A DNA stretch of 64,000 nucleotides from Hylemonella sp. (GTDB lineage Bacteria > Pseudomonadota > Gammaproteobacteria > Burkholderiales > Burkholderiaceae_C). Positions 1-64,000 of the stretch are shown here, piece after piece. Numbering within the stretch: position 1 is the stretch's first letter; each line of letters opens with the position of its first letter. Where the stretch lies: assembly GCF_027532185.1 (NCBI RefSeq), contig NZ_JAPZSV010000009.1:62001-126000 (forward strand). The letters are read 5' to 3'. The position numbers and the translations under genes were made by a program. Under the pieces are notes generated by a model, which did no database searches, had not been told where the DNA came from, and saw only the letters and a list, made by a program, of their open reading frames with translations.

Positions 1-26
1 AACTGATTGGCCGCAAAGGAATCATC

Positions 27-1220
27 ATGAAACAAGTTCAAGACGCCTACATCGTTGCCGCCACGCGCACGCCCATCGGCCGCTCGGGCCGTGGCTACTT
101 CCGCAACACCCGCCCCGACGACCTGCTGGTGGCCGCCATCAAGAGCGCCATGACCCAGGTGCCCACGCTGGACCCCAAGGCGATCGAGGACGCCATCATC
201 GGCTGTTCCTTCCCCGAGGCTGAGCAGGGCATGAACATGGCGCGTATCGCCGTGGGCCTGGCCTTCAACCACCCGGTGGGCGGTGTGACCGTCAACCGTT
301 TCTGCGCCTCGGGTGTCACGGCCATCCAGATGGCGGCCGACCGCATCCGCGTGGGCGAGGCCGACGTGCTGATCGCCGGCGGTGCCGAGTCCATGAGCCT
401 GGTGCCCATGGGCGGCGTCAAGCCCTCTTTCAACCCCGAGGTCTTCGCGCGCGACGAGAACGTCGGCATTGCCTACGGCATGGGCCTGACGGCCGAGAAG
501 GTGGCGCAGCAGTGGAAAGTCACGCGCGAGATGCAGGACGCGTTTGCGCTGGAGTCGCACATGCGTGCCGTCAAGGCGCAGAAGGCCGGCGAGTTCACCG
601 ACGAGATCACGCCGATCGACGTGGTCGAGCGCACGCCCGATCTGGCCAGCGGTGAGGTCCTCACGAAGAAGCGCACCGTCAACCTCGACGAAGGCGCGCG
701 CCCCGACACCACGCTGGAGGCGCTGGCCAAGCTGCGCCCCGTGTTCTCGGCCCGCGGCAGCGTGACGGCCGGCAACAGCTCGCAGACCAGCGACGGCGCG
801 GGCGCGCTGATCCTGGCCAGCGAGAAGGCGGTCAAGCAGTTCGGCCTCAAGCCGCTGGCGCGTTTTGTCAGCTTCGCCGCGCGCGGCGTGCCGCCCGAGA
901 TCATGGGCATCGGCCCCATTGAGGCCATTCCCGCTGCGCTGCGCTACGCCGGCCTCAAGCACGAGGACATTGGCTGGTTCGAGCTCAACGAAGCCTTCGC
1001 GGCCCAGTCGCTCGCCGTGATCAACAGCCTGGGCCTGGACCCGTCCAAGGTCAACCCCATGGGCGGCGCGATTGCCCTGGGCCACCCGCTGGGCGCCACG
1101 GGCGCCATCCGCGCGGCCACGGTCGTGCACGCGCTGCGTCGCCACAACCTGAAGTACGGCATGGTGACCATGTGTGTCGGTACGGGCCAGGGGGCTGCGG
1201 GTATTTTCGAGCGCGTGTAA
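27..1220 (+). CDS. Acetyl-CoA acyltransferase (thiolase II family)
   Basis: A 397-residue thiolase, normal length for the family. The nucleophilic cysteine sits in NRFCASG (Cys93). The C-terminal half has the GGAIALGHPLGATGA histidine motif and the second active-site cysteine in MCVGTGQG. Thiolases of this class cleave 3-ketoacyl-CoA to acetyl-CoA plus a shortened acyl-CoA in beta-oxidation, or condense acetyl-CoA. The sequence resembles FadA-type degradative enzymes, but substrate chain length cannot be read from it. AAAGGA lies about 8 nt before the ATG as ribosome-binding site. The following genes (hydrolase, thioesterases, enoyl-CoA hydratase) suggest an acyl-CoA catabolic locus. The matching FadB-type partner would lie upstream of the window if present. 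Confidence 0.93.
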   Translation: MKQVQDAYIVAATRTPIGRSGRGYFRNTRPDDLLVAAIKSAMTQVPTLDPKAIEDAIIGCSFPEAEQGMNMARIAVGLAFNHPVGGVTVNRFCASGVTAIQMAADRIRVGEADVLIAGGAESMSLVPMGGVKPSFNPEVFARDENVGIAYGMGLTAEKVAQQWKVTREMQDAFALESHMRAVKAQKAGEFTDEITPIDVVERTPDLASGEVLTKKRTVNLDEGARPDTTLEALAKLRPVFSARGSVTAGNSSQTSDGAGALILASEKAVKQFGLKPLARFVSFAARGVPPEIMGIGPIEAIPAALRYAGLKHEDIGWFELNEAFAAQSLAVINSLGLDPSKVNPMGGAIALGHPLGATGAIRAATVVHALRRHNLKYGMVTMCVGTGQGAAGIFERV

Positions 1221-1299
1221 GAGGACAAGAGCGGACGCCTCCGGTGTCCGCTCGTCCCGACCCGGCGTCTAGACCGGGCGGGCACCAGAGGGGAACACC

Positions 1300-2229
1300 A
1301 TGGAAGCAGAACGTCGGGATCTGACAGCGGAAGACGGGGGCGTGATCGCGCTGCGCGTCTACGAGCCGGCCACGGCGGCGCGTGCCACCGTGGTCGTCGG
1401 CGGTGCCATGGGCGTACCGCAGGGCTACTACGCGCCCTACGCGCAATGGCTCGCACAGCAGGGCTACCGTGTCTGGACCTTCGACTACCGGGGCCACGGT
1501 GATTCCCTGGCGCATCTGCCCCGTCGTTCCCTGCGTGGCTTCCAGGCCGATCTCTTCGACTGGGCGCGCGATTACGAGACCGTGGTGCTGACGGCGCGAC
1601 GCGAGCGCCCCGCGCAGTCGCTCTATCTGATCGGACACAGCCTCGGCGCGCAGCTGCCGGGCCTGTTCCGCCATCCAGACCAGGTCGACGGCCTCTTCAG
1701 CGTGGCCGCCGGCAGTGGCTACTGGCGAGAGAACGCGCCCCAGCTCAAGCGCAAGGTGCTGTTCTTCTGGCACGTCATGGTGCCGCTGGCCACGCGCGTC
1801 TGCGGCTACTTCCCGGGCAAGCGCCTGGGCATGGTGGGCAATCTCCCGGCCGGCGTCATCCATCAGTGGCGGCGCTGGTGCATGCATCCGCGCTACAGCG
1901 TCGGCGCCGAAGGCGCCGAGGTGGCGCAGCGCTATGCGCGCGCGCGCTTCCCCGTGCAGGCCTGGTCTTTCAGCGATGACGAGCTCATGACCCTGCGCGG
2001 TACGCGCAGCCTGCTGGGCCTCTACAGCGCGGCGCCGCAGCGGGTGCAGATCATCCACCCGGTTGAGGTGCCCTCGCGGCGCATCGGTCACTTCGGTTTC
2101 TTCCGCGAGGCCATGGCGCCCACGCTGTGGCCGCGCAGCCTCAAGGTACTGCAATCCCTGGGAACGGGTGCGGCCGTCTCGCATGCGACGGATGACGAGG
2201 TGCACAATCTGGATACTCAGGCCTCATGA
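1300..2229 (+). CDS. Alpha/beta-fold hydrolase
   Basis: A 309-residue cytoplasmic protein with an alpha/beta-hydrolase core. The nucleophile elbow is GHSLG with Ser114, and an upstream FDYRGHGDS motif is typical of the fold. A histidine in RRIGHFGFF near the C-terminus is the likely catalytic base. It resembles the uncharacterised hydrolase group COG4757; no substrate can be assigned. No signal peptide is seen. GAGGGGAAC precedes the ATG as ribosome-binding site. The last four bases form an ATGA overlap with the next thioesterase gene, so the two are probably co-translated, and an acyl ester or thioester substrate is a reasonable guess. Confidence 0.82.
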   Translation: MEAERRDLTAEDGGVIALRVYEPATAARATVVVGGAMGVPQGYYAPYAQWLAQQGYRVWTFDYRGHGDSLAHLPRRSLRGFQADLFDWARDYETVVLTARRERPAQSLYLIGHSLGAQLPGLFRHPDQVDGLFSVAAGSGYWRENAPQLKRKVLFFWHVMVPLATRVCGYFPGKRLGMVGNLPAGVIHQWRRWCMHPRYSVGAEGAEVAQRYARARFPVQAWSFSDDELMTLRGTRSLLGLYSAAPQRVQIIHPVEVPSRRIGHFGFFREAMAPTLWPRSLKVLQSLGTGAAVSHATDDEVHNLDTQAS

Positions 2230-3050
2230 GCACACACGCCTTCGACAACGCGCTGAAGTTGCAGGCGCTGGCGCCCGGCCGTTGCGCCGGCCATACCAGT
2301 GCCGACTACTGGAACATGGTCGGTCCCTTCGGGGGCTGCACGGCCGCTACAGTGCTTGCGGCCATCCTGCAGCATCCGGAGCTGCTGGGGGCGCCCCTGT
2401 CCATCACGGTCAACTTCGCTGCGGCCCTGGCCCCTGGGCCGTTCGAGGTGCAGCTGAATGCAGCGCGCACCAACCGCTCCACCCAGCACTGGACCGCCGC
2501 CATCGTGCAGGACGACGCCCAGGGCCAGCCCGTCGTGGTGACCACGGCCACGGCCGTGACCGCCGCACGCCGCGAGACCTGGAGCCTGAGCGATCAGCCC
2601 ATGCCGCGCGTGGCGCCACCGGCCGAGGCGCCCGCCATGCGCTACGAGAAGGCCATGGCCTGGCTCGACCACTACGAACTGCGGCCCGTCAGCGGCATGA
2701 TCCCGCAGACCTGGGACGGCAGCCAGCGTGACGACAGCGTGACGCGGCTGTGGATGCGCGATGCGCCGCCGCGCCCGCTGGACTTCTGTTCCCTGCTGGC
2801 CCTGTCCGACATCTTCTACCCGCGCGTCTGGCTCAAGCGCGCCACGCGTGTGCCCGCGGGCACGGTGTCCATCACCACCTACTTCCATGCCGGCGAGCCC
2901 GAGCTGCGCGCCACCGGCAGCGGCTACCTGCTGGGCCAAGCGCGCGGCCAGGAATTCCGCAACGGTTTCTTCGACCAATCGGCCCAGCTCTGGAATGAGG
3001 CCGGCACCCTGCTGTGCACCTCGCACCAGATCGTTTACTACAAGGAATGA
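2226..3050 (+). CDS. Acyl-CoA thioesterase, TesB-like double hotdog
   Basis: A 274-residue protein with the layout of TesB-like or thioesterase-superfamily proteins: an N-terminal hotdog with GPFGGCTAA around residue 38 and a second hotdog after about residue 140 (FCSLLALSDIFYPR). These enzymes hydrolyse acyl-CoA to free acid and CoA in the cytoplasm. The start overlaps the hydrolase stop as ATGA. An intergenic repeat separates it from the enoyl-CoA hydratase, which probably belongs to the same operon. The family assignment is firm; chain-length preference is unknown. Confidence 0.83.
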   Translation: MSTHAFDNALKLQALAPGRCAGHTSADYWNMVGPFGGCTAATVLAAILQHPELLGAPLSITVNFAAALAPGPFEVQLNAARTNRSTQHWTAAIVQDDAQGQPVVVTTATAVTAARRETWSLSDQPMPRVAPPAEAPAMRYEKAMAWLDHYELRPVSGMIPQTWDGSQRDDSVTRLWMRDAPPRPLDFCSLLALSDIFYPRVWLKRATRVPAGTVSITTYFHAGEPELRATGSGYLLGQARGQEFRNGFFDQSAQLWNEAGTLLCTSHQIVYYKE

Positions 3051-3052
3051 CT

Positions 3053-3139
3053 ATGCACCCCCACGTTCATCACTTCGTGTATTCACTGCCCCCCGAGGGG
3101 GCGCAAGCCTCCCTTGGGGCGGCCCGGCAGGAGGCTTGA
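3053..3139 (+). CDS. Mini-ORF across an intergenic repeat
   Basis: An open frame of 28 codons begins 2 nt after the thioesterase stop and ends with TGA 2 nt before the enoyl-CoA hydratase ATG. It runs through the GC-rich intergenic repeat (PPEGAQASLG in translation). I see no sign of a functional peptide. Its placement would let ribosomes traverse the spacer and reinitiate at the hydratase start. It could equally be a chance open frame, because GC-rich DNA has few stops. Confidence 0.3.
   Translation: MHPHVHHFVYSLPPEGAQASLGAARQEA
3062..3136 (+). repeat. Dispersed GC-rich intergenic repeat, copy 1
   Basis: Contains the palindrome GCCCCC-CGA-GGGGGC at 3088-3102 followed by a CTTGGGGCGGCCCGGC block. 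The CACTTCGT, CCCCC-GAGGGGGC and GGCCCGGC elements recur in the same order in the copies near 27.7 kb and 38.3 kb. From memory, elements of this type are very common between genes in Comamonadaceae. Function unknown. Confidence 0.6.
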
Positions 3140-3141
3140 CC

Positions 3142-3906
3142 ATGAGCGAGATCCTCGTCCACACCGAAGCCGGTGTCTGCACCCTGAGCTTCAACCGCCT
3201 GGAGCGCAAGAACTCCATCACCGCCGCCATGTACGCTGCCCTGGCCGACGCCGTGAGCGCCGCAGCGGTCGACCCTGCCGTGCGCGTGCTGGTCTTCCAG
3301 GGCCACGAGACCGTGTTCTCGGCCGGCAACGACATCGGCGACTTCCTCAATGCGCCGCCCGCGGACCCGGAGGCGCCGGTCTGGCGCTTCATGCGCGCAC
3401 TGGCCGGCTTTCCCAAGCCGGCGCTGGCCTCCGTCTGCGGGCCGGCCGTGGGCATCGGCACCACGCTGCTCTTCCACTGCGACCTGGTCTACGCCGGCGA
3501 CAACGCCGCCTTCTCCATGCCCTTCGTGAACCTGGGTCTGTGCCCGGAGTTCGCATCGAGCCTGCTGGTGCCGCAGATGTTCGGCTACCACCGCGCCGCC
3601 GAGGCCCTGCTGCTGGGCGAGCCCTTCATGGCCGAGGCCGCGCTCGAAGCCGGCCTGGTCAACCGCGTGCTGCCGCCCACCGAGGCCAACGCCTATGCGC
3701 AGGCGCAGGCCCGCAAGCTCGCGGCCAAGCCCCTGTCCTCGCTGGTCGAGACCAAGCGCCTGATGAAGAAGGCGGGTACCGCGCAGGTCATGGCCCAGAT
3801 GGGCGAGGAGGGCGCGAGCTTCGGCCGCATGCTGCGCGAGCCTGCGGCACGCGAGGCTTTCGGCGCCTTCATGGAGAAGAGAAAACCGGATTTCAGCAAG
3901 GTCTGA
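3142..3906 (+). CDS. Enoyl-CoA hydratase/isomerase family protein
   Basis: A crotonase-fold protein of 254 residues. It has the N-terminal signature TLSFNRLERKNSIT, the first oxyanion-hole region FSAGNDIGDF and the second region CGPAVGIGTTLLFHCD. The usual catalytic Glu pair is not clearly placed: NLGLCPEFAS carries a Glu at the second position, so hydratase versus isomerase (PaaG/PaaF-like) activity is open. The frame is open further upstream, but the ATG at 3142 fits the family start and follows GGAGGC. It lies downstream of the TesB-like gene across one intergenic repeat and likely works on the same acyl-CoA intermediates. Confidence 0.85.
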   Translation: MSEILVHTEAGVCTLSFNRLERKNSITAAMYAALADAVSAAAVDPAVRVLVFQGHETVFSAGNDIGDFLNAPPADPEAPVWRFMRALAGFPKPALASVCGPAVGIGTTLLFHCDLVYAGDNAAFSMPFVNLGLCPEFASSLLVPQMFGYHRAAEALLLGEPFMAEAALEAGLVNRVLPPTEANAYAQAQARKLAAKPLSSLVETKRLMKKAGTAQVMAQMGEEGASFGRMLREPAAREAFGAFMEKRKPDFSKV

Positions 3907-3983
3907 AATCTGGCGTCCCAAAGGGGTGACCGGCCCGTAAGGGCTGGGTTTCTCTCTCGCCGAAGGCAAAAACGCAAGCTCAT

Positions 3984-4469
3984 ATGAAACCTGCAGCGCC
4001 TTTCCCAGCCGCAGGCTTCGAGCCCGCCTTCATCGCGGCGCTCAAGGACATCTTCGAGGACAAGATCGCCTTCAACCGCGTGCTGGGTCTGGAGATCACG
4101 CAGATCGCGCCCGAAGGCGTGACGGCGCGCATCGCCATGAAGCCCGAGTTCATCGGACATTTCGGGCACCAGCGCATCCATGGCGGCGTGATCAGCGCGG
4201 GGCTGGACGCCATGGGTGGCCTGGCGGTGATGGCGGCCATCGGCGCGCGCCACATGGATGAGGCGCCGCTGCAGCGCCTGCAGCGCTTCGCCAAGCTGGG
4301 CACCATCGACCTGCGCGTGGACTATCTGCGCCCGGGCATCGGGGAGGCCTTTGCGCTGCGCGCTGAGGTGCTGCGCCTGGGCTCGCGCGTAGCCTCTACG
4401 CGCATGGAGTTCCTCGGCGCCGACGGCACCCTGCTGTCGACCGCGGCGGCGGCCTACATCGTCAGCTGA
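3984..4469 (+). CDS. Hotdog-fold thioesterase family protein
   Basis: A 161-residue single-hotdog protein. The helix motif HGGVISAGLDAMGG (about residues 67-80) is the conserved part of PaaI/YiiD-like thioesterases, where the turn after H-G-G binds CoA. It probably hydrolyses an acyl-CoA or aryl-CoA in the cytoplasm; the substrate is not evident. No strong ribosome-binding site is visible, only AACGCAAGC. It converges tail-to-tail with the YciA-like gene, the two reading frames overlapping by 8 nt. Together with two other thioesterases it gives three different hotdog enzymes within 2.7 kb. Confidence 0.78.
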   Translation: MKPAAPFPAAGFEPAFIAALKDIFEDKIAFNRVLGLEITQIAPEGVTARIAMKPEFIGHFGHQRIHGGVISAGLDAMGGLAVMAAIGARHMDEAPLQRLQRFAKLGTIDLRVDYLRPGIGEAFALRAEVLRLGSRVASTRMEFLGADGTLLSTAAAAYIVS

Positions 4470-4884
4470 TCGTGGGCCGGTGCGGCACCGGCCGGGGCTT
4501 GCCCTGGTCGTCGATGGCCACATAGGTCAGGTTGGCCTCGGTCACCTTGACGAACTGCCCCTGGGACTGGAAGCGCTCAGCGTAGACCTCCACCTTCACC
4601 GTGATCGAGGTCTTGCCGATGCGCGTCAGCTTGGAATAGAAGGACAGGATGTCGCCCACGCGGACCGGCTGCTTGAAGATGAACTCGTTCACGGCCACGG
4701 TGGCGATGCGCCCGCCCGCATACCGGGCCGGGATGACCGAGCCGGCCAAGTCGACCTGGGCCATGACCCAGCCGCCGAAGATGTCGCCGTTGGCATTGCT
4801 GTCGGCCGGCATGGGGATGACCTTGAGCACCAGCTCCTCGTCAGAGGGGGGAATGGCGGGGCCGGGCGCGGATGTGACGGACAT
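4462..4884 (-). CDS. Acyl-CoA thioesterase, YciA-like
   Basis: A 140-residue hotdog thioesterase with the YciA/BACH signature: PMPADSNANGDIFGGWVMAQVD near the N-terminus (Asn and Asp of the N-GDIFGG segment are the usual catalytic region) and the VRVGDILSFYSK strand. YciA enzymes cleave a broad range of acyl-CoAs. I chose the second in-frame ATG (MSVTSAP) because homologues start near here. The other ATG lies five codons upstream. Divergent from the ABC exporter, with which it shares a short promoter region. Confidence 0.85.
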   Translation of the reverse strand: MSVTSAPGPAIPPSDEELVLKVIPMPADSNANGDIFGGWVMAQVDLAGSVIPARYAGGRIATVAVNEFIFKQPVRVGDILSFYSKLTRIGKTSITVKVEVYAERFQSQGQFVKVTEANLTYVAIDDQGKPRPVPHRPTIS

Positions 4885-4888
4885 GGGG

Positions 4889-4894
4889 GACAAT
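4889..4894 (+). promoter_or_regulatory. Putative -10 (GACAAT) of the ABC exporter gene
   Basis: GACAAT lies 33 nt upstream of the ATG at 4928. It supports that start over an in-frame ATG at 4883, which would lie before the transcript start. Confidence 0.35.
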
Positions 4895-4927
4895 CGCAAA
4901 AAACAAACTCAGCGGATTGTCTCACTC

Positions 4928-6754
<1,827 letters not shown>

Positions 6755-6856
6755 ACACGCCCTGGCTTTTGCGGCATCCTTGGGCAGCAAGCCTGCGCTG
6801 GTCGCCCCCGAGATGATCCGGGTGCCCGGGGCGCAAGGCGCGAAAGACGAACAGGA

Positions 6857-7972
6857 ATGCCGGAGAAGCTGATCTCTGTACTTTCCCGCTGGTTTCTGGG
6901 TTCAAGCCCGGGCCGGCGCGAGCGGGTCATCCTGACGCTGCTGACCATGGCGGGCTACGTGACGTTCGCGCTGTTGCAGGAGGCGGAAGTCCGTCTGGGT
7001 TACATCGATCCGCGCGAGTCCATCTGGCTGACGGTCTACAACCTCAGCGGCGCGATCCTCTTCTACCTGCTGGTGCGCACGGGCTGGAGCGAGCGCCTGT
7101 CGCCAGCGGAGCCCTCCATGACCTTTGTGCAGACCATCCACGGTGTCGTGGCGATCGTCGGTTCCTATGCCATCACCGGTCCGGCGCGGGGCGCGGTGTT
7201 GGCCATCCTGGTGCTCGTGCTGGCGTATGGCATGTTCAGCCTGACCGTCCAGCAGGCGCGCGGGCTGGCCGTGTTTGCCCTGTTTGCCCTGGTCACCGTG
7301 ATGGTGTGGAAGCACCGGACGCAGCCGCAGCGCTATCCGGGCGGGGTCGAAGCCGTGCACCTGGCTTTTGCCGTCGTCGTGCTGGCCGGTGTGTCGGTGC
7401 TGTCGATGCGCATGGGATTGCTGCGCCGCCGCCTGCGCGAACAGAAGCAGGCGCTGGCCCAGTCGCTGGAGCAGATCCGCTTGCTGGCCACGCAGGATGA
7501 GCTGACCGGCCTGACCAACCGCCGGCATATGGTCGAACTGATGCAGGACGAACAGTCGCGCCAGCAGCGCTCCGGCTCGACAATGAGCCTGGTGCTGCTG
7601 GACCTTGACCATTTCAAGCGCGTCAACGACGAGTACGGGCACACGGCGGGCGACACCGTGCTGCGCGCTTTTGCCGACAGCGTTCGGCTCAGCCTGCGCA
7701 GCTCGGATGTGCTGGCGCGCTGGGGCGGCGAGGAGTTCCTGCTGCTGCTGCCCGCCACCGGCCCGGCCGAAGCCCTGCAATGCGTGGAGCGCATGCGCGA
7801 AGGCCTGGCCCGGGTGTCGCTGGCGGACATTGCGCCCGGCCTGACCCTGACGTTTTCGGCCGGGCTGGCCGCCTGCGAAGCGGGTCAGCCCATCGACGCC
7901 GTGATCGAGCGGGCTGACCAGGCGCTGTACCGCGCCAAACAGGCCGGGCGCAACCGCACCGTCACGGCATGA
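6857..7972 (+). CDS. Membrane diguanylate cyclase (GGDEF domain)
   Basis: A 371-residue protein. About residues 25-190 contain five to six hydrophobic segments forming an integral membrane sensor with no recognised ligand domain. A short coiled region (LREQKQALAQSLEQIRLL) leads to a GGDEF domain. The active site is GGEEF at 290-294, and the inhibitory RxxD site is RSSD at 281-284, so it should make cyclic-di-GMP and be product-inhibited. No EAL domain. It stands alone between an exporter gene and a LysR gene. AACAGGA precedes the ATG. Confidence 0.9.
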   Translation: MPEKLISVLSRWFLGSSPGRRERVILTLLTMAGYVTFALLQEAEVRLGYIDPRESIWLTVYNLSGAILFYLLVRTGWSERLSPAEPSMTFVQTIHGVVAIVGSYAITGPARGAVLAILVLVLAYGMFSLTVQQARGLAVFALFALVTVMVWKHRTQPQRYPGGVEAVHLAFAVVVLAGVSVLSMRMGLLRRRLREQKQALAQSLEQIRLLATQDELTGLTNRRHMVELMQDEQSRQQRSGSTMSLVLLDLDHFKRVNDEYGHTAGDTVLRAFADSVRLSLRSSDVLARWGGEEFLLLLPATGPAEALQCVERMREGLARVSLADIAPGLTLTFSAGLAACEAGQPIDAVIERADQALYRAKQAGRNRTVTA

Positions 7973-8022
7973 GAGCCTTTCCGCGGCCCCAGGGAGACCG
8001 TGAACAGGCTCTGAGACCTGCG

Positions 8023-8028
8023 CATAAT
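8023..8028 (+). promoter_or_regulatory. CATAAT -10 implying a leaderless LysR transcript
   Basis: CATAAT ends 7 nt before the ATG at 8036, the distance expected when transcription starts at or one base before the start codon. No ribosome-binding site is present. TGAACA at 8001-8006 is a weak -35 candidate. Confidence 0.45.
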
Positions 8029-8035
8029 CGCCGCC

Positions 8036-8965
8036 ATGGAGACCAAGTGGCTGGAAGATTTCGTGAGCCTGGCCGAGACGCGCAGCTTCAGCCGTTCAGC
8101 CCAGCTGCGCCACGTCACGCAGCCGGCCTTTTCGCGCCGCATCCAGTCGCTCGAGGCCTGGGCCGGTACCGACCTGGTGGACCGCAGCGCCTATCCCACG
8201 CGGCTCACGCCGGCCGGTGAAACGCTCTATGGCCAGGCGCTGGAGCTGCTCGAAGCCCTGCAGCACACCCGCGCCATGCTGCGCAGCCACACCGCGGCGG
8301 GCGAAGATGTGATCGAGTTCGCCGTGCCGCACACCCTGGCCTTCACCTTCTTTCCGGCCTGGGTGTCGGCTCTGCGCGAGAACTTCGGCCCCTTCAAAAG
8401 CCGGCTGATCGCGCTCAATGTGCACGACGCTGTGGTGCGTCTGACCGAAGGCGGTTGCGACCTGCTGCTGGCCTATCACCACGCCTCGCACCCTTTTCCC
8501 TTGGACGCCGAGCGCTACGAGATGGTCAGCCTGGGCCAGGAAAGCATCGCGCCCTATTGTCGGCCCGACGCGCAGGGGCAGCCGGTCTTTGCCCTGCCGG
8601 GGCGGCCGGAGCAGCCCCTGCCTTATCTGGGCTATGCGCCTGGGGCTTATCTGGGACAGGTGGTCGATTTCATGCTCAAGCAGACGGGCACAGCCATCCA
8701 CCTGGACCGGGTCTACGAGACCGATATGGCCGAGGGCCTCAAGGCCATGGCGCTCGAAGGCCATGGCCTGGCTTTTCTCCCACACAGCGCGGTGCGGCAG
8801 GAGCTGCGGGCCGGGCGCCTGGTCGGCGCGGCACCGGCGGCGCTGGCCGGGCTGCAGATCACCATGGACATGCGCCTGTACCGGGAAAAACCCCAGGGTC
8901 GGCAAGGGCCCAAGCGCACGGCCCAGGCCCTGTGGAGCTTTCTGGCCGGGGCGGCCTCAGGGTAG
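8036..8965 (+). CDS. LysR-family transcriptional regulator
   Basis: A 309-residue LysR protein. The helix-turn-helix is at about residues 5-60 (FVSLAETRSFSRSAQLRHVTQPAFSRRIQSLE), followed by the linker and a type 2 periplasmic-binding-like effector domain. The C-terminal segment MAEGLKAMALEGHGLAFLP is typical. The N-terminal W-LEDF-LAETRSFSRSA style resembles the YjiE/HypT subgroup, but effector residues cannot be judged. It lies 115 nt upstream of gltI in the same direction, so it probably controls glutamate/aspartate uptake. Start chosen at an apparently leaderless ATG. Confidence 0.87.
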   Translation: METKWLEDFVSLAETRSFSRSAQLRHVTQPAFSRRIQSLEAWAGTDLVDRSAYPTRLTPAGETLYGQALELLEALQHTRAMLRSHTAAGEDVIEFAVPHTLAFTFFPAWVSALRENFGPFKSRLIALNVHDAVVRLTEGGCDLLLAYHHASHPFPLDAERYEMVSLGQESIAPYCRPDAQGQPVFALPGRPEQPLPYLGYAPGAYLGQVVDFMLKQTGTAIHLDRVYETDMAEGLKAMALEGHGLAFLPHSAVRQELRAGRLVGAAPAALAGLQITMDMRLYREKPQGRQGPKRTAQALWSFLAGAASG

Positions 8966-9080
8966 CCCTGTCTTGCCAAAACGACGCCCGGCGCTCTCTA
9001 ATGTCCCCACGGTACCGCTTCCGGCACGGGTTTTGCTGGATACTCGCGGTCTGTCTTTTATTCCGAACAAGGAGCAACGC

Positions 9081-9968
9081 ATGAAGAAGCATCTGTTGGC
9101 CCTCGCGCTCGCCGCCATCGCCGTGGGCGCCCAGGCCGATACCCTGGCCAAGGTCAAGGGCTCGGGCAGCATCACCATGGGGGTGCGCGATTCCTCCGGC
9201 GCCCTGTCCTACACCCTGGGTGACGGCAAGTACGCCGGCTTCCATGTGGAGCTGTGCCAGCGCATCATCGCCAACGTCGAGAAGGCCGTGGGCCGCAAGC
9301 TGGAGACCAAATACCAGTCCGTGACCTCGCAGAACCGCATCCCGCTGACGCAGAACGGCACGGTGGACATCGAGTGCGGCTCGACCACCAACAACGCCAC
9401 GCGCCAGAAGGATGTGGCCTTCGCCGTGACCACCTACGTCGAGGAAGTGCGCATCGCCGTCAAGGCCAACTCGGGCATCACCTCGATCGCCCAGCTCAAC
9501 GGCAAGAATGTGGCCACTACCACGGGCACCACCTCGGTGCAGACGCTGCGCCGCAACGAGCGTGCCCAGGGCATCAACTTCAACGAGATCTACGGCAAGG
9601 ACCATGCCGACAGCTTCCTGCTGCTCGAATCGGGTCGCGCCGACGCTTTCGTGATGGACGGCTCCATCCTGGCCGGCAACATCGCCAATGCCAAGAACCC
9701 GGCCGACTTCAAGATCGTCGGCGAGGTGCTCTCGGTCGAGCCCATCGCCATCATGCTGCGCAAGGACGACCCGGCCTTCAAGAAGGTGGCCGACGACACG
9801 CTCATGGATCTCATGAAGTCGGGTGAAATGGCCAAGATCTACGACAAGTGGTTCCTGCAGCCCATCCCGCCCAAGAACGTCAAGGTGGGTCTGGCCCTGA
9901 GCGACAGCACCAAGGGTGCCTGGGCTGCGCCGAACGACAAGCCCATGGAAGACTACGCCAAGAAGTAA
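9081..9968 (+). CDS. gltI: Glutamate/aspartate ABC transporter periplasmic binding protein
   Basis: A 295-residue secreted protein: basic start MKKHLL, hydrophobic core, and an AQA-D signal peptidase site near residue 19. The body closely follows GltI: SQNRIPLTQNGT, IECGSTTNNATRQKDVAF, GTTS, KDHADSFLLLESGRADAF and the tail KWFLQPIPPKN. It binds L-glutamate and L-aspartate in the periplasm and hands them to GltJK. The open frame extends upstream, but AAGGAG 6 nt before the ATG at 9081 and the signal peptide fix the start. A strong hairpin after the gene separates it from the permease genes. Confidence 0.95.
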   Translation: MKKHLLALALAAIAVGAQADTLAKVKGSGSITMGVRDSSGALSYTLGDGKYAGFHVELCQRIIANVEKAVGRKLETKYQSVTSQNRIPLTQNGTVDIECGSTTNNATRQKDVAFAVTTYVEEVRIAVKANSGITSIAQLNGKNVATTTGTTSVQTLRRNERAQGINFNEIYGKDHADSFLLLESGRADAFVMDGSILAGNIANAKNPADFKIVGEVLSVEPIAIMLRKDDPAFKKVADDTLMDLMKSGEMAKIYDKWFLQPIPPKNVKVGLALSDSTKGAWAAPNDKPMEDYAKK

Positions 9969-9990
9969 GACTGGCGCTGTGATAATCAGC

Positions 9991-10023
9991 ACCCCGCCGC
10001 GGTCACCACCGGGCGGGGTTTTT
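9991..10023 (+). terminator. Intra-operon terminator/attenuator after gltI
   Basis: Perfect 8-bp stem ACCCCGCC (9991-9998) and GGCGGGGT (10012-10019), with the stem end running into TTTTT. It is a convincing Rho-independent terminator. Its place between gltI and gltJ suggests partial termination, giving more binding protein than permease. Confidence 0.8.
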
Positions 10024-10067
10024 GCTTGCAGAATGCGGAAAGACGCATCCTGACGGAGACACAAGGC

Positions 10068-10790
10068 ATGAACTGGGACTGGCAGGTCTTTCTCAACGAC
10101 GACGGCAGTGGCCGCACCTATCTGGAATGGATGATCGACGCCTGGGGCTGGACGCTCGCGGTGGCGGGCTGTTCCTGGGTGGTGGCCATCCTCATGGGGG
10201 CGCTCATGGGCACGCTGCGCACCTTGCCGGGCAGTCCCTGGCTGGTGCGCCTGGCCACGGTCTGGGTCGAGCTGTTCCGCAACATCCCGTTGCTGGTGCA
10301 GATCTTCCTCTGGTACTTCGTGGTGCCCAAGATCTTCCCGGTCTTCCAGCAGGTGCCGGGCTTCGTGCTCGTGGTCTTCGGCCTGGGCTTCTTCACCTCG
10401 GCGCGTATCGCCGAGCAGGTGCGCGCGGGCATCCAGGCCCTGCCCAAAGGCCAGCGTTACGCGGCCCTGGCCATGGGATTCACCCAGGCGCAGGCCTACC
10501 GTTATGTGATCCTGCCCATGGCCTTTCGCATCATCCTGCCGCCGTTGACGAGCGAGTCCATGAACCTGCTCAAGAACTCGGCGGCCGCCTTTGCCGTGTC
10601 CATCGCCGAGCTCACCATGTTCGCCATGCAGGCGCAGGAGGAAACCTCGCGCGGCATTGAGGTCTACCTCGCCGTGACCGGCCTGTACATGCTGTCGGCG
10701 TTCGCGGTCAACCGCATCTTCGCTGTCGTTGAGAAGAAGGTCCGGGTGCCCGGCTTCATCGTGGCGGGCGGCACCGGGGGAGGGCATTGA
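10068..10790 (+). CDS. gltJ: Glutamate/aspartate ABC transporter permease
   Basis: A 240-residue inner-membrane permease of the His/Glu/Gln/Arg/opine family. It has several hydrophobic helices, and the EAA loop that contacts the ATPase is the segment AGIQALPKGQRYAALAMGFTQAQAYRYVILP. The motif WVELFRNIPLLVQIFLWYF is characteristic of GltJ. The frame opens earlier (10026), but the ATG before NWDWQVF matches homologues and follows GGAGACACAAGGC. One nucleotide separates its stop from the gltK start. Confidence 0.93.
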   Translation: MNWDWQVFLNDDGSGRTYLEWMIDAWGWTLAVAGCSWVVAILMGALMGTLRTLPGSPWLVRLATVWVELFRNIPLLVQIFLWYFVVPKIFPVFQQVPGFVLVVFGLGFFTSARIAEQVRAGIQALPKGQRYAALAMGFTQAQAYRYVILPMAFRIILPPLTSESMNLLKNSAAAFAVSIAELTMFAMQAQEETSRGIEVYLAVTGLYMLSAFAVNRIFAVVEKKVRVPGFIVAGGTGGGH

Positions 10791-10791
10791 G

Positions 10792-11460
10792 ATGCTGAAC
10801 CTCGACCTGACCTTTCTCAGCTGGGACATCATCAGCAAGTTCGTGCTCGGTGGCCTGTGGTTCAGCATCAAGCTCACGCTGATCGCCACGGCCGGCGGCA
10901 TCTTCTTCGGTACCCTGCTGGCGCTCATGCGCCTGTCGGGGCGCAAATGGCTGGATGTGCCCGCCGCCATCTACGTCAACGGCATGCGCTCCATCCCGCT
11001 GGTGATGGTGATCCTCTGGTTCTTCCTGCTGATCCCCTTCATGATCGGCAAGCCCATCGGCGCCGAGGTCTCGGCCATCATCACCTTCATCGCCTTCGAG
11101 GCAGCCTATTTCAGCGAGATCATGCGTGCGGGTATCCAGTCCATCCCGCGCGGCCAGGTCTTTGCAGGCCAGGCCCTGGGCATGAGCTACGCCCAGAACA
11201 TGCGTCTCGTGGTGCTGCCCCAGGCCTTCCGCAACATGCTGCCGGTGCTGCTCACGCAGACCATCATCCTGTTCCAGGACACCTCGCTGGTCTACGCCAT
11301 CGGTGCCTATGACCTGCTCAAGGGGTTCACCAATGCCGGCAAGATCTACGGCCGGCCGGAGGAGGCCTATCTGCTGGCCGCCGTCGTGTATTTCGTGATC
11401 TGTTTTGCGCTGTCCTGGAGCGTCAAGCGCCTGCAGGCCAAGATCGCCATCGTGCGCTGA
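10792..11460 (+). CDS. gltK: Glutamate/aspartate ABC transporter permease
   Basis: The second permease, 222 residues, pairs with GltJ. It shows the family segment [20 protein letters not shown], an EAA loop ([23 protein letters not shown]) and the closing [16 protein letters not shown]. Several membrane helices. The start ATG follows a GGGGGAGGG ribosome site that lies inside the end of gltJ. Operon order gltI-gltJ-gltK-gltL is the same as in Escherichia coli. Confidence 0.93.
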
Positions 11461-11474
11461 GTTCGGAGAAGACC

Positions 11475-12212
<738 letters not shown>

Positions 12213-12223
12213 GCCTCCCGGCC

Positions 12224-12229
12224 TACAAT
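12224..12229 (+). promoter_or_regulatory. TACAAT -10 of the rnk leader transcript
   Basis: TACAAT matches the consensus at five of six positions and ends 7 nt before the ATG at 12237. It sets the start of a leader RNA of about 206 nt before rnk. Confidence 0.5.
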
Positions 12230-12236
12230 CTCGCCC

Positions 12237-12338
12237 ATGCTTCGTTCCGCCCGCATGTCCTTCTGGCGCGCCTGCCCTGTGCAGGCGCCGCATGCGCGTG
12301 CCTGGACGCCCTGCCTGCTGCCGCAGGCAGAGTCCTGA
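12237..12338 (+). CDS. Possible leaderless leader peptide upstream of rnk
   Basis: A 33-codon open frame starting MLRSARMSFW at the predicted transcript 5' end and ending 104 nt before rnk. It contains both hairpins described below. No similarity is recognised. It may be a leader peptide coupled to hairpin folding, or simply open GC-rich sequence. Confidence 0.25.
   Translation: MLRSARMSFWRACPVQAPHARAWTPCLLPQAES
12268..12330 (+). promoter_or_regulatory. rnk: Two tandem hairpins in the rnk 5' leader
   Basis: Hairpin 1 is GCGCCTGC (12268-12275) paired with GCAGGCGC (12281-12288), loop CCTGT. Hairpin 2 is CTGCCTGC (12311-12318) paired with GCAGGCAG (12323-12330), loop TGCC. The cores CCTGC and GCAGG are shared, so arms of one hairpin could pair with arms of the other and form mutually exclusive folds. 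No T-run follows either. Confidence 0.4.
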
Positions 12339-12442
12339 GCCCGGCGATCCTCTTCCGAATCTTTTCGCGCCGACACTGGATCCCCGGGCCTGCCTCAGGC
12401 GCAGCTGGCCCGGCGAGTCCGGGCTGTTTCCGGAGCGTTTCC

Positions 12443-12844
12443 ATGTTCTCTTCCGATACCGTCCGCCTGATGAGCGAGCTGGACCATGCCCGCATCCTGC
12501 GCCTGTTGCCGCAGCGGGGCGTGCCCGAGTCCTTGAGCGATCTGCTGCAAGGCGCCGAGCTGCTGGCCCCGCGTGATGTGCCCGCGCAGGTGGTCACCAT
12601 GCACAGCCACCTGCTGGTTGAAGACCCGGCCAGCGGCGCCCGCCAGGAGCTGACCCTGAGCTACCCCCTCGATGCCGATCCGGCCCAGGGCCGCGTCTCC
12701 GTGCTGTCACCGGCCGGCACCAGCCTGCTGGGCCTGGAGGAAGGCGAAACGGCCACATGGCTCACGCCCGACGGCCGCCGGCACGCGCGGCGCCTGCTGC
12801 GCATCCTGTACCAGCCCGAGGCCAGCGGCGACTACCTGCGCTAG
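12443..12844 (+). CDS. rnk: Regulator of nucleoside diphosphate kinase, GreA/GreB-like
   Basis: A 133-residue protein. It has a short N-terminal helix pair and a C-terminal FKBP-like GreA/GreB domain (ELTLSYPLDADPAQGRVSVLSPAGTSLLGLEEGE), the architecture of Rnk, which binds RNA polymerase through the secondary channel but lacks the long coiled coil of GreA. GGAGCGTTTCC precedes the ATG at 12443. Its 5' leader carries two strong hairpins, suggesting post-transcriptional control. The family assignment is good; the physiological role in this lineage is not known. Confidence 0.8.
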   Translation: MFSSDTVRLMSELDHARILRLLPQRGVPESLSDLLQGAELLAPRDVPAQVVTMHSHLLVEDPASGARQELTLSYPLDADPAQGRVSVLSPAGTSLLGLEEGETATWLTPDGRRHARRLLRILYQPEASGDYLR

Positions 12845-12848
12845 CCGC

Positions 12849-12900
12849 GGCGGGTGAGGGTGCGACAATCACGCCATGGACACGCTGACCCTCACCCGCC
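12849..12900 (+). promoter_or_regulatory. pyrC: 13-bp perfect inverted repeat bracketing the pyrC start
   Basis: GGCGGGTGAGGGT (12849-12861) is the exact reverse complement of 12888-12900, which encodes codons 5 to 9 of pyrC. Between the arms lie the -10-like GACAAT and the ATG. In a transcript starting upstream, the start codon would sit in a 26-nt loop. In a transcript starting at the ATG, the left arm would be absent. Confidence 0.5.
12864..12869 (+). promoter_or_regulatory. pyrC: GACAAT -10 implying leaderless pyrC transcript
   Basis: The hexamer ends 6 nt before the ATG at 12876. No ribosome-binding site is visible. This spacing recurs before six other starts in the window. Confidence 0.4.
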
Positions 12901-13904
12901 CCGACGACTGGCATCTGCACGTGCGCGATGGCGCCGCCCTGGCCGCCGTGGTGCCGCACACGGCGCGCCAGTTCGGCCGCGCCATCATCATGCCCAACCT
13001 CAAGCCGCCGGTGACCACGGCCGCCGAGGCTGCGCACTACCGCGCGCGCATCCGCGCCGCCGTGCCTGCCGGCGTGGACTTCGAGCCGCTGATGACGCTC
13101 TACCTGACCGACAAGCTGCCGCCCGAGGAGATCGAGCGCGCCAAGGCCACCGGCGTGGTCGCCTGCAAGCTCTACCCGGCCGGCGCCACCACCAACAGCG
13201 ATGCCGGCGTGACCGACATCCGCAAGACCTACAAGACGCTCGAGGCCATGCAGCGCGAAGGCCTGCTGCTGCTGGTGCACGGTGAGGTCACCAGCCCGGA
13301 GATCGACCTCTTCGATCGCGAGGCCGTCTTCATCGAGAAGCAGCTCCAGCCACTGCGTCGCGATTTTCCCGAGCTCAAGATCGTCTTCGAGCACATCACG
13401 ACGAAAGAAGCCGCGCAGTATGTGATGGAGAGCGACCAGTACACGGGCGCCACCATCACTGCCCACCACCTGCTCTACAACCGCAACGCCGTCTTCACGG
13501 GGGGCATCCGCCCGCACTACTACTGCCTGCCCGTGCTCAAGCGCGAGACGCACCGCCAGGCCCTGGTGGCTGCAGCCACCAGCGGCAGCCCCAAGTTCTT
13601 CCTCGGTACCGACAGCGCGCCGCATCCAGCGCACCTCAAGGAGCACGCCACGGGCTGCGCGGGCTGCTACACGGCGCACGCGGCCATCGAGATGTACGCC
13701 GAGGCCTTCGATGCCGTGGGCAAGCTGGACCAACTCGAGGGCTTCGCCAGCTTCCACGGTGCCGACTTCTATGGCCTGCCGCGCAACCGCGGCACCATCA
13801 CCCTGCGACGTGAATCCTGGACGCCGCCCGAGAGCTTCGCCTTCGGCGAGGCCGAGCTCAAGCCGCTGCGCTCGGGCGAGGCCCTGCCGTGGCGCATGGT
13901 CTAG
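12876..13904 (+). CDS. pyrC: Dihydroorotase, class II
   Basis: A 342-residue amidohydrolase, close to the E. coli length. The zinc-binding HxH is in WHLHVRDG (residues 10-17). The carboxylated lysine is expected in [13 protein letters not shown], with zinc histidines in LLLVHGEV and [13 protein letters not shown]. The C-terminal aspartate is in LGTDSAPH. It converts carbamoyl-aspartate to dihydroorotate in pyrimidine synthesis. Regulation may involve the inverted repeat around the start. The next gene overlaps its 3' end by 16 nt. Confidence 0.94.
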
Positions 13905-14638
13905 CGCAGATCCGTTGGGCTGCGCCCTGGCTCGGACCCTACCGCGAGGTGGGCGAGCCTCTGGCGCAGGCCGTGCTCGCCGGGCGCAGCAATGCCGAAG
14001 TGCTTGACGCGGCGGGCGGCCCGCGGCGCTTCGTGCCCCAGGAGATGCTGCCCGAAGGCGTGCCCTACGAACGCTACATCTTCGAGACCTCTCGGGTGCC
14101 CACGCGCGAGGGCCTGCATGATTTCTTCAACGGCCTGGTCTGGATGCAGTTTCCGCAGACCAAGCGCCGGCTCAACCAGTTGCAGGCGCAGGCCATCGCG
14201 GCCGACGGCATCCGTGCCGTGCGCGGACCGCTGCGCGATGCGGCCACGCTGTTCGACGAAAACGCCGCCCTCTTGCAGGCGCCCGAGGTGTTTTGGGAGG
14301 CCTTGAACGCGAGGGACTGGCAGCGTCTGTTCATTGACCTGCGTCCGCAATGGGCCCAGGCGCAGCTGACCTTGTTCGGCCATGCGCTGCTTGAGAAGTT
14401 GGTTCAGCCGCGCAAGGACATCACGGCCCATGTCTACCGGGCGCCGCCGGGGCTGGCTGCCCGGGACCTCGATGCCTGGCTGGCGCAGGATCTGGATGCC
14501 GGGCATCTGGCGCGCAAGCCGTTCCAGCCGCTGCCCGTGCTGGGTGTGCCGGGCTGGTGGCCGGCCAACGAAGCGGTGGATTTCTATGCCGACCCGCAGG
14601 TGTTTCGTCCCCGGCGCGAGCGTTCACTCGCGCCATGA
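13889..14638 (+). CDS. DUF3025 domain-containing protein
   Basis: A 249-residue cytoplasmic protein covering the whole DUF3025 domain, including the conserved [23 protein letters not shown] block (about residues 75-97) and the DENAALL and [25 protein letters not shown] segments. The family is found mainly in Beta- and Gammaproteobacteria and has no known function. It starts inside the end of pyrC (16-nt overlap), so it is co-transcribed and probably translationally coupled. No signal peptide or membrane helix. Confidence 0.75.
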
Positions 14639-14681
14639 GGGGCAATTCGCTACACCCGGCAGTGGGAATGCCGGGCGGCGC

Positions 14682-14709
14682 TTGATTTCGGTCTTTTCGC
14701 CCTTACCAT
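14682..14709 (+). promoter_or_regulatory. htpX: Candidate promoter of htpX
   Basis: TTGATT (14682-14687) and TACCAT (14704-14709) are spaced by 16 nt. A heat-shock sigma factor site is conceivable because the -35 reads CTTGAT, but the -10 is not a clean match. A 7-bp hairpin (14655-14675) lies just upstream and may end the DUF3025 transcript. Confidence 0.3.
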
Positions 14710-14754
14710 TCGCGCCATCGGTCCCGCTGTATGGGACTGTTCCTGAAGGAAACC

Positions 14755-15630
14755 ATGAAACGCATCATCCTGTTCGTCCTGACCAACCTTGCTGTGGTGG
14801 TCGTGCTGGGCATCGTGGCCAGCCTGCTGGGCGTCAACCGCTTTCTTACGGCCAACGGTCTGAACCTGGGCATGTTGCTCGGTTTCGCGCTCATCATGGG
14901 TTTTGGTGGTGCCATCATCTCGCTGCTGATCAGCAAGCCCGTGGCCAAGTGGAGCGCGGGCGTACAGATCATCGAGCAGCCGCAGACGCCCGACGAGGCG
15001 TGGATCGTCAACACCGTTCGCAAGTTCGCCGACCAGGCTGGAATCGGCATGCCTGAGGTCGGCATCTTCGAAGGCGACCCCAACGCCTTCGCCACGGGCG
15101 CGTTCAAGAACTCGGCCCTGGTCGCCGTGTCCACCGGCCTGCTGCGCAACATGACGCGCGAAGAGGTCGAGGCCGTGATCGGCCACGAGGTGGCCCACAT
15201 CGCCAACGGCGACATGGTCACCATGACGCTGATCCAGGGCGTGATGAACACCTTCGTGGTCTTCATCAGCCGTGTGGTCGGCTACGCCGTGGACAGCTTC
15301 CTGCGCAAGGGTGATTCCGAGAACTCGGGCCCGGGCATCGGCTACTTCGTCACCACCATCGTGATGGACATCGTGCTGGGTTTCCTGGCCGCCATCATCG
15401 TGGCCTGGTTCTCGCGGCAGCGTGAATTCCGCGCCGATGCCGGTGCCGCCCAGCTCATGGGCCGTCGCCAGCCCATGATCAACGCCCTGTCGCGCCTGGG
15501 CGGTCTGCACACGGCCGAACTACCCAAGAGCATGGCCGCCATGGGCATTGCCGGTGGCATCGGCCAGCTGTTCTCGACGCACCCGCCGATCGAGGAACGC
15601 ATCGCCGCGCTGCAGAACATGCAAGGCTGA
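14755..15630 (+). CDS. htpX: Membrane zinc protease HtpX
   Basis: A 291-residue M48B metalloprotease. Two N-terminal membrane helices (about residues 4-26 and 36-60), the zinc motif HEVAH at 144-148, two further hydrophobic segments (about 158-175 and 195-217), and the third zinc ligand in [14 protein letters not shown]. HtpX degrades misfolded inner-membrane proteins with FtsH. The ATG at 14755 follows CTGAAGGAAACC; an in-frame ATG eight codons earlier is less likely. A strong terminator follows. Confidence 0.93.
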
Positions 15631-15646
15631 GCAAGATTCCTTGCCG

Positions 15647-15684
15647 AGGCCCCGCGGGCAAACCCTGCCCCGGGGCCTTTTCTT
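15647..15684 (+). terminator. Rho-independent terminator after htpX
   Basis: AGGCCCCG (15647-15654) pairs with CGGGGCCT (15671-15678), followed by TTTCTTT. Confidence 0.85.
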
Positions 15685-15757
15685 TGGGCTTGCGCCGCAC
15701 AGAGTGGGCGCCCAAAATGGGTGCAAGCGCCGGGTTCACGGCGTATCCGCATCCTCC

Positions 15758-18469
15758 ATGACCGCCGTGCCTGCGCCCCTCCGTGCGAAGTCCGCCACCC
15801 GCGGTTTCCTTCCACGCCTGTGGCTGGCGGTCGGCCTGCTCAATCTGGTGCTGGCCGGCTTCGTCTACTGGTCCCTGCAGCAGAGCCGGCAGCGCTTCGA
15901 GGAGCGGGCCGCCGTGATGGTGGACAACCTCTCGCACCTCATGGAGCAGGACATCGCCGCGTCCGTGCGCGTGATCGACCTGGCCCTGCTGGCGGTGGGC
16001 GACGAGGTCTTGCGCACCGATGGCCGCACGCGCATCGAAGCCCTGATCGAGGACAACTTGCGACGGCTGCCTGAGCTTGACGGGCTGCGGGTGGTCGATG
16101 CGCGCGGTGACCTGATCCATGGCACAGGCGTTACACCGCGTACCCGGGTGAACATTGCGGACCGCGACTATTTCATCCGCCTGCGCAATGAAGCGGGGGC
16201 CGGCCTGGTTGTCAGCGAACCTGTCAAAGGACGCCTCAGTGGCAAATGGGTCATCAACCTGGCGCGCGGCCTGCGCGCGCCCGATGGTCGCTTTCTGGGC
16301 CTGGTGCAGGGCTCGCTGCCGCTGCATCACATCATTGCGCGCCTCGTTCCGTTGCAGTTCGGCACCAGCGGTTCGTTCACGGTCTTTGATGCGAATTTCC
16401 GTCTGGTCGTGCGCCATCCCTCGCCGGACGGGGTGGCCGAGGCCGTGGGCATGCCCTTCGGGTCACCCGAGCTGCGTCAGCGTGTGAGCAGCGGGCAGCG
16501 CAGCGGGGTCTACCGGGCGGTCTCCATCGTCGACCAGGTGCAGCGCATTTCCTCGTTTCGCCGCATCACCGGTACGGACCTCTATCTGGTGATCGGCTTC
16601 GCCGAAGAGGACTATCTGGCCGGCTGGCGCGAGGAGGTGCGCAAGGCGGTGGGCATGGCCCTGATGTTCCTGCTCACCAGCCTGGCGGTGGCCTGGTTGA
16701 TCCGGCGTTCCTGGCAACACCAGGCCGTTGCGACGCTGGCGCTGGAACAGGCCTACCGTACGCTGGAGGCTGAAAAGCAGCTCAACCAGACCATCATCCG
16801 CTCCTCGCCCTTCGCCATCTACACGCGCGACCGCGAAGGTATCGTCACGGCCTGGAATCCCGCCGCCGAGAAGCTATTCGGCTGGCGCGCCGATCAGGTC
16901 CTGGGGCGTCCGCTGCTCAGCGTGCCGGTGGGACGGCAGCGCGAGACCGTGGAATTGCGCGAACGTGTGCTGCGCGGCGAGAGCATCCTCGATCTGGAAG
17001 TGCAGCGGCAGAAGGCCGACGGAACGCTGTTCGACCTGAGCACCACGCTGGCGCCGCTGCGTGACGCCAGCGGCGAGATCAACGGCTACCTGGCCATCGC
17101 GGCCGACATCACGGCGCGCAAGACGGCCGAGCGCCAGGTGGAGTTCCTGGCCTACCGCGACGTGCTCACCGGCCTGCCCAACCGCCTGCTGCTGCAAGAC
17201 CGCTACAGCCAGGCCGCGGCCCATGCCGAGCGCATGCAGCGGCGCCTGGCCCTGCTGTTCCTGGACCTGGACAACTTCAAGACCATCAACGATTCGCTGG
17301 GCCATGCCGTGGGCGATGCCCTGCTCAAGGAGATCGCGGCGCGCTTGCGCGAATGCGTGCGCGAGACCGACACCATCAGCCGCCAGGGCGGCGACGAGTT
17401 CCTCATCGTGCTGTCCGACCTCAGCGGCACCGAGGCCATCGTGCCCGTGCTGGTGAAGATCCGCGAGCGGCTGCAGGCGCCTTTCCTCATCGACGGCCAC
17501 GAGCTCGCGACCTCGGCCTCGATCGGCGTGGCGCTGTACCCGGACGACGGGCGTGATTTCGAGGTCCTGCACCAGAAGGCCGACACCGCCATGTACCGGG
17601 CCAAGGATGCCGGGCGCAACCACTACCGCTTCTTCGACGAGCAGATGAATGTGGAGGCAGTCGAGCATCTGCGGATCAAGAACGGCCTGCGGCGCGCCCT
17701 GGAGCGCGGCGAGTTCGAGCTGCACTACCAGCCGCAGATCGCGCTGGACAGCGGCCGCGTCGTCGGCGTCGAGGCCCTGCTACGCTGGCGTCACCCCGAA
17801 GACGGGCTGATCCCGCCGGCGCGCTTCATCCCGGTGGCCGAGGACGGCGGTCTCATCGTCCCGATCGGCGAGTGGGTGCTGCAGGAGGCCTGTCGCCAGG
17901 CCATGGCGTGGCGTACGCAGGGCCTGCCGCCGCTGGTGATGGCGGTCAACCTGTCGGCTGTGCAGTTCCGCCGCGGCGAGCTGCAGCCCGCGATCGCCCG
18001 CATCCTGCAAGGTACCGGCTTCGAGCCGCGCCTGCTGGACCTGGAGCTGACCGAGTCCATCATGATCCACGACGCCGAGGCCGTGCTGGCCAGCGTGCGC
18101 CAGCTCAAGCAGCTGGGCGTCAAGCTCTCGATCGACGACTTCGGCACCGGCTATTCCAGCCTGTCCTACCTCAAGCGTTTCGACGTTGACAAGCTCAAGA
18201 TCGACCAGGGTTTCGTGCGCGACCTCGCCCGCAACCCGGACGATGCGGCCATCGTACGCGCCATCATCCAGATGGCGGCCAGCCTGGGCCTGCAGACCAT
18301 CGCCGAAGGTGTGGAGGATGCCGAGGCCCTGGCGCTGCTGCGGGAATTTGGCTGCCACGAGGCGCAGGGTTATTTCTTTGCACGGCCCATGGAGGCGCAG
18401 GCTTTGGCAGACTATGTGCTGCAGACAGTGCAGACACCACCGAACTTCGAGAACACGGGGGCCTTATGA
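15758..18469 (+). CDS. Cache-PAS-GGDEF-EAL signalling protein
   Basis: A 903-residue membrane protein. One helix at about 20-40, a periplasmic double-Cache-like sensor (about 41-290), a second helix (about 296-315), a PAS domain (about 340-460), a GGDEF domain with intact GGDEF at 544-548 and inhibitory RETD at 535-538, and an EAL domain beginning near 660 with EALLRW and later DDFGTGYSSLSYL. Both the cyclase and the phosphodiesterase sites look complete, so it could make and break cyclic-di-GMP in response to an extracellular ligand. The frame is open upstream, but the ATG at 15758 lies after the htpX terminator. Confidence 0.9.
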   Translation: MTAVPAPLRAKSATRGFLPRLWLAVGLLNLVLAGFVYWSLQQSRQRFEERAAVMVDNLSHLMEQDIAASVRVIDLALLAVGDEVLRTDGRTRIEALIEDNLRRLPELDGLRVVDARGDLIHGTGVTPRTRVNIADRDYFIRLRNEAGAGLVVSEPVKGRLSGKWVINLARGLRAPDGRFLGLVQGSLPLHHIIARLVPLQFGTSGSFTVFDANFRLVVRHPSPDGVAEAVGMPFGSPELRQRVSSGQRSGVYRAVSIVDQVQRISSFRRITGTDLYLVIGFAEEDYLAGWREEVRKAVGMALMFLLTSLAVAWLIRRSWQHQAVATLALEQAYRTLEAEKQLNQTIIRSSPFAIYTRDREGIVTAWNPAAEKLFGWRADQVLGRPLLSVPVGRQRETVELRERVLRGESILDLEVQRQKADGTLFDLSTTLAPLRDASGEINGYLAIAADITARKTAERQVEFLAYRDVLTGLPNRLLLQDRYSQAAAHAERMQRRLALLFLDLDNFKTINDSLGHAVGDALLKEIAARLRECVRETDTISRQGGDEFLIVLSDLSGTEAIVPVLVKIRERLQAPFLIDGHELATSASIGVALYPDDGRDFEVLHQKADTAMYRAKDAGRNHYRFFDEQMNVEAVEHLRIKNGLRRALERGEFELHYQPQIALDSGRVVGVEALLRWRHPEDGLIPPARFIPVAEDGGLIVPIGEWVLQEACRQAMAWRTQGLPPLVMAVNLSAVQFRRGELQPAIARILQGTGFEPRLLDLELTESIMIHDAEAVLASVRQLKQLGVKLSIDDFGTGYSSLSYLKRFDVDKLKIDQGFVRDLARNPDDAAIVRAIIQMAASLGLQTIAEGVEDAEALALLREFGCHEAQGYFFARPMEAQALADYVLQTVQTPPNFENTGAL

Positions 18470-18762
18470 AGCGATGCCGCAGCTTGCTGCTGACCACTCT
18501 GTGCGCCGTTCTCTGCGGCGCGGCCTGGGCACAGTCGCCCCAGACCTGCGAGCAGGCCTGGGAAGACTACAACCAGTTCAAGAAGGACAACAAGATGGAG
18601 CCCGAGCGCTACGCCTACACGGTGTACGGCGCCAACGTCCGGGCCCTGTGCGGGGCCCATGTGCTGCCGGTGCCGCCAGGCGTCGATACGCCGCCGCGCA
18701 TCATCCGCAGGCCCCCGCCACCTCCGCCCAAACCGCCGCAGGCCCCCCCGGCGCCCAAGTAG
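18466..18762 (+). CDS. Small secreted proline-rich protein, unknown function
   Basis: A 98-residue protein. MKRCRSLLLTTLCAVLCGAAWAQ is a clear signal peptide with cleavage after AWA-Q. The mature part has two cysteines (in QTCEQAW and RALCGAH) that could form a disulfide, then a proline-rich tail with a run of six prolines. I do not recognise a family. It overlaps the stop of the GGDEF-EAL gene as ATGA, so it is translationally coupled and may act with that protein's periplasmic sensor; this is inference only. Confidence 0.65.
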   Translation: MKRCRSLLLTTLCAVLCGAAWAQSPQTCEQAWEDYNQFKKDNKMEPERYAYTVYGANVRALCGAHVLPVPPGVDTPPRIIRRPPPPPPKPPQAPPAPK

Positions 18763-18782
18763 GCGAGCAGGCGAGGCCGCGG

Positions 18783-20513
18783 TCAACCGGCCAGGTCCAG
18801 TGCCAGGGCCTCGGCCACCTTGATGCCGTCCACCCCCGCCGAGAGGATGCCGCCGGCATAGCCTGCGCCTTCCCCGGCGGGGTAGAGGCCGCGCACATTG
18901 AGGCTTTGCAGATCCTCACCGCGCGGAATGCGCAGCGGGGAAGAGGTCCGCGTCTCCACGCCGGTCAGCACGGCGTCCGGCATGTCATAGCCCTTGATCT
19001 TGCGGCCGAAGATCGGCAGCGCCTCGCGCATGGCCTCGATCGCATAGGGCGGCAGCGCGGGCTGCAGGTCGCCGAGCTTGACGCCCGGCTTGTACGAAGG
19101 CAGCACCGTGCCGAAGTCTGTCGAGGGCTGAGCGGCCAGGAAGTCGCCGACGAGCTGGCCCGGGGCCTCGTAACTGCTGCCGCCCAGTGCGTAGGCTTGC
19201 GCTTCCAGCTTGCGTTGCAGCACGATGCCGGCGAGCGGGTGGTACTGCGGTGGCTGCTCGCGCCGCATCGCCGCGGCCTGGGCTGCATAGCGCGGCCCGT
19301 CCTCGGGACCGAAGGCTGCGATCCAGTCGTCCACCGCTTGGCCGCTCGGGTAGTCCGGCGGCTCGATGCCCACCACCATGCCCGCGTTGGCATTGCGTTC
19401 GTTGCGCGAGTACTGGCTCATGCCGTTGGTCACCACGCGGCCGGGCTCCGAGGTGGCCGCCACCACAGTGCCACCCGGGCACATGCAGAAGCTGTAGACC
19501 GCTCGGCCGTTCTTCGCGTGGTGCACCAGCTTGTAGTCGGCCGCCCCCAGCATGGGGTGGCCCGCGTAGCGGCCCCAGCGTGCGCGGTCGATCACGCTCT
19601 GCGGGTGTTCGATGCGAAAGCCGATGGAAAAGGGCTTGGCCTGCAGGCTAACGCCGCGGTCCCAGAGCATGGTGAAAGTGTCGCGCGAGCTGTGGCCCAG
19701 GGCCAGCACCACGTGGCGGGCTGCCAGCTCATAGGTCTGGCCGTTGGACTGGTCGAGCACGCGCAGACCACGCAGTTCCTTGCCTTCTGGCGTGTCGTCG
19801 AGCAGCAGGTCGGTCACGCGCTGCTGGAAGCGGATCTCGCCGCCCAGGGCCTCGATCTGTTCGCGGATGCCCTCGACCACTTTCACCAGCTTGAAGGTGC
19901 CGATGTGTGGGTGCGCCTCGACCAGGATCTCGGGCGGCGCGCCGGCGTCCACAAACTCCTGCATGACCTTGCGGCCGAGATGGCGTGGATCCTTGATCTG
20001 GCTGTAGAGCTTGCCGTCGCTGAAGGTGCCCGCGCCGCCTTCGCCGAACTGCACGTTCGATTCGGGCTGCAGCACCTTCTTGCGCCACAGCCCCCAGGTG
20101 TCCTTGGTGCGCTCACGCACCGTCTTGCCGCGCTCCAGCACGATGGGTCGGAAGCCCATCTGCGCCAGCAACAGGGCCGCGAAGATGCCGCAAGGGCCGA
20201 AGCCGACGACCACCGGGCGCTCCGGCAGCTGGGCCGGGGCCTGCACGGGCGGGCGGTAGACGAGGTCGGGGCTGGGGCCGATGTGGGGATGCTTCCCGAA
20301 CTGCGCGAGCAGACGGGTCTCCAGTTCCGGCGCGAGCGCGACGTCGACGATGTAGACCTGTAGCAGCTCGGCCTTGCGCGCGTCGAAGCTGCGCTTGTAG
20401 ACCGTGTGGTGGCGCAGCTCGCCTGGCGCGATGCCCAGGGTCTTGCAGATCAGCGCGGGCAGAGCCTCGGGCGCGTGCTCCAGCGGGAGCTTGAGTTCGG
20501 TCAGTCGGATCAT
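18783..20513 (-). CDS. FAD-dependent oxidoreductase (COG2509-like)
   Basis: A 576-residue protein with an N-terminal domain of about 90 residues, then a Rossmann FAD-binding motif VVVGFGPCGIFAALLLAQMG and a C-terminal GEGAGYAGGILSAGVDGIKVAEALA segment that closes the flavin site. This matches the uncharacterised FAD-dependent dehydrogenase group. Internal FCMCPGGTVV and PEGKELRGL segments are typical. Substrate unknown; cytoplasmic. Its promoter, with GATAAT on the minus strand at 20545-20550, is back-to-back with that of rnpB. Confidence 0.82.
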   Translation of the reverse strand: MIRLTELKLPLEHAPEALPALICKTLGIAPGELRHHTVYKRSFDARKAELLQVYIVDVALAPELETRLLAQFGKHPHIGPSPDLVYRPPVQAPAQLPERPVVVGFGPCGIFAALLLAQMGFRPIVLERGKTVRERTKDTWGLWRKKVLQPESNVQFGEGGAGTFSDGKLYSQIKDPRHLGRKVMQEFVDAGAPPEILVEAHPHIGTFKLVKVVEGIREQIEALGGEIRFQQRVTDLLLDDTPEGKELRGLRVLDQSNGQTYELAARHVVLALGHSSRDTFTMLWDRGVSLQAKPFSIGFRIEHPQSVIDRARWGRYAGHPMLGAADYKLVHHAKNGRAVYSFCMCPGGTVVAATSEPGRVVTNGMSQYSRNERNANAGMVVGIEPPDYPSGQAVDDWIAAFGPEDGPRYAAQAAAMRREQPPQYHPLAGIVLQRKLEAQAYALGGSSYEAPGQLVGDFLAAQPSTDFGTVLPSYKPGVKLGDLQPALPPYAIEAMREALPIFGRKIKGYDMPDAVLTGVETRTSSPLRIPRGEDLQSLNVRGLYPAGEGAGYAGGILSAGVDGIKVAEALALDLAG

Positions 20514-20544
20514 GGCTTGTGTTGATCAAGCAGAAGAGGGCGTG

Positions 20545-20584
20545 ATTATCCCAGCCGGCACGACATCGCGCCGGCTGAGATAAT
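20545..20584. promoter_or_regulatory. Divergent promoter region of the FAD gene and rnpB
   Basis: Minus-strand GATAAT (20545-20550) faces plus-strand GATAAT (20579-20584). Between them lies the 7-bp inverted repeat AGCCGGC (20553-20559) and GCCGGCT (20570-20576), which ends two bases before the rnpB -10. Confidence 0.55.
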
Positions 20585-20594
20585 CTCCAGCGTG

Positions 20595-20930
20595 AAGTCG
20601 GCTGGACCGCCGCTGGTGCAAGCTGGGAAACCAGGCACTGGAGGAACGTCCGGACTGCACAGGGCAGCGTAGGAGGTAACACCTCTCCACCGTGAGGTGA
20701 GGATCAGAGCAACAGAGACGAGTCACTGCCGGGCAACCGGTGGTGGGTGAAACGGGCAATCTCTACGCGCAGCAATACCAAATAGGCCAGCGTTGATGTG
20801 GCTCCGCGGAGCTGGCGGGTAGGTAGCACCGAGCCGGGTGGGCAACCCCCGGCCCAGATAAATGGCGGTCACGCCGCGGCTGGATTCCGGTTCAGCTGTG
20901 GTGCACAGAATCCGGCTTACAGGCCGACTT
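20595..20930 (+). ncRNA. rnpB: RNase P RNA, bacterial class A
   Basis: The termini AAGTCGGC (20595-20602) and GCCGACTT (20923-20930) pair to form helix P1. Conserved blocks are the GAGGAACGTCCGGACT region near 20640, the GAGGATCAGAGCAACAGAGA stretch, GGTGAAACGGGCAAT, and the 3' AGATAAATGGCGGTCAC and CACAGAATCCGGCTTA elements that form P4. It is the catalytic RNA that matures tRNA 5' ends with the RnpA protein. The -10 GATAAT lies about 10 nt upstream. The exact ends are uncertain by a few bases. Confidence 0.95.
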
Positions 20931-20984
20931 CACACTTATTCCGTCCGGTGCCGCGCAGGCGGCACCGGCTTTCCTGCGATGTGC

Positions 20985-21521
20985 TCAGGACTTGGCGGCC
21001 AGGGCGCCGGCCAGGGCGAACACCGAATTGGGGGCCGACGTCTTGGGCGGCTCGGGCTTGCGCTGGGCAAAGATGCCGCGCCGCGTCGGCGCCTGTCGCT
21101 CCTCGACCGGCGTGCCCTTGGCGCGCTGCTCTTCGCAGAGCTGCAGCAGCTTGATGCCTTCCAGGTGTTCCATCATGCGGCTGTTGAGGCCGCTCCAGAG
21201 TTCGCGTGTGAGTTGCCAGCCGGCTTCGCCGGCATCGGTGTTCTCATCGGCCTGCAGGCCGCGTGGGCCCTCGACGGCGCGAATGATGTCCGCCACGCTG
21301 ATGAACTGGGCGCTGCGGCCCAGGGTGTAGCCGCCGCCCGGCCCGCGGGTGCTTTCCACCAGGCCCTGTTGACGCAGCTTGCTGAACAGCTGTTCCAAGT
21401 AGGACAGGGAGATCTGCAGCCTTTGCCCGATGGAGTTCAGGGGCACGGGACCGGCCGATTCGCGCAGGGCGAGGTCGATCATGGCGGCGACGGCAAAGCG
21501 GCTTTTGGCGCTGAGACGCAT
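20985..21521 (-). CDS. IscR-like Rrf2-family regulator lacking cluster cysteines
   Basis: A 178-residue protein. The N-terminal winged helix is nearly IscR: MRLSAKSRFAVAAMIDLAL, ISLSYLEQLFSKLRQQGLV and RGPGGGYTLG. In IscR three cysteines at about 92, 98 and 104 bind the iron-sulfur cluster. Here that loop reads GLQADENTDAGEAGWQLT, with no cysteine; the only Cys is later in LQLCEEQ. It is thus probably a cluster-free DNA-binding protein. I chose the ATG at 21521 (ribosome site AAAGGAAACGCC) over a longer frame. It is divergent from the NhaR-like gene across an AT-rich operator region. Confidence 0.82.
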   Translation of the reverse strand: MRLSAKSRFAVAAMIDLALRESAGPVPLNSIGQRLQISLSYLEQLFSKLRQQGLVESTRGPGGGYTLGRSAQFISVADIIRAVEGPRGLQADENTDAGEAGWQLTRELWSGLNSRMMEHLEGIKLLQLCEEQRAKGTPVEERQAPTRRGIFAQRKPEPPKTSAPNSVFALAGALAAKS

Positions 21522-21582
21522 GGCGTTTCCTTTCTCGGATGTGGCGCGCGTGCTGGATGGCACGCACACACGAAACTCTAGG

Positions 21583-21640
21583 GATATTCGATATTCCAGT
21601 AAATTCGAATTTTTGAGAGAGTCACTTCGATTAAATCGAA
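21583..21640. promoter_or_regulatory. AT-rich operator cluster between Rrf2 and NhaR-like genes
   Basis: Holds a GATATTC direct repeat (21583-21589 and 21590-21596), the 12-bp palindrome AAATTCGAATTT (21601-21612) and the 15-bp palindrome TTCGATTAAATCGAA (21626-21640). All share the core TTCGA or its relative. TTGAGA (21613-21618) with TCGAAT (21636-21641) is a weak promoter for the plus-strand gene whose -10 overlaps the last palindrome. Confidence 0.55.
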
Positions 21641-21654
21641 TAAAAGGAGTTCCC

Positions 21655-22554
21655 TTGAACTTCAAGCATCTGCACTATTTTTGGGTTGTCGCTCGATCCG
21701 GCGGTATTTTGAGGGCGGGTGAGCAGTTACACACAACACCTCAAACCTTGTCGGGTCAGATCAAGCTTCTGGAAGAGCGTCTAGGACGAAAGCTGTTTCG
21801 CAAAAGCGGCCGGCAACTGGAGCTGACCGACGACGGCCGCATGGCCCTGGGCTACGCCGACGAGATCTTCACGCTGGGCGCCGAGCTGGAGGCGGCGTTG
21901 CGCCAGCCACGCAGCGGGCCACGGGTGCTGGACTTCCGCGTCGGGGTGGCTGATTCGGTGGCCAAGTCCGTGGCCTACCGCCTCCTGGAGCCAGCCATGG
22001 ACCTGACAGTGCCGGTGCGCCTGATCGGGGTCGAGGGCAAGTTCCCTGACCTGCTGGCCCAGCTGGCCCTGCACCGGCTGGACCTGGTGATTGCCGACGA
22101 ACCGTTGACACGGCGCATCAGCGTCAAGGCCTACAACCATGCGCTGGGTACGTCACGCATGAGCTTTTTCTGCGCGCCCACGCTGCGCAGCGAGCTGCAG
22201 GGGCCGTTTCCGCAGTGCCTGCATGGCGCGCCCATGCTGATCCAGGGCGCGGCCTCCTCCGTGCGGCAGGAGCTCGATGCCTGGCTGCTGCGCCACGGGA
22301 TCCAGCCGCGCATCGTGGGGGAGTTTGACGATGGCGCGCTGATGACGGCCTTCGGCCGCGAGGGCCGCGGTGTCTTCATGTCGCCCACGGTGCTGGAGGA
22401 CGAGACCGTGGCGCACTACGGCGTGGAGGTCATCGGCCACGGCGACGAGGAGCTGGTCGAGGAGTTCTACGCGGTCTCGGTGGAGCGGCGCATCAAGCAC
22501 CCTGCCGTGGCCGCCATCACACAGGCGGCGCGCGGGCGCCTCTTCCACGGCTAA
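21655..22554 (+). CDS. NhaR-like LysR transcriptional activator
   Basis: A 299-residue LysR protein of the NhaR type: FKHLHYFWVVARSGGILRAGEQLHTTPQTLSGQIKLLEERLG is the helix-turn-helix region. The effector domain follows, with FREGRGVFMSPTVLEDE-like spacing near the C-terminus. NhaR activates sodium/proton antiporter or adhesin genes in enterobacteria; no antiporter lies nearby, so the target is unknown. The start is TTG, with AAAAGGAG 5 nt upstream. The longer open frame runs back through the divergent gene and is not plausible. The first 100 bases are AT-richer than the rest. Confidence 0.85.
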   Translation: MNFKHLHYFWVVARSGGILRAGEQLHTTPQTLSGQIKLLEERLGRKLFRKSGRQLELTDDGRMALGYADEIFTLGAELEAALRQPRSGPRVLDFRVGVADSVAKSVAYRLLEPAMDLTVPVRLIGVEGKFPDLLAQLALHRLDLVIADEPLTRRISVKAYNHALGTSRMSFFCAPTLRSELQGPFPQCLHGAPMLIQGAASSVRQELDAWLLRHGIQPRIVGEFDDGALMTAFGREGRGVFMSPTVLEDETVAHYGVEVIGHGDEELVEEFYAVSVERRIKHPAVAAITQAARGRLFHG

Positions 22555-22561
22555 AGCACGC

Positions 22562-23677
22562 TCAGCGGCACAGCGTGCCGGCCTTGAGGCGTTCAGCGCG
22601 CTGCGGCGTGGCCGGGTGCGTGCTGAGCCAGTCGGCCGTGCTGTCGGGCTGCGTCGACGGTGCGGGGGTGCCACGCCCGTGCGCCAGGCCCAGCAGCAGG
22701 TCGGCCATGGGGGCTGTGGGCTTTTGCGCGCGGGCCATCAGTGCCAGCGCGAAACAATCGGACTCGGTCTCGTGCTGGCGCCGGTAGGCCAGGCCCGTGA
22801 GCACCGTGCTGGCCAGCGAGACCACGCTGGAGACATCGCCCAGCGCCAAGCCCAGGCCCACGTTGAGCACGCCCTGCTCGACGATCAGACGTGTGCCGTG
22901 GCGGTGTTCGATGTGACCGATCTCGTGCGCCAACACCCCCAGCAAGGCGTCGTCGGACAGGCCGGCCTTGCCAGCGCCTTCCACCAGCTCGTCGGTCATG
23001 ACCACGATGCCGCCGGGCAGGGCAAAGGCATTGGGCCCCAGGCCGCGTCGGAACATCAGCTCGTAGCGCGGGCGATAGGCCGGGTAGCGCTTGAGCGAGG
23101 GGTCAAGCTGGCGCAGCAGATCGTCGAAGCCAGCGCGCAGCACCGCCTGGCGCTCGGGCGGCAGCTGGCTGGGCTTGAGCCAGCGGCGCTCGATCTGGCC
23201 CAGCGCCTCCTGGCTGATGCCCAGCTCCCACTCCAGCGGTACATGACGGCTCAGCTGGGCCGCGGCCCAGGGCGTGCCGTAGCGGTAGAAGGCCACGAGC
23301 CCGATGACGGCGATGGCCAGCACGCCCAGCAGCACGGCCCAGCGGGTCTGCATGCGCTGGGCCAGACCGGGGCGCGCACCCGCGGCGGCCAGGGCCTGCT
23401 GCCAGACTTCGGGCTGGTCGATCTCGACACTGCCGTGTTCGTGCAAGGCGATGGTCACGCGTTCAGGGGTGCGGTCGGCGCTCCATTGCGGCGGCCACTC
23501 CACCTCGTCATGTTCGAAGCGGCGTGACGCCGCGTGCGCCAGGTCCAGCACATGCAGGCGCAGGGCCGGTCCCTTGGGGCCGGGCTCGAGTACGATCAGC
23601 ACCTCGCGCGCGCGACTGCTGCGGCCGTTGAACCATTTGGCGCGCAGGGGGGCGGCCGGGCTGACAGTCTCGGCCAT
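22562..23677 (-). CDS. Membrane-anchored M48 metalloprotease
   Basis: A 371-residue protein. About residues 1-105 form a soluble N-terminal region of unknown fold, a single helix spans about 113-132, and the protease domain follows with the zinc motif HEIGH at 251-255 and the downstream ligand in QHETESDCFALALM. The fold places it in M48 (Oma1/BepA-like) with the catalytic part probably periplasmic. It starts 4 nt after the stop of the YjgN-like gene, so the two form an operon. A membrane-protein quality-control role is likely but unproven. Confidence 0.85.
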   Translation of the reverse strand: MAETVSPAAPLRAKWFNGRSSRAREVLIVLEPGPKGPALRLHVLDLAHAASRRFEHDEVEWPPQWSADRTPERVTIALHEHGSVEIDQPEVWQQALAAAGARPGLAQRMQTRWAVLLGVLAIAVIGLVAFYRYGTPWAAAQLSRHVPLEWELGISQEALGQIERRWLKPSQLPPERQAVLRAGFDDLLRQLDPSLKRYPAYRPRYELMFRRGLGPNAFALPGGIVVMTDELVEGAGKAGLSDDALLGVLAHEIGHIEHRHGTRLIVEQGVLNVGLGLALGDVSSVVSLASTVLTGLAYRRQHETESDCFALALMARAQKPTAPMADLLLGLAHGRGTPAPSTQPDSTADWLSTHPATPQRAERLKAGTLCR

Positions 23678-23681
23678 GGCC

Positions 23682-24905
23682 TCAGCCGACGATGTCCAGG
23701 CCGGCCGCATCGGCGAGGGCGTCGCCCAGGCCTTCCTGCTGCTTGACCAGATCGCCCACCAGCTGGTCCAGCCCACCCTTGATGTGCAGGGTGACCGAAT
23801 CAGCCTTCATGCGGTATTCGTTGACGCGGGCGAAGGGGCGGTAGAAGCCCAGGGTCAGCAGCGTGAGCAGCAGGTTCTTGAGGCGCAGGCGCACGAAGGG
23901 CCAGTGCTTCAGATCGCATTTGAAGCGTGCGATCTGGCTCAGGCCGACGTTGCTCCAGATCAGCTTGAACATGCGCGCCTCGCGGTAGGCGCGCGCCGGC
24001 GCCGAGACCAGGATCAGCGCCAGGAAGACGACGAGCACGGTCACGAGGATGAGCACGAACATCGCCGAGCCCCGGGTGCTGCTGAACAGGGCCTGCAGGG
24101 TGTAGAGCGTGCCGGCGCCCAGGGCCAGGATCAGTGCAATGCCAGCCAGCAGCACGGCCACGGTGGCGACCCAGATGCGTACGAAGTCGCTGTAGACCGG
24201 TTTCCAGCGCCCGCGCTGCTTGCCGATACCAGCGCGCAGCACGAGCAGGCTCTTGTAGTTGAACTCGACGCGGATGATGCACAGCAGGCTCAGCAGCACG
24301 CCCAGTGCGATCAGGCCCCATGCGGGCGCGCTGAAGGAAGGCAGCCCAGGACCGCCGCGCGGGGGAGGGGGCGCCACAGGGGCCGTGGCCAGCGGATCGG
24401 GGGCTTGCAGGGCCTCCACCCCGAACACGACGCCGATCCAGACCGCGGCCATCGCGAAGATCGGCCAGCTCGCCAGGTACACCTCCTTCCAGCCGGCCGC
24501 GAAATGCAGCTGCAGGCCGCGCCAGCGCGTGCTGGCCAGGCGAAAGCGCATGGCGCTGCCCCAGAAGTAGGGGGCGAGCACGGCCGCGGCGACGATGAAG
24601 AACAGCACCATGGTCTCCTGCCCGGTCTCGGCCGCGATCTTGTAGGCGATGTAAAGCAAGGCGAAGAGGATGAAGCTGACCACCATCTTGCGCAGAGGCG
24701 CAGTGAATTCCAGCGGGCTGCTGGCGATCAGAGTGTGGTCGTAGAACCAGCGCGCGGTACGCCGGCGTGCCCAGGGCGTGTACAGCCCCAGTGTGACGAT
24801 GGACAGCAGCACGTTGACGATCCAGACCCGGAAGTACTCGCCGCCGGTACCGGAGAAGCGTAAGCGGTAGGCGGCAATGCCGTGACGTTGCGTCCTGCTG
24901 TCCAT
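23682..24905 (-). CDS. YjgN/DUF898 family membrane protein
   Basis: A 407-residue integral membrane protein. Repeated segments of the DUF898 type (YFRVWIVNVLLSIVTLGLYTPWARRRTARWFYDHT, and again LKNLLLTLLTLGFYRPFARVNEYRMKADS) alternate with hydrophobic helices, about eight in total. A proline/glycine-rich loop interrupts the middle near residue 180. Function unknown. The ATG at 24905 fits homologues (short basic leader before YRLRFSG). It sits directly upstream of the M48 protease gene, and the pairing may mean they act together in the membrane. Confidence 0.8.
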   Translation of the reverse strand: MDSRTQRHGIAAYRLRFSGTGGEYFRVWIVNVLLSIVTLGLYTPWARRRTARWFYDHTLIASSPLEFTAPLRKMVVSFILFALLYIAYKIAAETGQETMVLFFIVAAAVLAPYFWGSAMRFRLASTRWRGLQLHFAAGWKEVYLASWPIFAMAAVWIGVVFGVEALQAPDPLATAPVAPPPPRGGPGLPSFSAPAWGLIALGVLLSLLCIIRVEFNYKSLLVLRAGIGKQRGRWKPVYSDFVRIWVATVAVLLAGIALILALGAGTLYTLQALFSSTRGSAMFVLILVTVLVVFLALILVSAPARAYREARMFKLIWSNVGLSQIARFKCDLKHWPFVRLRLKNLLLTLLTLGFYRPFARVNEYRMKADSVTLHIKGGLDQLVGDLVKQQEGLGDALADAAGLDIVG

Positions 24906-25014
24906 AACCCCTGCCCCCCGGTGATGTCGTTGCGCCGGCAGTGTAGCAGCGCGTCCCGGTGCGTGAACGGATCCTAGAGCCTGATCACGCCCTCGCAGTG
25001 AACCGTGGCATAAA

Positions 25015-25731
25015 CTAAAAGCGTTCGTGGGCCTGCAGATAGCGCCATTGCCCGGCGGGCAGCTGACCCATGGGCACACGGCCGATGCGGATGCGCTTCA
25101 TGGCCAGGATCTGCAGGCCGGCGCGTTCGCAGACGTAGGCGACCAGGCCGGGGTGGGTGCCCTTGATCGCCAGGCGTAGCTTGCTACGGCCGTTGCCGCT
25201 GCCGGTCAGGCTGGCCTTGAGAGGGGGCAGGGGCTGCCCGCGTGTGTCGGTCTCCCGCATCAGCAGCGCGAGCTGGGCGGGCGCGACCTCGCCCTGGACG
25301 TCGACCGTCATTTCCACCTCGATCAGGCGCTCGTCGTCGATCAGCTTGCGTGCCACCCGTGCGTCCTGGGTGTAGACCAGCAGGCCGCTGGCTGCGGGCT
25401 CCAGCGGCAGCACTGGCGTGAGCTGGCTGAAGTGGCGTTGGAGCACCCGCGTGCCGCCGGTTTCGGCGCTCCAGTGCTGTTCGGCGTTCAGCAGGGCCGG
25501 GGGCGAGGGATGGTCGGCCGGCTTGTGCAGCAGCAGCGTCACGGGCGGCAGTTCCGTGAGCCGCGCGTTCGGGGCGAGTTCGACCTTCTCGTTGAGCACC
25601 CGGAACTGGGGCTCCTCCACCACGCGGCCGTCCACCCGGACCCAGCCGCCTTCGATGTAGCGCTCGGCCTCGCTGCGGGAGCAGGACAGCTGCGCGGCCA
25701 GGCGCTTGGACAGGCGGACGGCTTCGTTCAC
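25015..25731 (-). CDS. RsuA/RluF-like pseudouridine synthase homologue, catalytic Asp replaced
   Basis: A 238-residue protein with an N-terminal S4 RNA-binding domain (VRLSKRLAAQLSCSRSEAERYIEGGWVRVDG) and a pseudouridine-synthase fold. The catalytic motif of this family is GRLD followed by x-x-S/T-x-GLL. Here the equivalent is LPLEPAASGLLVYTQD, with Glu where Asp is essential. It may be an inactive RNA-binding paralogue, or the Glu may be tolerated. It overlaps the MBL gene upstream by 4 nt. Confidence 0.75.
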   Translation of the reverse strand: MNEAVRLSKRLAAQLSCSRSEAERYIEGGWVRVDGRVVEEPQFRVLNEKVELAPNARLTELPPVTLLLHKPADHPSPPALLNAEQHWSAETGGTRVLQRHFSQLTPVLPLEPAASGLLVYTQDARVARKLIDDERLIEVEMTVDVQGEVAPAQLALLMRETDTRGQPLPPLKASLTGSGNGRSKLRLAIKGTHPGLVAYVCERAGLQILAMKRIRIGRVPMGQLPAGQWRYLQAHERF

Positions 25732-26636
25732 GGCGTGCGACCCTGCAGCGCCAGCAGGCGCTCCACATGGGCCTGCAGCGAGCGCTTGGCCAGCGGCCAG
25801 AGACTGACGGGCACATCGTCGTAGGCCAGCACGACCCAGTCGTCCAGCGTGCCCTGGGGTTGGGCCTGCATGGCGGCTCGCACCTTGGTTTCGCGGGCCA
25901 GGCGGTGGGCCTTGAGTTTGGCGATGACGGTGCGCGCCGCGTCCATCACATGGCCATGAGCCGGCAGGATGTAGCCCAGGCCCAGGCGCACGCAGGCGGC
26001 GTCGAGCGCGTCGAGCGCGTCGAGGTAGGCCGTCATATTGCCGTCGGGCGGGTTGATCACGGTGGTGCTGCCATTGAGGATGTGGTCGCCCGAGAACAGC
26101 AGGCCCGCGCCCGGCTCGTCGGCCAGCAGCAGGCAGAGGTGATTGGCCGCATGGCCCGGGGTGTGGATGACCTGCAGGCTGTGCTGCACGCGCCCTGCAT
26201 CGTCGTGCAGGGCGAGCGTCTCACCGTCGGCCAGCACCCGGTCGGGGCTGAACTGGCTGACGGCGTTGGCCGTGGGGGCCGAGGGCAGGCCCAGCACGGG
26301 CGGCTGGCGGCCGCTGCGCTCGGCGCACAGGGTCTGCAGCGGGCGGGCGGCGGGGGCATGGTCTGCATGCGAGTGGGTGCAGACGATGAGGCGGATGTCA
26401 CCCCCCGCGGCCTGCCAGAGGCGCTCGATGTGGGCCCGCTCCAGCGGCCCCGGGTCGAGCACCAGCCAGCCGGTGGCCGATGAGCCCACGAGGTAGCTGT
26501 TGGTGCCGGGGCCGGTCATGAGCCCGGGGTTGGGTGCGGTCAGGCGCAGCACGTGCGGACGCAGGGCCACGGGCGTCTCGTGTTGCCAGGGCGGCTGGGC
26601 CTGCAGGCCGGCTAGGGGTAGATGCGGGGTGGACAT
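25728..26636 (-). CDS. MBL-fold metallo-hydrolase
   Basis: A metallo-beta-lactamase-fold protein of 302 residues. The metal motif is HTHSHADHAPAARPL, with further ligands in HTPGHAANHLC, FSGDHILNGSTTV and ILPAHGHVM. This looks like the RNase Z/LACTB2-type group of thiol or nucleotide esterases with a C-terminal winged-helix tail. Substrate unknown. A 9-bp tandem repeat near 26001-26024 encodes LDALDALDA. An ATG seven codons upstream is an alternative start. Coupled to the pseudouridine synthase gene by a 4-nt overlap. Confidence 0.82.
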   Translation of the reverse strand: MSTPHLPLAGLQAQPPWQHETPVALRPHVLRLTAPNPGLMTGPGTNSYLVGSSATGWLVLDPGPLERAHIERLWQAAGGDIRLIVCTHSHADHAPAARPLQTLCAERSGRQPPVLGLPSAPTANAVSQFSPDRVLADGETLALHDDAGRVQHSLQVIHTPGHAANHLCLLLADEPGAGLLFSGDHILNGSTTVINPPDGNMTAYLDALDALDAACVRLGLGYILPAHGHVMDAARTVIAKLKAHRLARETKVRAAMQAQPQGTLDDWVVLAYDDVPVSLWPLAKRSLQAHVERLLALQGRTP

Positions 26637-26692
26637 GCGGGGTGTGAAACGTACCATGCGGCGACAAGCCCAACTCTAAAGGAGACTCCCTC

Positions 26693-27673
26693 ATGTACAA
26701 GCACGTATTGCGCCGCACCCTGCTGGCCTTGTCCGCAATCTCGGTCCTCGGCCTGGGTCTGGGCGCGCAGGCGCAGGACTGGCCGGCGCGCCAGCCGATC
26801 AAGCTCGTGGCGGTGTTCCCGCCCGGCGGCTCGGTGGACCAGGTGTCGCGCCTGCTCGCGCCCTATCTGCAGCAGGAACTGGGGCAGAACGTGATCGTCG
26901 AGAACAAGGGCGGGGCCTCGGGCTCCATCGGCGCGGCCCAGGTGGCGGCGGCCGCACCCGACGGCTACACCTTTGCCGTGGTCTTCGACACCCACGGTGT
27001 GAACCCCGCGCTCATGCCCAACCTGCCCTTCGACTCGCGCAAGGACCTGAGCACGGTCATCGTGGTGGGGACCTCGCCCATGGTGCTGGCCACCCCCGCC
27101 GGTTCGGAGTTCAAGACCTTTGCCGACGTGCTGGCTGCGGCCAAGGCGAGCAAGGGCGCCAGCTACGGCACCATCGGCTCGGGCAGCCTGGGCCATCTGG
27201 CCATGGCGCTGCTGGGCAAGAACAACAACCTCAACTTCGTGCACGTGCCCTACAAGGGCGGTGGCCCGCTGATGAACGACGCCGTGGCTGGCCATGTGCC
27301 GCTGGCCATCGGGTCGGTCTTCGTGGTCAAGCCGCATGTGGACAGCAAACGCCTGCGTCCGCTGGCGGTCACGACCAGCCAGCGCGCGCGCCAGCTGCCC
27401 GAGGTGCCGACCATCGCCGAGAGCGGCTTTGCCGGCTTCGAGGCGCCGGCCTGGTGGGCGGTGCTGGCCCCGGCCAAGACGCCACCGGCCATCGTGCAGC
27501 GCATGAACGAGGCCATCAACAAGATCATGAAGAACCCCGAGGTGGCCCAGCGCCTCGCGGGGCAGGGCATCGATGTGCTCGGCGGCACGCCGCAGGCCGG
27601 CCAGGCTTTTGTCGAGCGCCAGATGGATATCTGGGCCAAGGTCGTCAAGGACAACGACATCAAGCCGGACTAA
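26693..27673 (+). CDS. Bug-family (TctC) periplasmic solute receptor
   Basis: A 326-residue secreted binding protein. The signal peptide covers about residues 1-29 and is cleaved at AQA-QDWP. The hallmark W-P-RQPIKLVAVFPPGGSVDQVSRLLAPYLQQELGQ, the VENKGGASGSIGA loop and HVPYKGGGPLMNDAVAGHV are characteristic of the Bug receptors, which bind carboxylates or amino acids. It normally works with TctA/TctB; no such genes are nearby, so it is an orphan receptor as is common in Burkholderiales. AAAGGAGA precedes the ATG. Confidence 0.92.
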   Translation: MYKHVLRRTLLALSAISVLGLGLGAQAQDWPARQPIKLVAVFPPGGSVDQVSRLLAPYLQQELGQNVIVENKGGASGSIGAAQVAAAAPDGYTFAVVFDTHGVNPALMPNLPFDSRKDLSTVIVVGTSPMVLATPAGSEFKTFADVLAAAKASKGASYGTIGSGSLGHLAMALLGKNNNLNFVHVPYKGGGPLMNDAVAGHVPLAIGSVFVVKPHVDSKRLRPLAVTTSQRARQLPEVPTIAESGFAGFEAPAWWAVLAPAKTPPAIVQRMNEAINKIMKNPEVAQRLAGQGIDVLGGTPQAGQAFVERQMDIWAKVVKDNDIKPD

Positions 27674-27775
27674 GCTCCCCCCAGGCTGCGCGCACTTCGT
27701 TCGCTACGCCACCCGCTCGGGGGCAACGCCAGCGGCCCGGCGAAGCCGGTGCCGCGGCGTTCCCGAAGGGATTTG
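27673..27775 (+). repeat. Dispersed GC-rich intergenic repeat, copy 2
   Basis: Begins CCCCCCAGGCTGCGCGCACT, then CTTCGTTCGCTACGCCACCC, and later CCAGCGGCCCGGCGAAGCC. It aligns over about 70 nt with the reverse complement of the copy at 38270-38343. No gene is seen between 27674 and 27793. Confidence 0.65.
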
Positions 27776-27793
27776 CTCCGGCGACGCAAGTGC

Positions 27794-28339
27794 TCAATCT
27801 TCCGGAGTGATTTGCAGCGCCACGAGAAAGCGCGCCACCATGTTGTAGGTGGCGATGGCGCTCGTGAGTTCGACCAGGCCGGTCTCGTCGAAATGCCGGC
27901 GCAGGGCGTCGAAGACCTCGTCGCTGACCTTCACGTCCAGCGTCATCTGCGCGGCGTAGCGGATCACCAGACGGTCCAGTTCGTCCAGCACAGCCGCGTC
28001 AGGCACGCCGCGCGGATCCCGGCGCACCAAGGCCTGCAGCGCGTCGAGCTGGGCCTGGCTGCCGCCGGCGGACAGGAAATCGGGGGCATGGTGGTGGTAC
28101 TCGTAGTGCGCGCCTGTGAGCAAGGCCACGGTGCAAATGCCGAGCTCGCGCAGCCTGCGGCTGGTCGGCAGCTCGGTGCGCACGGCGCGCAGATAGGTGT
28201 TCCAGCCGCGCGCCAGCGGTTCGCTCCAGAGCAGGGCCTTGTCGAGGTTGATCAGGGTGCCGCCGCGGCGCGCCTTGATGGCGTCGACGAGTTCGGCGGG
28301 CTGGGGTTTGCGTTCAGGCGTCCAGTCGGGCAGTCGCAT
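27794..28339 (-). CDS. Carboxymuconolactone decarboxylase (AhpD-like) family protein
   Basis: A 181-residue all-helical protein. The segment LRELGICTVALLTGAHYEYHHHAPDFLSAGGS matches the CMD core, where His and Glu/Tyr residues line the active site. It lacks the CxxC pair of AhpD peroxidases, having a single cysteine there, so it is probably not an AhpD-type reductase. Homologues include gamma-carboxymuconolactone decarboxylase and many of unknown function. The ATG at 28339 opens MRLPDWTPER. Divergent from dapF, with a shared region of about 80 nt. Confidence 0.8.
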   Translation of the reverse strand: MRLPDWTPERKPQPAELVDAIKARRGGTLINLDKALLWSEPLARGWNTYLRAVRTELPTSRRLRELGICTVALLTGAHYEYHHHAPDFLSAGGSQAQLDALQALVRRDPRGVPDAAVLDELDRLVIRYAAQMTLDVKVSDEVFDALRRHFDETGLVELTSAIATYNMVARFLVALQITPED

Positions 28340-28407
28340 CGTTGTTTTCCCGTGAGGCGGTGGATGAAATGGCGTGGGTGGGCTCCAGCATACGCGGGGA
28401 TTGGGCG

Positions 28408-28413
28408 GATAAT
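28408..28413 (+). promoter_or_regulatory. dapF: GATAAT -10 implying near-leaderless dapF transcript
   Basis: GATAAT ends 8 nt before the dapF ATG, with no ribosome-binding site in between. Confidence 0.45.
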
Positions 28414-28421
28414 TTGCGGCC

Positions 28422-29294
28422 ATGCGTATCCGCTTCACCAAGATGCAGGGCGCGGGCAATGATTTCGTCGTGCTCGACGAGACCCGCGGCCCCAGCGTGC
28501 CCGGGGGCCTGACCCCGGCCCAGTACCGCTGGCTGGCCGACCGCCATTTCGGCGTCGGCGCCGACCAGATCCTCAGTGTGCGCCCGGCCCCGGCGCCCGG
28601 CATCGATTTCGAATATGTCATCCACAACGCCGACGGCAGCGAGGTCGAACAGTGCGGCAATGGCGCGCGCTGCTTCGCCCGCTATGTGCACGACGCTGGC
28701 CTCACGGGCAAGGACCGCATCCGCGTCCAGACCCTGGGGGGCGTGATCGAGCCGCGTCTCAATGCCGACGGCCGTGTCACGGTCGATATGGGTGCGCCCA
28801 TCTTCCCGCTGGAGCGCGTGCCGTTCGACGGCAGCGGCCTGCAGGCCCTAGCCGATGGCGCCTGGCAGACCTGGCCCGTTCCGGTGGATGGCGTTGCCGT
28901 GCCCCTGGCCGTGCTCTCCATGGGCAACCCGCACGCGGTGCAGCTGGTGCCCGATGTGGAGACTGCGCCGGTGCGCACGCAGGGTCCGCTGATCGAGACC
29001 CACGCGCGTTTCCCGCGCCGCGTGAATGCCGGCTACCTGCAGATCGTCGACCGCGCGCAGGTGAAGCTGCGCGTCTGGGAGCGCGGCGCCGGCGAGACCC
29101 TGGCCTGCGGCTCCGGGGCCTGCGCCGCCGTGGTGGCCGGCATCCGCCTGGGTCGGCTCGACACGCGTGTGGACGTGCAGACCCGCGGCGGCGTGCTGAC
29201 CATCGAGTGGAGCGGGGAGGGGCAGCCCGTGCTCATGACGGGCCCCGCCACCACCGTGTTCCAGGGCGAAGTCGACGTGCCCGATCTGAAATGA
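28422..29294 (+). CDS. dapF: Diaminopimelate epimerase
   Basis: A 290-residue epimerase, typical length. The two catalytic cysteines lie in [10 protein letters not shown] and [11 protein letters not shown]. It converts LL- to meso-diaminopimelate for lysine and peptidoglycan synthesis, matching the DNPR-type MurE in this window. The start [17 protein letters not shown] is conserved. It heads a dapF-DUF484-xerC operon like the enterobacterial dapF-yigA-xerC order. Its stop overlaps the start of a five-codon ORF that leads into the next gene. Confidence 0.96.
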
Positions 29295-29308
29295 AACCCC
29301 AGCCATGA
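29291..29308 (+). CDS. Five-codon bridge ORF between dapF and DUF484 gene
   Basis: ATG at 29291 overlaps the dapF stop (ATGA). The ORF reads MKPQP, and its TGA overlaps the next ATG at 29305 (ATGA again). It may hold reinitiating ribosomes across the 10-nt spacer. The evidence is only the geometry. Confidence 0.3.
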
Positions 29309-29967
29309 CCGAACAAGACATCGCCAACTACCTGCGCGGCAACCCCGCCTTCTTCGAGCGCCAGGCCGACCTGCTGGCCGAGATCTGCCTGATCAGCCCG
29401 CACAGCCGGCGCACCGTGAGCCTGCAGGAGCGTCAGGCCGAGCTGCTGCGCGAGAAGATCCGCATGCTCGAAGGTCGGCTCATGGAGATGATCCGCCACG
29501 GCGGCGACAACCTGGCTCTGTCGGACAAGATGCTGCGCTGGGCACGCGATCTCTTCCTCGTGGAAGAGGCCGACCGCATCCCCGAGGCCATCGTCGACAC
29601 CATCCAGCTGCAGTTCGCCGTGCCCCAGGTGGCGATCCGCCTCTGGGATGTGGATGCCGCTTTCGCGGGTGAGCTCTGGGCCGAAGACGTGAGCGAGGAC
29701 GCGCGCCTGCTGGCCAGTTCCCTGCGCGAGCCTTTCTGTGGCGTCAACTCGGGCTTCGAGGCCACGCAATGGCTGCCGCATCCGGCCCAGGCGGTCTCGC
29801 TGGCTCTGCTGCCCCTGCGTCCGCTGGAGGCTGGCAGCAGCGGCCCGGCCTTCGGCATGCTGGTGTTGGCTTCGCCCGATGCGCAGCGTTACACCAGCAC
29901 CATGGGCACGGATTTCCTCGCGCGCATCGCCGAGGTGGCGAGTGCGGCCCTGACCCGTCTGAGGTAG
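29305..29967 (+). CDS. DUF484 family protein
   Basis: A 220-residue protein with the DUF484 layout: N-terminal QDIANYLRGNPAFFERQADLLAEICL, then a coiled-coil helix (QERQAELLREKIRMLEGRLMEMI) and a GAF-like C-terminal domain. DUF484 proteins sit between dapF and xerC in many proteobacteria; their function is not established. Soluble and cytoplasmic. It is followed 2 nt later by xerC. Confidence 0.85.
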   Translation: MTEQDIANYLRGNPAFFERQADLLAEICLISPHSRRTVSLQERQAELLREKIRMLEGRLMEMIRHGGDNLALSDKMLRWARDLFLVEEADRIPEAIVDTIQLQFAVPQVAIRLWDVDAAFAGELWAEDVSEDARLLASSLREPFCGVNSGFEATQWLPHPAQAVSLALLPLRPLEAGSSGPAFGMLVLASPDAQRYTSTMGTDFLARIAEVASAALTRLR

Positions 29968-29969
29968 GC

Positions 29970-30926
29970 ATGACCGCGCCTGCGCATCCGCATGGTGACG
30001 ATCAGTCTCTGGTCGAGCGCTATCTGGAGCATGTGCGGGTCGAGAAACGGCTGGCCCAGCGCACGGTGACGCTTTATGCGCTGGACCTGGCCAAGCTGCA
30101 TCAGTTTGCGCAGCAGGCCGGTGTGTCGCTGCCGCAGGTGCAGAACGTCCATGTGCGACGCTGGATCGCCCAGATGCATGGGGGCGGCCGCAGCGGCCGC
30201 GGCATCGCCCTCATCCTCTCGGGCTGGCGCGGTTTCTACGCCTGGCTGGGCCGCGAGGGGCGCGTGGCCAGCAATCCCGTGCAGGACGTGCGCGCCCCCA
30301 AGGTCGCCAAGCCCCTGCCCAAGGCCCTGAGCGTGGACGACGCGGTGCAACTCGCGGCCCATCGCGACGAGGACGACGATCCCTGGCTGCAGGCACGCGA
30401 CGCCGCCATGACCGAGCTGCTCTACAGCAGCGGCCTGCGTGTGAGCGAGCTCACGGGGCTGGATGTGCAGGCGAGTTCAGCGGCCCGGGGCTGGATCGAC
30501 CTGCAGGCCGGCGAGGCCCATGTGCTGGGCAAGGGCAGCAAGCGCCGCAGCGTGCCCGTGGGCAAGGCGGCCATGGCGGCCTTGCAGGCCTGGCTCGCCG
30601 TGCGCGCACAGGCTGGCGTACCCGCCGATCAGCCTGCGCTTTTCATCGGCCGCCATGGCACGCGGCTCACCTCCCAGTCCATCTGGCAGCGCCTCAAGCG
30701 CCGCAGCCTGCAGGCCGGCCTGGCCACGCCCGTGCATCCGCACATGCTGCGACATTCCTTTGCCAGCCATGTGCTGCAGTCCAGCAGCGATCTGCGCGCG
30801 GTGCAGGAGCTGCTGGGCCACGCCAACATCAGCACCACCCAGGTCTACACGCGACTCGATTTCCAGCACCTGGCCCAGGCCTACGACGCGGCGCATCCGC
30901 GCGCGCGCGCCAAGGGCGGCAATTAG
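29970..30926 (+). CDS. xerC: Site-specific tyrosine recombinase XerC
   Basis: A 318-residue tyrosine recombinase. An N-terminal core-binding domain (LVERYLEHVRVEKRLAQRTVTLYALDL) is followed by the catalytic domain with Arg in SSGLRVSEL, Lys in GKGSKRR, His-x-x-Arg in HMLRHSFASH, His in LLGHANISTTQ and the nucleophile in VYTRLD. With XerD it resolves chromosome dimers at dif. The position after dapF and DUF484 supports XerC rather than XerD. The ATG at 29970 follows GAGGTAGGC. It converges with the chemoreceptor gene 3 nt away. Confidence 0.93.
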   Translation: MTAPAHPHGDDQSLVERYLEHVRVEKRLAQRTVTLYALDLAKLHQFAQQAGVSLPQVQNVHVRRWIAQMHGGGRSGRGIALILSGWRGFYAWLGREGRVASNPVQDVRAPKVAKPLPKALSVDDAVQLAAHRDEDDDPWLQARDAAMTELLYSSGLRVSELTGLDVQASSAARGWIDLQAGEAHVLGKGSKRRSVPVGKAAMAALQAWLAVRAQAGVPADQPALFIGRHGTRLTSQSIWQRLKRRSLQAGLATPVHPHMLRHSFASHVLQSSSDLRAVQELLGHANISTTQVYTRLDFQHLAQAYDAAHPRARAKGGN

Positions 30927-30929
30927 GCC

Positions 30930-32660
30930 CTAGAAGGACTCCCACTCGCCGTCGTCGGCGCCAGCCGATTTGGCGGGCGCTTTCGCGGGGGCCAGTGCGG
31001 CGGGCGCCGAGAGGCGCTGGGTGGCGGCAGGCGCTGGTTTGGGGGCGGGCGCGCGAACGGTCGGCGTCGGTGGGGCCTTGGGCGCTGCTGCCGTCGGCGC
31101 GGCCCGAGCCGTATCGCCCCCCAGCCTGAACACGGCCACGGTCTGCACCAGCTCCTGCGCCTGGCTCTTGAGGCTGCTGGCCGCGGCGGCCATCTCTTCC
31201 ACCAGGGCCGCGTTCTGCTGCGTGGTCTGGTCCATGCTCGTGATGGCCTCGCCGACCTGGGCCACACCCTGGCTCTGCTCGCTGCTGGCCGCGCTGATCT
31301 CGCCCATGATGTCGGTCACGCGCTTGATGCTGGCCACCACCTCGTTCATGGTGCTGCCCGCCTGGTCCACCAGAGCGGTGCCGCGGCCCACCCGCTCCAC
31401 GCTGTCGGTGATCAGGGTCTTGATCTCCTTGGCGGCCTCGGCGCTGCGCCCGGCCAGGCTGCGCACCTCGCTGGCCACGACGGCGAAGCCGCGGCCCTGT
31501 TCACCCGCGCGAGCCGCCTCGACCGCGGCGTTGAGCGCGAGGATATTGGTCTGGAAGGCGATCCCGTCGATCACGCTGATGATGTCGTGGATCTTGCGTG
31601 CGCTGTCGTTGATGCCCTTCATGGTGTCGACCACCTGGGCCACGACTTCGCCACCCTGCACGGCCACCGTGCTCGCGCTCTGTGCGAGTTGGTTGGCCTG
31701 GCGCGCGTTGTCGGCGTTCTGCTTCACGGTGGAGGAAAGTTCTTCCATCGAGGCCGCGGTCTGCTGCAGCGCGCTGGCCTGGCTTTCGGTGCGGGCCGAG
31801 AGGTCGTTGTTGCCGGTGGCGATCTCGGCGCTGGCGTTGGAGACGGCGTCGCTGCCCTGGCGCACCTGGTTGACCAGGCGGGTCAGTGCGTCCTGCATGT
31901 CGCGCACCGCGTGCAGCAGCTGGCCGATCTCGTCGCCCGTGTTGGGCGTGATGCGCGCGCTCAGGTCACCCTGGGCCACCTTGCGCGTGAGCTGGGCGGC
32001 ATAGGAGATACCGCCAGCGATGGTGCGGTTGAGGGTGCGCGCGATCAGCAGGCCCAGCACGATGGTGATGACCAGAGCGCCGAGGTTGCCGTAGAACACA
32101 CGGTTCTGGATGGTGGCGCTTTCCTCGCTGGCCGCCAGCCCGCCATCCTGCGCGATCTTGCCCAGTGCACGCAGCTGGGTGGTGAGACCGCTGAAGGTCT
32201 GCAGGGCCGGGCCCTTGAGTATGTCCAGCGCCTCCTCGTCACGGCGCTGGCGCGCCAGGCCCACGATCTCGGCCTGCTGCGCCTGGTACTGCTTCCAGCC
32301 GCTTTGCAGCGCGCTCAGGGCCTGCTGTTCGGGGCCGGAGGAGAAGACCTCGGCCAGGCTTTGCAGCTCCTTGTTGATGCTGCCACCCATGTCGTCCATC
32401 TGCTTTTCAAGCGCGCGACGCTCGTCTTCGCCGAAGGTCAGCACGTGCTGGAACTGGGCTGCGCGCAGCAGGCTGACCTGGGTGCCCAGGATGCCGGCGT
32501 GCCGCGTGCCAGGCAGCCAGCGGTCGGCAATCAGGCTGGCGTTGCTGTTGAGCGTGCTGGTGCCGTACACCGCGTACAAGGTCTGGGCCGCAGCCAGGCA
32601 CAGCACGACAATGAAGCCGCCCACGAGCTTGGTCCCGATCTTGACGTCCTTGAATCGCAT
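30930..32660 (-). CDS. Methyl-accepting chemotaxis protein
   Basis: A 576-residue chemoreceptor. Helix 1 is at about residues 11-32, a four-helix-bundle periplasmic domain spans about 33-190, helix 2 is near 195-215, then HAMP, then the long signalling coiled coil with the hairpin tip EIGQ/ARAGEQGRGFAVVASEVRSLAGRSAEAAKEIK. The C-terminal tail ends EWESF, a CheR-tethering pentapeptide of the NWETF type, so it is probably a high-abundance receptor with adaptation. The ATG at 32660 follows GAGGAGACC. Ligand unknown. A proline/alanine linker precedes the pentapeptide. Confidence 0.92.
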   Translation of the reverse strand: MRFKDVKIGTKLVGGFIVVLCLAAAQTLYAVYGTSTLNSNASLIADRWLPGTRHAGILGTQVSLLRAAQFQHVLTFGEDERRALEKQMDDMGGSINKELQSLAEVFSSGPEQQALSALQSGWKQYQAQQAEIVGLARQRRDEEALDILKGPALQTFSGLTTQLRALGKIAQDGGLAASEESATIQNRVFYGNLGALVITIVLGLLIARTLNRTIAGGISYAAQLTRKVAQGDLSARITPNTGDEIGQLLHAVRDMQDALTRLVNQVRQGSDAVSNASAEIATGNNDLSARTESQASALQQTAASMEELSSTVKQNADNARQANQLAQSASTVAVQGGEVVAQVVDTMKGINDSARKIHDIISVIDGIAFQTNILALNAAVEAARAGEQGRGFAVVASEVRSLAGRSAEAAKEIKTLITDSVERVGRGTALVDQAGSTMNEVVASIKRVTDIMGEISAASSEQSQGVAQVGEAITSMDQTTQQNAALVEEMAAAASSLKSQAQELVQTVAVFRLGGDTARAAPTAAAPKAPPTPTVRAPAPKPAPAATQRLSAPAALAPAKAPAKSAGADDGEWESF

Positions 32661-32737
32661 ACAGGTCTCCTCGGGCTTACGCCCCTGATGCAGGCACTCT
32701 ACCCAAATCGCTACAAAAGGAAACCCCGGAAAAGCCC

Positions 32738-32743
32738 GACAAT
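32738..32743 (+). promoter_or_regulatory. GACAAT -10 implying leaderless rlmI transcript
   Basis: The hexamer ends 7 nt before the ATG at 32751. No ribosome-binding site is visible. Confidence 0.4.
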
Positions 32744-32750
32744 CCCGTCC

Positions 32751-33935
32751 ATGAAGTTGATACGCATCAAGGAAGGCAAGGATCGCGCGCTGCTGCGCCG
32801 GCACCCGTGGGTGTTCGAGTCGGCCATTGCCAAGGGCGGCGCCGATGCCGGTGAGACGGTGCGCGTGGAGTCCGCGCAGGGCGAATTCCTGGCCTGGGCG
32901 GCCTACAGCCCGCAGTCCAAGATCCGCGCGCGCGCCTGGAGTTTTGATGAAAAACAGCGCATCGACGCGGCTTTCTTCGCGCATCGCATCGCGGCGGCCG
33001 TGCGGGCGCGGGCGCGTTTCGACATCCGCAGCAATGGTCTGCGCCTAGTGCATGGCGAGGCCGATGGCTTGCCCGGGCTCATCGTCGATCGCTACGGCGA
33101 CACCCTGGTGGCCCAGTTCCTGAGCGCGGGTGCAGAACGCTGGAAGAGCGTGCTGGTCGATGCCCTGCTGGCCGAGACCGGTCTGGGCCAGCTGTACGAG
33201 CGCTCCGACGCCAGCGCGCGCGGCCTCGAAGGACTGCCCGAAGTCACGGGCTGGTTGCGCGGCGAGGGGACCACGCAGCGCGTGCTGCAGGAACACGACT
33301 GGCAGCTCGGCCTGGACATCGCCCAGGGTCACAAGACGGGCTTCTACCTGGACCAGCGCGACAGCCGCAAGCGTTTTGCCGATTACACCGCGCGCCTGCA
33401 GTTCCAGCGCGTGCTCAACTGCTACTGCTACACCGGCGGTTTCACCGTGGCCGCGCTGGCCGGTGGCGCGGCCCATGTCACCTCGATCGATTCCTCCGGC
33501 CCGGCGCTGGAGCAGGCGCGTGCCAATGTGGCGCTCAACGGCCACGATCTGGCGCGCTGCGAGTTTCTCGACGCCGACGTCAATGCCAGCCTGCGCCGCT
33601 TTGCGCAGGAAGGGCGTACGTTTGACGCCATCGTGCTCGACCCGCCGAAGTTCGCGCCCACGGTGGCGCATGCTGAACGCGCGGCGCGGGCCTACAAGGA
33701 CATCAACCGCCTGGCCTTCAAGATCCTGGAGCCCGGGGGCGTGCTCTTCACCTATTCCTGTTCCGGTGGCATCAGTGCTGACCTGTTCCACAAGATCGTG
33801 GCCTCGGCCGGCGCCGACGCGGGCGTGGACGGCTACATCCACGAGCGCATGGGCGGCGCGCCCGACCACCCCATGACCATCGCCTTCCCCGAGGGCGAGT
33901 ACCTTAAGGGCCTGGTGGTCATGCGCAAGGCCTGA
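32751..33935 (+). CDS. rlmI: 23S rRNA cytosine methyltransferase, RlmI-like
   Basis: A 394-residue class I SAM-dependent methyltransferase. An N-terminal PUA-like domain (about 1-75) is followed by a middle EEHEE-type region and the methyltransferase core. SAM-binding is suggested by VLNCYCYTGGFTVAALAGGA, and the catalytic region by VLDPPKFAPT and the TYSCSGGI cysteine. RlmI makes m5C1962 in 23S rRNA. The very close length and motif order support RlmI over RlmK/L. Start chosen at MKLIRIKEGKDRALLRRHPWVF, family-typical. Confidence 0.9.
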   Translation: MKLIRIKEGKDRALLRRHPWVFESAIAKGGADAGETVRVESAQGEFLAWAAYSPQSKIRARAWSFDEKQRIDAAFFAHRIAAAVRARARFDIRSNGLRLVHGEADGLPGLIVDRYGDTLVAQFLSAGAERWKSVLVDALLAETGLGQLYERSDASARGLEGLPEVTGWLRGEGTTQRVLQEHDWQLGLDIAQGHKTGFYLDQRDSRKRFADYTARLQFQRVLNCYCYTGGFTVAALAGGAAHVTSIDSSGPALEQARANVALNGHDLARCEFLDADVNASLRRFAQEGRTFDAIVLDPPKFAPTVAHAERAARAYKDINRLAFKILEPGGVLFTYSCSGGISADLFHKIVASAGADAGVDGYIHERMGGAPDHPMTIAFPEGEYLKGLVVMRKA

Positions 33936-33950
33936 GGGTGGCACCGGCGG

Positions 33951-33996
33951 CCCGCCTCAGCGGGCTCTTGACAGAGCCGCTAAACTCCCTATCTAT
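33951..33996 (+). promoter_or_regulatory. Hairpin and sigma-70-like promoter before the CobW gene
   Basis: A 6-bp hairpin GCCCGC-CTCA-GCGGGC (about 33951-33966) is followed at once by a perfect -35 TTGACA (33968-33973). A -10 of the TATCTA type lies at 33990-33995 with 16-nt spacing. The -10 is poor. The hairpin may end the rlmI transcript. Confidence 0.45.
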
Positions 33997-34064
33997 CCCC
34001 CATCCCCGACGGCCGCCGACCTGCCTTGTGCAAGTTGGCGTCCACTCCTTTGCGAGAGTGCATC

Positions 34065-35132
34065 ATGGCTTTGATCCCCGCCACCATCCTCACCGGCTTC
34101 TTGGGCGCCGGCAAGACCACCCTGCTCAAGCGTGTGCTGCAGGAAGCGCACGGCCAGAAGATCGCCGTGATCGAGAACGAATTCGGTGAAGAGAACATCG
34201 ACAACGACATCCTCGTGTCGGACACGAAAGAGCAGATCATCCAGATGAGCAACGGCTGCATCTGCTGCACCATCCGCGAGGACCTGCGCACCACCCTGCA
34301 GGACCTGGCACAGAAGAAGCGCAAGGGCGAGCTGGACTTCGAGCGCGTGGTGATCGAAACCACGGGCCTGGCCGACCCCGGTCCGGTCACGCAGACCTTC
34401 TTCATGGACGACGAGATTGCCGAGAGCTTCCTGCTCGATTCCGTCATCACCCTGGTCGACGCCAAGCACGCGGCCCAGCAGCTCAACGACCGCCAGGAGG
34501 CGCGCCGCCAGGTGGGCTTTGCCGACCAGATCTTCCTCAGCAAGACCGACCTCGTGAGCGCCGAAGAGCTCGACGCGCTGCAGCACCGCCTCAAGCACAT
34601 GAACCCGCGCGCGCCGCAGAAGGCCGTGCATTTCGGCGAGGTGGCGATCAAGGAGGTCTTCGACCTGCGCGGCTTCAACCTCAACGCCAAGCTTGAGATC
34701 GACCCCGACTTCCTCAAGGACGAGGGCGCTGGGCACGACCACGATCACCATGGACACGACCATGACCATGAGCACGGTGAGCACTGCAACCATCCTTCGC
34801 ACCAGCATGGCCATGGCCACCACCATCACCATGACGACGATGTGAAAAGCTTCGTCTTCCGTTCCGAGCGTGCCTTCGATCCGCACAAGCTCGAGGACTT
34901 TCTCGGGGCCATCATCAATGTCTACGGCCCGCGTATGCTGCGCTACAAGGGCGTGCTGCACATGAAGGGCACGGACCGCAAGGTCATCTTCCAGGGCGTG
35001 CACCAGCTCATGGGCAGCGATCTGGGCCCCGAGTGGGCCGAGGGCGAGCAGCGCCTGAGCAAAATGGTCTTCATTGGTATCGATCTGCCCAAGGACATCC
35101 TGGTGCAGGGCCTCGAGCAAAGCCTCGTCTGA
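34065..35132 (+). CDS. CobW/COG0523-family metal chaperone GTPase
   Basis: A 355-residue G3E GTPase. Walker A is TGFLGAGKTTLL (about residues 9-20), the metal motif CxCC is GCICCTI, and a later NKxD-type segment is SKTDLVSA. Between the GTPase and the C-terminal domain is a very histidine-rich loop (about residues 220-265, with several HDHDH and GHGHHHHH clusters) that would hold zinc or another transition metal. Such proteins deliver metals, often zinc, to client enzymes under limitation. It is 180 nt upstream of dksA. Upstream lies the TTGACA promoter candidate. Confidence 0.9.
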   Translation: MALIPATILTGFLGAGKTTLLKRVLQEAHGQKIAVIENEFGEENIDNDILVSDTKEQIIQMSNGCICCTIREDLRTTLQDLAQKKRKGELDFERVVIETTGLADPGPVTQTFFMDDEIAESFLLDSVITLVDAKHAAQQLNDRQEARRQVGFADQIFLSKTDLVSAEELDALQHRLKHMNPRAPQKAVHFGEVAIKEVFDLRGFNLNAKLEIDPDFLKDEGAGHDHDHHGHDHDHEHGEHCNHPSHQHGHGHHHHHDDDVKSFVFRSERAFDPHKLEDFLGAIINVYGPRMLRYKGVLHMKGTDRKVIFQGVHQLMGSDLGPEWAEGEQRLSKMVFIGIDLPKDILVQGLEQSLV

Positions 35133-35312
35133 ACCGGGCCGCGGTGCATGCACAGGGCTGTCGTTGTTTCGCAACCCCTGTCCAGGCGGCGTGAACGGCA
35201 GTACACTCGCGCGCCATAAATTTCGGCTTCGTGTGCCGGGTGGCCCTGCATTGAGGGTATAACAGCAGGCCAGAAGAAATACGTGCAGGCCCCACCTGCC
35301 AGGAGACAAGAA

Positions 35313-36317
35313 GTGAAAGCCAAACCAGGAAAGGTGTCCGTGTCTTCCAAAGCCAAATCCGCTGCGGGCAAGGCCAAACCGGCCCCCAAGAAAGCTGCTG
35401 CCAAGCCGGTGGCCAAGGCCAAGCCGGCCGTGAAGACCGCCAAACCTGGTGCGGCCAAGAAGGTTGCGGCCAAGCCGGCTGCCAAGAAGCCGGCCGCCAA
35501 GCCGGTGGCCAAGAAGGCCGCCTCCAAACCCGTGGCCAAGAAGGCGCCGGCCAAGGCGCCCGCCACCAAGAGCACAGCCAAGCCGGCTGCCAAGACCCCT
35601 GCGAAAACGCCCGTGAAGGCGCCTGCGAAAGCCGCAGCCAAGGCCGCGCCCGTCAAGGCGCCGTTGAAGGCTGTGCCGGCACCCGTGCCGGTCAAGCCGC
35701 CGGTGCCCGAGGCGCCGGTGCGCACGGCTAAGGCCTCGGCCCGGCTGGCCCAGCTCACCGTCCCATCCATGGCCCAGACCTCGGCATCCAATGCCGTGAA
35801 GGCCAGTTACGTCCCGACCATGTCCCAGACCCTGATTGCCCCTCCCCTGCCTTCGTCCATCAAGAAGGACCCCAAGCTCGCCAACAACTGGAAGACCAAG
35901 CCCGGCGACCAGCTCAGTGATGAAGAGCTGATGGCCATGCCCGATAGCGAGTACATGAACGACAAGCAGCTGGCCGCCTTCCGCGTGCGGCTGCAGCAGC
36001 TCAAGCAGGACATCCTGACCAACGCCGGTGAGACCACCGAGCACCTGCGCGAGGACACCGTGATCGTGCCCGACCCGGCCGACCGCGCCACCATCGAGGA
36101 AGAGCACGCGCTGGAGCTGCGCACGCGCGACCGCGAACGCAAGCTGCTCAAGAAGATCGAGCAGTCCATCGCCCGCATCGACGCCGGCGACTACGGCTAC
36201 TGCGACGAGACCGGCGAGCCCATCGGCGTGGGCCGCCTGCTGGCCCGTCCCACCGCCACCCTGTCGCTCGAGGCCCAGCAGCGGCGAGAGCTCAAGCAGA
36301 AGATGTTCGGGGATTGA
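35313..36317 (+). CDS. dksA: DksA with long histone-H1-like N-terminal extension
   Basis: A 334-residue protein. Residues 1 to about 150 are Lys/Ala/Pro-rich (repeats such as AKKPAAKP), like eukaryotic histone H1 tails or bacterial AlgP, and the DksA core follows at about 200-334. The coiled-coil tip DPADRA carries the Asp residues that reach the RNA polymerase active site. The zinc-finger positions read Cys297, Thr300, Ser318, Ala321, so three of four zinc cysteines are gone, as in zinc-independent DksA2. Start is GTG at 35313 after AGGAGACAAGAA. It mediates ppGpp-dependent promoter control. Confidence 0.9.
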   Translation: MKAKPGKVSVSSKAKSAAGKAKPAPKKAAAKPVAKAKPAVKTAKPGAAKKVAAKPAAKKPAAKPVAKKAASKPVAKKAPAKAPATKSTAKPAAKTPAKTPVKAPAKAAAKAAPVKAPLKAVPAPVPVKPPVPEAPVRTAKASARLAQLTVPSMAQTSASNAVKASYVPTMSQTLIAPPLPSSIKKDPKLANNWKTKPGDQLSDEELMAMPDSEYMNDKQLAAFRVRLQQLKQDILTNAGETTEHLREDTVIVPDPADRATIEEEHALELRTRDRERKLLKKIEQSIARIDAGDYGYCDETGEPIGVGRLLARPTATLSLEAQQRRELKQKMFGD

Positions 36318-36350
36318 TCTCCGACAGATCACCCACCACCTTGCCGCAAA

Positions 36351-36356
36351 CATAAT
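36351..36356 (+). promoter_or_regulatory. CATAAT -10 implying leaderless transcript of the STAS gene
   Basis: CATAAT ends 6 nt before the ATG at 36363. Confidence 0.4.
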
Positions 36357-36362
36357 CAGGAC

Positions 36363-38093
36363 ATGGCTGAAGAGGAAAACCGGTCCGGCTTGTTGTCCAA
36401 GGTGGCCAAGTTCGTGCGCAATCCGACCAAGGATTGGTCCGAGCTTGACCAGAAAGAGCCTGAAGCCGAGGGCGGCTACAGCAAGGAAGCGCTCAAGGAG
36501 ATGATCGAGCGCAAGCGGCAGAACGATTTCGTGCGCAAGCGTGAGTTCGACCACCTGCGTAAGCTGCGCCGCCGCGATCCCCTGGGGCCGCCGGACCAGG
36601 CGGGCCGCCCCTCCTTCTTCCAGAGCAGCATGACGTCCAATCACGACGACCGTGCCGAGACGCTCAAGAAGATCGACGAGATCGAGGCCCAGATGTCGCG
36701 CCAGTGGTGGAAGGGCAAGGAGGCGGCCTCGCGTGCCGGCGCCTTCCCCGTGGCCTCCGGCCCGGGTCTCAAGCCCGAAGCCGGTCCGACCCAGCCCCCG
36801 ACCACCGTGCCCTCCGAGCCCGATGCGGCCGCCACTTCGGGTGGTGACGACAGCCACTTCGAGCCCACCGAGGCCTCGGCCCTGCGCCCGGGCAACTCCG
36901 AGTGGAGCGAGCCCGAGGGCGGTGAATACATCCCGACCCAGCTCGCCGACGCCTCGCCCACCATGCCGGCCTCCATGGCCTTGCGCCAGGGGCTGGCGGC
37001 CAGCGCGAGCCGGCCCATCAGCCGTCCGCAGCCGCTGCCGCAGGGAGGGCCGCGCATGCCGGTGGGCGCTGGTTTTTCCACCCAGCGCCTCTATGCCCAG
37101 GTGCCGGTCGACAACCTGACCGACCCCGATCTCGAGGATGCCGCCATCCGCTACGCCAACGGTGACGACGCTGGTGCCGAGGAAAGCCTGATGACCGCGC
37201 TGGCGTCCGCCGAGCAGCGCCCCGAGCTGGCCGAGACCTGGATGTCGGCGCTGTTCGATCTCTACCGTGCTACCGGCCAGCAGGCCCGCTTCGACAGCGT
37301 GGCGCTGGAATTCGCCGACCGCTACGGCCGCTCGGCCCCGGCCTGGTTCTCCATGCCTGACATGCTGGGTCGCAGCAAGAGCACCGCGCCCGTCAAGACC
37401 CGCCCCAGCACCTCATCGGCCAGCCCGGCCGACTGGAGCAGCCCGGCCCAGCTCGGTGCCTCGGCACTGGAGGAGCTGGCGGCCCTGCTGCGCGTGCCCG
37501 GCCCCCTGGTGCTGGACTGGCAGGCCCTGGTGACCATCGCCCCCGATGCCGTGCCCCCGCTGTCCCAGATGGTGGCGCAGTGGTGTGCCACGCCGGCCAC
37601 GCTGGTCTTTCGCGGCCACGCCAGTCTGGAGCGCGCGCTGCTGGCGCTCACGCCCTCGGGCGACCGCAGCGTGGATCCGATGTGCTGGCAGCTGCGCATG
37701 GACGCGCTGCGCATCATGCGTCTGCAGGACGCCTTCGAGCTTGTGGCGCTCGACTACTGCGTCACCTACGAGGTCTCGCCGCCGTCCTGGCAGGAACCGC
37801 GTTGCCGCTGCGACCTGCAGGGCCTGAACGACCCGGCCGAGGCCGAGGCCGAGGACATCCGTTCGCGCTGGGACGAGCCCCACTCGATGTGGGACGACCC
37901 CTTGCGCAACCTCACGGCCCCGGCCGGGCTGGAGGAGCAGCCGCCCGCGGTGGTCGAGCTCTACGGCGAGATCATCGGCGACGCCGCCGAGGTGCTGGCC
38001 AAGCTCGAAAAGGGCATGGAAGGCTCGACCCGCATGGTCGTGTCCTGTGCCCGTCTGATCCGGGTCGACTTCTCGGCCGCCGGCAGCACCTGA
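36363..38093 (+). CDS. Large STAS-like domain protein, frame broken near its end
   Basis: A 576-codon frame. The N-terminal third is charged then Pro/Ser-rich and likely disordered. A tetratricopeptide-like helical part follows at about 250-325 ([49 protein letters not shown]). The C-terminal region looks like paired STAS domains ([26 protein letters not shown], then [18 protein letters not shown]). The frame stops in the middle of a STAS strand, while the rest of the domain continues in the -1 frame. Restoring one C in the C-run at 38089-38090 joins them. Function unknown; STAS domains often relay partner-switch signals. It lies between dksA and hslV. Confidence 0.7.
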
Positions 38094-38221
38094 ACTGGGT
38101 GGCCGAGCAGCAGGGCAAGGGCTGCCAGGTGCAGTTCCGCGACGTCAACCGCATGGTCGCGGCCTTCTTCAACGTGATCGGCATCTCCGAGCACGCTCGC
38201 GTCGTCCCCCGCGCAGCATAA
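38090..38221 (+). pseudogene. Out-of-frame C-terminal piece of the STAS gene
   Basis: Forty-three codons beginning [20 protein letters not shown] and ending ISEHARVV are the normal end of a STAS domain (NVIGISEHA is typical). They overlap the upstream stop by 1 base shift. One missing C in the context GCACCTGAAC would account for it. It is either a sequencing error or a recent deletion removing 43 residues. Confidence 0.75.
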
Positions 38222-38269
38222 CAAGTCCCTTCCGAAGCACTCGTGTCTTATGCGAGGGCACTCGCGGAT

Positions 38270-38343
38270 CTGGCTTTGCCAGGCCGCTGAGTGCGCCCCC
38301 TGAGGGGGGTGGCGTAGCGCACGAAGGGCGCGAAGCCTGGGGG
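38270..38343 (-). repeat. Dispersed GC-rich intergenic repeat, copy 3 (inverted)
   Basis: Its reverse complement begins CCACCCCCAGGCTTCGCGCC and carries CTTCGTGCGCTACGCCACCC, then a CCCTCAGGGGG core and CAGCGGCCTGGCAAAGCC. It matches the copy near 27.7 kb. One edge abuts the hslV -10. Confidence 0.65.
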
Positions 38344-38346
38344 TGG

Positions 38347-38352
38347 GACAAT
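38347..38352 (+). promoter_or_regulatory. hslV: GACAAT -10 implying leaderless hslV transcript
   Basis: The hexamer ends 6 nt before the hslV ATG and sits directly at the edge of the intergenic repeat. Confidence 0.4.
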
Positions 38353-38358
38353 AGCGGC

Positions 38359-38907
38359 ATGGAACAATTTCACGGCACTACCATCGTCAGCGTGCGGCGT
38401 CAGACCGCCAACGGTCTGCAGGTGGCCATCGGCGGCGACGGACAGGTCACGCTGGGTCACATCGTCGTCAAGGGCACGGCGCGCAAGGTGCGCAAGCTCT
38501 ACCACGGCAAGGTGCTGGCGGGCTTTGCGGGCGCCACGGCCGACGCCTTCACGCTGTTCGAGCGCTTCGAGGCCAAGCTCGAAAAACACCAGGGGCATCT
38601 GCAGCGTGCGGCCATCGAGCTCACGCGCGACTGGCGCAGCGACCGCGTGCTGCGCCGGCTTGAGGCCATGCTCTCGGTGGCCGACCGCGAGTGCTCGCTC
38701 ATCATCAGCGGCAATGGCGATGTGCTCGAGCCTGAGCACGGCGTCGTGGCCATCGGCTCGGGCGGCGCCTACGCGCAGTCGGCGGCCATCGCCCTGCTCA
38801 AGCACACGCAGCTCGGCGCGGCCGAGATCGTCAAGCAGTCGCTGGAGATCGCGGGCGAGCTCTGCATCTACACCAACATGAACCACACCCTCGAGACGCT
38901 GGACTGA
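38359..38907 (+). CDS. hslV: HslV peptidase subunit
   Basis: A 182-residue proteasome-like subunit. The first residues read [14 protein letters not shown], so the catalytic N-terminal threonine is exposed after removal of a six-residue leader, longer than the single Met in E. coli but usual in betaproteobacteria. [10 protein letters not shown] segment and the [15 protein letters not shown]-terminal region (here [15 protein letters not shown]) are conserved. It forms the peptidase double ring of the HslVU ATP-dependent protease. HslU follows 34 nt later. Confidence 0.96.
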
Positions 38908-38941
38908 GCGCCACTTCTCGCACGTTTTCCGGATCGCTACC

Positions 38942-40270
38942 ATGTCCTCGATGACCCCGCAGGAGATCGTCTCCGAACTCGACCGCCACATCGTGGGCCA
39001 GGCCGGCGCCAAGCGTGCCGTGGCCATTGCGCTGCGCAACCGCTGGCGCCGCCAGCAGGTCGAGGCCGCGCTGCGCCCCGAGATCACGCCCAAGAACATC
39101 CTCATGATCGGCCCCACGGGTGTGGGCAAGACCGAGATCGCGCGCCGTCTGGCGCGGCTGGCCGACGCGCCTTTCATCAAGGTGGAAGCGACCAAGTTCA
39201 CCGAGGTCGGTTATGTGGGTAAGGATGTCGACAGCATCATCCGCGACCTCATGGAAGTCGCCATCAAGCAGACGCGCGAGGCCGAGATGAAGAAGGTGCG
39301 CACGCGTGCCGAGGACGCGGCCGAGGACCGTATCCTCGATGTGCTGGTGCCACCGCCGCGCAACGAATTCGGTGCCAACGAGAGCAGCGACAACACCGCG
39401 CGCCAGGTGTTCCGCAAGAAGCTGCGTCAGGGCGAGCTGGACGAACGCGAGATCGAGCTGGAGGTCAACGACGCCAAACCGCAGCTCGAAATCATGGGGC
39501 CGGCCGGCATGGAAGACATGGCCGAGCAGCTGCGCAGCATGTTCGGGCAGCTGGGCGCGGGCAAGCGCAAGCTGCGCAAGATCCGCATCGCCGAGGCCAT
39601 GAGGCTGCTCGTGGATGAGGAAGCCGCCAAGCTCGTCAACGAGGAGGAGATCCGTGCCCAGGCGCTGCTCAACGCCGAGCAGAACGGCATCGTCTTCATC
39701 GACGAGATCGACAAGGTCACCTCGCGCAGCGACGGTGGCAGCACGGCCGAGGTCTCGCGCCAGGGGGTGCAGCGCGACCTGCTGCCGCTGGTGGAGGGCA
39801 CGTCCGTCTCCACCAAGTACGGGGTGATCAAGACCGACCACATCCTCTTCATCGCCTCGGGGGCCTTCCACCTGAGCAAACCCAGCGACCTGATTCCCGA
39901 GCTGCAGGGGCGTTTGCCCATCCGCGTCGAGCTCGCCTCGCTCTCGGTGCAGGACTTCGAGGCCATCCTCACGCAGACCCACGCTTCCCTCGTGAAACAG
40001 TACCAGGCCCTGCTGGCCACCGAAGGCGTGACGCTGGAGTTCCTGCCCGAAGGCATCACGCGGCTGGCACGCATCGCCTACGAGGTCAACGAGCGCACCG
40101 AAAACATCGGCGCGCGCCGCCTGGCCACCGTCATGGAGCGCCTGCTCGACGAGGTGAGCTTCAGCGCGGCGCATCTGCAGGGGCAGACGGTGCGCATCGA
40201 CGCGGCCTATGTGGACCAGCGCCTGGCCGAGCTGAGCCGCAACGAGGACCTCTCGCGCTACATCCTCTGA
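38942..40270 (+). CDS. hslU: HslU ATPase subunit
   Basis: A 442-residue AAA+ unfoldase. Walker [16 protein letters not shown], pore loop [10 protein letters not shown] domain (about 110-240), Walker [11 protein letters not shown], sensor [19 protein letters not shown], and the C-terminal DLSRYIL tail that inserts into HslV. It unfolds substrates such as SulA-type division inhibitors for HslV. It is in the hslV operon and converges with the HD-GYP gene. Confidence 0.96.
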
Positions 40271-40280
40271 GGCCTGGGCC

Positions 40281-43217
40281 TCAGGGGGACGTCAGCAGGG
40301 CTTCAAGCGCGAGGATGTCCACCGCGTCGATCTGCGCCGGTGCGATGTGGGCGACGGCGAAGTCGCGCCACAGCCCCGAGCGCAGGAAATAGCGGAACAT
40401 GTCGGGGCAGATATGCCGCTGGCGCGCCATCTGCGCCATGATGGCCAGGGACTCGCTCAGCGTCTTGGGCGCCTTGTAGGGGCGATCGGCCGCCGTCAGC
40501 GCCTCGAAGATGTCCGCGATGGCCATGATGCGGTCTTCCGGCGTGAGCTGCTCCGCGCCCAGTCGGCGCGGGTAGCCTTGGCCATTGAGCTGCTCGTGAT
40601 GCGTGGCAGCGATATCGGGCACGCGTGCCAGATGGCCGGGCCAGGGCAGGCTGCGCAGCAGCATCAGCGTCTGCACGATGTGCTCGTTGATCTTGAAGCG
40701 ATCCTCGGCCGTCAGGGTGCCACGCCGTACCGAGAGGTTGTGCAGCTCGCCCAGATTGCGTTCGTGCGGCGGCAGCTGCATGTCGAAACCCCAGACGTTG
40801 GCCGGGTCATCCTTTTCCACCGGGGGCTTGCGTTCGCCCCAGGGCACGAGGTGCTCGGGCCGGTCGGCCAGCAGGTGTTCGGTGGCGGGCAGGGGCGCCA
40901 TGGCGTGGTCGCGCAGACGCGCGTGTTCTTCCATGGACAGACCCAGGCGGTCGTCGAAGTGGCGCAGCCAGGTCTGTGCGCCGATGCGACGCAGGCGTTC
41001 CAGATCAGCTTCGGCGGACGACTCGCTGCCCACGTTGCAGCGCGCGACAAAGGCAAAGTCGTCCTGCAGGGCCTGCAGGCGACGGCTCAGGGCCGCGCTC
41101 AGGGTCTGCGGGTCCCCGCCCGCGGCCACCCCCTGCCAGTAGTCCACTTGGGCGTCACGGTGCAGCACCTCGAAGCGCATGCGGATCTCGTGGATGCGGT
41201 TGTAGATGGTCTCGAGCTTGGTGGCCTTGTCGATGATGTGCTCGGGGCTGGTGATCTTGCCGCAGTCGTGCAGCCAGGCCCCGAGCTTGAACTCGTAGCG
41301 CCGCTCGGCATCCCAGCGGCCGGCGTAGGGGCTGCCAGGGTCAGCGTTGAGCCGGTCGAGGAACATCTCGGCCAGCACGGGCACGCGTTCGCAGTGGCCC
41401 CCGGTGTAGTGGCTCTTGGCGTCGATGGCGTCGGCCAGCAGCTGGATCACCCCGTCGAGCAGGCGTTGCTGGGCCTCGATGAGCTTGCGCGTCTCGATCG
41501 AGACCTCCAGCGCGCCCGAGAGCTTCTCGGCGAAGTCGCGGAAGTCCTGGCCGGCTTCCAGGCGCTCGGGCTCGAACTGCAGCACCACCAAGCCCAGGGT
41601 CTGGTGGTGGCGGTCGCTCAGACGCAGCGCCAGGCGGGCATGGGCCGGGCCGCTTCCGCCGGCACCCGCTCGGGGCGCTGCGCTCTCGCGCGCCCAGGCC
41701 AGGCCTTCGTCGAGCGTGAGCGTGGCCGGCAGTTCGTGGGGCGAGACCAGGTTGTGGCGCCGGGCCGAGACGGCCGCACGTTCGAGCAGCTTGCCGTCGG
41801 GGGAGCTCAGATAGACCACGCCCTGCGTGCACTGGGTGGTCTCGACCAGCCGCTCCAGCACCTTGGAGAGCATGTCCTCGGTGCGCGGCTCGCGGCTGAT
41901 CGTCTCGGTGATGCCGAGGAAGTTCTGCACCGTGCGGCCCATGTACTGCAGCACCGCATCGAGCTCCTGCACCTCCTGCAGATGGCTGGCCTTGGCGCGC
42001 ACGGGCAGGTCGAAGCGAAAGCGCGCCAGGCCACGGCCCTGGGCGGCCAGCCGCTGCATGGCCCGCCCCAGGCGCCGCCCGGCCAGCCAGCCCAACGGCA
42101 GCAGCAGCAGCACGATCAGCAAGCCCTGCGCGGCCTGGACCTGGAGGTCGCGGCGCAGGGTTCCAAGCAGGTCGCTGTCGGGAATGGCGACCAGGATGTC
42201 CAGGCCGCCGCCAGCCACTGCATCGAGCGACATGCGGGAGCCGTACCAGCGCTCGTCCTGCGCCAGATAGGCCACCGGGTCGCCCGGGCGCGGGGCCGCG
42301 GTTTCCAGCGCGCTCAGGGCCGGCACGTTCAAGTCCGCCAGAGTCTTGAAGCTCAGTGCGTCCCCTTGACGCTGCAGATGCGGCGTGTCGCCCGGGTACG
42401 CCATGACGCGCCGCTGCTCGTCGATGACGGCGATCTGCGTGTTGGGCGTGTAGCGCAGCGAACCCATTTCCGCGCCGATGGTGCTGATGTCCACGTCCAG
42501 CCCCAGCACGGCGCGGCCATCGCGGCTGCGCTCGCTCAGTGTCACGCCGACCTGCCGCGAGCTGAAGAAGATGTAGGGCGCGGTCAGGTGCTGGCCCTGG
42601 CTGCGCAGTGCACCGTCGTACCAGGGCCGGCCGCGCGGGTCGAACCGGTAGTCGGGCAGATCCTGGGTGCGCAGCCGCCGCAGCCGGCTGTCCAGGTAAT
42701 GCCATTGACCGCTCAGCTGGCCGTCGCGCTGACGTGTGATGCTCTGCACCAGCCAGCCGCTGGCGCCAGGCGCGTCGAAGAGCTGGCGCAGCTCGGGTGT
42801 GTTGAGCCGGCGCAGCAGGAAGAACTCCCCGTTGGGGTAGCCGGCGTAGATGGCGGCCAGCAGGGGGTTGTGGTCCAGGATGTCGGCCAGCACCACCAGC
42901 CGGTCGAAGCGCGCCTCGAGCCGGTTCGCGCTCGACAGCGGATCGAAGGAGAGCTGGCGCAGCGTGGCTTCGGCCGGGCCGAGGATGCGGCGGCTTTTCT
43001 CATTGATCAGCGCGCCGATGTCGTTGAAGTTCTGGCGGGCGGCGTCAAGCAGGGCCTGGCGTGCGGATTGCCAGCTGTTCCACAGCAGCACGCAGGCCAG
43101 CACCAGCATGGCGGTGACGACCATCCCTGAGATCAGGGATGGCAGGCGGATGGTCCACGTCCCGCGGGCCGGAGCAGGGACTGGAAAGTCGGCTGACGGG
43201 CTCGGGGCTGCGCTCAT
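40281..43217 (-). CDS. Membrane-bound Cache-GAF-like HD-GYP phosphodiesterase
   Basis: A 978-residue protein. A helix near residues 22-45, a large periplasmic double-Cache sensor (about 50-350), a second helix (about 355-375), a HAMP-like and coiled region, a GAF-like domain (about 420-580), then HD-GYP: the metal HD is in WLHDCGKI and the GYP motif in HHEQLNGQGYPRRL. It degrades cyclic-di-GMP. Between HD and GYP there is an insert of about 180 residues. Start MSAAPSPS chosen; an ATG 13 codons upstream is possible. It converges with hslU. Confidence 0.88.
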   Translation of the reverse strand: MSAAPSPSADFPVPAPARGTWTIRLPSLISGMVVTAMLVLACVLLWNSWQSARQALLDAARQNFNDIGALINEKSRRILGPAEATLRQLSFDPLSSANRLEARFDRLVVLADILDHNPLLAAIYAGYPNGEFFLLRRLNTPELRQLFDAPGASGWLVQSITRQRDGQLSGQWHYLDSRLRRLRTQDLPDYRFDPRGRPWYDGALRSQGQHLTAPYIFFSSRQVGVTLSERSRDGRAVLGLDVDISTIGAEMGSLRYTPNTQIAVIDEQRRVMAYPGDTPHLQRQGDALSFKTLADLNVPALSALETAAPRPGDPVAYLAQDERWYGSRMSLDAVAGGGLDILVAIPDSDLLGTLRRDLQVQAAQGLLIVLLLLPLGWLAGRRLGRAMQRLAAQGRGLARFRFDLPVRAKASHLQEVQELDAVLQYMGRTVQNFLGITETISREPRTEDMLSKVLERLVETTQCTQGVVYLSSPDGKLLERAAVSARRHNLVSPHELPATLTLDEGLAWARESAAPRAGAGGSGPAHARLALRLSDRHHQTLGLVVLQFEPERLEAGQDFRDFAEKLSGALEVSIETRKLIEAQQRLLDGVIQLLADAIDAKSHYTGGHCERVPVLAEMFLDRLNADPGSPYAGRWDAERRYEFKLGAWLHDCGKITSPEHIIDKATKLETIYNRIHEIRMRFEVLHRDAQVDYWQGVAAGGDPQTLSAALSRRLQALQDDFAFVARCNVGSESSAEADLERLRRIGAQTWLRHFDDRLGLSMEEHARLRDHAMAPLPATEHLLADRPEHLVPWGERKPPVEKDDPANVWGFDMQLPPHERNLGELHNLSVRRGTLTAEDRFKINEHIVQTLMLLRSLPWPGHLARVPDIAATHHEQLNGQGYPRRLGAEQLTPEDRIMAIADIFEALTAADRPYKAPKTLSESLAIMAQMARQRHICPDMFRYFLRSGLWRDFAVAHIAPAQIDAVDILALEALLTSP

Positions 43218-43256
43218 CGGTAGGGCTTTCCGTGGGGGGATGGCCCGACTGTACAC

Positions 43257-43480
43257 GGCTCAGCGTTGCGGGCCCGCTGCGTGCGGCGGGGCGTTTTGCA
43301 GGCGGCCCGCGACGACCCCATGCGCGTCCTTTGCTTCATGCATCACATTCATATCGAAAGCTAAGTCCTTCATTTAGAACAGATTTTCAATTCGAAAATT
43401 GTAGGAAAGTGTTTCTAAGTCCTTGATTTCATTGAAATTTTCCTGGGTTCCCCTCTTGTCGACCCTGGTTTTGCTGATAC
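43257..43480. other. AT-rich non-coding region upstream of mraZ
   Basis: No gene is seen between 43218 and 43564. About 43340-43440 is strongly AT-rich. It contains the direct repeat CTAAGTCCTT-C/G-ATTT (43361-43375 and 43415-43429), the inverted repeat ATTTTC-AATTC-GAAAAT starting at 43383, and the 13-nt palindrome ATTTCATTGAAAT near 43426. A -10-like GATACA (43476-43481) and a TTGTCG (43456-43461) lie in front of the MraZ box, but their spacing is short. Confidence 0.5.
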
Positions 43481-43520
43481 AGTGCAAAAAAGTGGAATTA
43501 AGTGGTGAAAAGTGCGCGCG
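43481..43520 (+). promoter_or_regulatory. mraZ: MraZ box: four AGTG repeats at 10-bp period
   Basis: AGTGC, AGTGG, AGTGG and AGTGC begin at 43481, 43491, 43501 and 43511, exactly one helical turn apart. MraZ octamers bind such repeats upstream of their own operon and repress it. This is the main expected control point for the division cluster. Confidence 0.85.
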
Positions 43521-43564
43521 TGCTTTTCACCCTCCCGTTTTGGTGCTGAACAAGGGGTAGATGC

Positions 43565-43993
43565 GTGTTTCAAGGGGCTTCGTCGCTGAGTCTGGATGCC
43601 AAGGGGCGGCTGTCCGTGCCGACCCGGCACCGTGACGTGCTCAGCGCCACGGCCGCCGGCCAGCTCACGATCACCAAGCACCCGCACGGCTGCCTGATGA
43701 TCTTCCCGCGCCCCGAGTGGGAGAAGTTCCGCGAGCGCATCGCCGCCCTGCCCATGGCCGCCCAGTGGTGGAAGCGCATCTTCCTCGGCAATGCCATGGA
43801 CGTGGAGATGGATGCCACGGGCCGTGTGCTGGTCTCGCCCGAGCTGCGTGCCGCCGCCGGCATCAGCAAGGACACCATGCTGCTGGGCATGGGCAACCAC
43901 TTCGAGCTCTGGGACAAGGCAGCCTACGAGGCCCAGGAGGCCGAGGCCATGCGGGGCGAGATGCCCGATGTCTTCAAGGACTTCTCCTTCTGA
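43565..43993 (+). CDS. mraZ: Transcriptional regulator MraZ
   Basis: A 142-residue protein with two AbrB-like swapped-hairpin domains. The first carries [16 protein letters not shown], the second [17 protein letters not shown], each with the DxxGR DNA-contact motif. It represses the dcw operon through the AGTG repeats 50-80 nt upstream. Start is GTG (FQGASSL follows) with AAGGGGTAG upstream. An out-of-frame ATG lies 4 nt earlier. The rsmH gene begins 9 nt after its stop. Confidence 0.95.
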
Positions 43994-44002
43994 AAGACGA
44001 CG

Positions 44003-44953
44003 GTGGAACAGGCCCCATGGACACACACCACCGTCTTGTTGAACGAAGCGATCGAAGCCTTGCTCAACAAGCCGCAGGATCTGGCGGACGTGCCCGCGTC
44101 CGATCCGGCCGATGGCGCCTATGTGGATGCCACCTTCGGGCGCGGTGGTCACTCGCGTCTGCTCCTGTCGAGGCTGTCGCCACGCGGGCGGCTGACCGCC
44201 TTCGACAAGGATCCACAGGCCATCGCCGAGGCGCAGACGATCACCGACGCGCGCTTCGCCATCCGCCACGAGGGCTTCCGGCACCTGCACGCGCTGCCGC
44301 CGGCCAGCGCGGACGGCATCCTCATGGACCTGGGCGTGAGCTCGCCCCAGATCGACGACCCCACACGCGGCTTCAGCTTCCGTTTCGACGGCCCGCTGGA
44401 CATGCGCATGGATACCACGCGGGGCCAGAGCGTGGCGCAGTGGCTGGCGACGGCCGACACACAAGCAATCGCGGAGGTGATACGTGACTACGGTGAAGAA
44501 CGGTTTGCTGGCCCGATTGCAAAGGCGATTGTGGCGCGCCGACAGGAACGGGGCCCAGTTTCAAGCACCGCTGAACTGGCCCAGCTCGTGGCTGACACGG
44601 TCAAAACCCGCGAGCCGGGCCAGAACCCTGCAACGCGCACATTTCAGGCTCTTCGGATTTTCATCAACGCCGAGCTTGAGGAGCTGCAAGAAGCGCTAGA
44701 GGCCAGCCTCGATGTGCTGCAACCCGGAGGACGGCTGGTCGTGATCAGTTTCCACTCGCTGGAAGACCGCATCGTCAAACAGTTCATCGCGCAGCATTCG
44801 CGCGAGGTCTACGACCGCCGCGCACCTTTTGCCGCGCCCAAGCCCATGAAGCTGCGTGCGCTGGACCGCATCAAGCCCAGCGCCGCCGAGGTGGCGGCCA
44901 ACCCGCGTGCGCGCAGCGCCATCATGCGTGTGGCCGTGAGGACGACAGCATGA
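44003..44953 (+). CDS. rsmH: 16S rRNA m4C1402 methyltransferase
   Basis: A 316-residue methyltransferase (also called MraW). SAM motif [14 protein letters not shown] (about residues 41-54), the DLGVSSPQ block (about 113) and [12 protein letters not shown] at the end are diagnostic. It modifies N4 of C1402 in the ribosomal P site. Start is GTG at 44003 ([16 protein letters not shown]), with AAAGACGAC upstream. Its stop codon overlaps the ATG of an unannotated 53-codon ORF (ATGA at 44950-44953). Confidence 0.96.
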
Positions 44954-45111
44954 GTCGCGAAGTTGCCATGCACCGCATTGCAGGTGGTTTCACCGCCGGG
45001 CCGCCCCAAGTTGAAACGCGGCCCCACGCCCAAGCAAGGCGCAGGGCCAGCCTGCACCTGGGGGCAGGGCGCCACACGCAGTGGGCAATCGTGGGAGCCA
45101 CATTTCCATGA
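44950..45111 (+). CDS. 53-codon bridge ORF between rsmH and ftsL
   Basis: ATG overlaps the rsmH stop (ATGA, 44950-44953) and the TGA overlaps the ftsL ATG (ATGA, 45108-45111). The product starts [10 protein letters not shown], is basic, and ends AIVGATFP; I recognise no family. FtsL begins MTRVNLV and RsmH ends with an AIMRVAV stretch, so both ends weakly resemble their neighbours. It may be a diverged duplicated junction that keeps translation continuous. Confidence 0.45.
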
Positions 45112-45437
45112 CACGTGTCAACCTCGTCCTTCTGCTCGCCGTGCTGGCCAGCGCGCTCTATCTGGTGAGCGTGCAGTACGAGTCGCGCCGGTTGTTTGCC
45201 GAGCTCGACCGTGCCGTGGGCGAAGCGCGCCGCATCGAAAGCGAGCGCGAGCAGCTGGAGTTGGAGAAGCGCCGCCAGGCCACGACGCAGCGGGTCGAGA
45301 AGCTGGCCAAGGACAAGCTGGGCATGCGCCCGGCCAGTCCGGCCATCACCGACTACGTGAGCTACCAGCCCTACAGCGGCACTGTGCCCGCCGGGGCGAC
45401 GGTACAGCCGCGGGTTTCGGGAGGGCGACTCCAATGA
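45108..45437 (+). CDS. ftsL: Cell division protein FtsL
   Basis: A 109-residue bitopic protein. The cytoplasmic part is only a few residues, the membrane helix covers about residues 4-20 (VNLVLLLAVLASALYLV), then a periplasmic leucine-zipper coiled coil (RRLFAELDRAVGEARRIESEREQLELEKRR). FtsL forms a complex with FtsB and FtsQ and activates FtsWI. Placement between rsmH and ftsI is diagnostic. The start is reached by ATGA coupling from the bridge ORF. Confidence 0.93.
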   Translation: MTRVNLVLLLAVLASALYLVSVQYESRRLFAELDRAVGEARRIESEREQLELEKRRQATTQRVEKLAKDKLGMRPASPAITDYVSYQPYSGTVPAGATVQPRVSGGRLQ

Positions 45438-45499
45438 GCCGCCGGGCCGCTCCCAAGGCGCATGGCACCGCAGCCTGCAAGGCGGAGGTGTGCTCATGA
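45434..45499 (+). CDS. 21-codon bridge ORF between ftsL and ftsI
   Basis: ATG overlaps the ftsL stop (ATGA, 45434-45437), and the TGA overlaps the ftsI ATG (ATGA, 45496-45499). It starts MSRRAAPK; FtsI starts MSSRSIQY. The DNA at both starts shares ATGAGC followed by a GCCG core. It contains the GGAGG ribosome site of ftsI. Confidence 0.45.
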   Translation: MSRRAAPKAHGTAACKAEVCS

Positions 45500-47241
45500 G
45501 CAGCCGCAGCATCCAGTACACCTCCAGTCCGCTGCTGGCCAGCCGTACGCCGGTCTGGCGCAGCAAGTTCGTGGTCGCCATGCTGGCGCTGAGCTTTCTG
45601 GTGCTCGCGGGCCGTGCGGCCTACATCCAGGTCATCTCCAATGACTTCTTCCAGAAGCAGGGTCAGGTGCGCTTCGCGCGCACGCTGGAGCTGCCGGCCA
45701 ACCGCGGCCGGGTGCTGGACCGCCATGGCCAGATTCTGGCCACCAGCGTGCTGGCGCCCAGCATCTGGGCCATTCCCGAGGACGTGGACCGCGACCCGAA
45801 GCAATTGCAGAGCCTGGCGCGCCTGCTCGACCTGCCGCTGGCCGACCTCAAGCGCAAGCTCGAGGACGAGGACAAGTCCTTTGTCTGGCTCAAGCGCCAG
45901 GTCGACGAGGGCGTGGCGCGGCAGATCGCCGATCTGGGCATCAAGGGCATCTACCAGCGCAAGGAATACAAGCGCCAGTACCCCGAGGGCGAGGTCGCCG
46001 CGCACCTGGTCGGTTTCACCAATATCGAGGACCAGGGCCAGGAAGGCGTGGAGCTGGCTTTCAACAGCACGCTGGCGGGCAAGCCCGGTTCGCGCCGCGT
46101 GATCAAGGACCGCCTGGGCAGCGTGGTCGAGGCCGTGGGGGCGCAGGTGCCGCCGGTCGAGGGCCGAGACGTGCAGCTGTCCATTGACAGCAAGATCCAG
46201 TTCTATGCCTACCAGCGCCTCAAGCAGGCGGTGCAGGAGAACCAGGCCCAGGCCGGCAGTGTGGTGGTGCTCGACGCCCAGACCGGTGAGCTGCTGGCGC
46301 TGGCCAACTACCCCAGCTACAACCCGGCGCGCCGCCTCAGCCACAAGAACGCGCCGCTGCGCAACCGCGCGCTGACCGATTCCTTCGAGCCCGGTTCCAC
46401 CGTCAAGCCCTTTGTCGCCGCGCTGGCGCTGGAGAAGGGGGTGGTCGCGCCCTCGACGCCCATCCAGCTCAGTGGCAACGGGCGCATGAACGTCGGGAAC
46501 TCGACCATCAGCGACACGCATGCGCACGCCGTGCTGACGCTGACCGAGGTGGTGCAGAAGTCCAGCAACATCGGCATGGTCAAGCTCGCGCAGCAGATGC
46601 CCGCCCGCGACCTCTGGGAGATGTACAGCCAGGTGGGCTTCGGCCAGCGCCCGCAGCTGCCCTTCCCGGGCGCGGTCAGCGGGCGTCTGCGGCCCTGGAA
46701 GACCTGGAAGCCCATCGAGCACGCCACCATGAGCTACGGCTACGGCCTGTCGCTGAGCCTGGTGCAACTGGCCCACGCCTACACCGTGTTCGCGCACGAC
46801 GGCGAGATCATTCCCATCTCCCTGCAGAAGGTGCAAGGAGAGGTGCAGGGCGTGCGCATTCTGCAGGCCCGGCATGCGCGCGCCGTGCGCCACATGCTGC
46901 AGCTGGCGACTGGCCCGGGGGGCACCGCCCCCAAGGCCCAGGCCTTGGGCTACTCGGTGGGTGGCAAGACCGGCACGGCGCGCAAGCAGGAAGGCCGCGG
47001 CTACGCCGACAAGAAGTACCGCAGCTTCTTCGTGGGCCTGGCACCAGTCGCCAAGCCGCGCATCATCGTGGCCGTCATGATCGACGAGCCCGATGCCGGC
47101 AAGATTTATGGCGGCGACGTGGCCGCGCCCGTGTTCAGCGAGACCGTGCAGCAGACCCTGCACCTGCTGGGTGTGCAGCCCGACATCGAGGTCAAGCCGG
47201 CCATCGTGGCGCAGACACCTGCGGGGGAGGAGCGACTGTGA
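45496..47241 (+). CDS. ftsI: Septal peptidoglycan transpeptidase FtsI (PBP3)
   Basis: A 581-residue class B penicillin-binding protein. A single N-terminal helix (about 22-42), a pedestal domain, and a transpeptidase domain with SxxK nucleophile Ser301 (PGSTVKP), SxN in KSSNIG (about 356-358) and KTG at 491-493 (GKTGTA). It crosslinks peptidoglycan at the septum with FtsW. The ATG at 45496 follows GGAGG; a GTG six bases earlier is possible. Its stop overlaps the murE start as TGATG. Confidence 0.97.
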   Translation: MSSRSIQYTSSPLLASRTPVWRSKFVVAMLALSFLVLAGRAAYIQVISNDFFQKQGQVRFARTLELPANRGRVLDRHGQILATSVLAPSIWAIPEDVDRDPKQLQSLARLLDLPLADLKRKLEDEDKSFVWLKRQVDEGVARQIADLGIKGIYQRKEYKRQYPEGEVAAHLVGFTNIEDQGQEGVELAFNSTLAGKPGSRRVIKDRLGSVVEAVGAQVPPVEGRDVQLSIDSKIQFYAYQRLKQAVQENQAQAGSVVVLDAQTGELLALANYPSYNPARRLSHKNAPLRNRALTDSFEPGSTVKPFVAALALEKGVVAPSTPIQLSGNGRMNVGNSTISDTHAHAVLTLTEVVQKSSNIGMVKLAQQMPARDLWEMYSQVGFGQRPQLPFPGAVSGRLRPWKTWKPIEHATMSYGYGLSLSLVQLAHAYTVFAHDGEIIPISLQKVQGEVQGVRILQARHARAVRHMLQLATGPGGTAPKAQALGYSVGGKTGTARKQEGRGYADKKYRSFFVGLAPVAKPRIIVAVMIDEPDAGKIYGGDVAAPVFSETVQQTLHLLGVQPDIEVKPAIVAQTPAGEERL

Positions 47242-48749
47242 TGCAGCGCCTGCATACTCCCGAGCAGGCCGCGGCCTGGCTGCGTGGCCGCGTGCGCGGC
47301 ACGCTGCACACTGACAGCCGGCGCGTGGGCGTGGGCGACGGCTTCATTGCCTGGCCCGGTGCGGCACGCGACGGCCGTCAGTTCGTGCCATCCGCTTTGA
47401 CCCAGGGCGCCGCTGCATGCATGGTGGAAGCGCAGGGCGCCGAACCCTACGGTTTTGATCGGGAGGATGTCGCCGCCTACGCAGGGCTCAAGGCGGACAG
47501 CGGCCCCATCGCCGCCGTCTACTACGAACAACCCTCGCAGCAGATCGAGGTGCTGGCCGTGACCGGCACCAATGGCAAGACGTCCACGAGCTGGTGGCTG
47601 GCCCAGGCCCTGGAGGCCCTGCAGCCCGCGGTGCCCTGCGGCCTGATCGGCACGCTCGGGGTGGGCCGCGTGCCCGCACCCGGCAGCGGAGCGGGCGCCG
47701 CAGTGCAGAGCACTGGCCTGACCACGCCGGACCCCGTGCTCCTGCAGCAGACCCTGCGCCGTTTCGCTGACGAGGGGCTCGAAGCCTGCGCGATCGAGGC
47801 CTCTTCGATCGGCATCGCCGAGCGGCGTCTGGACGGTACGCGCATCCGCACGGCCATCTTCACCAACTTCACCCAGGACCATCTGGACTACCACGGCAGC
47901 ATGGCGGCCTACTGGCAGGCCAAGGCCGAGCTCTTCGACTGGCCCGGCTTGCAGGCAGCCGTGATCAACCTCGACGATCCCAAGGGTGTCGAGCTGCATG
48001 CTGCACTGGCTGGCCGTGATCTCGATCTGTGGACGGTCTCGCTGCGCGCCGACGCCGGCGCACGCCTGAGCGCGCAGGACCTGCGCATGGGCCTGCGCGG
48101 TGTGCAGTTGCAGGTCTGCGAAGGGGCGCAGCGCGTCCCCCTGAGCACCCAGGTGCTGGGCGACTACAACGTCAGCAATCTGCTCGGTGTGATTGCCACG
48201 CTGCGCAGCCTGGGGGTGCCGCTGGTCGATGCCGTGTTGGCCTGCCACGCGCTGCAGCCGGTGCCCGGACGCATGGAGTTCCAGGGCGGTGACGGTTTGC
48301 CGCTGGCCGTCGTGGATTACGCGCATACGCCCGACGCCCTGGCCCAGGTGCTGCAGGCCCTGCGCCCGCTGGCCGCGCAGCGCGGCGGTCGGCTCTGGTG
48401 TGTCTTCGGCTGCGGCGGGGACCGCGATGCGCACAAGCGCCCGCTCATGGGGGCGGCCGCGGCGGCGCATGCCGACCAGATCGTGCTGACCAATGACAAC
48501 CCGCGCAGCGAGTCGCCCGAAGCCATCCTCGCCCAGATCCGCGCGGGCGCGCCGGGGGCACGCGTCGAAGCCGACCGTGCCCGGGCCATCGCCGGGGCGC
48601 TCACGCAGGCCGATGCCCGTGACGTGGTGCTCGTGGCCGGCAAGGGGCATGAGGATTACCAGGAAACGGCGGGCGTGCGCACGCCCTTCTCCGACCGCGA
48701 ACAGGTGGGCCGGGCCCTGCGTGCGCGCCAGGCAGGAGCGCGTGTATGA
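47241..48749 (+). CDS. murE: UDP-MurNAc-tripeptide ligase, meso-DAP adding
   Basis: A 502-residue Mur ligase. P-loop [11 protein letters not shown] (about residue 105), central ATPase domain with the NFTQDHLDYHG motif and the C-terminal DNPR motif in LTNDNPRSE, which selects meso-diaminopimelate rather than lysine. It adds the third amino acid of the stem peptide. It starts at the TGATG overlap with ftsI, and its stop forms an ATGA overlap with murF. Confidence 0.96.
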   Translation: MQRLHTPEQAAAWLRGRVRGTLHTDSRRVGVGDGFIAWPGAARDGRQFVPSALTQGAAACMVEAQGAEPYGFDREDVAAYAGLKADSGPIAAVYYEQPSQQIEVLAVTGTNGKTSTSWWLAQALEALQPAVPCGLIGTLGVGRVPAPGSGAGAAVQSTGLTTPDPVLLQQTLRRFADEGLEACAIEASSIGIAERRLDGTRIRTAIFTNFTQDHLDYHGSMAAYWQAKAELFDWPGLQAAVINLDDPKGVELHAALAGRDLDLWTVSLRADAGARLSAQDLRMGLRGVQLQVCEGAQRVPLSTQVLGDYNVSNLLGVIATLRSLGVPLVDAVLACHALQPVPGRMEFQGGDGLPLAVVDYAHTPDALAQVLQALRPLAAQRGGRLWCVFGCGGDRDAHKRPLMGAAAAAHADQIVLTNDNPRSESPEAILAQIRAGAPGARVEADRARAIAGALTQADARDVVLVAGKGHEDYQETAGVRTPFSDREQVGRALRARQAGARV

Positions 48750-50170
48750 ACGCCCACACCATCATGTTCAACCTCCAGCAGGCGCTGCCCTGGCTGGCGG
48801 GTGCGCGCCTGGTCGGTGACGGCCTCGTGGGCGTGCAGCGGGTGCACAGCGACACGCGTACCCTGCAGCCCGGCGACCTCTTCGTGGCGCTCAAGGGCGA
48901 ACGCTTCGACGCCAACAGCTTCCTCGCCCAGGCCCGGCAGGCCGGGGCCGTGGCCGCGCTGTGCAGCGACGAAGCCGCGCTGCGCGCCAGCGGCCTGAGC
49001 GGCCTAGTCGTGGCCGACAGCAAGGTCGGTCTGGGCCAGCTGGCCACGGGCTGGCGTACGCAGCACAAGCTGCCGCTGATCGCCGTCACGGGCAGCAATG
49101 GCAAGACCACGGTGACACAGATGACGGCCGCCATCCTGCGCGCCTTCAAACCTCAGGCCACGCTGGCCACCGAGGGCAATTTCAACAACGACATCGGCGT
49201 GCCGCTCACCTTGCTGCGCCTGCGCGCCACGCACCAGCTCGCGGTGGTGGAACTGGGTATGAACCACCCGGGCGAGATCGCCCAGCTCGCCGCCATGGCG
49301 CGCCCGACGGTGGCCCTGGTCAACAACGCGCAGCGCGAGCACCTGGAGTTCATGGCCACCATCGAGGCCGTGGCGCGCGAGAACGGCTCGGTGCTCACGG
49401 CTCTGGGCGCCAGCGGCACCGCCGTCTACCCGGCCGACGACCGCTACAGCCCGCTCTGGCACGAACTGGCGGGCGCGCGCGCGCACCTGAGCTTTGCCAT
49501 CACCGAGGATGCCGCGGCGGCCGATGTCAGCTGCAGCGCGCCCAGCTGGACCGGCGACAGCTGGCAGGTGCAGGCGCGCACGCCCGCCGGGCCGCTGAGC
49601 TACCAGCTGCGCGTGGCCGGCCTGCACAACGTCAAGAATTCGCTGGCGGCTGCGGCCTGCGCGCTGGCCGCGGGCGTGCCGCTCTCGCACATTGCTCTGG
49701 GCCTGGAGGCCTTCGAGCCGGTCAAGGGTCGCTCGCGGGCGCTGGCCCTGCGTCTGGCGGGCCGTGCTCTGACCCTGGTGGACGACACGTACAACGCCAA
49801 CCCCGACTCGGTGCGCGCGGCCATTGACGTGCTGGCCGGCCTGCCGGGCCCGCGTCTGCTGGTGCTCGGTGACATGGGCGAGGTGGGCAACGAAGGCCCG
49901 CGTTTCCATGCCGAGGTCGGTGCCTATGCGCACGCGCGCGGCATCGAGCAGCTCTACACCCTGGGCGAGCAGACCGCGCAGAGCGCGGCCCAGTTCCCGG
50001 GCGCGCGTCATTTCGCCGATGCCGAGGCGCTCAACGCCGCCGTGCTACAGGCCCTGCCGCAGCTGGCCAGCGTGCTCGTCAAGGGCTCGCGCTTCATGCG
50101 CATGGAGCGCGTGGTGCAGGCCGTGAGCGCCTACGCCGAACAGAACAAGGAAGAACATCATGCTGCTTAG
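48746..50170 (+). CDS. murF: UDP-MurNAc-pentapeptide ligase (D-Ala-D-Ala adding)
   Basis: A 474-residue Mur ligase with P-loop [13 protein letters not shown] (about residue 112), [13 protein letters not shown], and the [18 protein letters not shown] motif typical of MurF. It completes the pentapeptide in the cytoplasm. ATGA overlap with murE. The mraY start lies inside its last codons (11-nt overlap). Confidence 0.96.
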
Positions 50171-51338
50171 CCTGGCCCAGTGGCTCCAGACCCTTTCGCC
50201 CGAGTTCGGCTTCTTCCGGGTCTTCCAGTACCTGACCTTCCGCGCCGTGATGGCCGCGCTGACCGCGCTGCTCATCGGCCTGCTGGCCGGGCCCTGGGTG
50301 ATCCGCCGCCTGACCGCGCTCAAGATCGGTCAGCCCGTGCGCGGCTACGGCATGGAGACGCATCTGTCCAAGAGCGGCACACCCACCATGGGTGGCGTGC
50401 TCATCCTCCTGGCCATCGGCATCTCGACGCTGCTGTGGTTCGATCTGTCCAACCGCTTCGTCTGGATCGTGCTCTGGGTCACGCTGGGCTTCGGCGCCAT
50501 CGGCTGGGTCGACGACTGGCGCAAGGTGGTCAACAAGGACCCCGAGGGCATGCGCTCGCGCGAAAAGTATTTCTGGCAGTCGGTGGTCGGTCTGATCGCC
50601 GCCTTCTACCTCCTCTTCTCGATTTCCGGCAGCAGCAACCAGGGCGTGTGGGAGCTTTTCATGAACTGGGTTCGCTCGGGCTTCTCGATCGAACTGCCGG
50701 CCAAAGCCGACTTGCTGCTTCCCTTCTTCAAACAAGTCAGTTACCCCTTGGGCGTGATCGGTTTCGTCGTGCTGACCTATCTGGTCATCGTGGGCGCGAG
50801 CAATGCCGTGAACCTCACCGACGGTCTGGACGGTCTGGCCATCATGCCCGTGGTCATGGTGGGCTCGGCGCTCGGTGTCTTCGCCTATGTGACCGGCAGC
50901 GCGGTCTACTCCAAGTACCTGTTCTTCCCGCACATCCCGGGGTCGGGCGAGGTGCTGATCTTCTGCGCCGCCATGGCCGGCGCGGGCCTGGCCTTTCTCT
51001 GGTTCAACACCCACCCAGCCCAGGTCTTCATGGGCGACGTGGGTGCGCTCGCCCTGGGGGGGGCGCTGGGCACCATCGCCGTGATCGTGCGGCAGGAGAT
51101 TGTGCTGGCCATCATGGGTGGCATCTTCGTGGCCGAAGCCCTGAGCGTGATGTTGCAGGTGAGCTGGTTCAAGTACACGAAAAAGAAATACGGCGAGGGC
51201 CGGCGCCTCTTCAAGATGGCGCCGCTGCATCACCACTTTGAAAAGAGCGGCTGGAAGGAGACCCAGGTGGTCGTGCGCTTCTGGATCATCACCATGCTGC
51301 TGTGTCTGGTGGGCCTGTCCACCCTGAAATTGCGATGA
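50160..51338 (+). CDS. mraY: Phospho-MurNAc-pentapeptide transferase (lipid I synthase)
   Basis: A 392-residue integral membrane enzyme with ten helices. Conserved motifs are [15 protein letters not shown] with the catalytic aspartates, [13 protein letters not shown] and [12 protein letters not shown]. The C-terminal [11 protein letters not shown] histidine cluster is diagnostic. It transfers phospho-MurNAc-pentapeptide to undecaprenyl phosphate. It overlaps murF and is joined to murD by ATGA. Confidence 0.97.
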
Positions 51339-53209
51339 ACGACAACGAACGTCCCGACCCTCTGCCCCCGCAGCAGCCGCCTGAGGATCAGGCGGCTTTG
51401 CCGTCTTCTCCGCTGCAAGAGCCGATGGCGACCCCTCAGGACATGCCGCCCGAGGCCGGCGTCGACGCAACGGCTCCCGCGGTCGACGAGGTCGCCGCCG
51501 CCGCGCCGCCGAGCAAGCCGGCCAAGCGGGCGCTGCCCGAAACGCTGACGGCCGCGCAGGACGCCAAGGCCTTCGTGGCCCAGCTCTTCGCCGATGCAGC
51601 CCCGGAGGCCGGCGCGAGCGCCGAGTCTGCGCCCGAGCCGGTGCGCGACAACACGGCGGTCGAATCGGAGGCCACCGAGCAGGACGAGCCCGCACCGCAG
51701 ACACCGGCGTCGCTGCTGCAGGACCGCCATGTGCTGGTGCTGGGCCTGGGCGCTTCGGGCCTGGCCATGGCGCGCTGGTGCGTGCGCCAGGGCGCACACG
51801 TGACGGTGGCCGACACGCGCGAGGCACCGCCGCAGCTGGCGACGCTGCAGGCCGAGCTGCCCCAGGTGGAGTTTCGGGCGGGTGCTTTTGAGGCCAGCCT
51901 GGTCGAGGGGACGGACATCCGCGCCGTCTTCAAGAGCCCGGGCCTGACGCCCGCGGCGGTGGCGCACGTCTGGCAGGCGGCCCAGGCCATCGGTCTGTGG
52001 ACGGGCGGTGAGCTTGATCTTTTCGCCGCGGCCCTGCGCGAGCTGCAGGCCGAGCGTGCTTACGCGCCCAAGGTGCTGGCCGTGACGGGCACCAATGGCA
52101 AGACCACGACCACGGCGCTCACGGGCCAGCTCGTGGAGCAGGCCGGCAAGCGCGTGGCCGTGGCCGGCAATATTGGCCCCAATCTGTTGGACGTGCTCAC
52201 GCAGCACCTGGCCGCCGACACGCTGCCCGAGGTCTGGGTGCTGGAGCTTTCGAGCTTCCAGCTCGACGGGGTGCATGGCTTCGAGCCCACGGCTTCGGTG
52301 GTGCTCAATCTCACGCAGGACCATCTGGACTGGCATGGCGACATGGCCGCCTACGGCGCGGCCAAGGCGCGCATCTTCGGCAGCCGCGGGCTCATCGTGC
52401 TCAACCGAGAAGACGCGGCCGTCATGGCCTTGCTGCCCGAGCCCGTGCGGGCCAAGCTGCAGAAGCCTAAATACCGTGACTACCTGACCTTCGGCGCCGA
52501 CATGCCGCAGCGCCCGGGCGACTACGGCATCGAGATCGTCAACGGCATGGCCTGGCTGGTGCGGGCGCAGGAGGCCGACGAGACGCAGAAGCGCAAGAGG
52601 GGCGAGGAGGAAGAGCTCTTCATCCAGCGCCTGATGCCGGCCGACGCGCTGCGCATCCGCGGCCGCCACAACGCCACCAACGCCCTGGCCGCGCTGGCGC
52701 TGGCCCAGGCGGCAGGCTGCACGCTGGCGCCCATGCTCTACGGCCTGCGCGAATACCGCGGCGAGCCGCACCGCGTGGAACCCGTGGCCATGGTGCGCGA
52801 GGTGGAGTATTTCGATGACAGCAAGGGCACCAACGTCGGGGCGACGGTGGCCGCGCTTAACGGCCTCGGGGCCGAACGCCGCGTGGTGGTCATCCTCGGC
52901 GGCGACGGCAAGGGCCAGGACTTCGGGCCGCTCTACGCGCCGGTGCAGCGCCACGTGCGTGCGGCCGTGCTGATCGGGCGCGACGCGCCGGCCATCCGCG
53001 CCGCCATCCAGGGTACGGGCGTACCCCTGTTGGATGCGGCGAGCCTGCCCGAGGCCGTGCACCTGGCCCAGGCCCAAGCCCAGCCGGGCGACGCCGTGCT
53101 GCTGTCACCGGCCTGCGCGAGCTTCGACATGTTCGAGAACTACGAGCACCGGGCGCGCGTCTTTGTCGAGGCCGTGCAGGCGCTCGTCGATGAAGGAGGG
53201 CTGGCGTGA
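51335..53209 (+). CDS. murD: UDP-MurNAc-L-alanine D-glutamate ligase with long N-terminal extension
   Basis: A 624-residue protein, well beyond the usual 440-500. Residues 1 to about 130 are acidic, Pro/Ala-rich and likely disordered. The MurD core then begins with [17 protein letters not shown] (about 132-148). The P-loop is [11 protein letters not shown] (from about 249) and the catalytic region is [11 protein letters not shown]. An insert after the central domain (near residue 390) also adds length. It adds D-Glu to UDP-MurNAc-L-Ala. The core is intact; the extension's role is unknown. Joined to mraY by ATGA. Confidence 0.94.
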
Positions 53210-54456
53210 CGGCGTTCGCACAGCGCATCCGGGGCTGGTTCGGCCATGCGCCGGCCAAGGATGCCCTGCCTGTGCGCCTGGGGCCGCACGGCTATGGCCG
53301 TAGCGGCAGCCAGCCCGTGCGCCTGTCGGACTTCGACCTGGCGCTGGTCTGGGTCGTCGTGGCCCTGCTGGCCTGGGGCCTGGTCATGGTCTATTCGGCC
53401 TCCATCGCCCTGCCCGACAACCCCAAGTTCTCGCGCTACGCGCACACGCACTTCCTCACGCGCCATCTGCTGTCACTGGCCGTGGCCTTCGTAGTCGCAC
53501 TGATTGCCTTCCAGATTCCCATGGCCAAGTGGGAGAAGCTGGCGCCCTGGCTGCTGCTGGGCTCCCTCGTGCTGCTGGTGGCGGTGCTGATCCCGGGCAT
53601 CGGCAAGGGCGTGAACGGTGCGCGGCGCTGGATCTCGCTGGGGGTGATGAATTTCCAGCCCTCGGAACTGGCGAAGCTGGCCGTGCTGCTCTACGCGGCC
53701 GACTACATGCTGCGCAAGATGGACGTGAAGGAACATTTCTTCCGCGCTGTGGCGCCTATGGGCGCGGCTGTGGCACTGATCGGCGTGCTGCTGCTGGCCG
53801 AACCCGATATGGGCGCCTTCATGGTGATCGCGGTCATCGCCATGGGCATCCTCTTCCTGGGTGGCGTGAACGCGCGCATGTTCTTCCTGATCGCGGCCAT
53901 CCTGCTCGTGGCCTTCATCCTGATGATCGCACTCAGCGAGTGGCGGCGCGAGCGCATCTTTGCCTACCTTGATCCCTGGAGCGAGAAGCATGCCCTGGGC
54001 AAGGGCTACCAGCTCTCGCATTCCCTCATCGCCTTCGGACGCGGCCAGATCTTCGGCGTGGGCCTGGGCGGCAGCGTGGAGAAGCTGCACTGGCTGCCCG
54101 AGGCGCACACCGACTTCCTGCTGGCCGTGATCGGCGAGGAATTCGGCCTCGTTGGCGTGCTGGCCATCGTGACCCTGTTTTTCTGGCTCACGCGCCGCAT
54201 CATGCACATCGGCCGCCAGGCCATCGCGCTCGACCGCGTGTTCGCCGGCTTGGTGGCCCAGGGCGTGGGCGTGTGGATCGGCTTCCAGGCCTTCATCAAC
54301 ATGGGCGTGAACCTCGGCGCGCTGCCGACCAAGGGGCTGACGCTGCCTTTCATGAGCTATGGAGGCTCTGCGATTCTGATGAATCTGGTGGCGGTGGCCA
54401 TCGTGCTGCGGATTGATTACGAAAACAGACAGCTCATGCACGGAGGCCGGGCATGA
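53206..54456 (+). CDS. ftsW: Septal glycosyltransferase FtsW
   Basis: A 416-residue SEDS protein with ten membrane helices. It has a cytoplasmic N-terminus of about 45 residues, the [25 protein letters not shown] motif, and the [18 protein letters not shown] block near the C-terminus. With FtsI it polymerises septal glycan. Start is GTG at 53206 (GTGA overlap with murD). The last codons (ENRQLM) form one arm of a 17-bp inverted repeat that continues past the stop. Confidence 0.95.
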
Positions 54457-54467
54457 GCTGTCTGTTT
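54423..54467. repeat. 17-bp perfect inverted repeat over the ftsW stop
   Basis: AAACAGACAGCTCATGC (54423-54439) is the exact reverse complement of 54451-54467, with an 11-nt loop. The right arm contains the ATGA where the ftsW stop and the bridge ORF start overlap. Two more perfect hairpins follow, each with a GCA loop: CAGCGC/GCGCTG (54482-54496) and ATGTCGCG/CGCGACAT (54498-54516). Confidence 0.75.
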
Positions 54468-54542
54468 CATCAAAATCGACACAGCGCGCAGCGCTGCATG
54501 TCGCGGCACGCGACATGGCTGATGCACGGAGGGCGCTCATGA
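54453..54542 (+). CDS. 29-codon bridge ORF between ftsW and murG
   Basis: ATG overlaps the ftsW stop, and the TGA overlaps the murG ATG (54539-54542), each as ATGA. It starts MSCLFHQN, compare MurG MSKCAL. It ends LMHGGRS, while FtsW ends LMHGGRA. The DNA of the two ends matches at 20 of 23 positions (54436-54458 against 54522-54544). It is best read as a duplicated and rearranged gene junction. Confidence 0.55.
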
Positions 54543-55600
54543 GCAAGTGCGCCCTCATCATGGCTGGTGGGACCGGCGGACATATCTTCCCGGGCCTGGC
54601 CGTGGCCGAAGCCTTGCGGGAAAAGGGCTGGCGTGTGCACTGGCTGGGCCATGCCGCGAACATGGAAGGCCAGCTCGTGCCGCCGCGCGGCTTCGCCTTC
54701 GAAAGCATCGACTTCGGCGGCGTGCGCGGCAAGGGCCCGTTGACGCTGGCCCTGCTGCCGCTGCGTCTGCTCAAGGCGTTCTGGCAGAGCATCCGCGTGA
54801 TCCGCCGCGTGCAGCCGGACGTGATCATCGGTCTGGGCGGCTACATCACCTTCCCGGCCGGGATGATGGGCGTACTGCTGGGCAAGCCCCTGGTGCTGCA
54901 CGAACAGAACTCCGTCGCCGGCATGGCCAACAAGGTGCTGGCCGGCGTGGCCGACCGTGTCTTCAGCGCCTTTCCGGACGCGATGAAGCAGGCCCGCTGG
55001 GTGGGCAACCCTCTGCGCGCGGCTTTTCTGCGGCAGCCGGCACCGGCCCAGCGCTTTGCCGGGCGCGGCGGCCCGCTGCGCCTGCTGGTGGTGGGCGGCA
55101 GCCTCGGCGCGAGGGCGCTCAACGAGGTCGTGCCCCAGGCCCTGGCGCGGCTGCCGGCCACACAGCGCCCGCAGGTGCTGCACCAGAGCGGCGCGACGCA
55201 GATCGAGGCTCTGCGCGCCAACTACGCCGCCGCCGGTGTGCAGGCCGAACTCACGCCCTTCATCGAGGACACGGCGCGGGCCTTCGCCGAGGCCGACATC
55301 ATCATCTGCCGTGCGGGGGCCAGCACCGTGACCGAGATCGCCGCCGTCGGGGCGGCCGCGGTCTTCGTACCCTTCCCGGCCGCGGTGGACGACCACCAGA
55401 CCACCAATGCCCGCTTCCTGGTCGACCGGGGCGCGGGCCTGCTGCTGCCCCAGCAGGACATGAACCCCGAAAAACTGGCCGACATCCTGCAGGTTGCCCA
55501 ACGCACCACCTTGCTGCGCTGGGCCGAAGCCGCCCATCAACTGGCCAAGACCGACGCCACCGAGCAGGTGGTGGCTGCCTGCGAGGAGCTGGCACGATGA
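54539..55600 (+). CDS. murG: UDP-GlcNAc transferase MurG (lipid II synthase)
   Basis: A 353-residue GT-B glycosyltransferase. N-terminal loop [19 protein letters not shown], then [12 protein letters not shown], and the C-terminal [14 protein letters not shown] and [15 protein letters not shown] donor-binding motifs. It adds GlcNAc to lipid I on the inner face of the membrane. The ATG follows GGAGGGCGCTC. Both sides are joined to neighbours through bridge ORFs. Confidence 0.97.
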
Positions 55601-55668
55601 AACACGCCATCCACACATCCACTTCGCCGAAAAACAGGAGTGCCGACCAAATGAGGGAGGCGCCATGA
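55597..55668 (+). CDS. 23-codon bridge ORF between murG and murC
   Basis: ATG overlaps the murG stop (ATGA, 55597-55600), and the TGA overlaps the murC ATG (ATGA, 55665-55668). It starts MKHAIHTS, and MurC starts MKHAIKHI. The first 15 bases of the two differ at two wobble positions only, and a CACATCCACTTCG stretch here mirrors CACATTCATTTCG in murC. It looks like a second, frameshifted copy of the murC 5' end. Confidence 0.55.
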
Positions 55669-57074
55669 AGCACGCGATCAAGCACATTCATTTCGTCGGC
55701 GTGGGCGGCGCCGGCATGTCCGGCATCGCCGAGGTGCTGCACAACCTGGGCTACACCATCTCGGGCTCGGACCTCAGCGACAGCGCCACGCTCAAGCGCC
55801 TGGCGGCTCTGGGCATCCGCACCCGCGTGGGCCATGCCGGCGAACACATCGCCGGTGCCGACGCCGTGGTCACGTCCACGGCCGTCAAGCCCGACAACCC
55901 CGAGGTGCTGGCCGCGCGCGAGAAGAAGATCCCCGTGGTGCCGCGTGCGGTGATGCTGGCCGAACTGATGCGCCTCAAGCAGGGCATCGCGATCGCCGGC
56001 ACCCACGGCAAGACCACGACCACCAGCCTGGTGGCCAGCGTGCTGGCCGAGGCCGGCCTGGACCCGACCTTCGTGATCGGGGGGCGGCTCAACAGCGCCA
56101 ACGCCAACGCACGGCTGGGCAGTGGTGACTACATCGTGGTCGAGGCCGACGAGAGCGACGCGTCCTTCCTGAACCTCATGCCCGTGATGGCCATCGTGAC
56201 CAACATCGATGCCGACCACATGGAAACCTACGGGCACGACTTCGGCAATCTCAAGAAGGCCTTCGTCGACTTCCTGCACCGCATGCCTTTCTACGGCACG
56301 GCCATCCTCTGCACGGATGACGCCGCGGTGCGCGAAATCGTCCCCCAGGTCAACTGCCCGGTCACGAGCTACGGCTTTGACGAGGGAGCCCAGGTGCGCG
56401 CCCTCAACGTCCGCGCCGTCGCTGGCCAGATGCACTTCACCGTGCAGCGGCGCAATGGCGTGGTGCTGCCGGACCTGGACGTGGTGCTCAACCTCGCGGG
56501 CCGGCACAACGTGCTCAACGCCCTGTCGGCCATCGCGGTCGCCGCGGAGCTCGATGTGCCCGATGCGGCGCTGCTCAAGGCTCTGGCCGAGTTCAAGGGC
56601 GTGGGCCGACGCTTCCAGCGCTACGGCGAGGTGGTGGCCAAAGACGGCGGTCATTTCACGCTGATCGACGATTACGGCCACCACCCGGTGGAGATGGCGG
56701 CCACGCTGGCCGCGGCGCGCGGCGCTTTCCCGGGCCGGCGTCTCGTGCTGGCCTTCCAGCCCCACCGCTACACGCGCACGCGCGACTGCTTCGAGGATTT
56801 CGTCAAGGTCATCGGCGAGGCCGACGCGGTGCTGTTGGGTGAGGTCTATGCCGCAGGCGAGGCGCCCATCGTGGCAGCCGACGGCCGCAGCCTGGCGCGC
56901 GCACTGCGCGTGGCGGGCAAGGTCGAGCCGGTTTTCGTGGATGACATCGCGGCCATGCCGCAGGCGATTCTGGACAACGCACGCGACGGCGACGTCGTCA
57001 TGTGCATGGGGGCGGGCTCCATCGGTGGGGTGCCAGCCAAGGTGGTGGAGCTGCAAGGCTCCGTGCAGAAGTGA
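55665..57074 (+). CDS. murC: UDP-MurNAc L-alanine ligase
   Basis: A 469-residue Mur ligase. Rossmann start [18 protein letters not shown]-loop [12 protein letters not shown] (about residue 112), the [12 protein letters not shown] block, [11 protein letters not shown], and C-terminal [12 protein letters not shown] and FQPHRYTRT. It adds L-Ala to UDP-MurNAc, the first peptide step. Its 5' end is partly duplicated in the preceding bridge ORF. GGGAGGCGCC precedes the ATG. Confidence 0.97.
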
Positions 57075-57085
57075 AAGAGGACAGT

Positions 57086-58027
57086 GTGAATCTAGGCAAA
57101 GTTGCCGTGCTCATGGGCGGAACGTCCGCCGAGCGCGACATCTCCATCATGTCGGGCACCGGGGTGCTGCAGGCGCTGCAAGCGCGTGGCGTGGACGCGC
57201 ACGCCTTCGATCCGGCGCAGCGCGATCTCTCGGAACTCAAGCGCGACGGTTACACGCGTTGCTTCATCGCCTTGCACGGGCGCTTCGGCGAGGACGGCAC
57301 GGTGCAGGGTGCGCTGGAGCTGCTGGGCATCCCCTACACGGGCTCGGGCGTCATGGCCTCGGCCATTGCGATCGACAAGGTCATGACCAAGCGCATCTGG
57401 CTGGCCGAGGGTCTGCCCACGCCGCAGTGGCGCAAGGTGGCCAGCGCCGAGGCGGCGCGCGCGGCTTTCTCGGCCCTAGGCGCGCCCATGATCATCAAGC
57501 CCGCCCGCGAAGGTTCGTCCATCGGCCTGACCAAGGTGATGACAGCCGACGAGTGCGAGGCCGCTTACGCCCGCGCCGCCCAGGTCGACGAGCAGGTGCT
57601 GTGCGAGCAGTTCATCAGCGGCGAGGAGGTCACGGTGCCGGTGCTGGGCAGCGGGCCGCAGGCGCGTGCGCTGCCCGTGATCCGCATCGTCGCGCCCGAC
57701 GGCAACTACGACTACCAGAACAAGTATTTCACCGACGAGGTGAAGTACCTCGTGCCCTGCGGCTTGCCCACGGGAGAGGAAGAGCAGATCCAGCAGATCG
57801 TGTTGCGCGCCTACCAAGTGCTGGGCTGCCGCGGCTGGGCGCGGGCCGACGTGATGATTGACGCGCGCACGCGCAAGCCCTATCTGCTGGAGATCAACAC
57901 CGCGCCCGGCATGACCGGGCACTCGCTGGTGCCGATGTCGGCCAAGGCCGCAGGTATCAGCTACGAGGCGTTGTGTGTGCAGCTGCTGCAGGCGGCTGCC
58001 CTGGACCATGGAGGTGCCAGCGCATGA
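57086..58027 (+). CDS. ddl: D-alanine-D-alanine ligase
   Basis: A 313-residue ATP-grasp enzyme. Its N-terminal [20 protein letters not shown] carries the catalytic Glu (AERD), followed by [26 protein letters not shown] and the C-terminal [15 protein letters not shown]. It makes the D-Ala-D-Ala dipeptide used by MurF. Start is GTG at 57086 (NLGKVAVL follows) with AAAGAGGACA upstream; longer frames are shadows of murC. Its stop forms an ATGA overlap with ftsQ. Confidence 0.95.
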
Positions 58028-58806
58028 CCCACCCGCTGCCCGTGCCGCTGGATGTCCGGCTCATGAACCTCACGGCAACGCTGTTGCTGCTGGGCTTCGT
58101 GCTGCTGGCGCTGGTTACGGGCGGGCGCTGGCTGGCGCATCACCCGGTCTTTGCGATCCGCGGGCTCACGGTGCTCGGCGACATCAGTCACACCAGTGCG
58201 CTGACCTTGCGCGCCCAGGTCGCGCCGCAGCTCAAGGGGACCTTCCTCACGGTGGACCTGCACGCGGTGCGACAGGCCTTCGAGGGCCTGCCCTGGGTGC
58301 GGCGCGCGGTGGTGCAGCGTGAATTCCCGAACCGCCTGCGCGTGATCCTGCAGGAGCACCAGGCGGTGGCCTATTGGGGCGAGGAGGGCGAGTCCACCCT
58401 GGTCAACAGCTACGGGGAGGTCTTCGAGGCCAACCTGGGTGAGGTGGAACAGGAAGAGCTGCCCAAGCTGGCCGGCCCGGTGGAACTGTCGGCCGAGGTG
58501 CTGGCCATGCACCGCGCGTTGCAGCCGCTGTTCGACGCGCTGGATCTGCCCATCGAGCGGCTGGTGCTCAGCGGGCGCGGCAACTGGCAGCTCACGCTGG
58601 GCAGCGGCGCACGGCTGGAGCTGGGCAGCGGTGCGGTGACCGAGGTGACGGCGCGGGCGCGCCAGTTCCTCGGCACGGTGACCCAGGTGGCGGCGCACCA
58701 CGGCCGCAAGCTCGACGCGCTGGAGGGCGCGGACCTGCGCTACCCGCAAGGCTATGCCCTGCGCCTGCGCGGCGTGAGCACGGTGATCGCAGACCGCAAG
58801 AACTAG
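58024..58806 (+). CDS. ftsQ: Cell division protein FtsQ
   Basis: A 260-residue bitopic membrane protein. One helix at about residues 14-35, then the POTRA domain ([65 protein letters not shown] condensed here) and the FtsQ beta domain. It recruits FtsB/FtsL and controls septal synthesis. Joined to ddl by ATGA, followed 18 nt later by ftsA. Confidence 0.93.
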
Positions 58807-58824
58807 GAAGAACTGAGACACGAC

Positions 58825-60054
58825 ATGGCAAAAGAGTACAAGGATCTGGTCGTCGGACTCGACATCGGCACCGCCAAGGTGATGGCGGTGGTGGCCGAGG
58901 TTCTGCCCGGCGGGGAGCTCAAGCTCGCCGGTCTGGGCGTGGCGCCCAGCAACGGGCTTAAACGTGGCGTGGTCGTGAACATCGACGCCACGGTGCACAG
59001 CATCCAGCAGGCCCTGAAAGAGGCCGAGCTCATGGCCGACTGCAAGATCACGCGCGTGTACACCGGCATCACGGGCAGCCACATCCGCGGCATCAACTCC
59101 AGCGGCATGGTGGCCGTGAAAGACCGCGAGGTGAACGCGGCCGATGTGGCGCGCGTGGTCGAGACCGCCAAGGCCATCAACATCTCGTCCGATCAGCGCC
59201 TGCTGCTGGTCGAGCCGCAGGAATTCATCATCGATGGCCAGGACGTGCGCGAGCCCATCGGCATGAGCGGCATCCGCCTCGAAGCCAAGGTGCACATCGT
59301 GACCGGCGCACAGAGCGCGGCGGAGAACATCATCAAGTGCGTGCGCCGTTGCGGCCTGGAGGTGGAGCAGCTCATGCTCAACCCGCTGGCCTCCAGCCTC
59401 TCGGTGCTGACCGAGGACGAGAAGGAGCTGGGCGTGGCCTGTGTGGACATCGGCGCTGGCACCACGGACGTGGCGGTGTTCACGGGCGGGGCCATCCGCT
59501 ACACCTCGGTGATCCCGATCGCGGGCGACCTGATCACCAGCGACATCGCCATGGCCCTGCGTACGCCGACCAAGGACGCGGAGGACATCAAGGTCGAGAG
59601 CGGCTACGCCAAGCAGCTGCTGGCCGACCCGGACGTGCAGGTCGAGGTGCCGGGCCTGGGCGATCGCGGCCCGCGCATGCTGAGCCGCCAGGCCCTGGCC
59701 GGCGTGATCGAGCCGCGCATCGAAGAGATCTTCTCCCTCGTGCAGCAGGTGCTGCGCGACTCGGGCTGCGAGGAGGTGCTGTCCTCGGGCATCGTGCTTA
59801 CGGGCGGCAGCTCGGTCATGCCGGGCATGGTGGAGCTGGGCGAGGACATCTTCCTCAAGCCGGTGCGTCGTGGCCTGCCCAAGTACAGCGGTGGCCTGGC
59901 CGAGATGGTGGGCCAGCCGCGTGCAGCCACCGTCATGGGTTTGCTCGAAGAGGCGCGCCTGGCGCGACTGCGCGGCTACAAGGTGGCGGCCAAGCACGGG
60001 TCGGTGAAGACCGCGATGGGGCGCGTCAAGGACTGGTTCATCGGGAATTTCTGA
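58825..60054 (+). CDS. ftsA: Cell division protein FtsA
   Basis: A 409-residue actin-like protein: phosphate-1 VVGLDIGTAKVMAVV, phosphate-2 CVDIGAGTTDVAVF, adenosine motif VLTGGSSVMPGM, and a C-terminal amphipathic helix (RVKDWFIGNF) that binds the membrane. It tethers FtsZ to the membrane and signals to FtsN/FtsW. Length and motifs are normal. The stop is followed one base later by an ATG that opens the first of two chained mini-ORFs before ftsZ. Confidence 0.97.
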   Translation: MAKEYKDLVVGLDIGTAKVMAVVAEVLPGGELKLAGLGVAPSNGLKRGVVVNIDATVHSIQQALKEAELMADCKITRVYTGITGSHIRGINSSGMVAVKDREVNAADVARVVETAKAINISSDQRLLLVEPQEFIIDGQDVREPIGMSGIRLEAKVHIVTGAQSAAENIIKCVRRCGLEVEQLMLNPLASSLSVLTEDEKELGVACVDIGAGTTDVAVFTGGAIRYTSVIPIAGDLITSDIAMALRTPTKDAEDIKVESGYAKQLLADPDVQVEVPGLGDRGPRMLSRQALAGVIEPRIEEIFSLVQQVLRDSGCEEVLSSGIVLTGGSSVMPGMVELGEDIFLKPVRRGLPKYSGGLAEMVGQPRAATVMGLLEEARLARLRGYKVAAKHGSVKTAMGRVKDWFIGNF

Positions 60055-60055
60055 C

Positions 60056-60145
60056 ATGAAGAACAGCTTCAAGTTATGGCTCGCGCGCGGCAGTCCGCAC
60101 CGACGGCGGCGCTGCACCGGTCCCCCGGGGAGACCGCCCTCATGA
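60056..60145 (+). CDS. 29-codon bridge ORF 1 between ftsA and ftsZ
   Basis: Starts one base after the ftsA stop (MKNSFKLWLARG) and ends with TGA overlapping the ATG of bridge ORF 2 (ATGA, 60142-60145). The product is very basic in its middle, with four consecutive Arg codons. A hairpin-forming GGTCCCCCGGGGAGACC stretch lies near its end. Confidence 0.35.
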   Translation: MKNSFKLWLARGSPHRRRRCTGPPGRPPS

Positions 60146-60207
60146 CACAACGAGATCTCGCAATCGCAAGCAACAAGGCAACTGGATACATAGGAGTACA
60201 GACATGA
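60142..60207 (+). CDS. 21-codon bridge ORF 2 between ftsA and ftsZ
   Basis: Starts inside the stop of bridge ORF 1 and ends with TGA overlapping the ftsZ ATG (ATGA, 60204-60207). It reads MTQRDLAIAS at the start and GYIGVQT at the end; FtsA ends FIGNF. The TAGGAG ribosome site of ftsZ lies inside it. Confidence 0.4.
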   Translation: MTQRDLAIASNKATGYIGVQT

Positions 60208-61451
60208 ACATCGACATGATTGAAGACGCCGCATTCAACCTGGGCACCCAGATCAAGGTCATCGGCGTGGGCGGGGGCGGCGGCAACGCCGTCGACCACA
60301 TGATCGAGCGCGAGGTGCAGGGCGTGGAATTCATCTGCGCCAACACCGATGCCCAGGCCTTGAGCCGCAGCAGTGCACACAAGATCATCCAGCTCGGTGC
60401 CAGCGGCCTGGGCGCAGGCAGCAAACCCGAGAAGGGCCGCGAAGCCGCCGAGGCTGCGGTGGCGGACATCCAGTCCGCGATTGCTGGCGCGCACATGCTC
60501 TTCATCACCGCCGGCATGGGTGGCGGCACCGGCACCGGTGCGGCTCCCGTGATCGCGCGCGTGGCCAAGGAGATGGGCATCCTGACCGTGGGCGTGGTGA
60601 CCAAGCCCTTCGACTGGGAAGGCGGCCGCCGCATGACCAACGCCGACGCTGGCCTGACCGAGCTGGAAGCCAACGTCGACTCGCTGATCGTGGTGCTCAA
60701 CGAGAAACTGCAGGAGGTGCTGGGTGACGACATCACCCAGGACGAGGCCTTTGCGCACGCCAACGATGTACTCAAAAACGCCGTGGGCGGCATCGCCGAG
60801 ATCATCAACGTGCCTGGCCACGTCAATGTGGACTTCGAGGACGTGCGCACCGTGATGGGCGAGCCTGGCAAGGCCATGATGGGCACGGCCGCAGCGAATG
60901 GCCCGGACCGCGCGCGCATCGCCGCCGAGCAGGCCGTGGCCTGCCCGCTGCTCGAAGGCATCGACCTCTCAGGCGCCAAGGGCGTGCTGGTGCTGATCAC
61001 CGCGGCCAAGGGCAGCCTCAAGCTTTCCGAGTCCAAGCTGGCGATGAACACCATCCGCGCCTATGCCTCGCCCGACGCGCACGTGATCTACGGCACGGCC
61101 TACGACGACAGCCTGGGTGACCAGATCCGCGTGACCGTGGTCGCCACCGGCCTCTCGCGCCAGGGCATGCGCCGCACGGCGCCGCCGCTGCAGGTGCTGC
61201 GCACCGGGACCGACAACGTGCCCTTCCAGGTGCCCACGCTGAACAATGCCGTGGCGCCGGGCGCGCTGCCCGGCACGCCGGCGCCCGCGGTCATGCCCGG
61301 TGTGCCCCAGCCGGACTACAACGCCATGGCCACGCCCAGCGTCTGGCGCACGCGCGACCGCACCCAGGCCGCGGCCAAGGTCGACGCGCTGTCTTCGGGC
61401 GGCATGGACGACTTCGAGATTCCGGCCTTCCTGCGCAAACAGGCCGACTGA
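60204..61451 (+). CDS. ftsZ: Cell division GTPase FtsZ
   Basis: A 415-residue tubulin homologue. GTP-binding GGGTGTG at 106-112 (GMGGGTGTGAAPVIA), the T7 loop NVDFEDVRTVM, a disordered linker (about 315-395) and the conserved C-terminal peptide DDFEIPAFLRKQAD that binds FtsA and ZipA. It forms the Z ring. TAGGAG precedes the ATG by 9 nt. A strong hairpin after the stop probably ends the dcw transcript; lpxC does not follow directly. Confidence 0.98.
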   Translation: MNIDMIEDAAFNLGTQIKVIGVGGGGGNAVDHMIEREVQGVEFICANTDAQALSRSSAHKIIQLGASGLGAGSKPEKGREAAEAAVADIQSAIAGAHMLFITAGMGGGTGTGAAPVIARVAKEMGILTVGVVTKPFDWEGGRRMTNADAGLTELEANVDSLIVVLNEKLQEVLGDDITQDEAFAHANDVLKNAVGGIAEIINVPGHVNVDFEDVRTVMGEPGKAMMGTAAANGPDRARIAAEQAVACPLLEGIDLSGAKGVLVLITAAKGSLKLSESKLAMNTIRAYASPDAHVIYGTAYDDSLGDQIRVTVVATGLSRQGMRRTAPPLQVLRTGTDNVPFQVPTLNNAVAPGALPGTPAPAVMPGVPQPDYNAMATPSVWRTRDRTQAAAKVDALSSGGMDDFEIPAFLRKQAD

Positions 61452-61460
61452 GTGCAGTGG

Positions 61461-61494
61461 GATGCGCCCCGCCGGATGCGGTGGGGCGCATCTT
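61461..61494 (+). terminator. Hairpin terminator after ftsZ
   Basis: Perfect 10-bp stem GATGCGCCCC (61461-61470) and GGGGCGCATC (61483-61492), followed by TTGGTCT. The U-run is weak, so termination may be partial. Confidence 0.6.
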
Positions 61495-61577
61495 GGTCTA
61501 GGATGACCCGTACCGTCGGTGTGCCGGGCCCGGCATGCCGCCCCGCCATTGCCGCGACCCATGCCCAGGAGCAGTCC

Positions 61578-62459
61578 ATGACCCCCACCCCTAGCTTTGC
61601 TTTTCTTGTCTCCGGCCTGGCGCTGTTGCTCACCGCCTGTGCCAGCGTCCCGGTCAGCGCGCCGTCGGAGACGGTCTATGCCGTCACCGAACGTCTGGAG
61701 CTGATCCGCTTCAAGTCGGACCGGCCGGGCGAGCTGCTGGAGCGGCGCGCGCTCAGCGGTCTGCCCGCGGGCGAGCAGCTGCGCGGTATGGACTACCGCG
61801 TGGCGCGCGGTGTGCTGTACGCGGTGAGCGACAGCGGTCGCCTCTACACCATCGACACCGCCCAGGCCCGCCTGCAGCCTGTGGCATCGGTCGCGCCTGC
61901 GTTCTGGCCCGTGCAGGGTGGCGTGACCGGCTTTGACTTCAATCCCACGGTGGACCGCATCCGCGTGGTCAGCGCCAGTGCGCAGAACCTGCGCCTGCAC
62001 CCCGAGACCAATGCCGTGGTCGACGGCGACGCCGCCAACCCCGGTGTGCAGCCGGACGGGCCGCTGCGCTATGCACCCGACGACCGCCATGCGGGTCGCC
62101 GCCCCGACGTGGCCGGCGTGGCCTACACCTACAACAAGAAGGACGAGAAGCTCACCACCAACTACGCCATCGACCGCGCCCTCGGCGCCTTGCTCATGCA
62201 GGGCTCGCTCGAGGGCACCCAGCCCGTGGTCTCGCCCAACACCGGCCTGCTGCGCACCGTCGGGTTGCTGGGCACCGGGCCGCTGAGCGAGGCGCACTTC
62301 GATATCTCCGACGTGGCCAACACCGCACTGCTCGCGGCCCGCACCGCGGGCCAGGCCAACACGCGCCTGTACCAGCTGGACCTGGGCACGGGCCGCGCGC
62401 GTGATCTGGGGGTGGTGGGCGGTGGCGAGCGGCTGCTGGGCCTGGCCATCGAGCCCTGA
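61578..62459 (+). CDS. DUF4394 domain lipoprotein
   Basis: A 293-residue protein. The N-terminus is a lipoprotein signal with lipobox LLLTACAS (Cys near residue 21). The rest matches DUF4394, a repetitive beta fold: AVTERLELIRFKSDRPGEL, GMDYRVARGVLYAVSDSGRLYTIDTAQARL, GFDFNPTVDRIRVVSASAQNLRLHPET. This family is thought to form beta-propeller-like structures; no function is known. AGGAGCAGTCC precedes the ATG. The next gene starts 7 nt later, so the three genes at the window end probably form one operon. Confidence 0.8.
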   Translation: MTPTPSFAFLVSGLALLLTACASVPVSAPSETVYAVTERLELIRFKSDRPGELLERRALSGLPAGEQLRGMDYRVARGVLYAVSDSGRLYTIDTAQARLQPVASVAPAFWPVQGGVTGFDFNPTVDRIRVVSASAQNLRLHPETNAVVDGDAANPGVQPDGPLRYAPDDRHAGRRPDVAGVAYTYNKKDEKLTTNYAIDRALGALLMQGSLEGTQPVVSPNTGLLRTVGLLGTGPLSEAHFDISDVANTALLAARTAGQANTRLYQLDLGTGRARDLGVVGGGERLLGLAIEP

Positions 62460-62466
62460 ACGACTT

Positions 62467-63063
62467 ATGCGCGGGCTGAGCTATCTTCTAGGGCTGGTGG
62501 CGCTGGCGTGCTCCGGGCAGGCCCTGGCCTTGAACCTCGAGGTGCGTGATGACGCTGGCCGGCCCCTGGCCGGTGCCGTGCTGTTTCTCGAGTCGGCCCA
62601 GGCGCGGCGCCAGGTACGTCCGGTGGCACAGGCCGAGATGGGCCAGGCGGGCAAGCAGTTCGCGCCCCAGGTGCTGGTGGTGCCCGTGGGGACGGCCGTG
62701 AGTTTTCCGAACCGCGACACGGTACGCCACCACGTCTACTCCTTCTCTGCGACCAAGAAGTTCGAGCTCAAGCTCTACATCGGCACACCGGCCAACCCGG
62801 TGGTGTTCGATCGCAGCGGCATCGCCGTGCTGGGCTGCAACATCCACGATCAGATGGTGGGCTGGATCGTGGTGGTGGAGACGCCCTATTACGCGATGAG
62901 CGACGCCCAGGGGCGCGCGGTCATCGATGCGCCGCCGGGCAGCTACCGCCTGCGCAGCTGGCACCCGGGCCTGCCGGTGGGGGCCGCCGCGCAGGACCAG
63001 GCACTGGAACTGGCCGGCCCGGCGCAGAACGTCAGCGTGCGCCTGTCGGGGGTGCAGCCGTGA
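62467..63063 (+). CDS. Secreted cupredoxin-like (methylamine-utilisation type) protein
   Basis: A 198-residue secreted protein with signal peptide about 1-21 (cleavage near ALA-LNL). A type 1 copper site is visible: His88 or His89 in NRDTVRHHVYSF, and Cys124, His127, Met130 in VLGCNIHDQM. This is the plastocyanin-like group often labelled methylamine utilisation protein. A C-terminal domain with a carboxypeptidase-regulatory-like beta sandwich follows (AVIDAPPGSYRLRSWHPG). Probably a periplasmic electron carrier or copper sensor. Its stop forms a GTGA overlap with the next gene. Confidence 0.8.
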   Translation: MRGLSYLLGLVALACSGQALALNLEVRDDAGRPLAGAVLFLESAQARRQVRPVAQAEMGQAGKQFAPQVLVVPVGTAVSFPNRDTVRHHVYSFSATKKFELKLYIGTPANPVVFDRSGIAVLGCNIHDQMVGWIVVVETPYYAMSDAQGRAVIDAPPGSYRLRSWHPGLPVGAAAQDQALELAGPAQNVSVRLSGVQP

Positions 63064-64000
63064 TCCCGGCTTTCGATCGCCGCAGTCTCATCACCCGACT
63101 CGTCGGCCTGTCCCTGCTGCTGCTGCTCTTCGTGCAGCTGGTCGGATTCTTCGTGGTGCGCGACAGCATCGCGCGCAATGCGCGCATGCAGATCGCGCAC
63201 GAGTTCGACACCGGCGAAAAGGTCTGGTTGCGCCTGCTCGACCAGAACGCCGAGAAGCTGCGGCAGAGCGCGGCCCTGCTGGCTGCCGACTACGGCTTTC
63301 GCTCGGCCGTGAGTTCGGACGATCTGGAGACCATAGGTTCGGCGCTCGACAACCACGGCCAGCGCATCGGCGCGGCCATGACAGCCTTGCTGGACACGCA
63401 GCTCAAGGTGCGTGCCGTGAGCGCGGACGATACGGGCCAGGGGCTGGCCGACCGGCTGGCGCGGCTGGCACCCAGCCTGGCCGAGCCCGCCGGCAACGGC
63501 GGGCGCATCGTGGTCTACGAAGGGCGGCCCTACCAGCTGGTGATGGTGCCCATGCGCGCGCCGTTGGTGGTGGGCTGGGTGCTCATGGGCTTTCCCGTGG
63601 GCGCGCCGCTGGCGCAGGAGATGCAGCGTCTGCTCGACATCCGGCTGGTGCTGCAGGTGCGCCAAGCCGATGGGCAGCTGGCCGCGCCGGTCAGCACCCT
63701 GGCGCCGCAGGCCTTGCAGCGGCTGCAGCAGGCCCAGGGCCCGGTCGAGGAGATCGAGACCGGTGACGCGACGCTGCTCGTGCGCGCCATCGAGCTCAAT
63801 GCCGCAGGCGGCGAGGCCCGCGTGCTGCTGCTGCGCTCGGTGGACGATGTGGTGGCGCCTTATCGCCAGCTGCAGATCCTGCTGGCGGGCATCACGGCCG
63901 GCGGCCTGCTGCTGTTTGCCATCGGCAGCGGCCTGATGGCGCGCCAGCTGGCCACGCCCCTGCGCTCGCTGCTGGCGGCGACGCAGCGGCTTTCGCGCGG
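63060..64000 (+). CDS. Membrane HAMP-type sensor protein, 3' end cut by window
   Basis: The frame is open from the GTG at 63060 to the last base. The visible 313 residues show a helix at about 14-31, a periplasmic domain (about 35-270) of the double-Cache or sCache kind, a second helix (about 273-293), and the start of a HAMP domain (RQLATPLRSLLAATQRLSRG). The output domain lies beyond the window. A GGDEF/EAL output is my guess, from memory of similar cupredoxin-sensor pairs. It overlaps the cupredoxin gene, which suggests it senses copper or redox state through that protein. Confidence 0.8.
   Translation, partial: MIPAFDRRSLITRLVGLSLLLLLFVQLVGFFVVRDSIARNARMQIAHEFDTGEKVWLRLLDQNAEKLRQSAALLAADYGFRSAVSSDDLETIGSALDNHGQRIGAAMTALLDTQLKVRAVSADDTGQGLADRLARLAPSLAEPAGNGGRIVVYEGRPYQLVMVPMRAPLVVGWVLMGFPVGAPLAQEMQRLLDIRLVLQVRQADGQLAAPVSTLAPQALQRLQQAQGPVEEIETGDATLLVRAIELNAAGGEARVLLLRSVDDVVAPYRQLQILLAGITAGGLLLFAIGSGLMARQLATPLRSLLAATQRLSR

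Follow-up and report, generated by a model that had tools for sequence, protein, structure and literature searches.

Related systems

In synthetic bicistronic leader designs, which are engineered, the stop codon of a short leader cistron overlaps the next start codon; the repeat R2 described below would be a natural, dispersed counterpart. Among the closest known systems are the coupled overlapping gene pairs of Huber et al. (PMC6728339, PMC10666635), which, in the accessible portions of those papers, are like the present junctions in their ATGA or TGATG overlaps, in a Shine-Dalgarno (SD) sequence within the upstream gene and in the loss of coupling with distance; in E. coli reporters a distance of +38 nt cut reinitiation by 80–90% in two gene pairs and abolished it in a third (PMC10666635). 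Both papers treat gene-gene overlaps, whereas here an insertion is spanned by a mini-ORF, sometimes a dispersed repeat, that forms a new overlap at each end, and this arrangement was not found in the accessible portions of either.

According to the parts of the sources available, four further systems are partly similar. Salmonella mgtQ, between mgtC and mgtB, is also a small intergenic operon ORF, tied to downstream translation and to alternative stem-loops, but it is a single locus and not a repeat, and it lacks a 5' overlap since its start is 51 nt past the stop of mgtC, the intergenic region measuring 219 nt (PMC8092293). The Beta-proteobacterial repeat element (BRE) is a GC-rich, 75–91 bp sequence of Comamonadaceae and Bordetella that occurs in tandem copies, and no function is proposed for it in the portion available (PMC3110155); repeat R1 (below) fits this size class of dispersed betaproteobacterial repeats, R1 and R2 being compared with BRE by its description only. 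Rickettsia palindromic elements are likewise small translation-compatible repeats inserted in frame, but they lie inside genes, whereas R2 occupies stop/start overlaps and brings a start, an SD and a stop of its own (reviewed in PMC10969869). Finally, an ORF next to a palindromic GTAG-tagged REP repeat can take its stop codon from the end of the repeat, but these 20–40 bp elements give their neighbours TAG stops and, in the part of the report available, no two-ended relay (PMC3733652).

Gene junctions of the Hylemonella cell-division cluster

The window analysed is a 64,000-nucleotide stretch of Hylemonella sp. DNA (contig NZ_JAPZSV010000009.1, positions 62,001 to 126,000) that carries a cell-division gene cluster. 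The genes of this cluster are largely essential. The original prediction placed six mini-ORFs at its gene junctions, and all were found in the window sequence with the coordinates, lengths and ATGA geometry claimed:

44950..45111, + strand: putative rsmH-ftsL relay mini-ORF, 53 codons; starts in an ATGA with the rsmH stop and ends in an ATGA with the ftsL start at 45108
45434..45499, + strand: putative ftsL-ftsI relay mini-ORF, 21 codons; ATGA overlap at both ends; diverged R2 copy with a GGAGGT SD before the ftsI start
54453..54542, + strand: putative ftsW-murG relay mini-ORF, 29 codons; ATGA overlap at both ends
55597..55668, + strand: putative murG-murC relay mini-ORF, 23 codons; ATGA overlap at both ends
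60056..60145, + strand: first ftsA-ftsZ ORF, a conserved small peptide gene of 29 codons; starts one base past the ftsA stop
60142..60207, + strand: second ORF of the ftsA-ftsZ pair, 21 codons; its end overlaps the ftsZ start by ATGA; not conserved in general

The direct overlaps claimed elsewhere in the cluster, murE-murF, mraY-murD and ddl-ftsQ by ATGA and murD-ftsW by GTGA, are also correct. The four single mini-ORFs thus have a stop/start overlap at either end, as does the second ftsA-ftsZ ORF. By eye, SD motifs are present at the four single-mini-ORF junctions both before the mini-ORF starts (GAGGA, GGAGG, GGAGG and AGGAG) and before the downstream gene starts (GGGAG or GGAGG). The bridges fill gaps of 58–154 nt, distances that should uncouple the genes if there were no relay, because 38 nt suffices to cut or abolish reinitiation in the accessible E. 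coli data (PMC10666635). Pfam and NCBIfam searches with the rsmH-ftsL, ftsW-murG and first ftsA-ftsZ peptides and one peptide from L030 gave only a sub-threshold Pfam match (E 0.27), and Rfam gave no match above threshold in window positions 44000–61500, the one sub-threshold match being inside murC. The bridges differ in origin, and comprise an R2 copy, a hairpin-bearing unit, an apparent duplication of the murC start, an R1-like insert and a peptide gene.

Chance expectation and comparison with relatives

The original prediction held that such bridges should be uncommon by chance and proposed spacer shuffling as a check. When spacers were shuffled at fixed length with flanks kept in 81 loci, the observed strict bridges exceeded the predicted ones at rsmH-ftsL (10/16, 6.6 predicted), ftsL-ftsI (6/6, 4.7), ftsW-murG (26/30, 10.7) and murG-murC (6/7, 2.6), but this check discriminates weakly; the kept flanks and length already yield many bridges, and it was therefore rejected as the main statistic. 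When the frame is randomised as well, the chance of a bridge at these four junctions of the window is 0.15, 0.27, 0.18 and 0.21, respectively, and the joint chance about 0.0016. Bridges join 5 of the 26 gapped same-strand pairs in the window; across 400 kb of this genome the figure is 7 of 143, all bridged by ORFs with GTG or TTG starts and none with ATG, so some bridges do arise by chance.

Most related loci from Comamonadaceae have a direct ATGA overlap of 4 bases at each of the four junctions (rsmH-ftsL 36/69, ftsL-ftsI 57/73, ftsW-murG 49/81 and murG-murC 74/81), which indicates that overlap is the ancestral state and that the bridges were inserted into it. At seven overlap-type junctions there were 82 gapped cases, from which 18 were dropped as mis-picked starts (no repeat, and a start in frame at the stop of the upstream gene; 15 at murD-ftsW, two at ftsW-murG and one at ftsI-murE) and L076 murG-murC was dropped since murC is split by a frameshift in that draft genome. 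The remaining 63 insertions comprise relays (54 strict and 6 looser), 2 extensions in frame and a single unbridged case, murD-ftsW of L076, also a gene split by a frameshift in the draft and outside the events that follow. Grouped by eye, the insertions represent 33 events, 26 of them strict, 5 loose, 2 in-frame and none uncoupled, where shuffled spacers with random frame give 5.9 strict and 18.3 uncoupled (P about 1.5e-16 for 26 strict). For L031 the observed class used a wider start range than the null; if it is left out, 32 of 32 events are coupled (P about 2e-12). The improbability of the bridges, weak by the fixed-length shuffle, is thus upheld by the comparative count.

At the usually non-overlapping junctions murF-mraY, mraY-murD, ddl-ftsQ and ftsQ-ftsA, the 100 gapped cases contain no strict and 13 loose relays; strict counts are given first because under loose definitions ftsQ-ftsA and murF-mraY gain short bridges by chance. 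The ftsA-ftsZ and murC-ddl junctions were excluded from both groups. The 30 murC-ddl gaps comprise 28 in-frame starts, one strict relay and one split gene.

The open frames might instead be by-products of stop-poor, GC-rich inserts, with ATGA ends from target or junction duplication and in-frame lengths from a few element types. Shuffled spacers of fixed length are indeed often open, the nearly constant length of R2 means that its frame is inherited, and the seven bridges among 143 pairs are of the chance type. This explanation is nevertheless unlikely, since frame and openness agree over 33 events and several unrelated insert types, indels within the ftsW-murG unit are frame-preserving (gaps with one unit measure 76, 79, 82 and 85 nt), two of the ORFs show peptide constraint, and strict relays are absent from the usually non-overlapping junctions.

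We conclude that the mini-ORFs are probably translation relays that fill gaps opened by insertions between ATGA-overlapping genes. A ribosome ending one gene could have restarted on the next at the ancestral ATGA overlap; inserts (R2, R1, other repeats or partial junction duplications) would then have pushed the genes of this genome apart, and the surviving inserts would be those whose open frame begins in the first ATGA, contributes a new SD and ends in the second ATGA, so that a ribosome would terminate and restart twice across each bridge. The idea that the mini-ORFs keep ribosomes on the RNA across the spacers thus gains indirect support, in that nearly all inserts seen at overlap junctions restore either a relay or a start in frame. 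In our best reading, selection for coupling would have kept these reinitiation relays, R2 being a portable adaptor. The insertions amount to an experiment, repeated by nature, that bears on whether selection favours ATGA overlaps because they allow ribosome hand-over; the insertions seen are ones that re-establish a relay or provide a start in frame.

Repeat R2

The ftsL-ftsI mini-ORF matches R2 (profile E 8.2e-9; covariance model 57.9 bits), a dispersed repeat present in 75 of 120 family genomes. Its layout is a start at the upstream stop, hairpins, the SD GGAGGT and then ATGA, and it would thus be a ready-made relay. In 85 R2 arrays the flanks are coding; 71 of these arrays form relays (70 of which start at –4, and one of which, in L218, depends on a two-codon last link), and a single array, L168 from the same genome as the window, neither does so nor extends the next gene; an earlier set, made with a query that ended before the 3' ATGA, gave 29 relays in 31. 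Tandem arrays chain relays (L186, L197). R2 is found at gene junctions and not, like the Rickettsia elements, in frame inside protein genes, though the other 13 of the 85 arrays extend the next gene in frame. NTGA is present at both ends; the similarity at the head was reached by 27 of 500 permutations, and a longer duplication is not clear.

The R2 hairpins covary (A4; 22 double-change cells vs 4.6 in shuffles). Peptide constraint is absent from the 69-nt class (25 of 97 changes synonymous vs 27.3 expected), in keeping with a role for frame, SD and hairpins, and is weak in the 66-nt class (19/38 vs 11.5 expected). Because R2 copies are nearly equal in length, the relay frame in part comes along with the element, rather than being selected afresh at each insertion. 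Rfam searches with L169, L186, L238 and L120 gave no curated family match up to E 0.5, and our literature search found no published description of an R2-like repeat common at operon junctions.

With middling confidence we regard R2 as a dispersed, probably mobile element whose niche lies where a stop codon overlaps the start of the next co-directional gene; at such places it would target and duplicate NTGA and bring a hairpin-bearing mini-cistron with its own SD, leaving hand-over intact after insertion, with tandem copies forming chains of such cistrons. R2 would then be the first repeat on record that is specialised as an adaptor for translation. If mobile, R2 shows a way for a selfish element to avoid polar effects. 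Tests of multi-step reinitiation could use the elements as ready-made parts. The downstream start chosen by the annotators of three plasmid records coincides exactly with the 3' NTGA of R2. We note that R2 was passed over by gene annotation in the plasmid records examined.

The ftsW-murG unit

The ftsW-murG unit is present in 22 of 81 loci and is tandemly duplicated in six, so the bridge persists in related genomes, as does the first (but not generally the second) ftsA-ftsZ ORF. Fold and covariation define a hairpin:

54423..54467, + strand: ftsW-murG hairpin, arms 54423–54439 and 54451–54467

It surrounds the ribosome-binding site of the unit, pairing the 3' end of ftsW with the mini-ORF start, and has GGAGG (54442–54446) in its upper part. 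The unit covaries strongly (A1; 53 double-change cells vs 16.4 in shuffles), and a synonymous bias places the mini-ORF peptide under amino-acid constraint. The covariation here and in R2 would also suit elements that act mainly as RNA structures, with hairpins masking or exposing ribosome-binding sites or protecting mRNA and the mini-ORFs secondary, but structure alone predicts neither the exact ATGA ends nor the in-frame length nor the synonymous bias, and we find this account quite improbable. The unit was also considered as a genome-wide repeat and rejected, having one match in its own genome.

The ftsA-ftsZ spacer

The 74 ftsA-ftsZ spacers comprise 10 strict relays, 9 chains, 4 loose relays, 1 in-frame case and 50 unbridged cases. 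The peptide of the first ORF is conserved and strongly constrained, and since the ftsW-murG peptide is constrained as well, the peptide may matter beyond relaying at both places. That all the ORFs encode functional small division-cluster proteins, coupling being a mere means of expression, would fit these two peptides, but it is rather improbable as it leaves unexplained R2, with its unconstrained 69-nt class, and the differing rsmH-ftsL and murG-murC peptides.

The rsmH-ftsL and murG-murC inserts and repeat R1

The rsmH-ftsL insert resembles inserts that carry repeat R1 in relatives L007 and L009; the R1 profile scored below threshold on the window copy, which has partial matches elsewhere in the genome. 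R1 is about 86 nt long and has 6, 43, 6 and 6 matches in four genomes (E <= 1e-4). It also occurs inside another bridged junction of the window:

3057..3129, – strand: repeat R1 in reverse orientation; the upstream stop is at 3050

The murG-murC bridge appears to have arisen when the murC start was partly duplicated; the first codons of its mini-ORF copy that start (MKHAI...), and a like pattern is present in L006, L021 and L038. In L077 the ftsA-ftsZ peptide gene contains one copy of R1, which is in frame.

Short frames at the junctions of the dcw cluster

The six mini-ORFs of the original prediction, which bridge junctions of the dcw division and cell-wall gene cluster, were checked directly on the window sequence, and their positions and lengths are all correct. 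The window spans 62001–126000 of contig C7 in a genome of 3.33 Mb in 13 contigs. In the MurG comparison its closest named relatives are Curvibacter-like genomes (81–86%) and, nearer still, a draft Burkholderiaceae genome (95%). The comparison set consists of 80 murG-centred loci from named genomes plus the window (81 in all), in each of which 15 cluster genes were located by protein similarity, not every locus extending to all of them. Direct –4 overlaps are present, with the window counted, in 36 of 69 loci at rsmH-ftsL, 57 of 73 at ftsL-ftsI, 49 of 81 at ftsW-murG and 74 of 81 at murG-murC, and from this comparison of loci we read the gapped states as derived from overlaps. The window inserts at these junctions are:

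44950–45111, rsmH-ftsL insert, resembling that of locus L007
45434–45499, ftsL-ftsI insert, a diverged copy of the dispersed repeat R2 (profile E 8.2e-9; covariance model 57.9 bits)
54453–54542, ftsW-murG unit, present in 22 of the 81 loci and in several genera
55597–55668, murG-murC insert, its opening resembling the murC start

Insertions predicted to preserve translational coupling

A mini-ORF was scored as a strict relay when overlaps of 4 or 1 nt join its start to the upstream stop and its stop to the downstream start. Seven usually overlapping junctions gave 82 gapped cases, 63 of which were kept after removal of 19 annotation problems; these comprise 51 strict relays, 3 strict two-step chains, 6 looser relays, two in-frame N-terminal extensions from the upstream stop (L041 and L051) and one case without coupling, a split gene in a draft genome (L076). 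The kept cases were merged, by our own grouping, into 33 events.

Classes of the 33 events, observed and expected (shuffled spacers with a random 0–2 base trim)
Strict relay: 26 observed, 5.9 expected
Loose relay: 5 observed, 1.9 expected
In-frame extension: 2 observed, 6.8 expected
Uncoupled: 0 observed, 18.3 expected

For the strict relays P is ~1.5e-16 and for coupling of any kind ~3e-14. The latter becomes ~2e-12 when L031 is left out, an event scored with a broader range of starts in the observed data than in the null. At four junctions where overlap is not the rule, 100 gapped cases (24 at murF-mraY, 17 at mraY-murD, 4 at ddl-ftsQ and 55 at ftsQ-ftsA) included 13 loose relays and no strict one. 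Across 400 kb of the same genome, with genes called by a simple codon-usage method and gaps of 15–300 nt, 7 of 143 gapped same-strand pairs are bridged, always from a GTG or TTG start. The window has 26 such pairs, of which 5 are bridged: one at 3050 in addition to the four in the cluster.

A study with E. coli reporters (PMC10666635) reports that a 38-nt distance lowered reinitiation by 80–90% in two gene pairs and abolished it in a third, and on that basis a gap of 58–154 nt is expected to uncouple genes that lack a relay cistron. A relay cistron would carry the ribosome over such a gap and keep the genes coupled, and the frame bias of the inserts is the outcome predicted by selection for coupling. 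That the mini-ORFs are translated we infer from their open frames. In the open-access PMC literature, from which subscription journals are mostly absent, and with most entries judged by title and abstract, neither relays of this kind in the dcw cluster nor a repeat located at ATGA overlaps came up. mgtQ is a known small ORF within an operon gap (PMC8092293), repeats compatible with translation are already known in Rickettsia (PMC10969869), as are REPs that lend stop codons (PMC3733652), and the published beta-proteobacterial repeat element BRE (PMC3110155) is a likely relative of R1, a second dispersed repeat of ~86 nt.

Origin of the inserts

The rsmH-ftsL inserts of L007 and L009 match the R1 profile; the window copy falls below the threshold of that profile, and four other places in its genome match it in part. 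In L046 and L079 this junction holds another repeat, with GGGAGAGGG and GGTGAGGG parts, that likewise forms a relay. R1 also lies reversed between two genes at 3057–3129 (– strand) of the window, where the bridging ORF MTMHPHVHHFVYSLPPEGAQASLGAARQEA connects the stop at 3050 with a TTG start. The ftsW-murG unit has one match only in its own genome and is tandemly duplicated in six loci (L007, L013, L021, L025, L028 and L069); in L007, L013 and L069 the first duplicated unit is one base beyond what the frame needs, and the duplicates run together as a single long ORF, which nevertheless terminates in the murG ATGA. The murC-start likeness of the murG-murC insert is clearest in L021 (peptide MKHAIRHIHFVE) and L038.

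The R2 repeat

R2 is a relay-like unit with a Shine-Dalgarno (SD) site and a 3' ATGA or NTGA. A first search, whose query was one copy ending short of the 3' ATGA, matched at 67 places in six genomes, and 42 copies were aligned from 40 loci taken around full or nearly full matches. Same-direction coding sequence flanks 31 of the 42 on both sides, and all but L164 (an in-frame extension) and L168 are relays (29 copies). A covariance model detects R2 in 75 of the 120 genomes searched from the GTDB family. Of 60 genomes sampled across the order 5 have matches, two of these genomes belonging to the family and three having weak matches (best E 7.5e-7). Among the matches listed, nine units lie at eight places in the window's own genome (C, contig):

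window copy, C13:290691 and C11:940438, relays by the relay test
C7:157068, C13:133535 and the two-unit C11:944122–944250, relays as judged by eye
C13:191087, not a relay
C11:271295, ambiguous by eye

The array set of 110 loci combined the 40 first-search loci with 30 from the family search and 40 more picked from the top of its list, these later 70 being biased to complete copies because the model contains both ATGA ends. It holds 106 distinct arrays and 130 units, 15 arrays having 2–5 units. Of the 106 arrays, 71 are relays, 13 in-frame extensions and 1 neither; in 18 the codon model did not call a flank as coding, and 3 are at contig edges. Of the 103 non-edge arrays, 93 start exactly at a coding gene's stop codon; the relays have a start offset of –4 in all cases but L232 (+3), 70 of 71, and that of L218 depends on a two-codon last link. 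Among 88 single units the ATGA-to-NTGA length is 0 mod 3 in 72; another 12 measure 70 nt, a subtype that mostly fuses to the downstream gene. Copies fused in frame downstream with no relay, mostly of this subtype, occur in L206, L221–L224 (genome G042), L226, L227 and L231 (G027). L238 (G101:C289) has five tandem units, each with ATGA at its start and end, between flanks not recognised as coding.

R2 matches occur in four plasmid records. In the three examined, whose gene tables are incomplete and leave the R2 mini-ORFs unannotated, the 3' NTGA is exactly where annotation places the start of the downstream gene; R2 lies between two ABC permease genes in Variovorax paradoxus VAI-C, between ABC ATPase and acyltransferase genes in Diaphorobacter JS3051 pDCB2, and without an annotated gene reaching its 5' end in Variovorax PBL-E5.

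Predicted RNA structure

An alignment of 16 ftsW-murG sequences has 22 predicted pairs, 11 of them changed on both sides; in its main predicted hairpin the ftsW end pairs with the mini-ORF start, and the SD is in the upper part. Six of seven sequences fold more stably than all 200 shuffles, the exception being L026 (z –0.96). R2 (40 sequences) has a predicted hairpin adjoining the SD, in which one pair shows 12 double changes from U-A to C-G. For ftsW-murG there are 53 double-change cells, compared with 16.4 (sd 3.4) after shuffling and no more than 16 after sliding, and for R2 there are 22, compared with 4.6 and no more than 3, covariation that is no proof of RNA function because template-switch repair of palindromes could also match the arms.

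A small peptide gene between ftsA and ftsZ

Window positions 60056–60145 and most of 74 ftsA-ftsZ spacers contain a conserved small peptide gene directly 3' of ftsA, with LWLARGSP close to its start and CTGPP close to its end. In 73 of 74 loci an ORF with 11 or more codons starts within –4 to +9 nt of the ftsA stop, the choice of ORF favouring the motif LAR..P, which 45 of the 73 carry. Of 150 family genomes, 32 appear with E <1e-3 among the matches listed for a profile of the peptide. Counting codons with a single difference between disjoint nearest pairs, synonymous changes are 180 of 279 for this ORF (82.6 expected) and 38 of 66 for the ftsW-murG unit (19.7 expected), the remaining two frames of both being below synonymous expectation; DNA-only alignments gave 137 of 285 (80.4 expected) and 36 of 74 (21.5 expected), respectively. 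The peptide, whose motifs we take to resemble known arrest motifs, may act on ftsZ as a regulatory or arrest peptide. In L077 (Acidovorax facilis) R1 is inserted in frame within this gene, both conserved ends being retained. Just 5' of the ftsZ SD, at ~60177–60185, the window has GGCAACTG, which by eye is present in many of the 74 loci.
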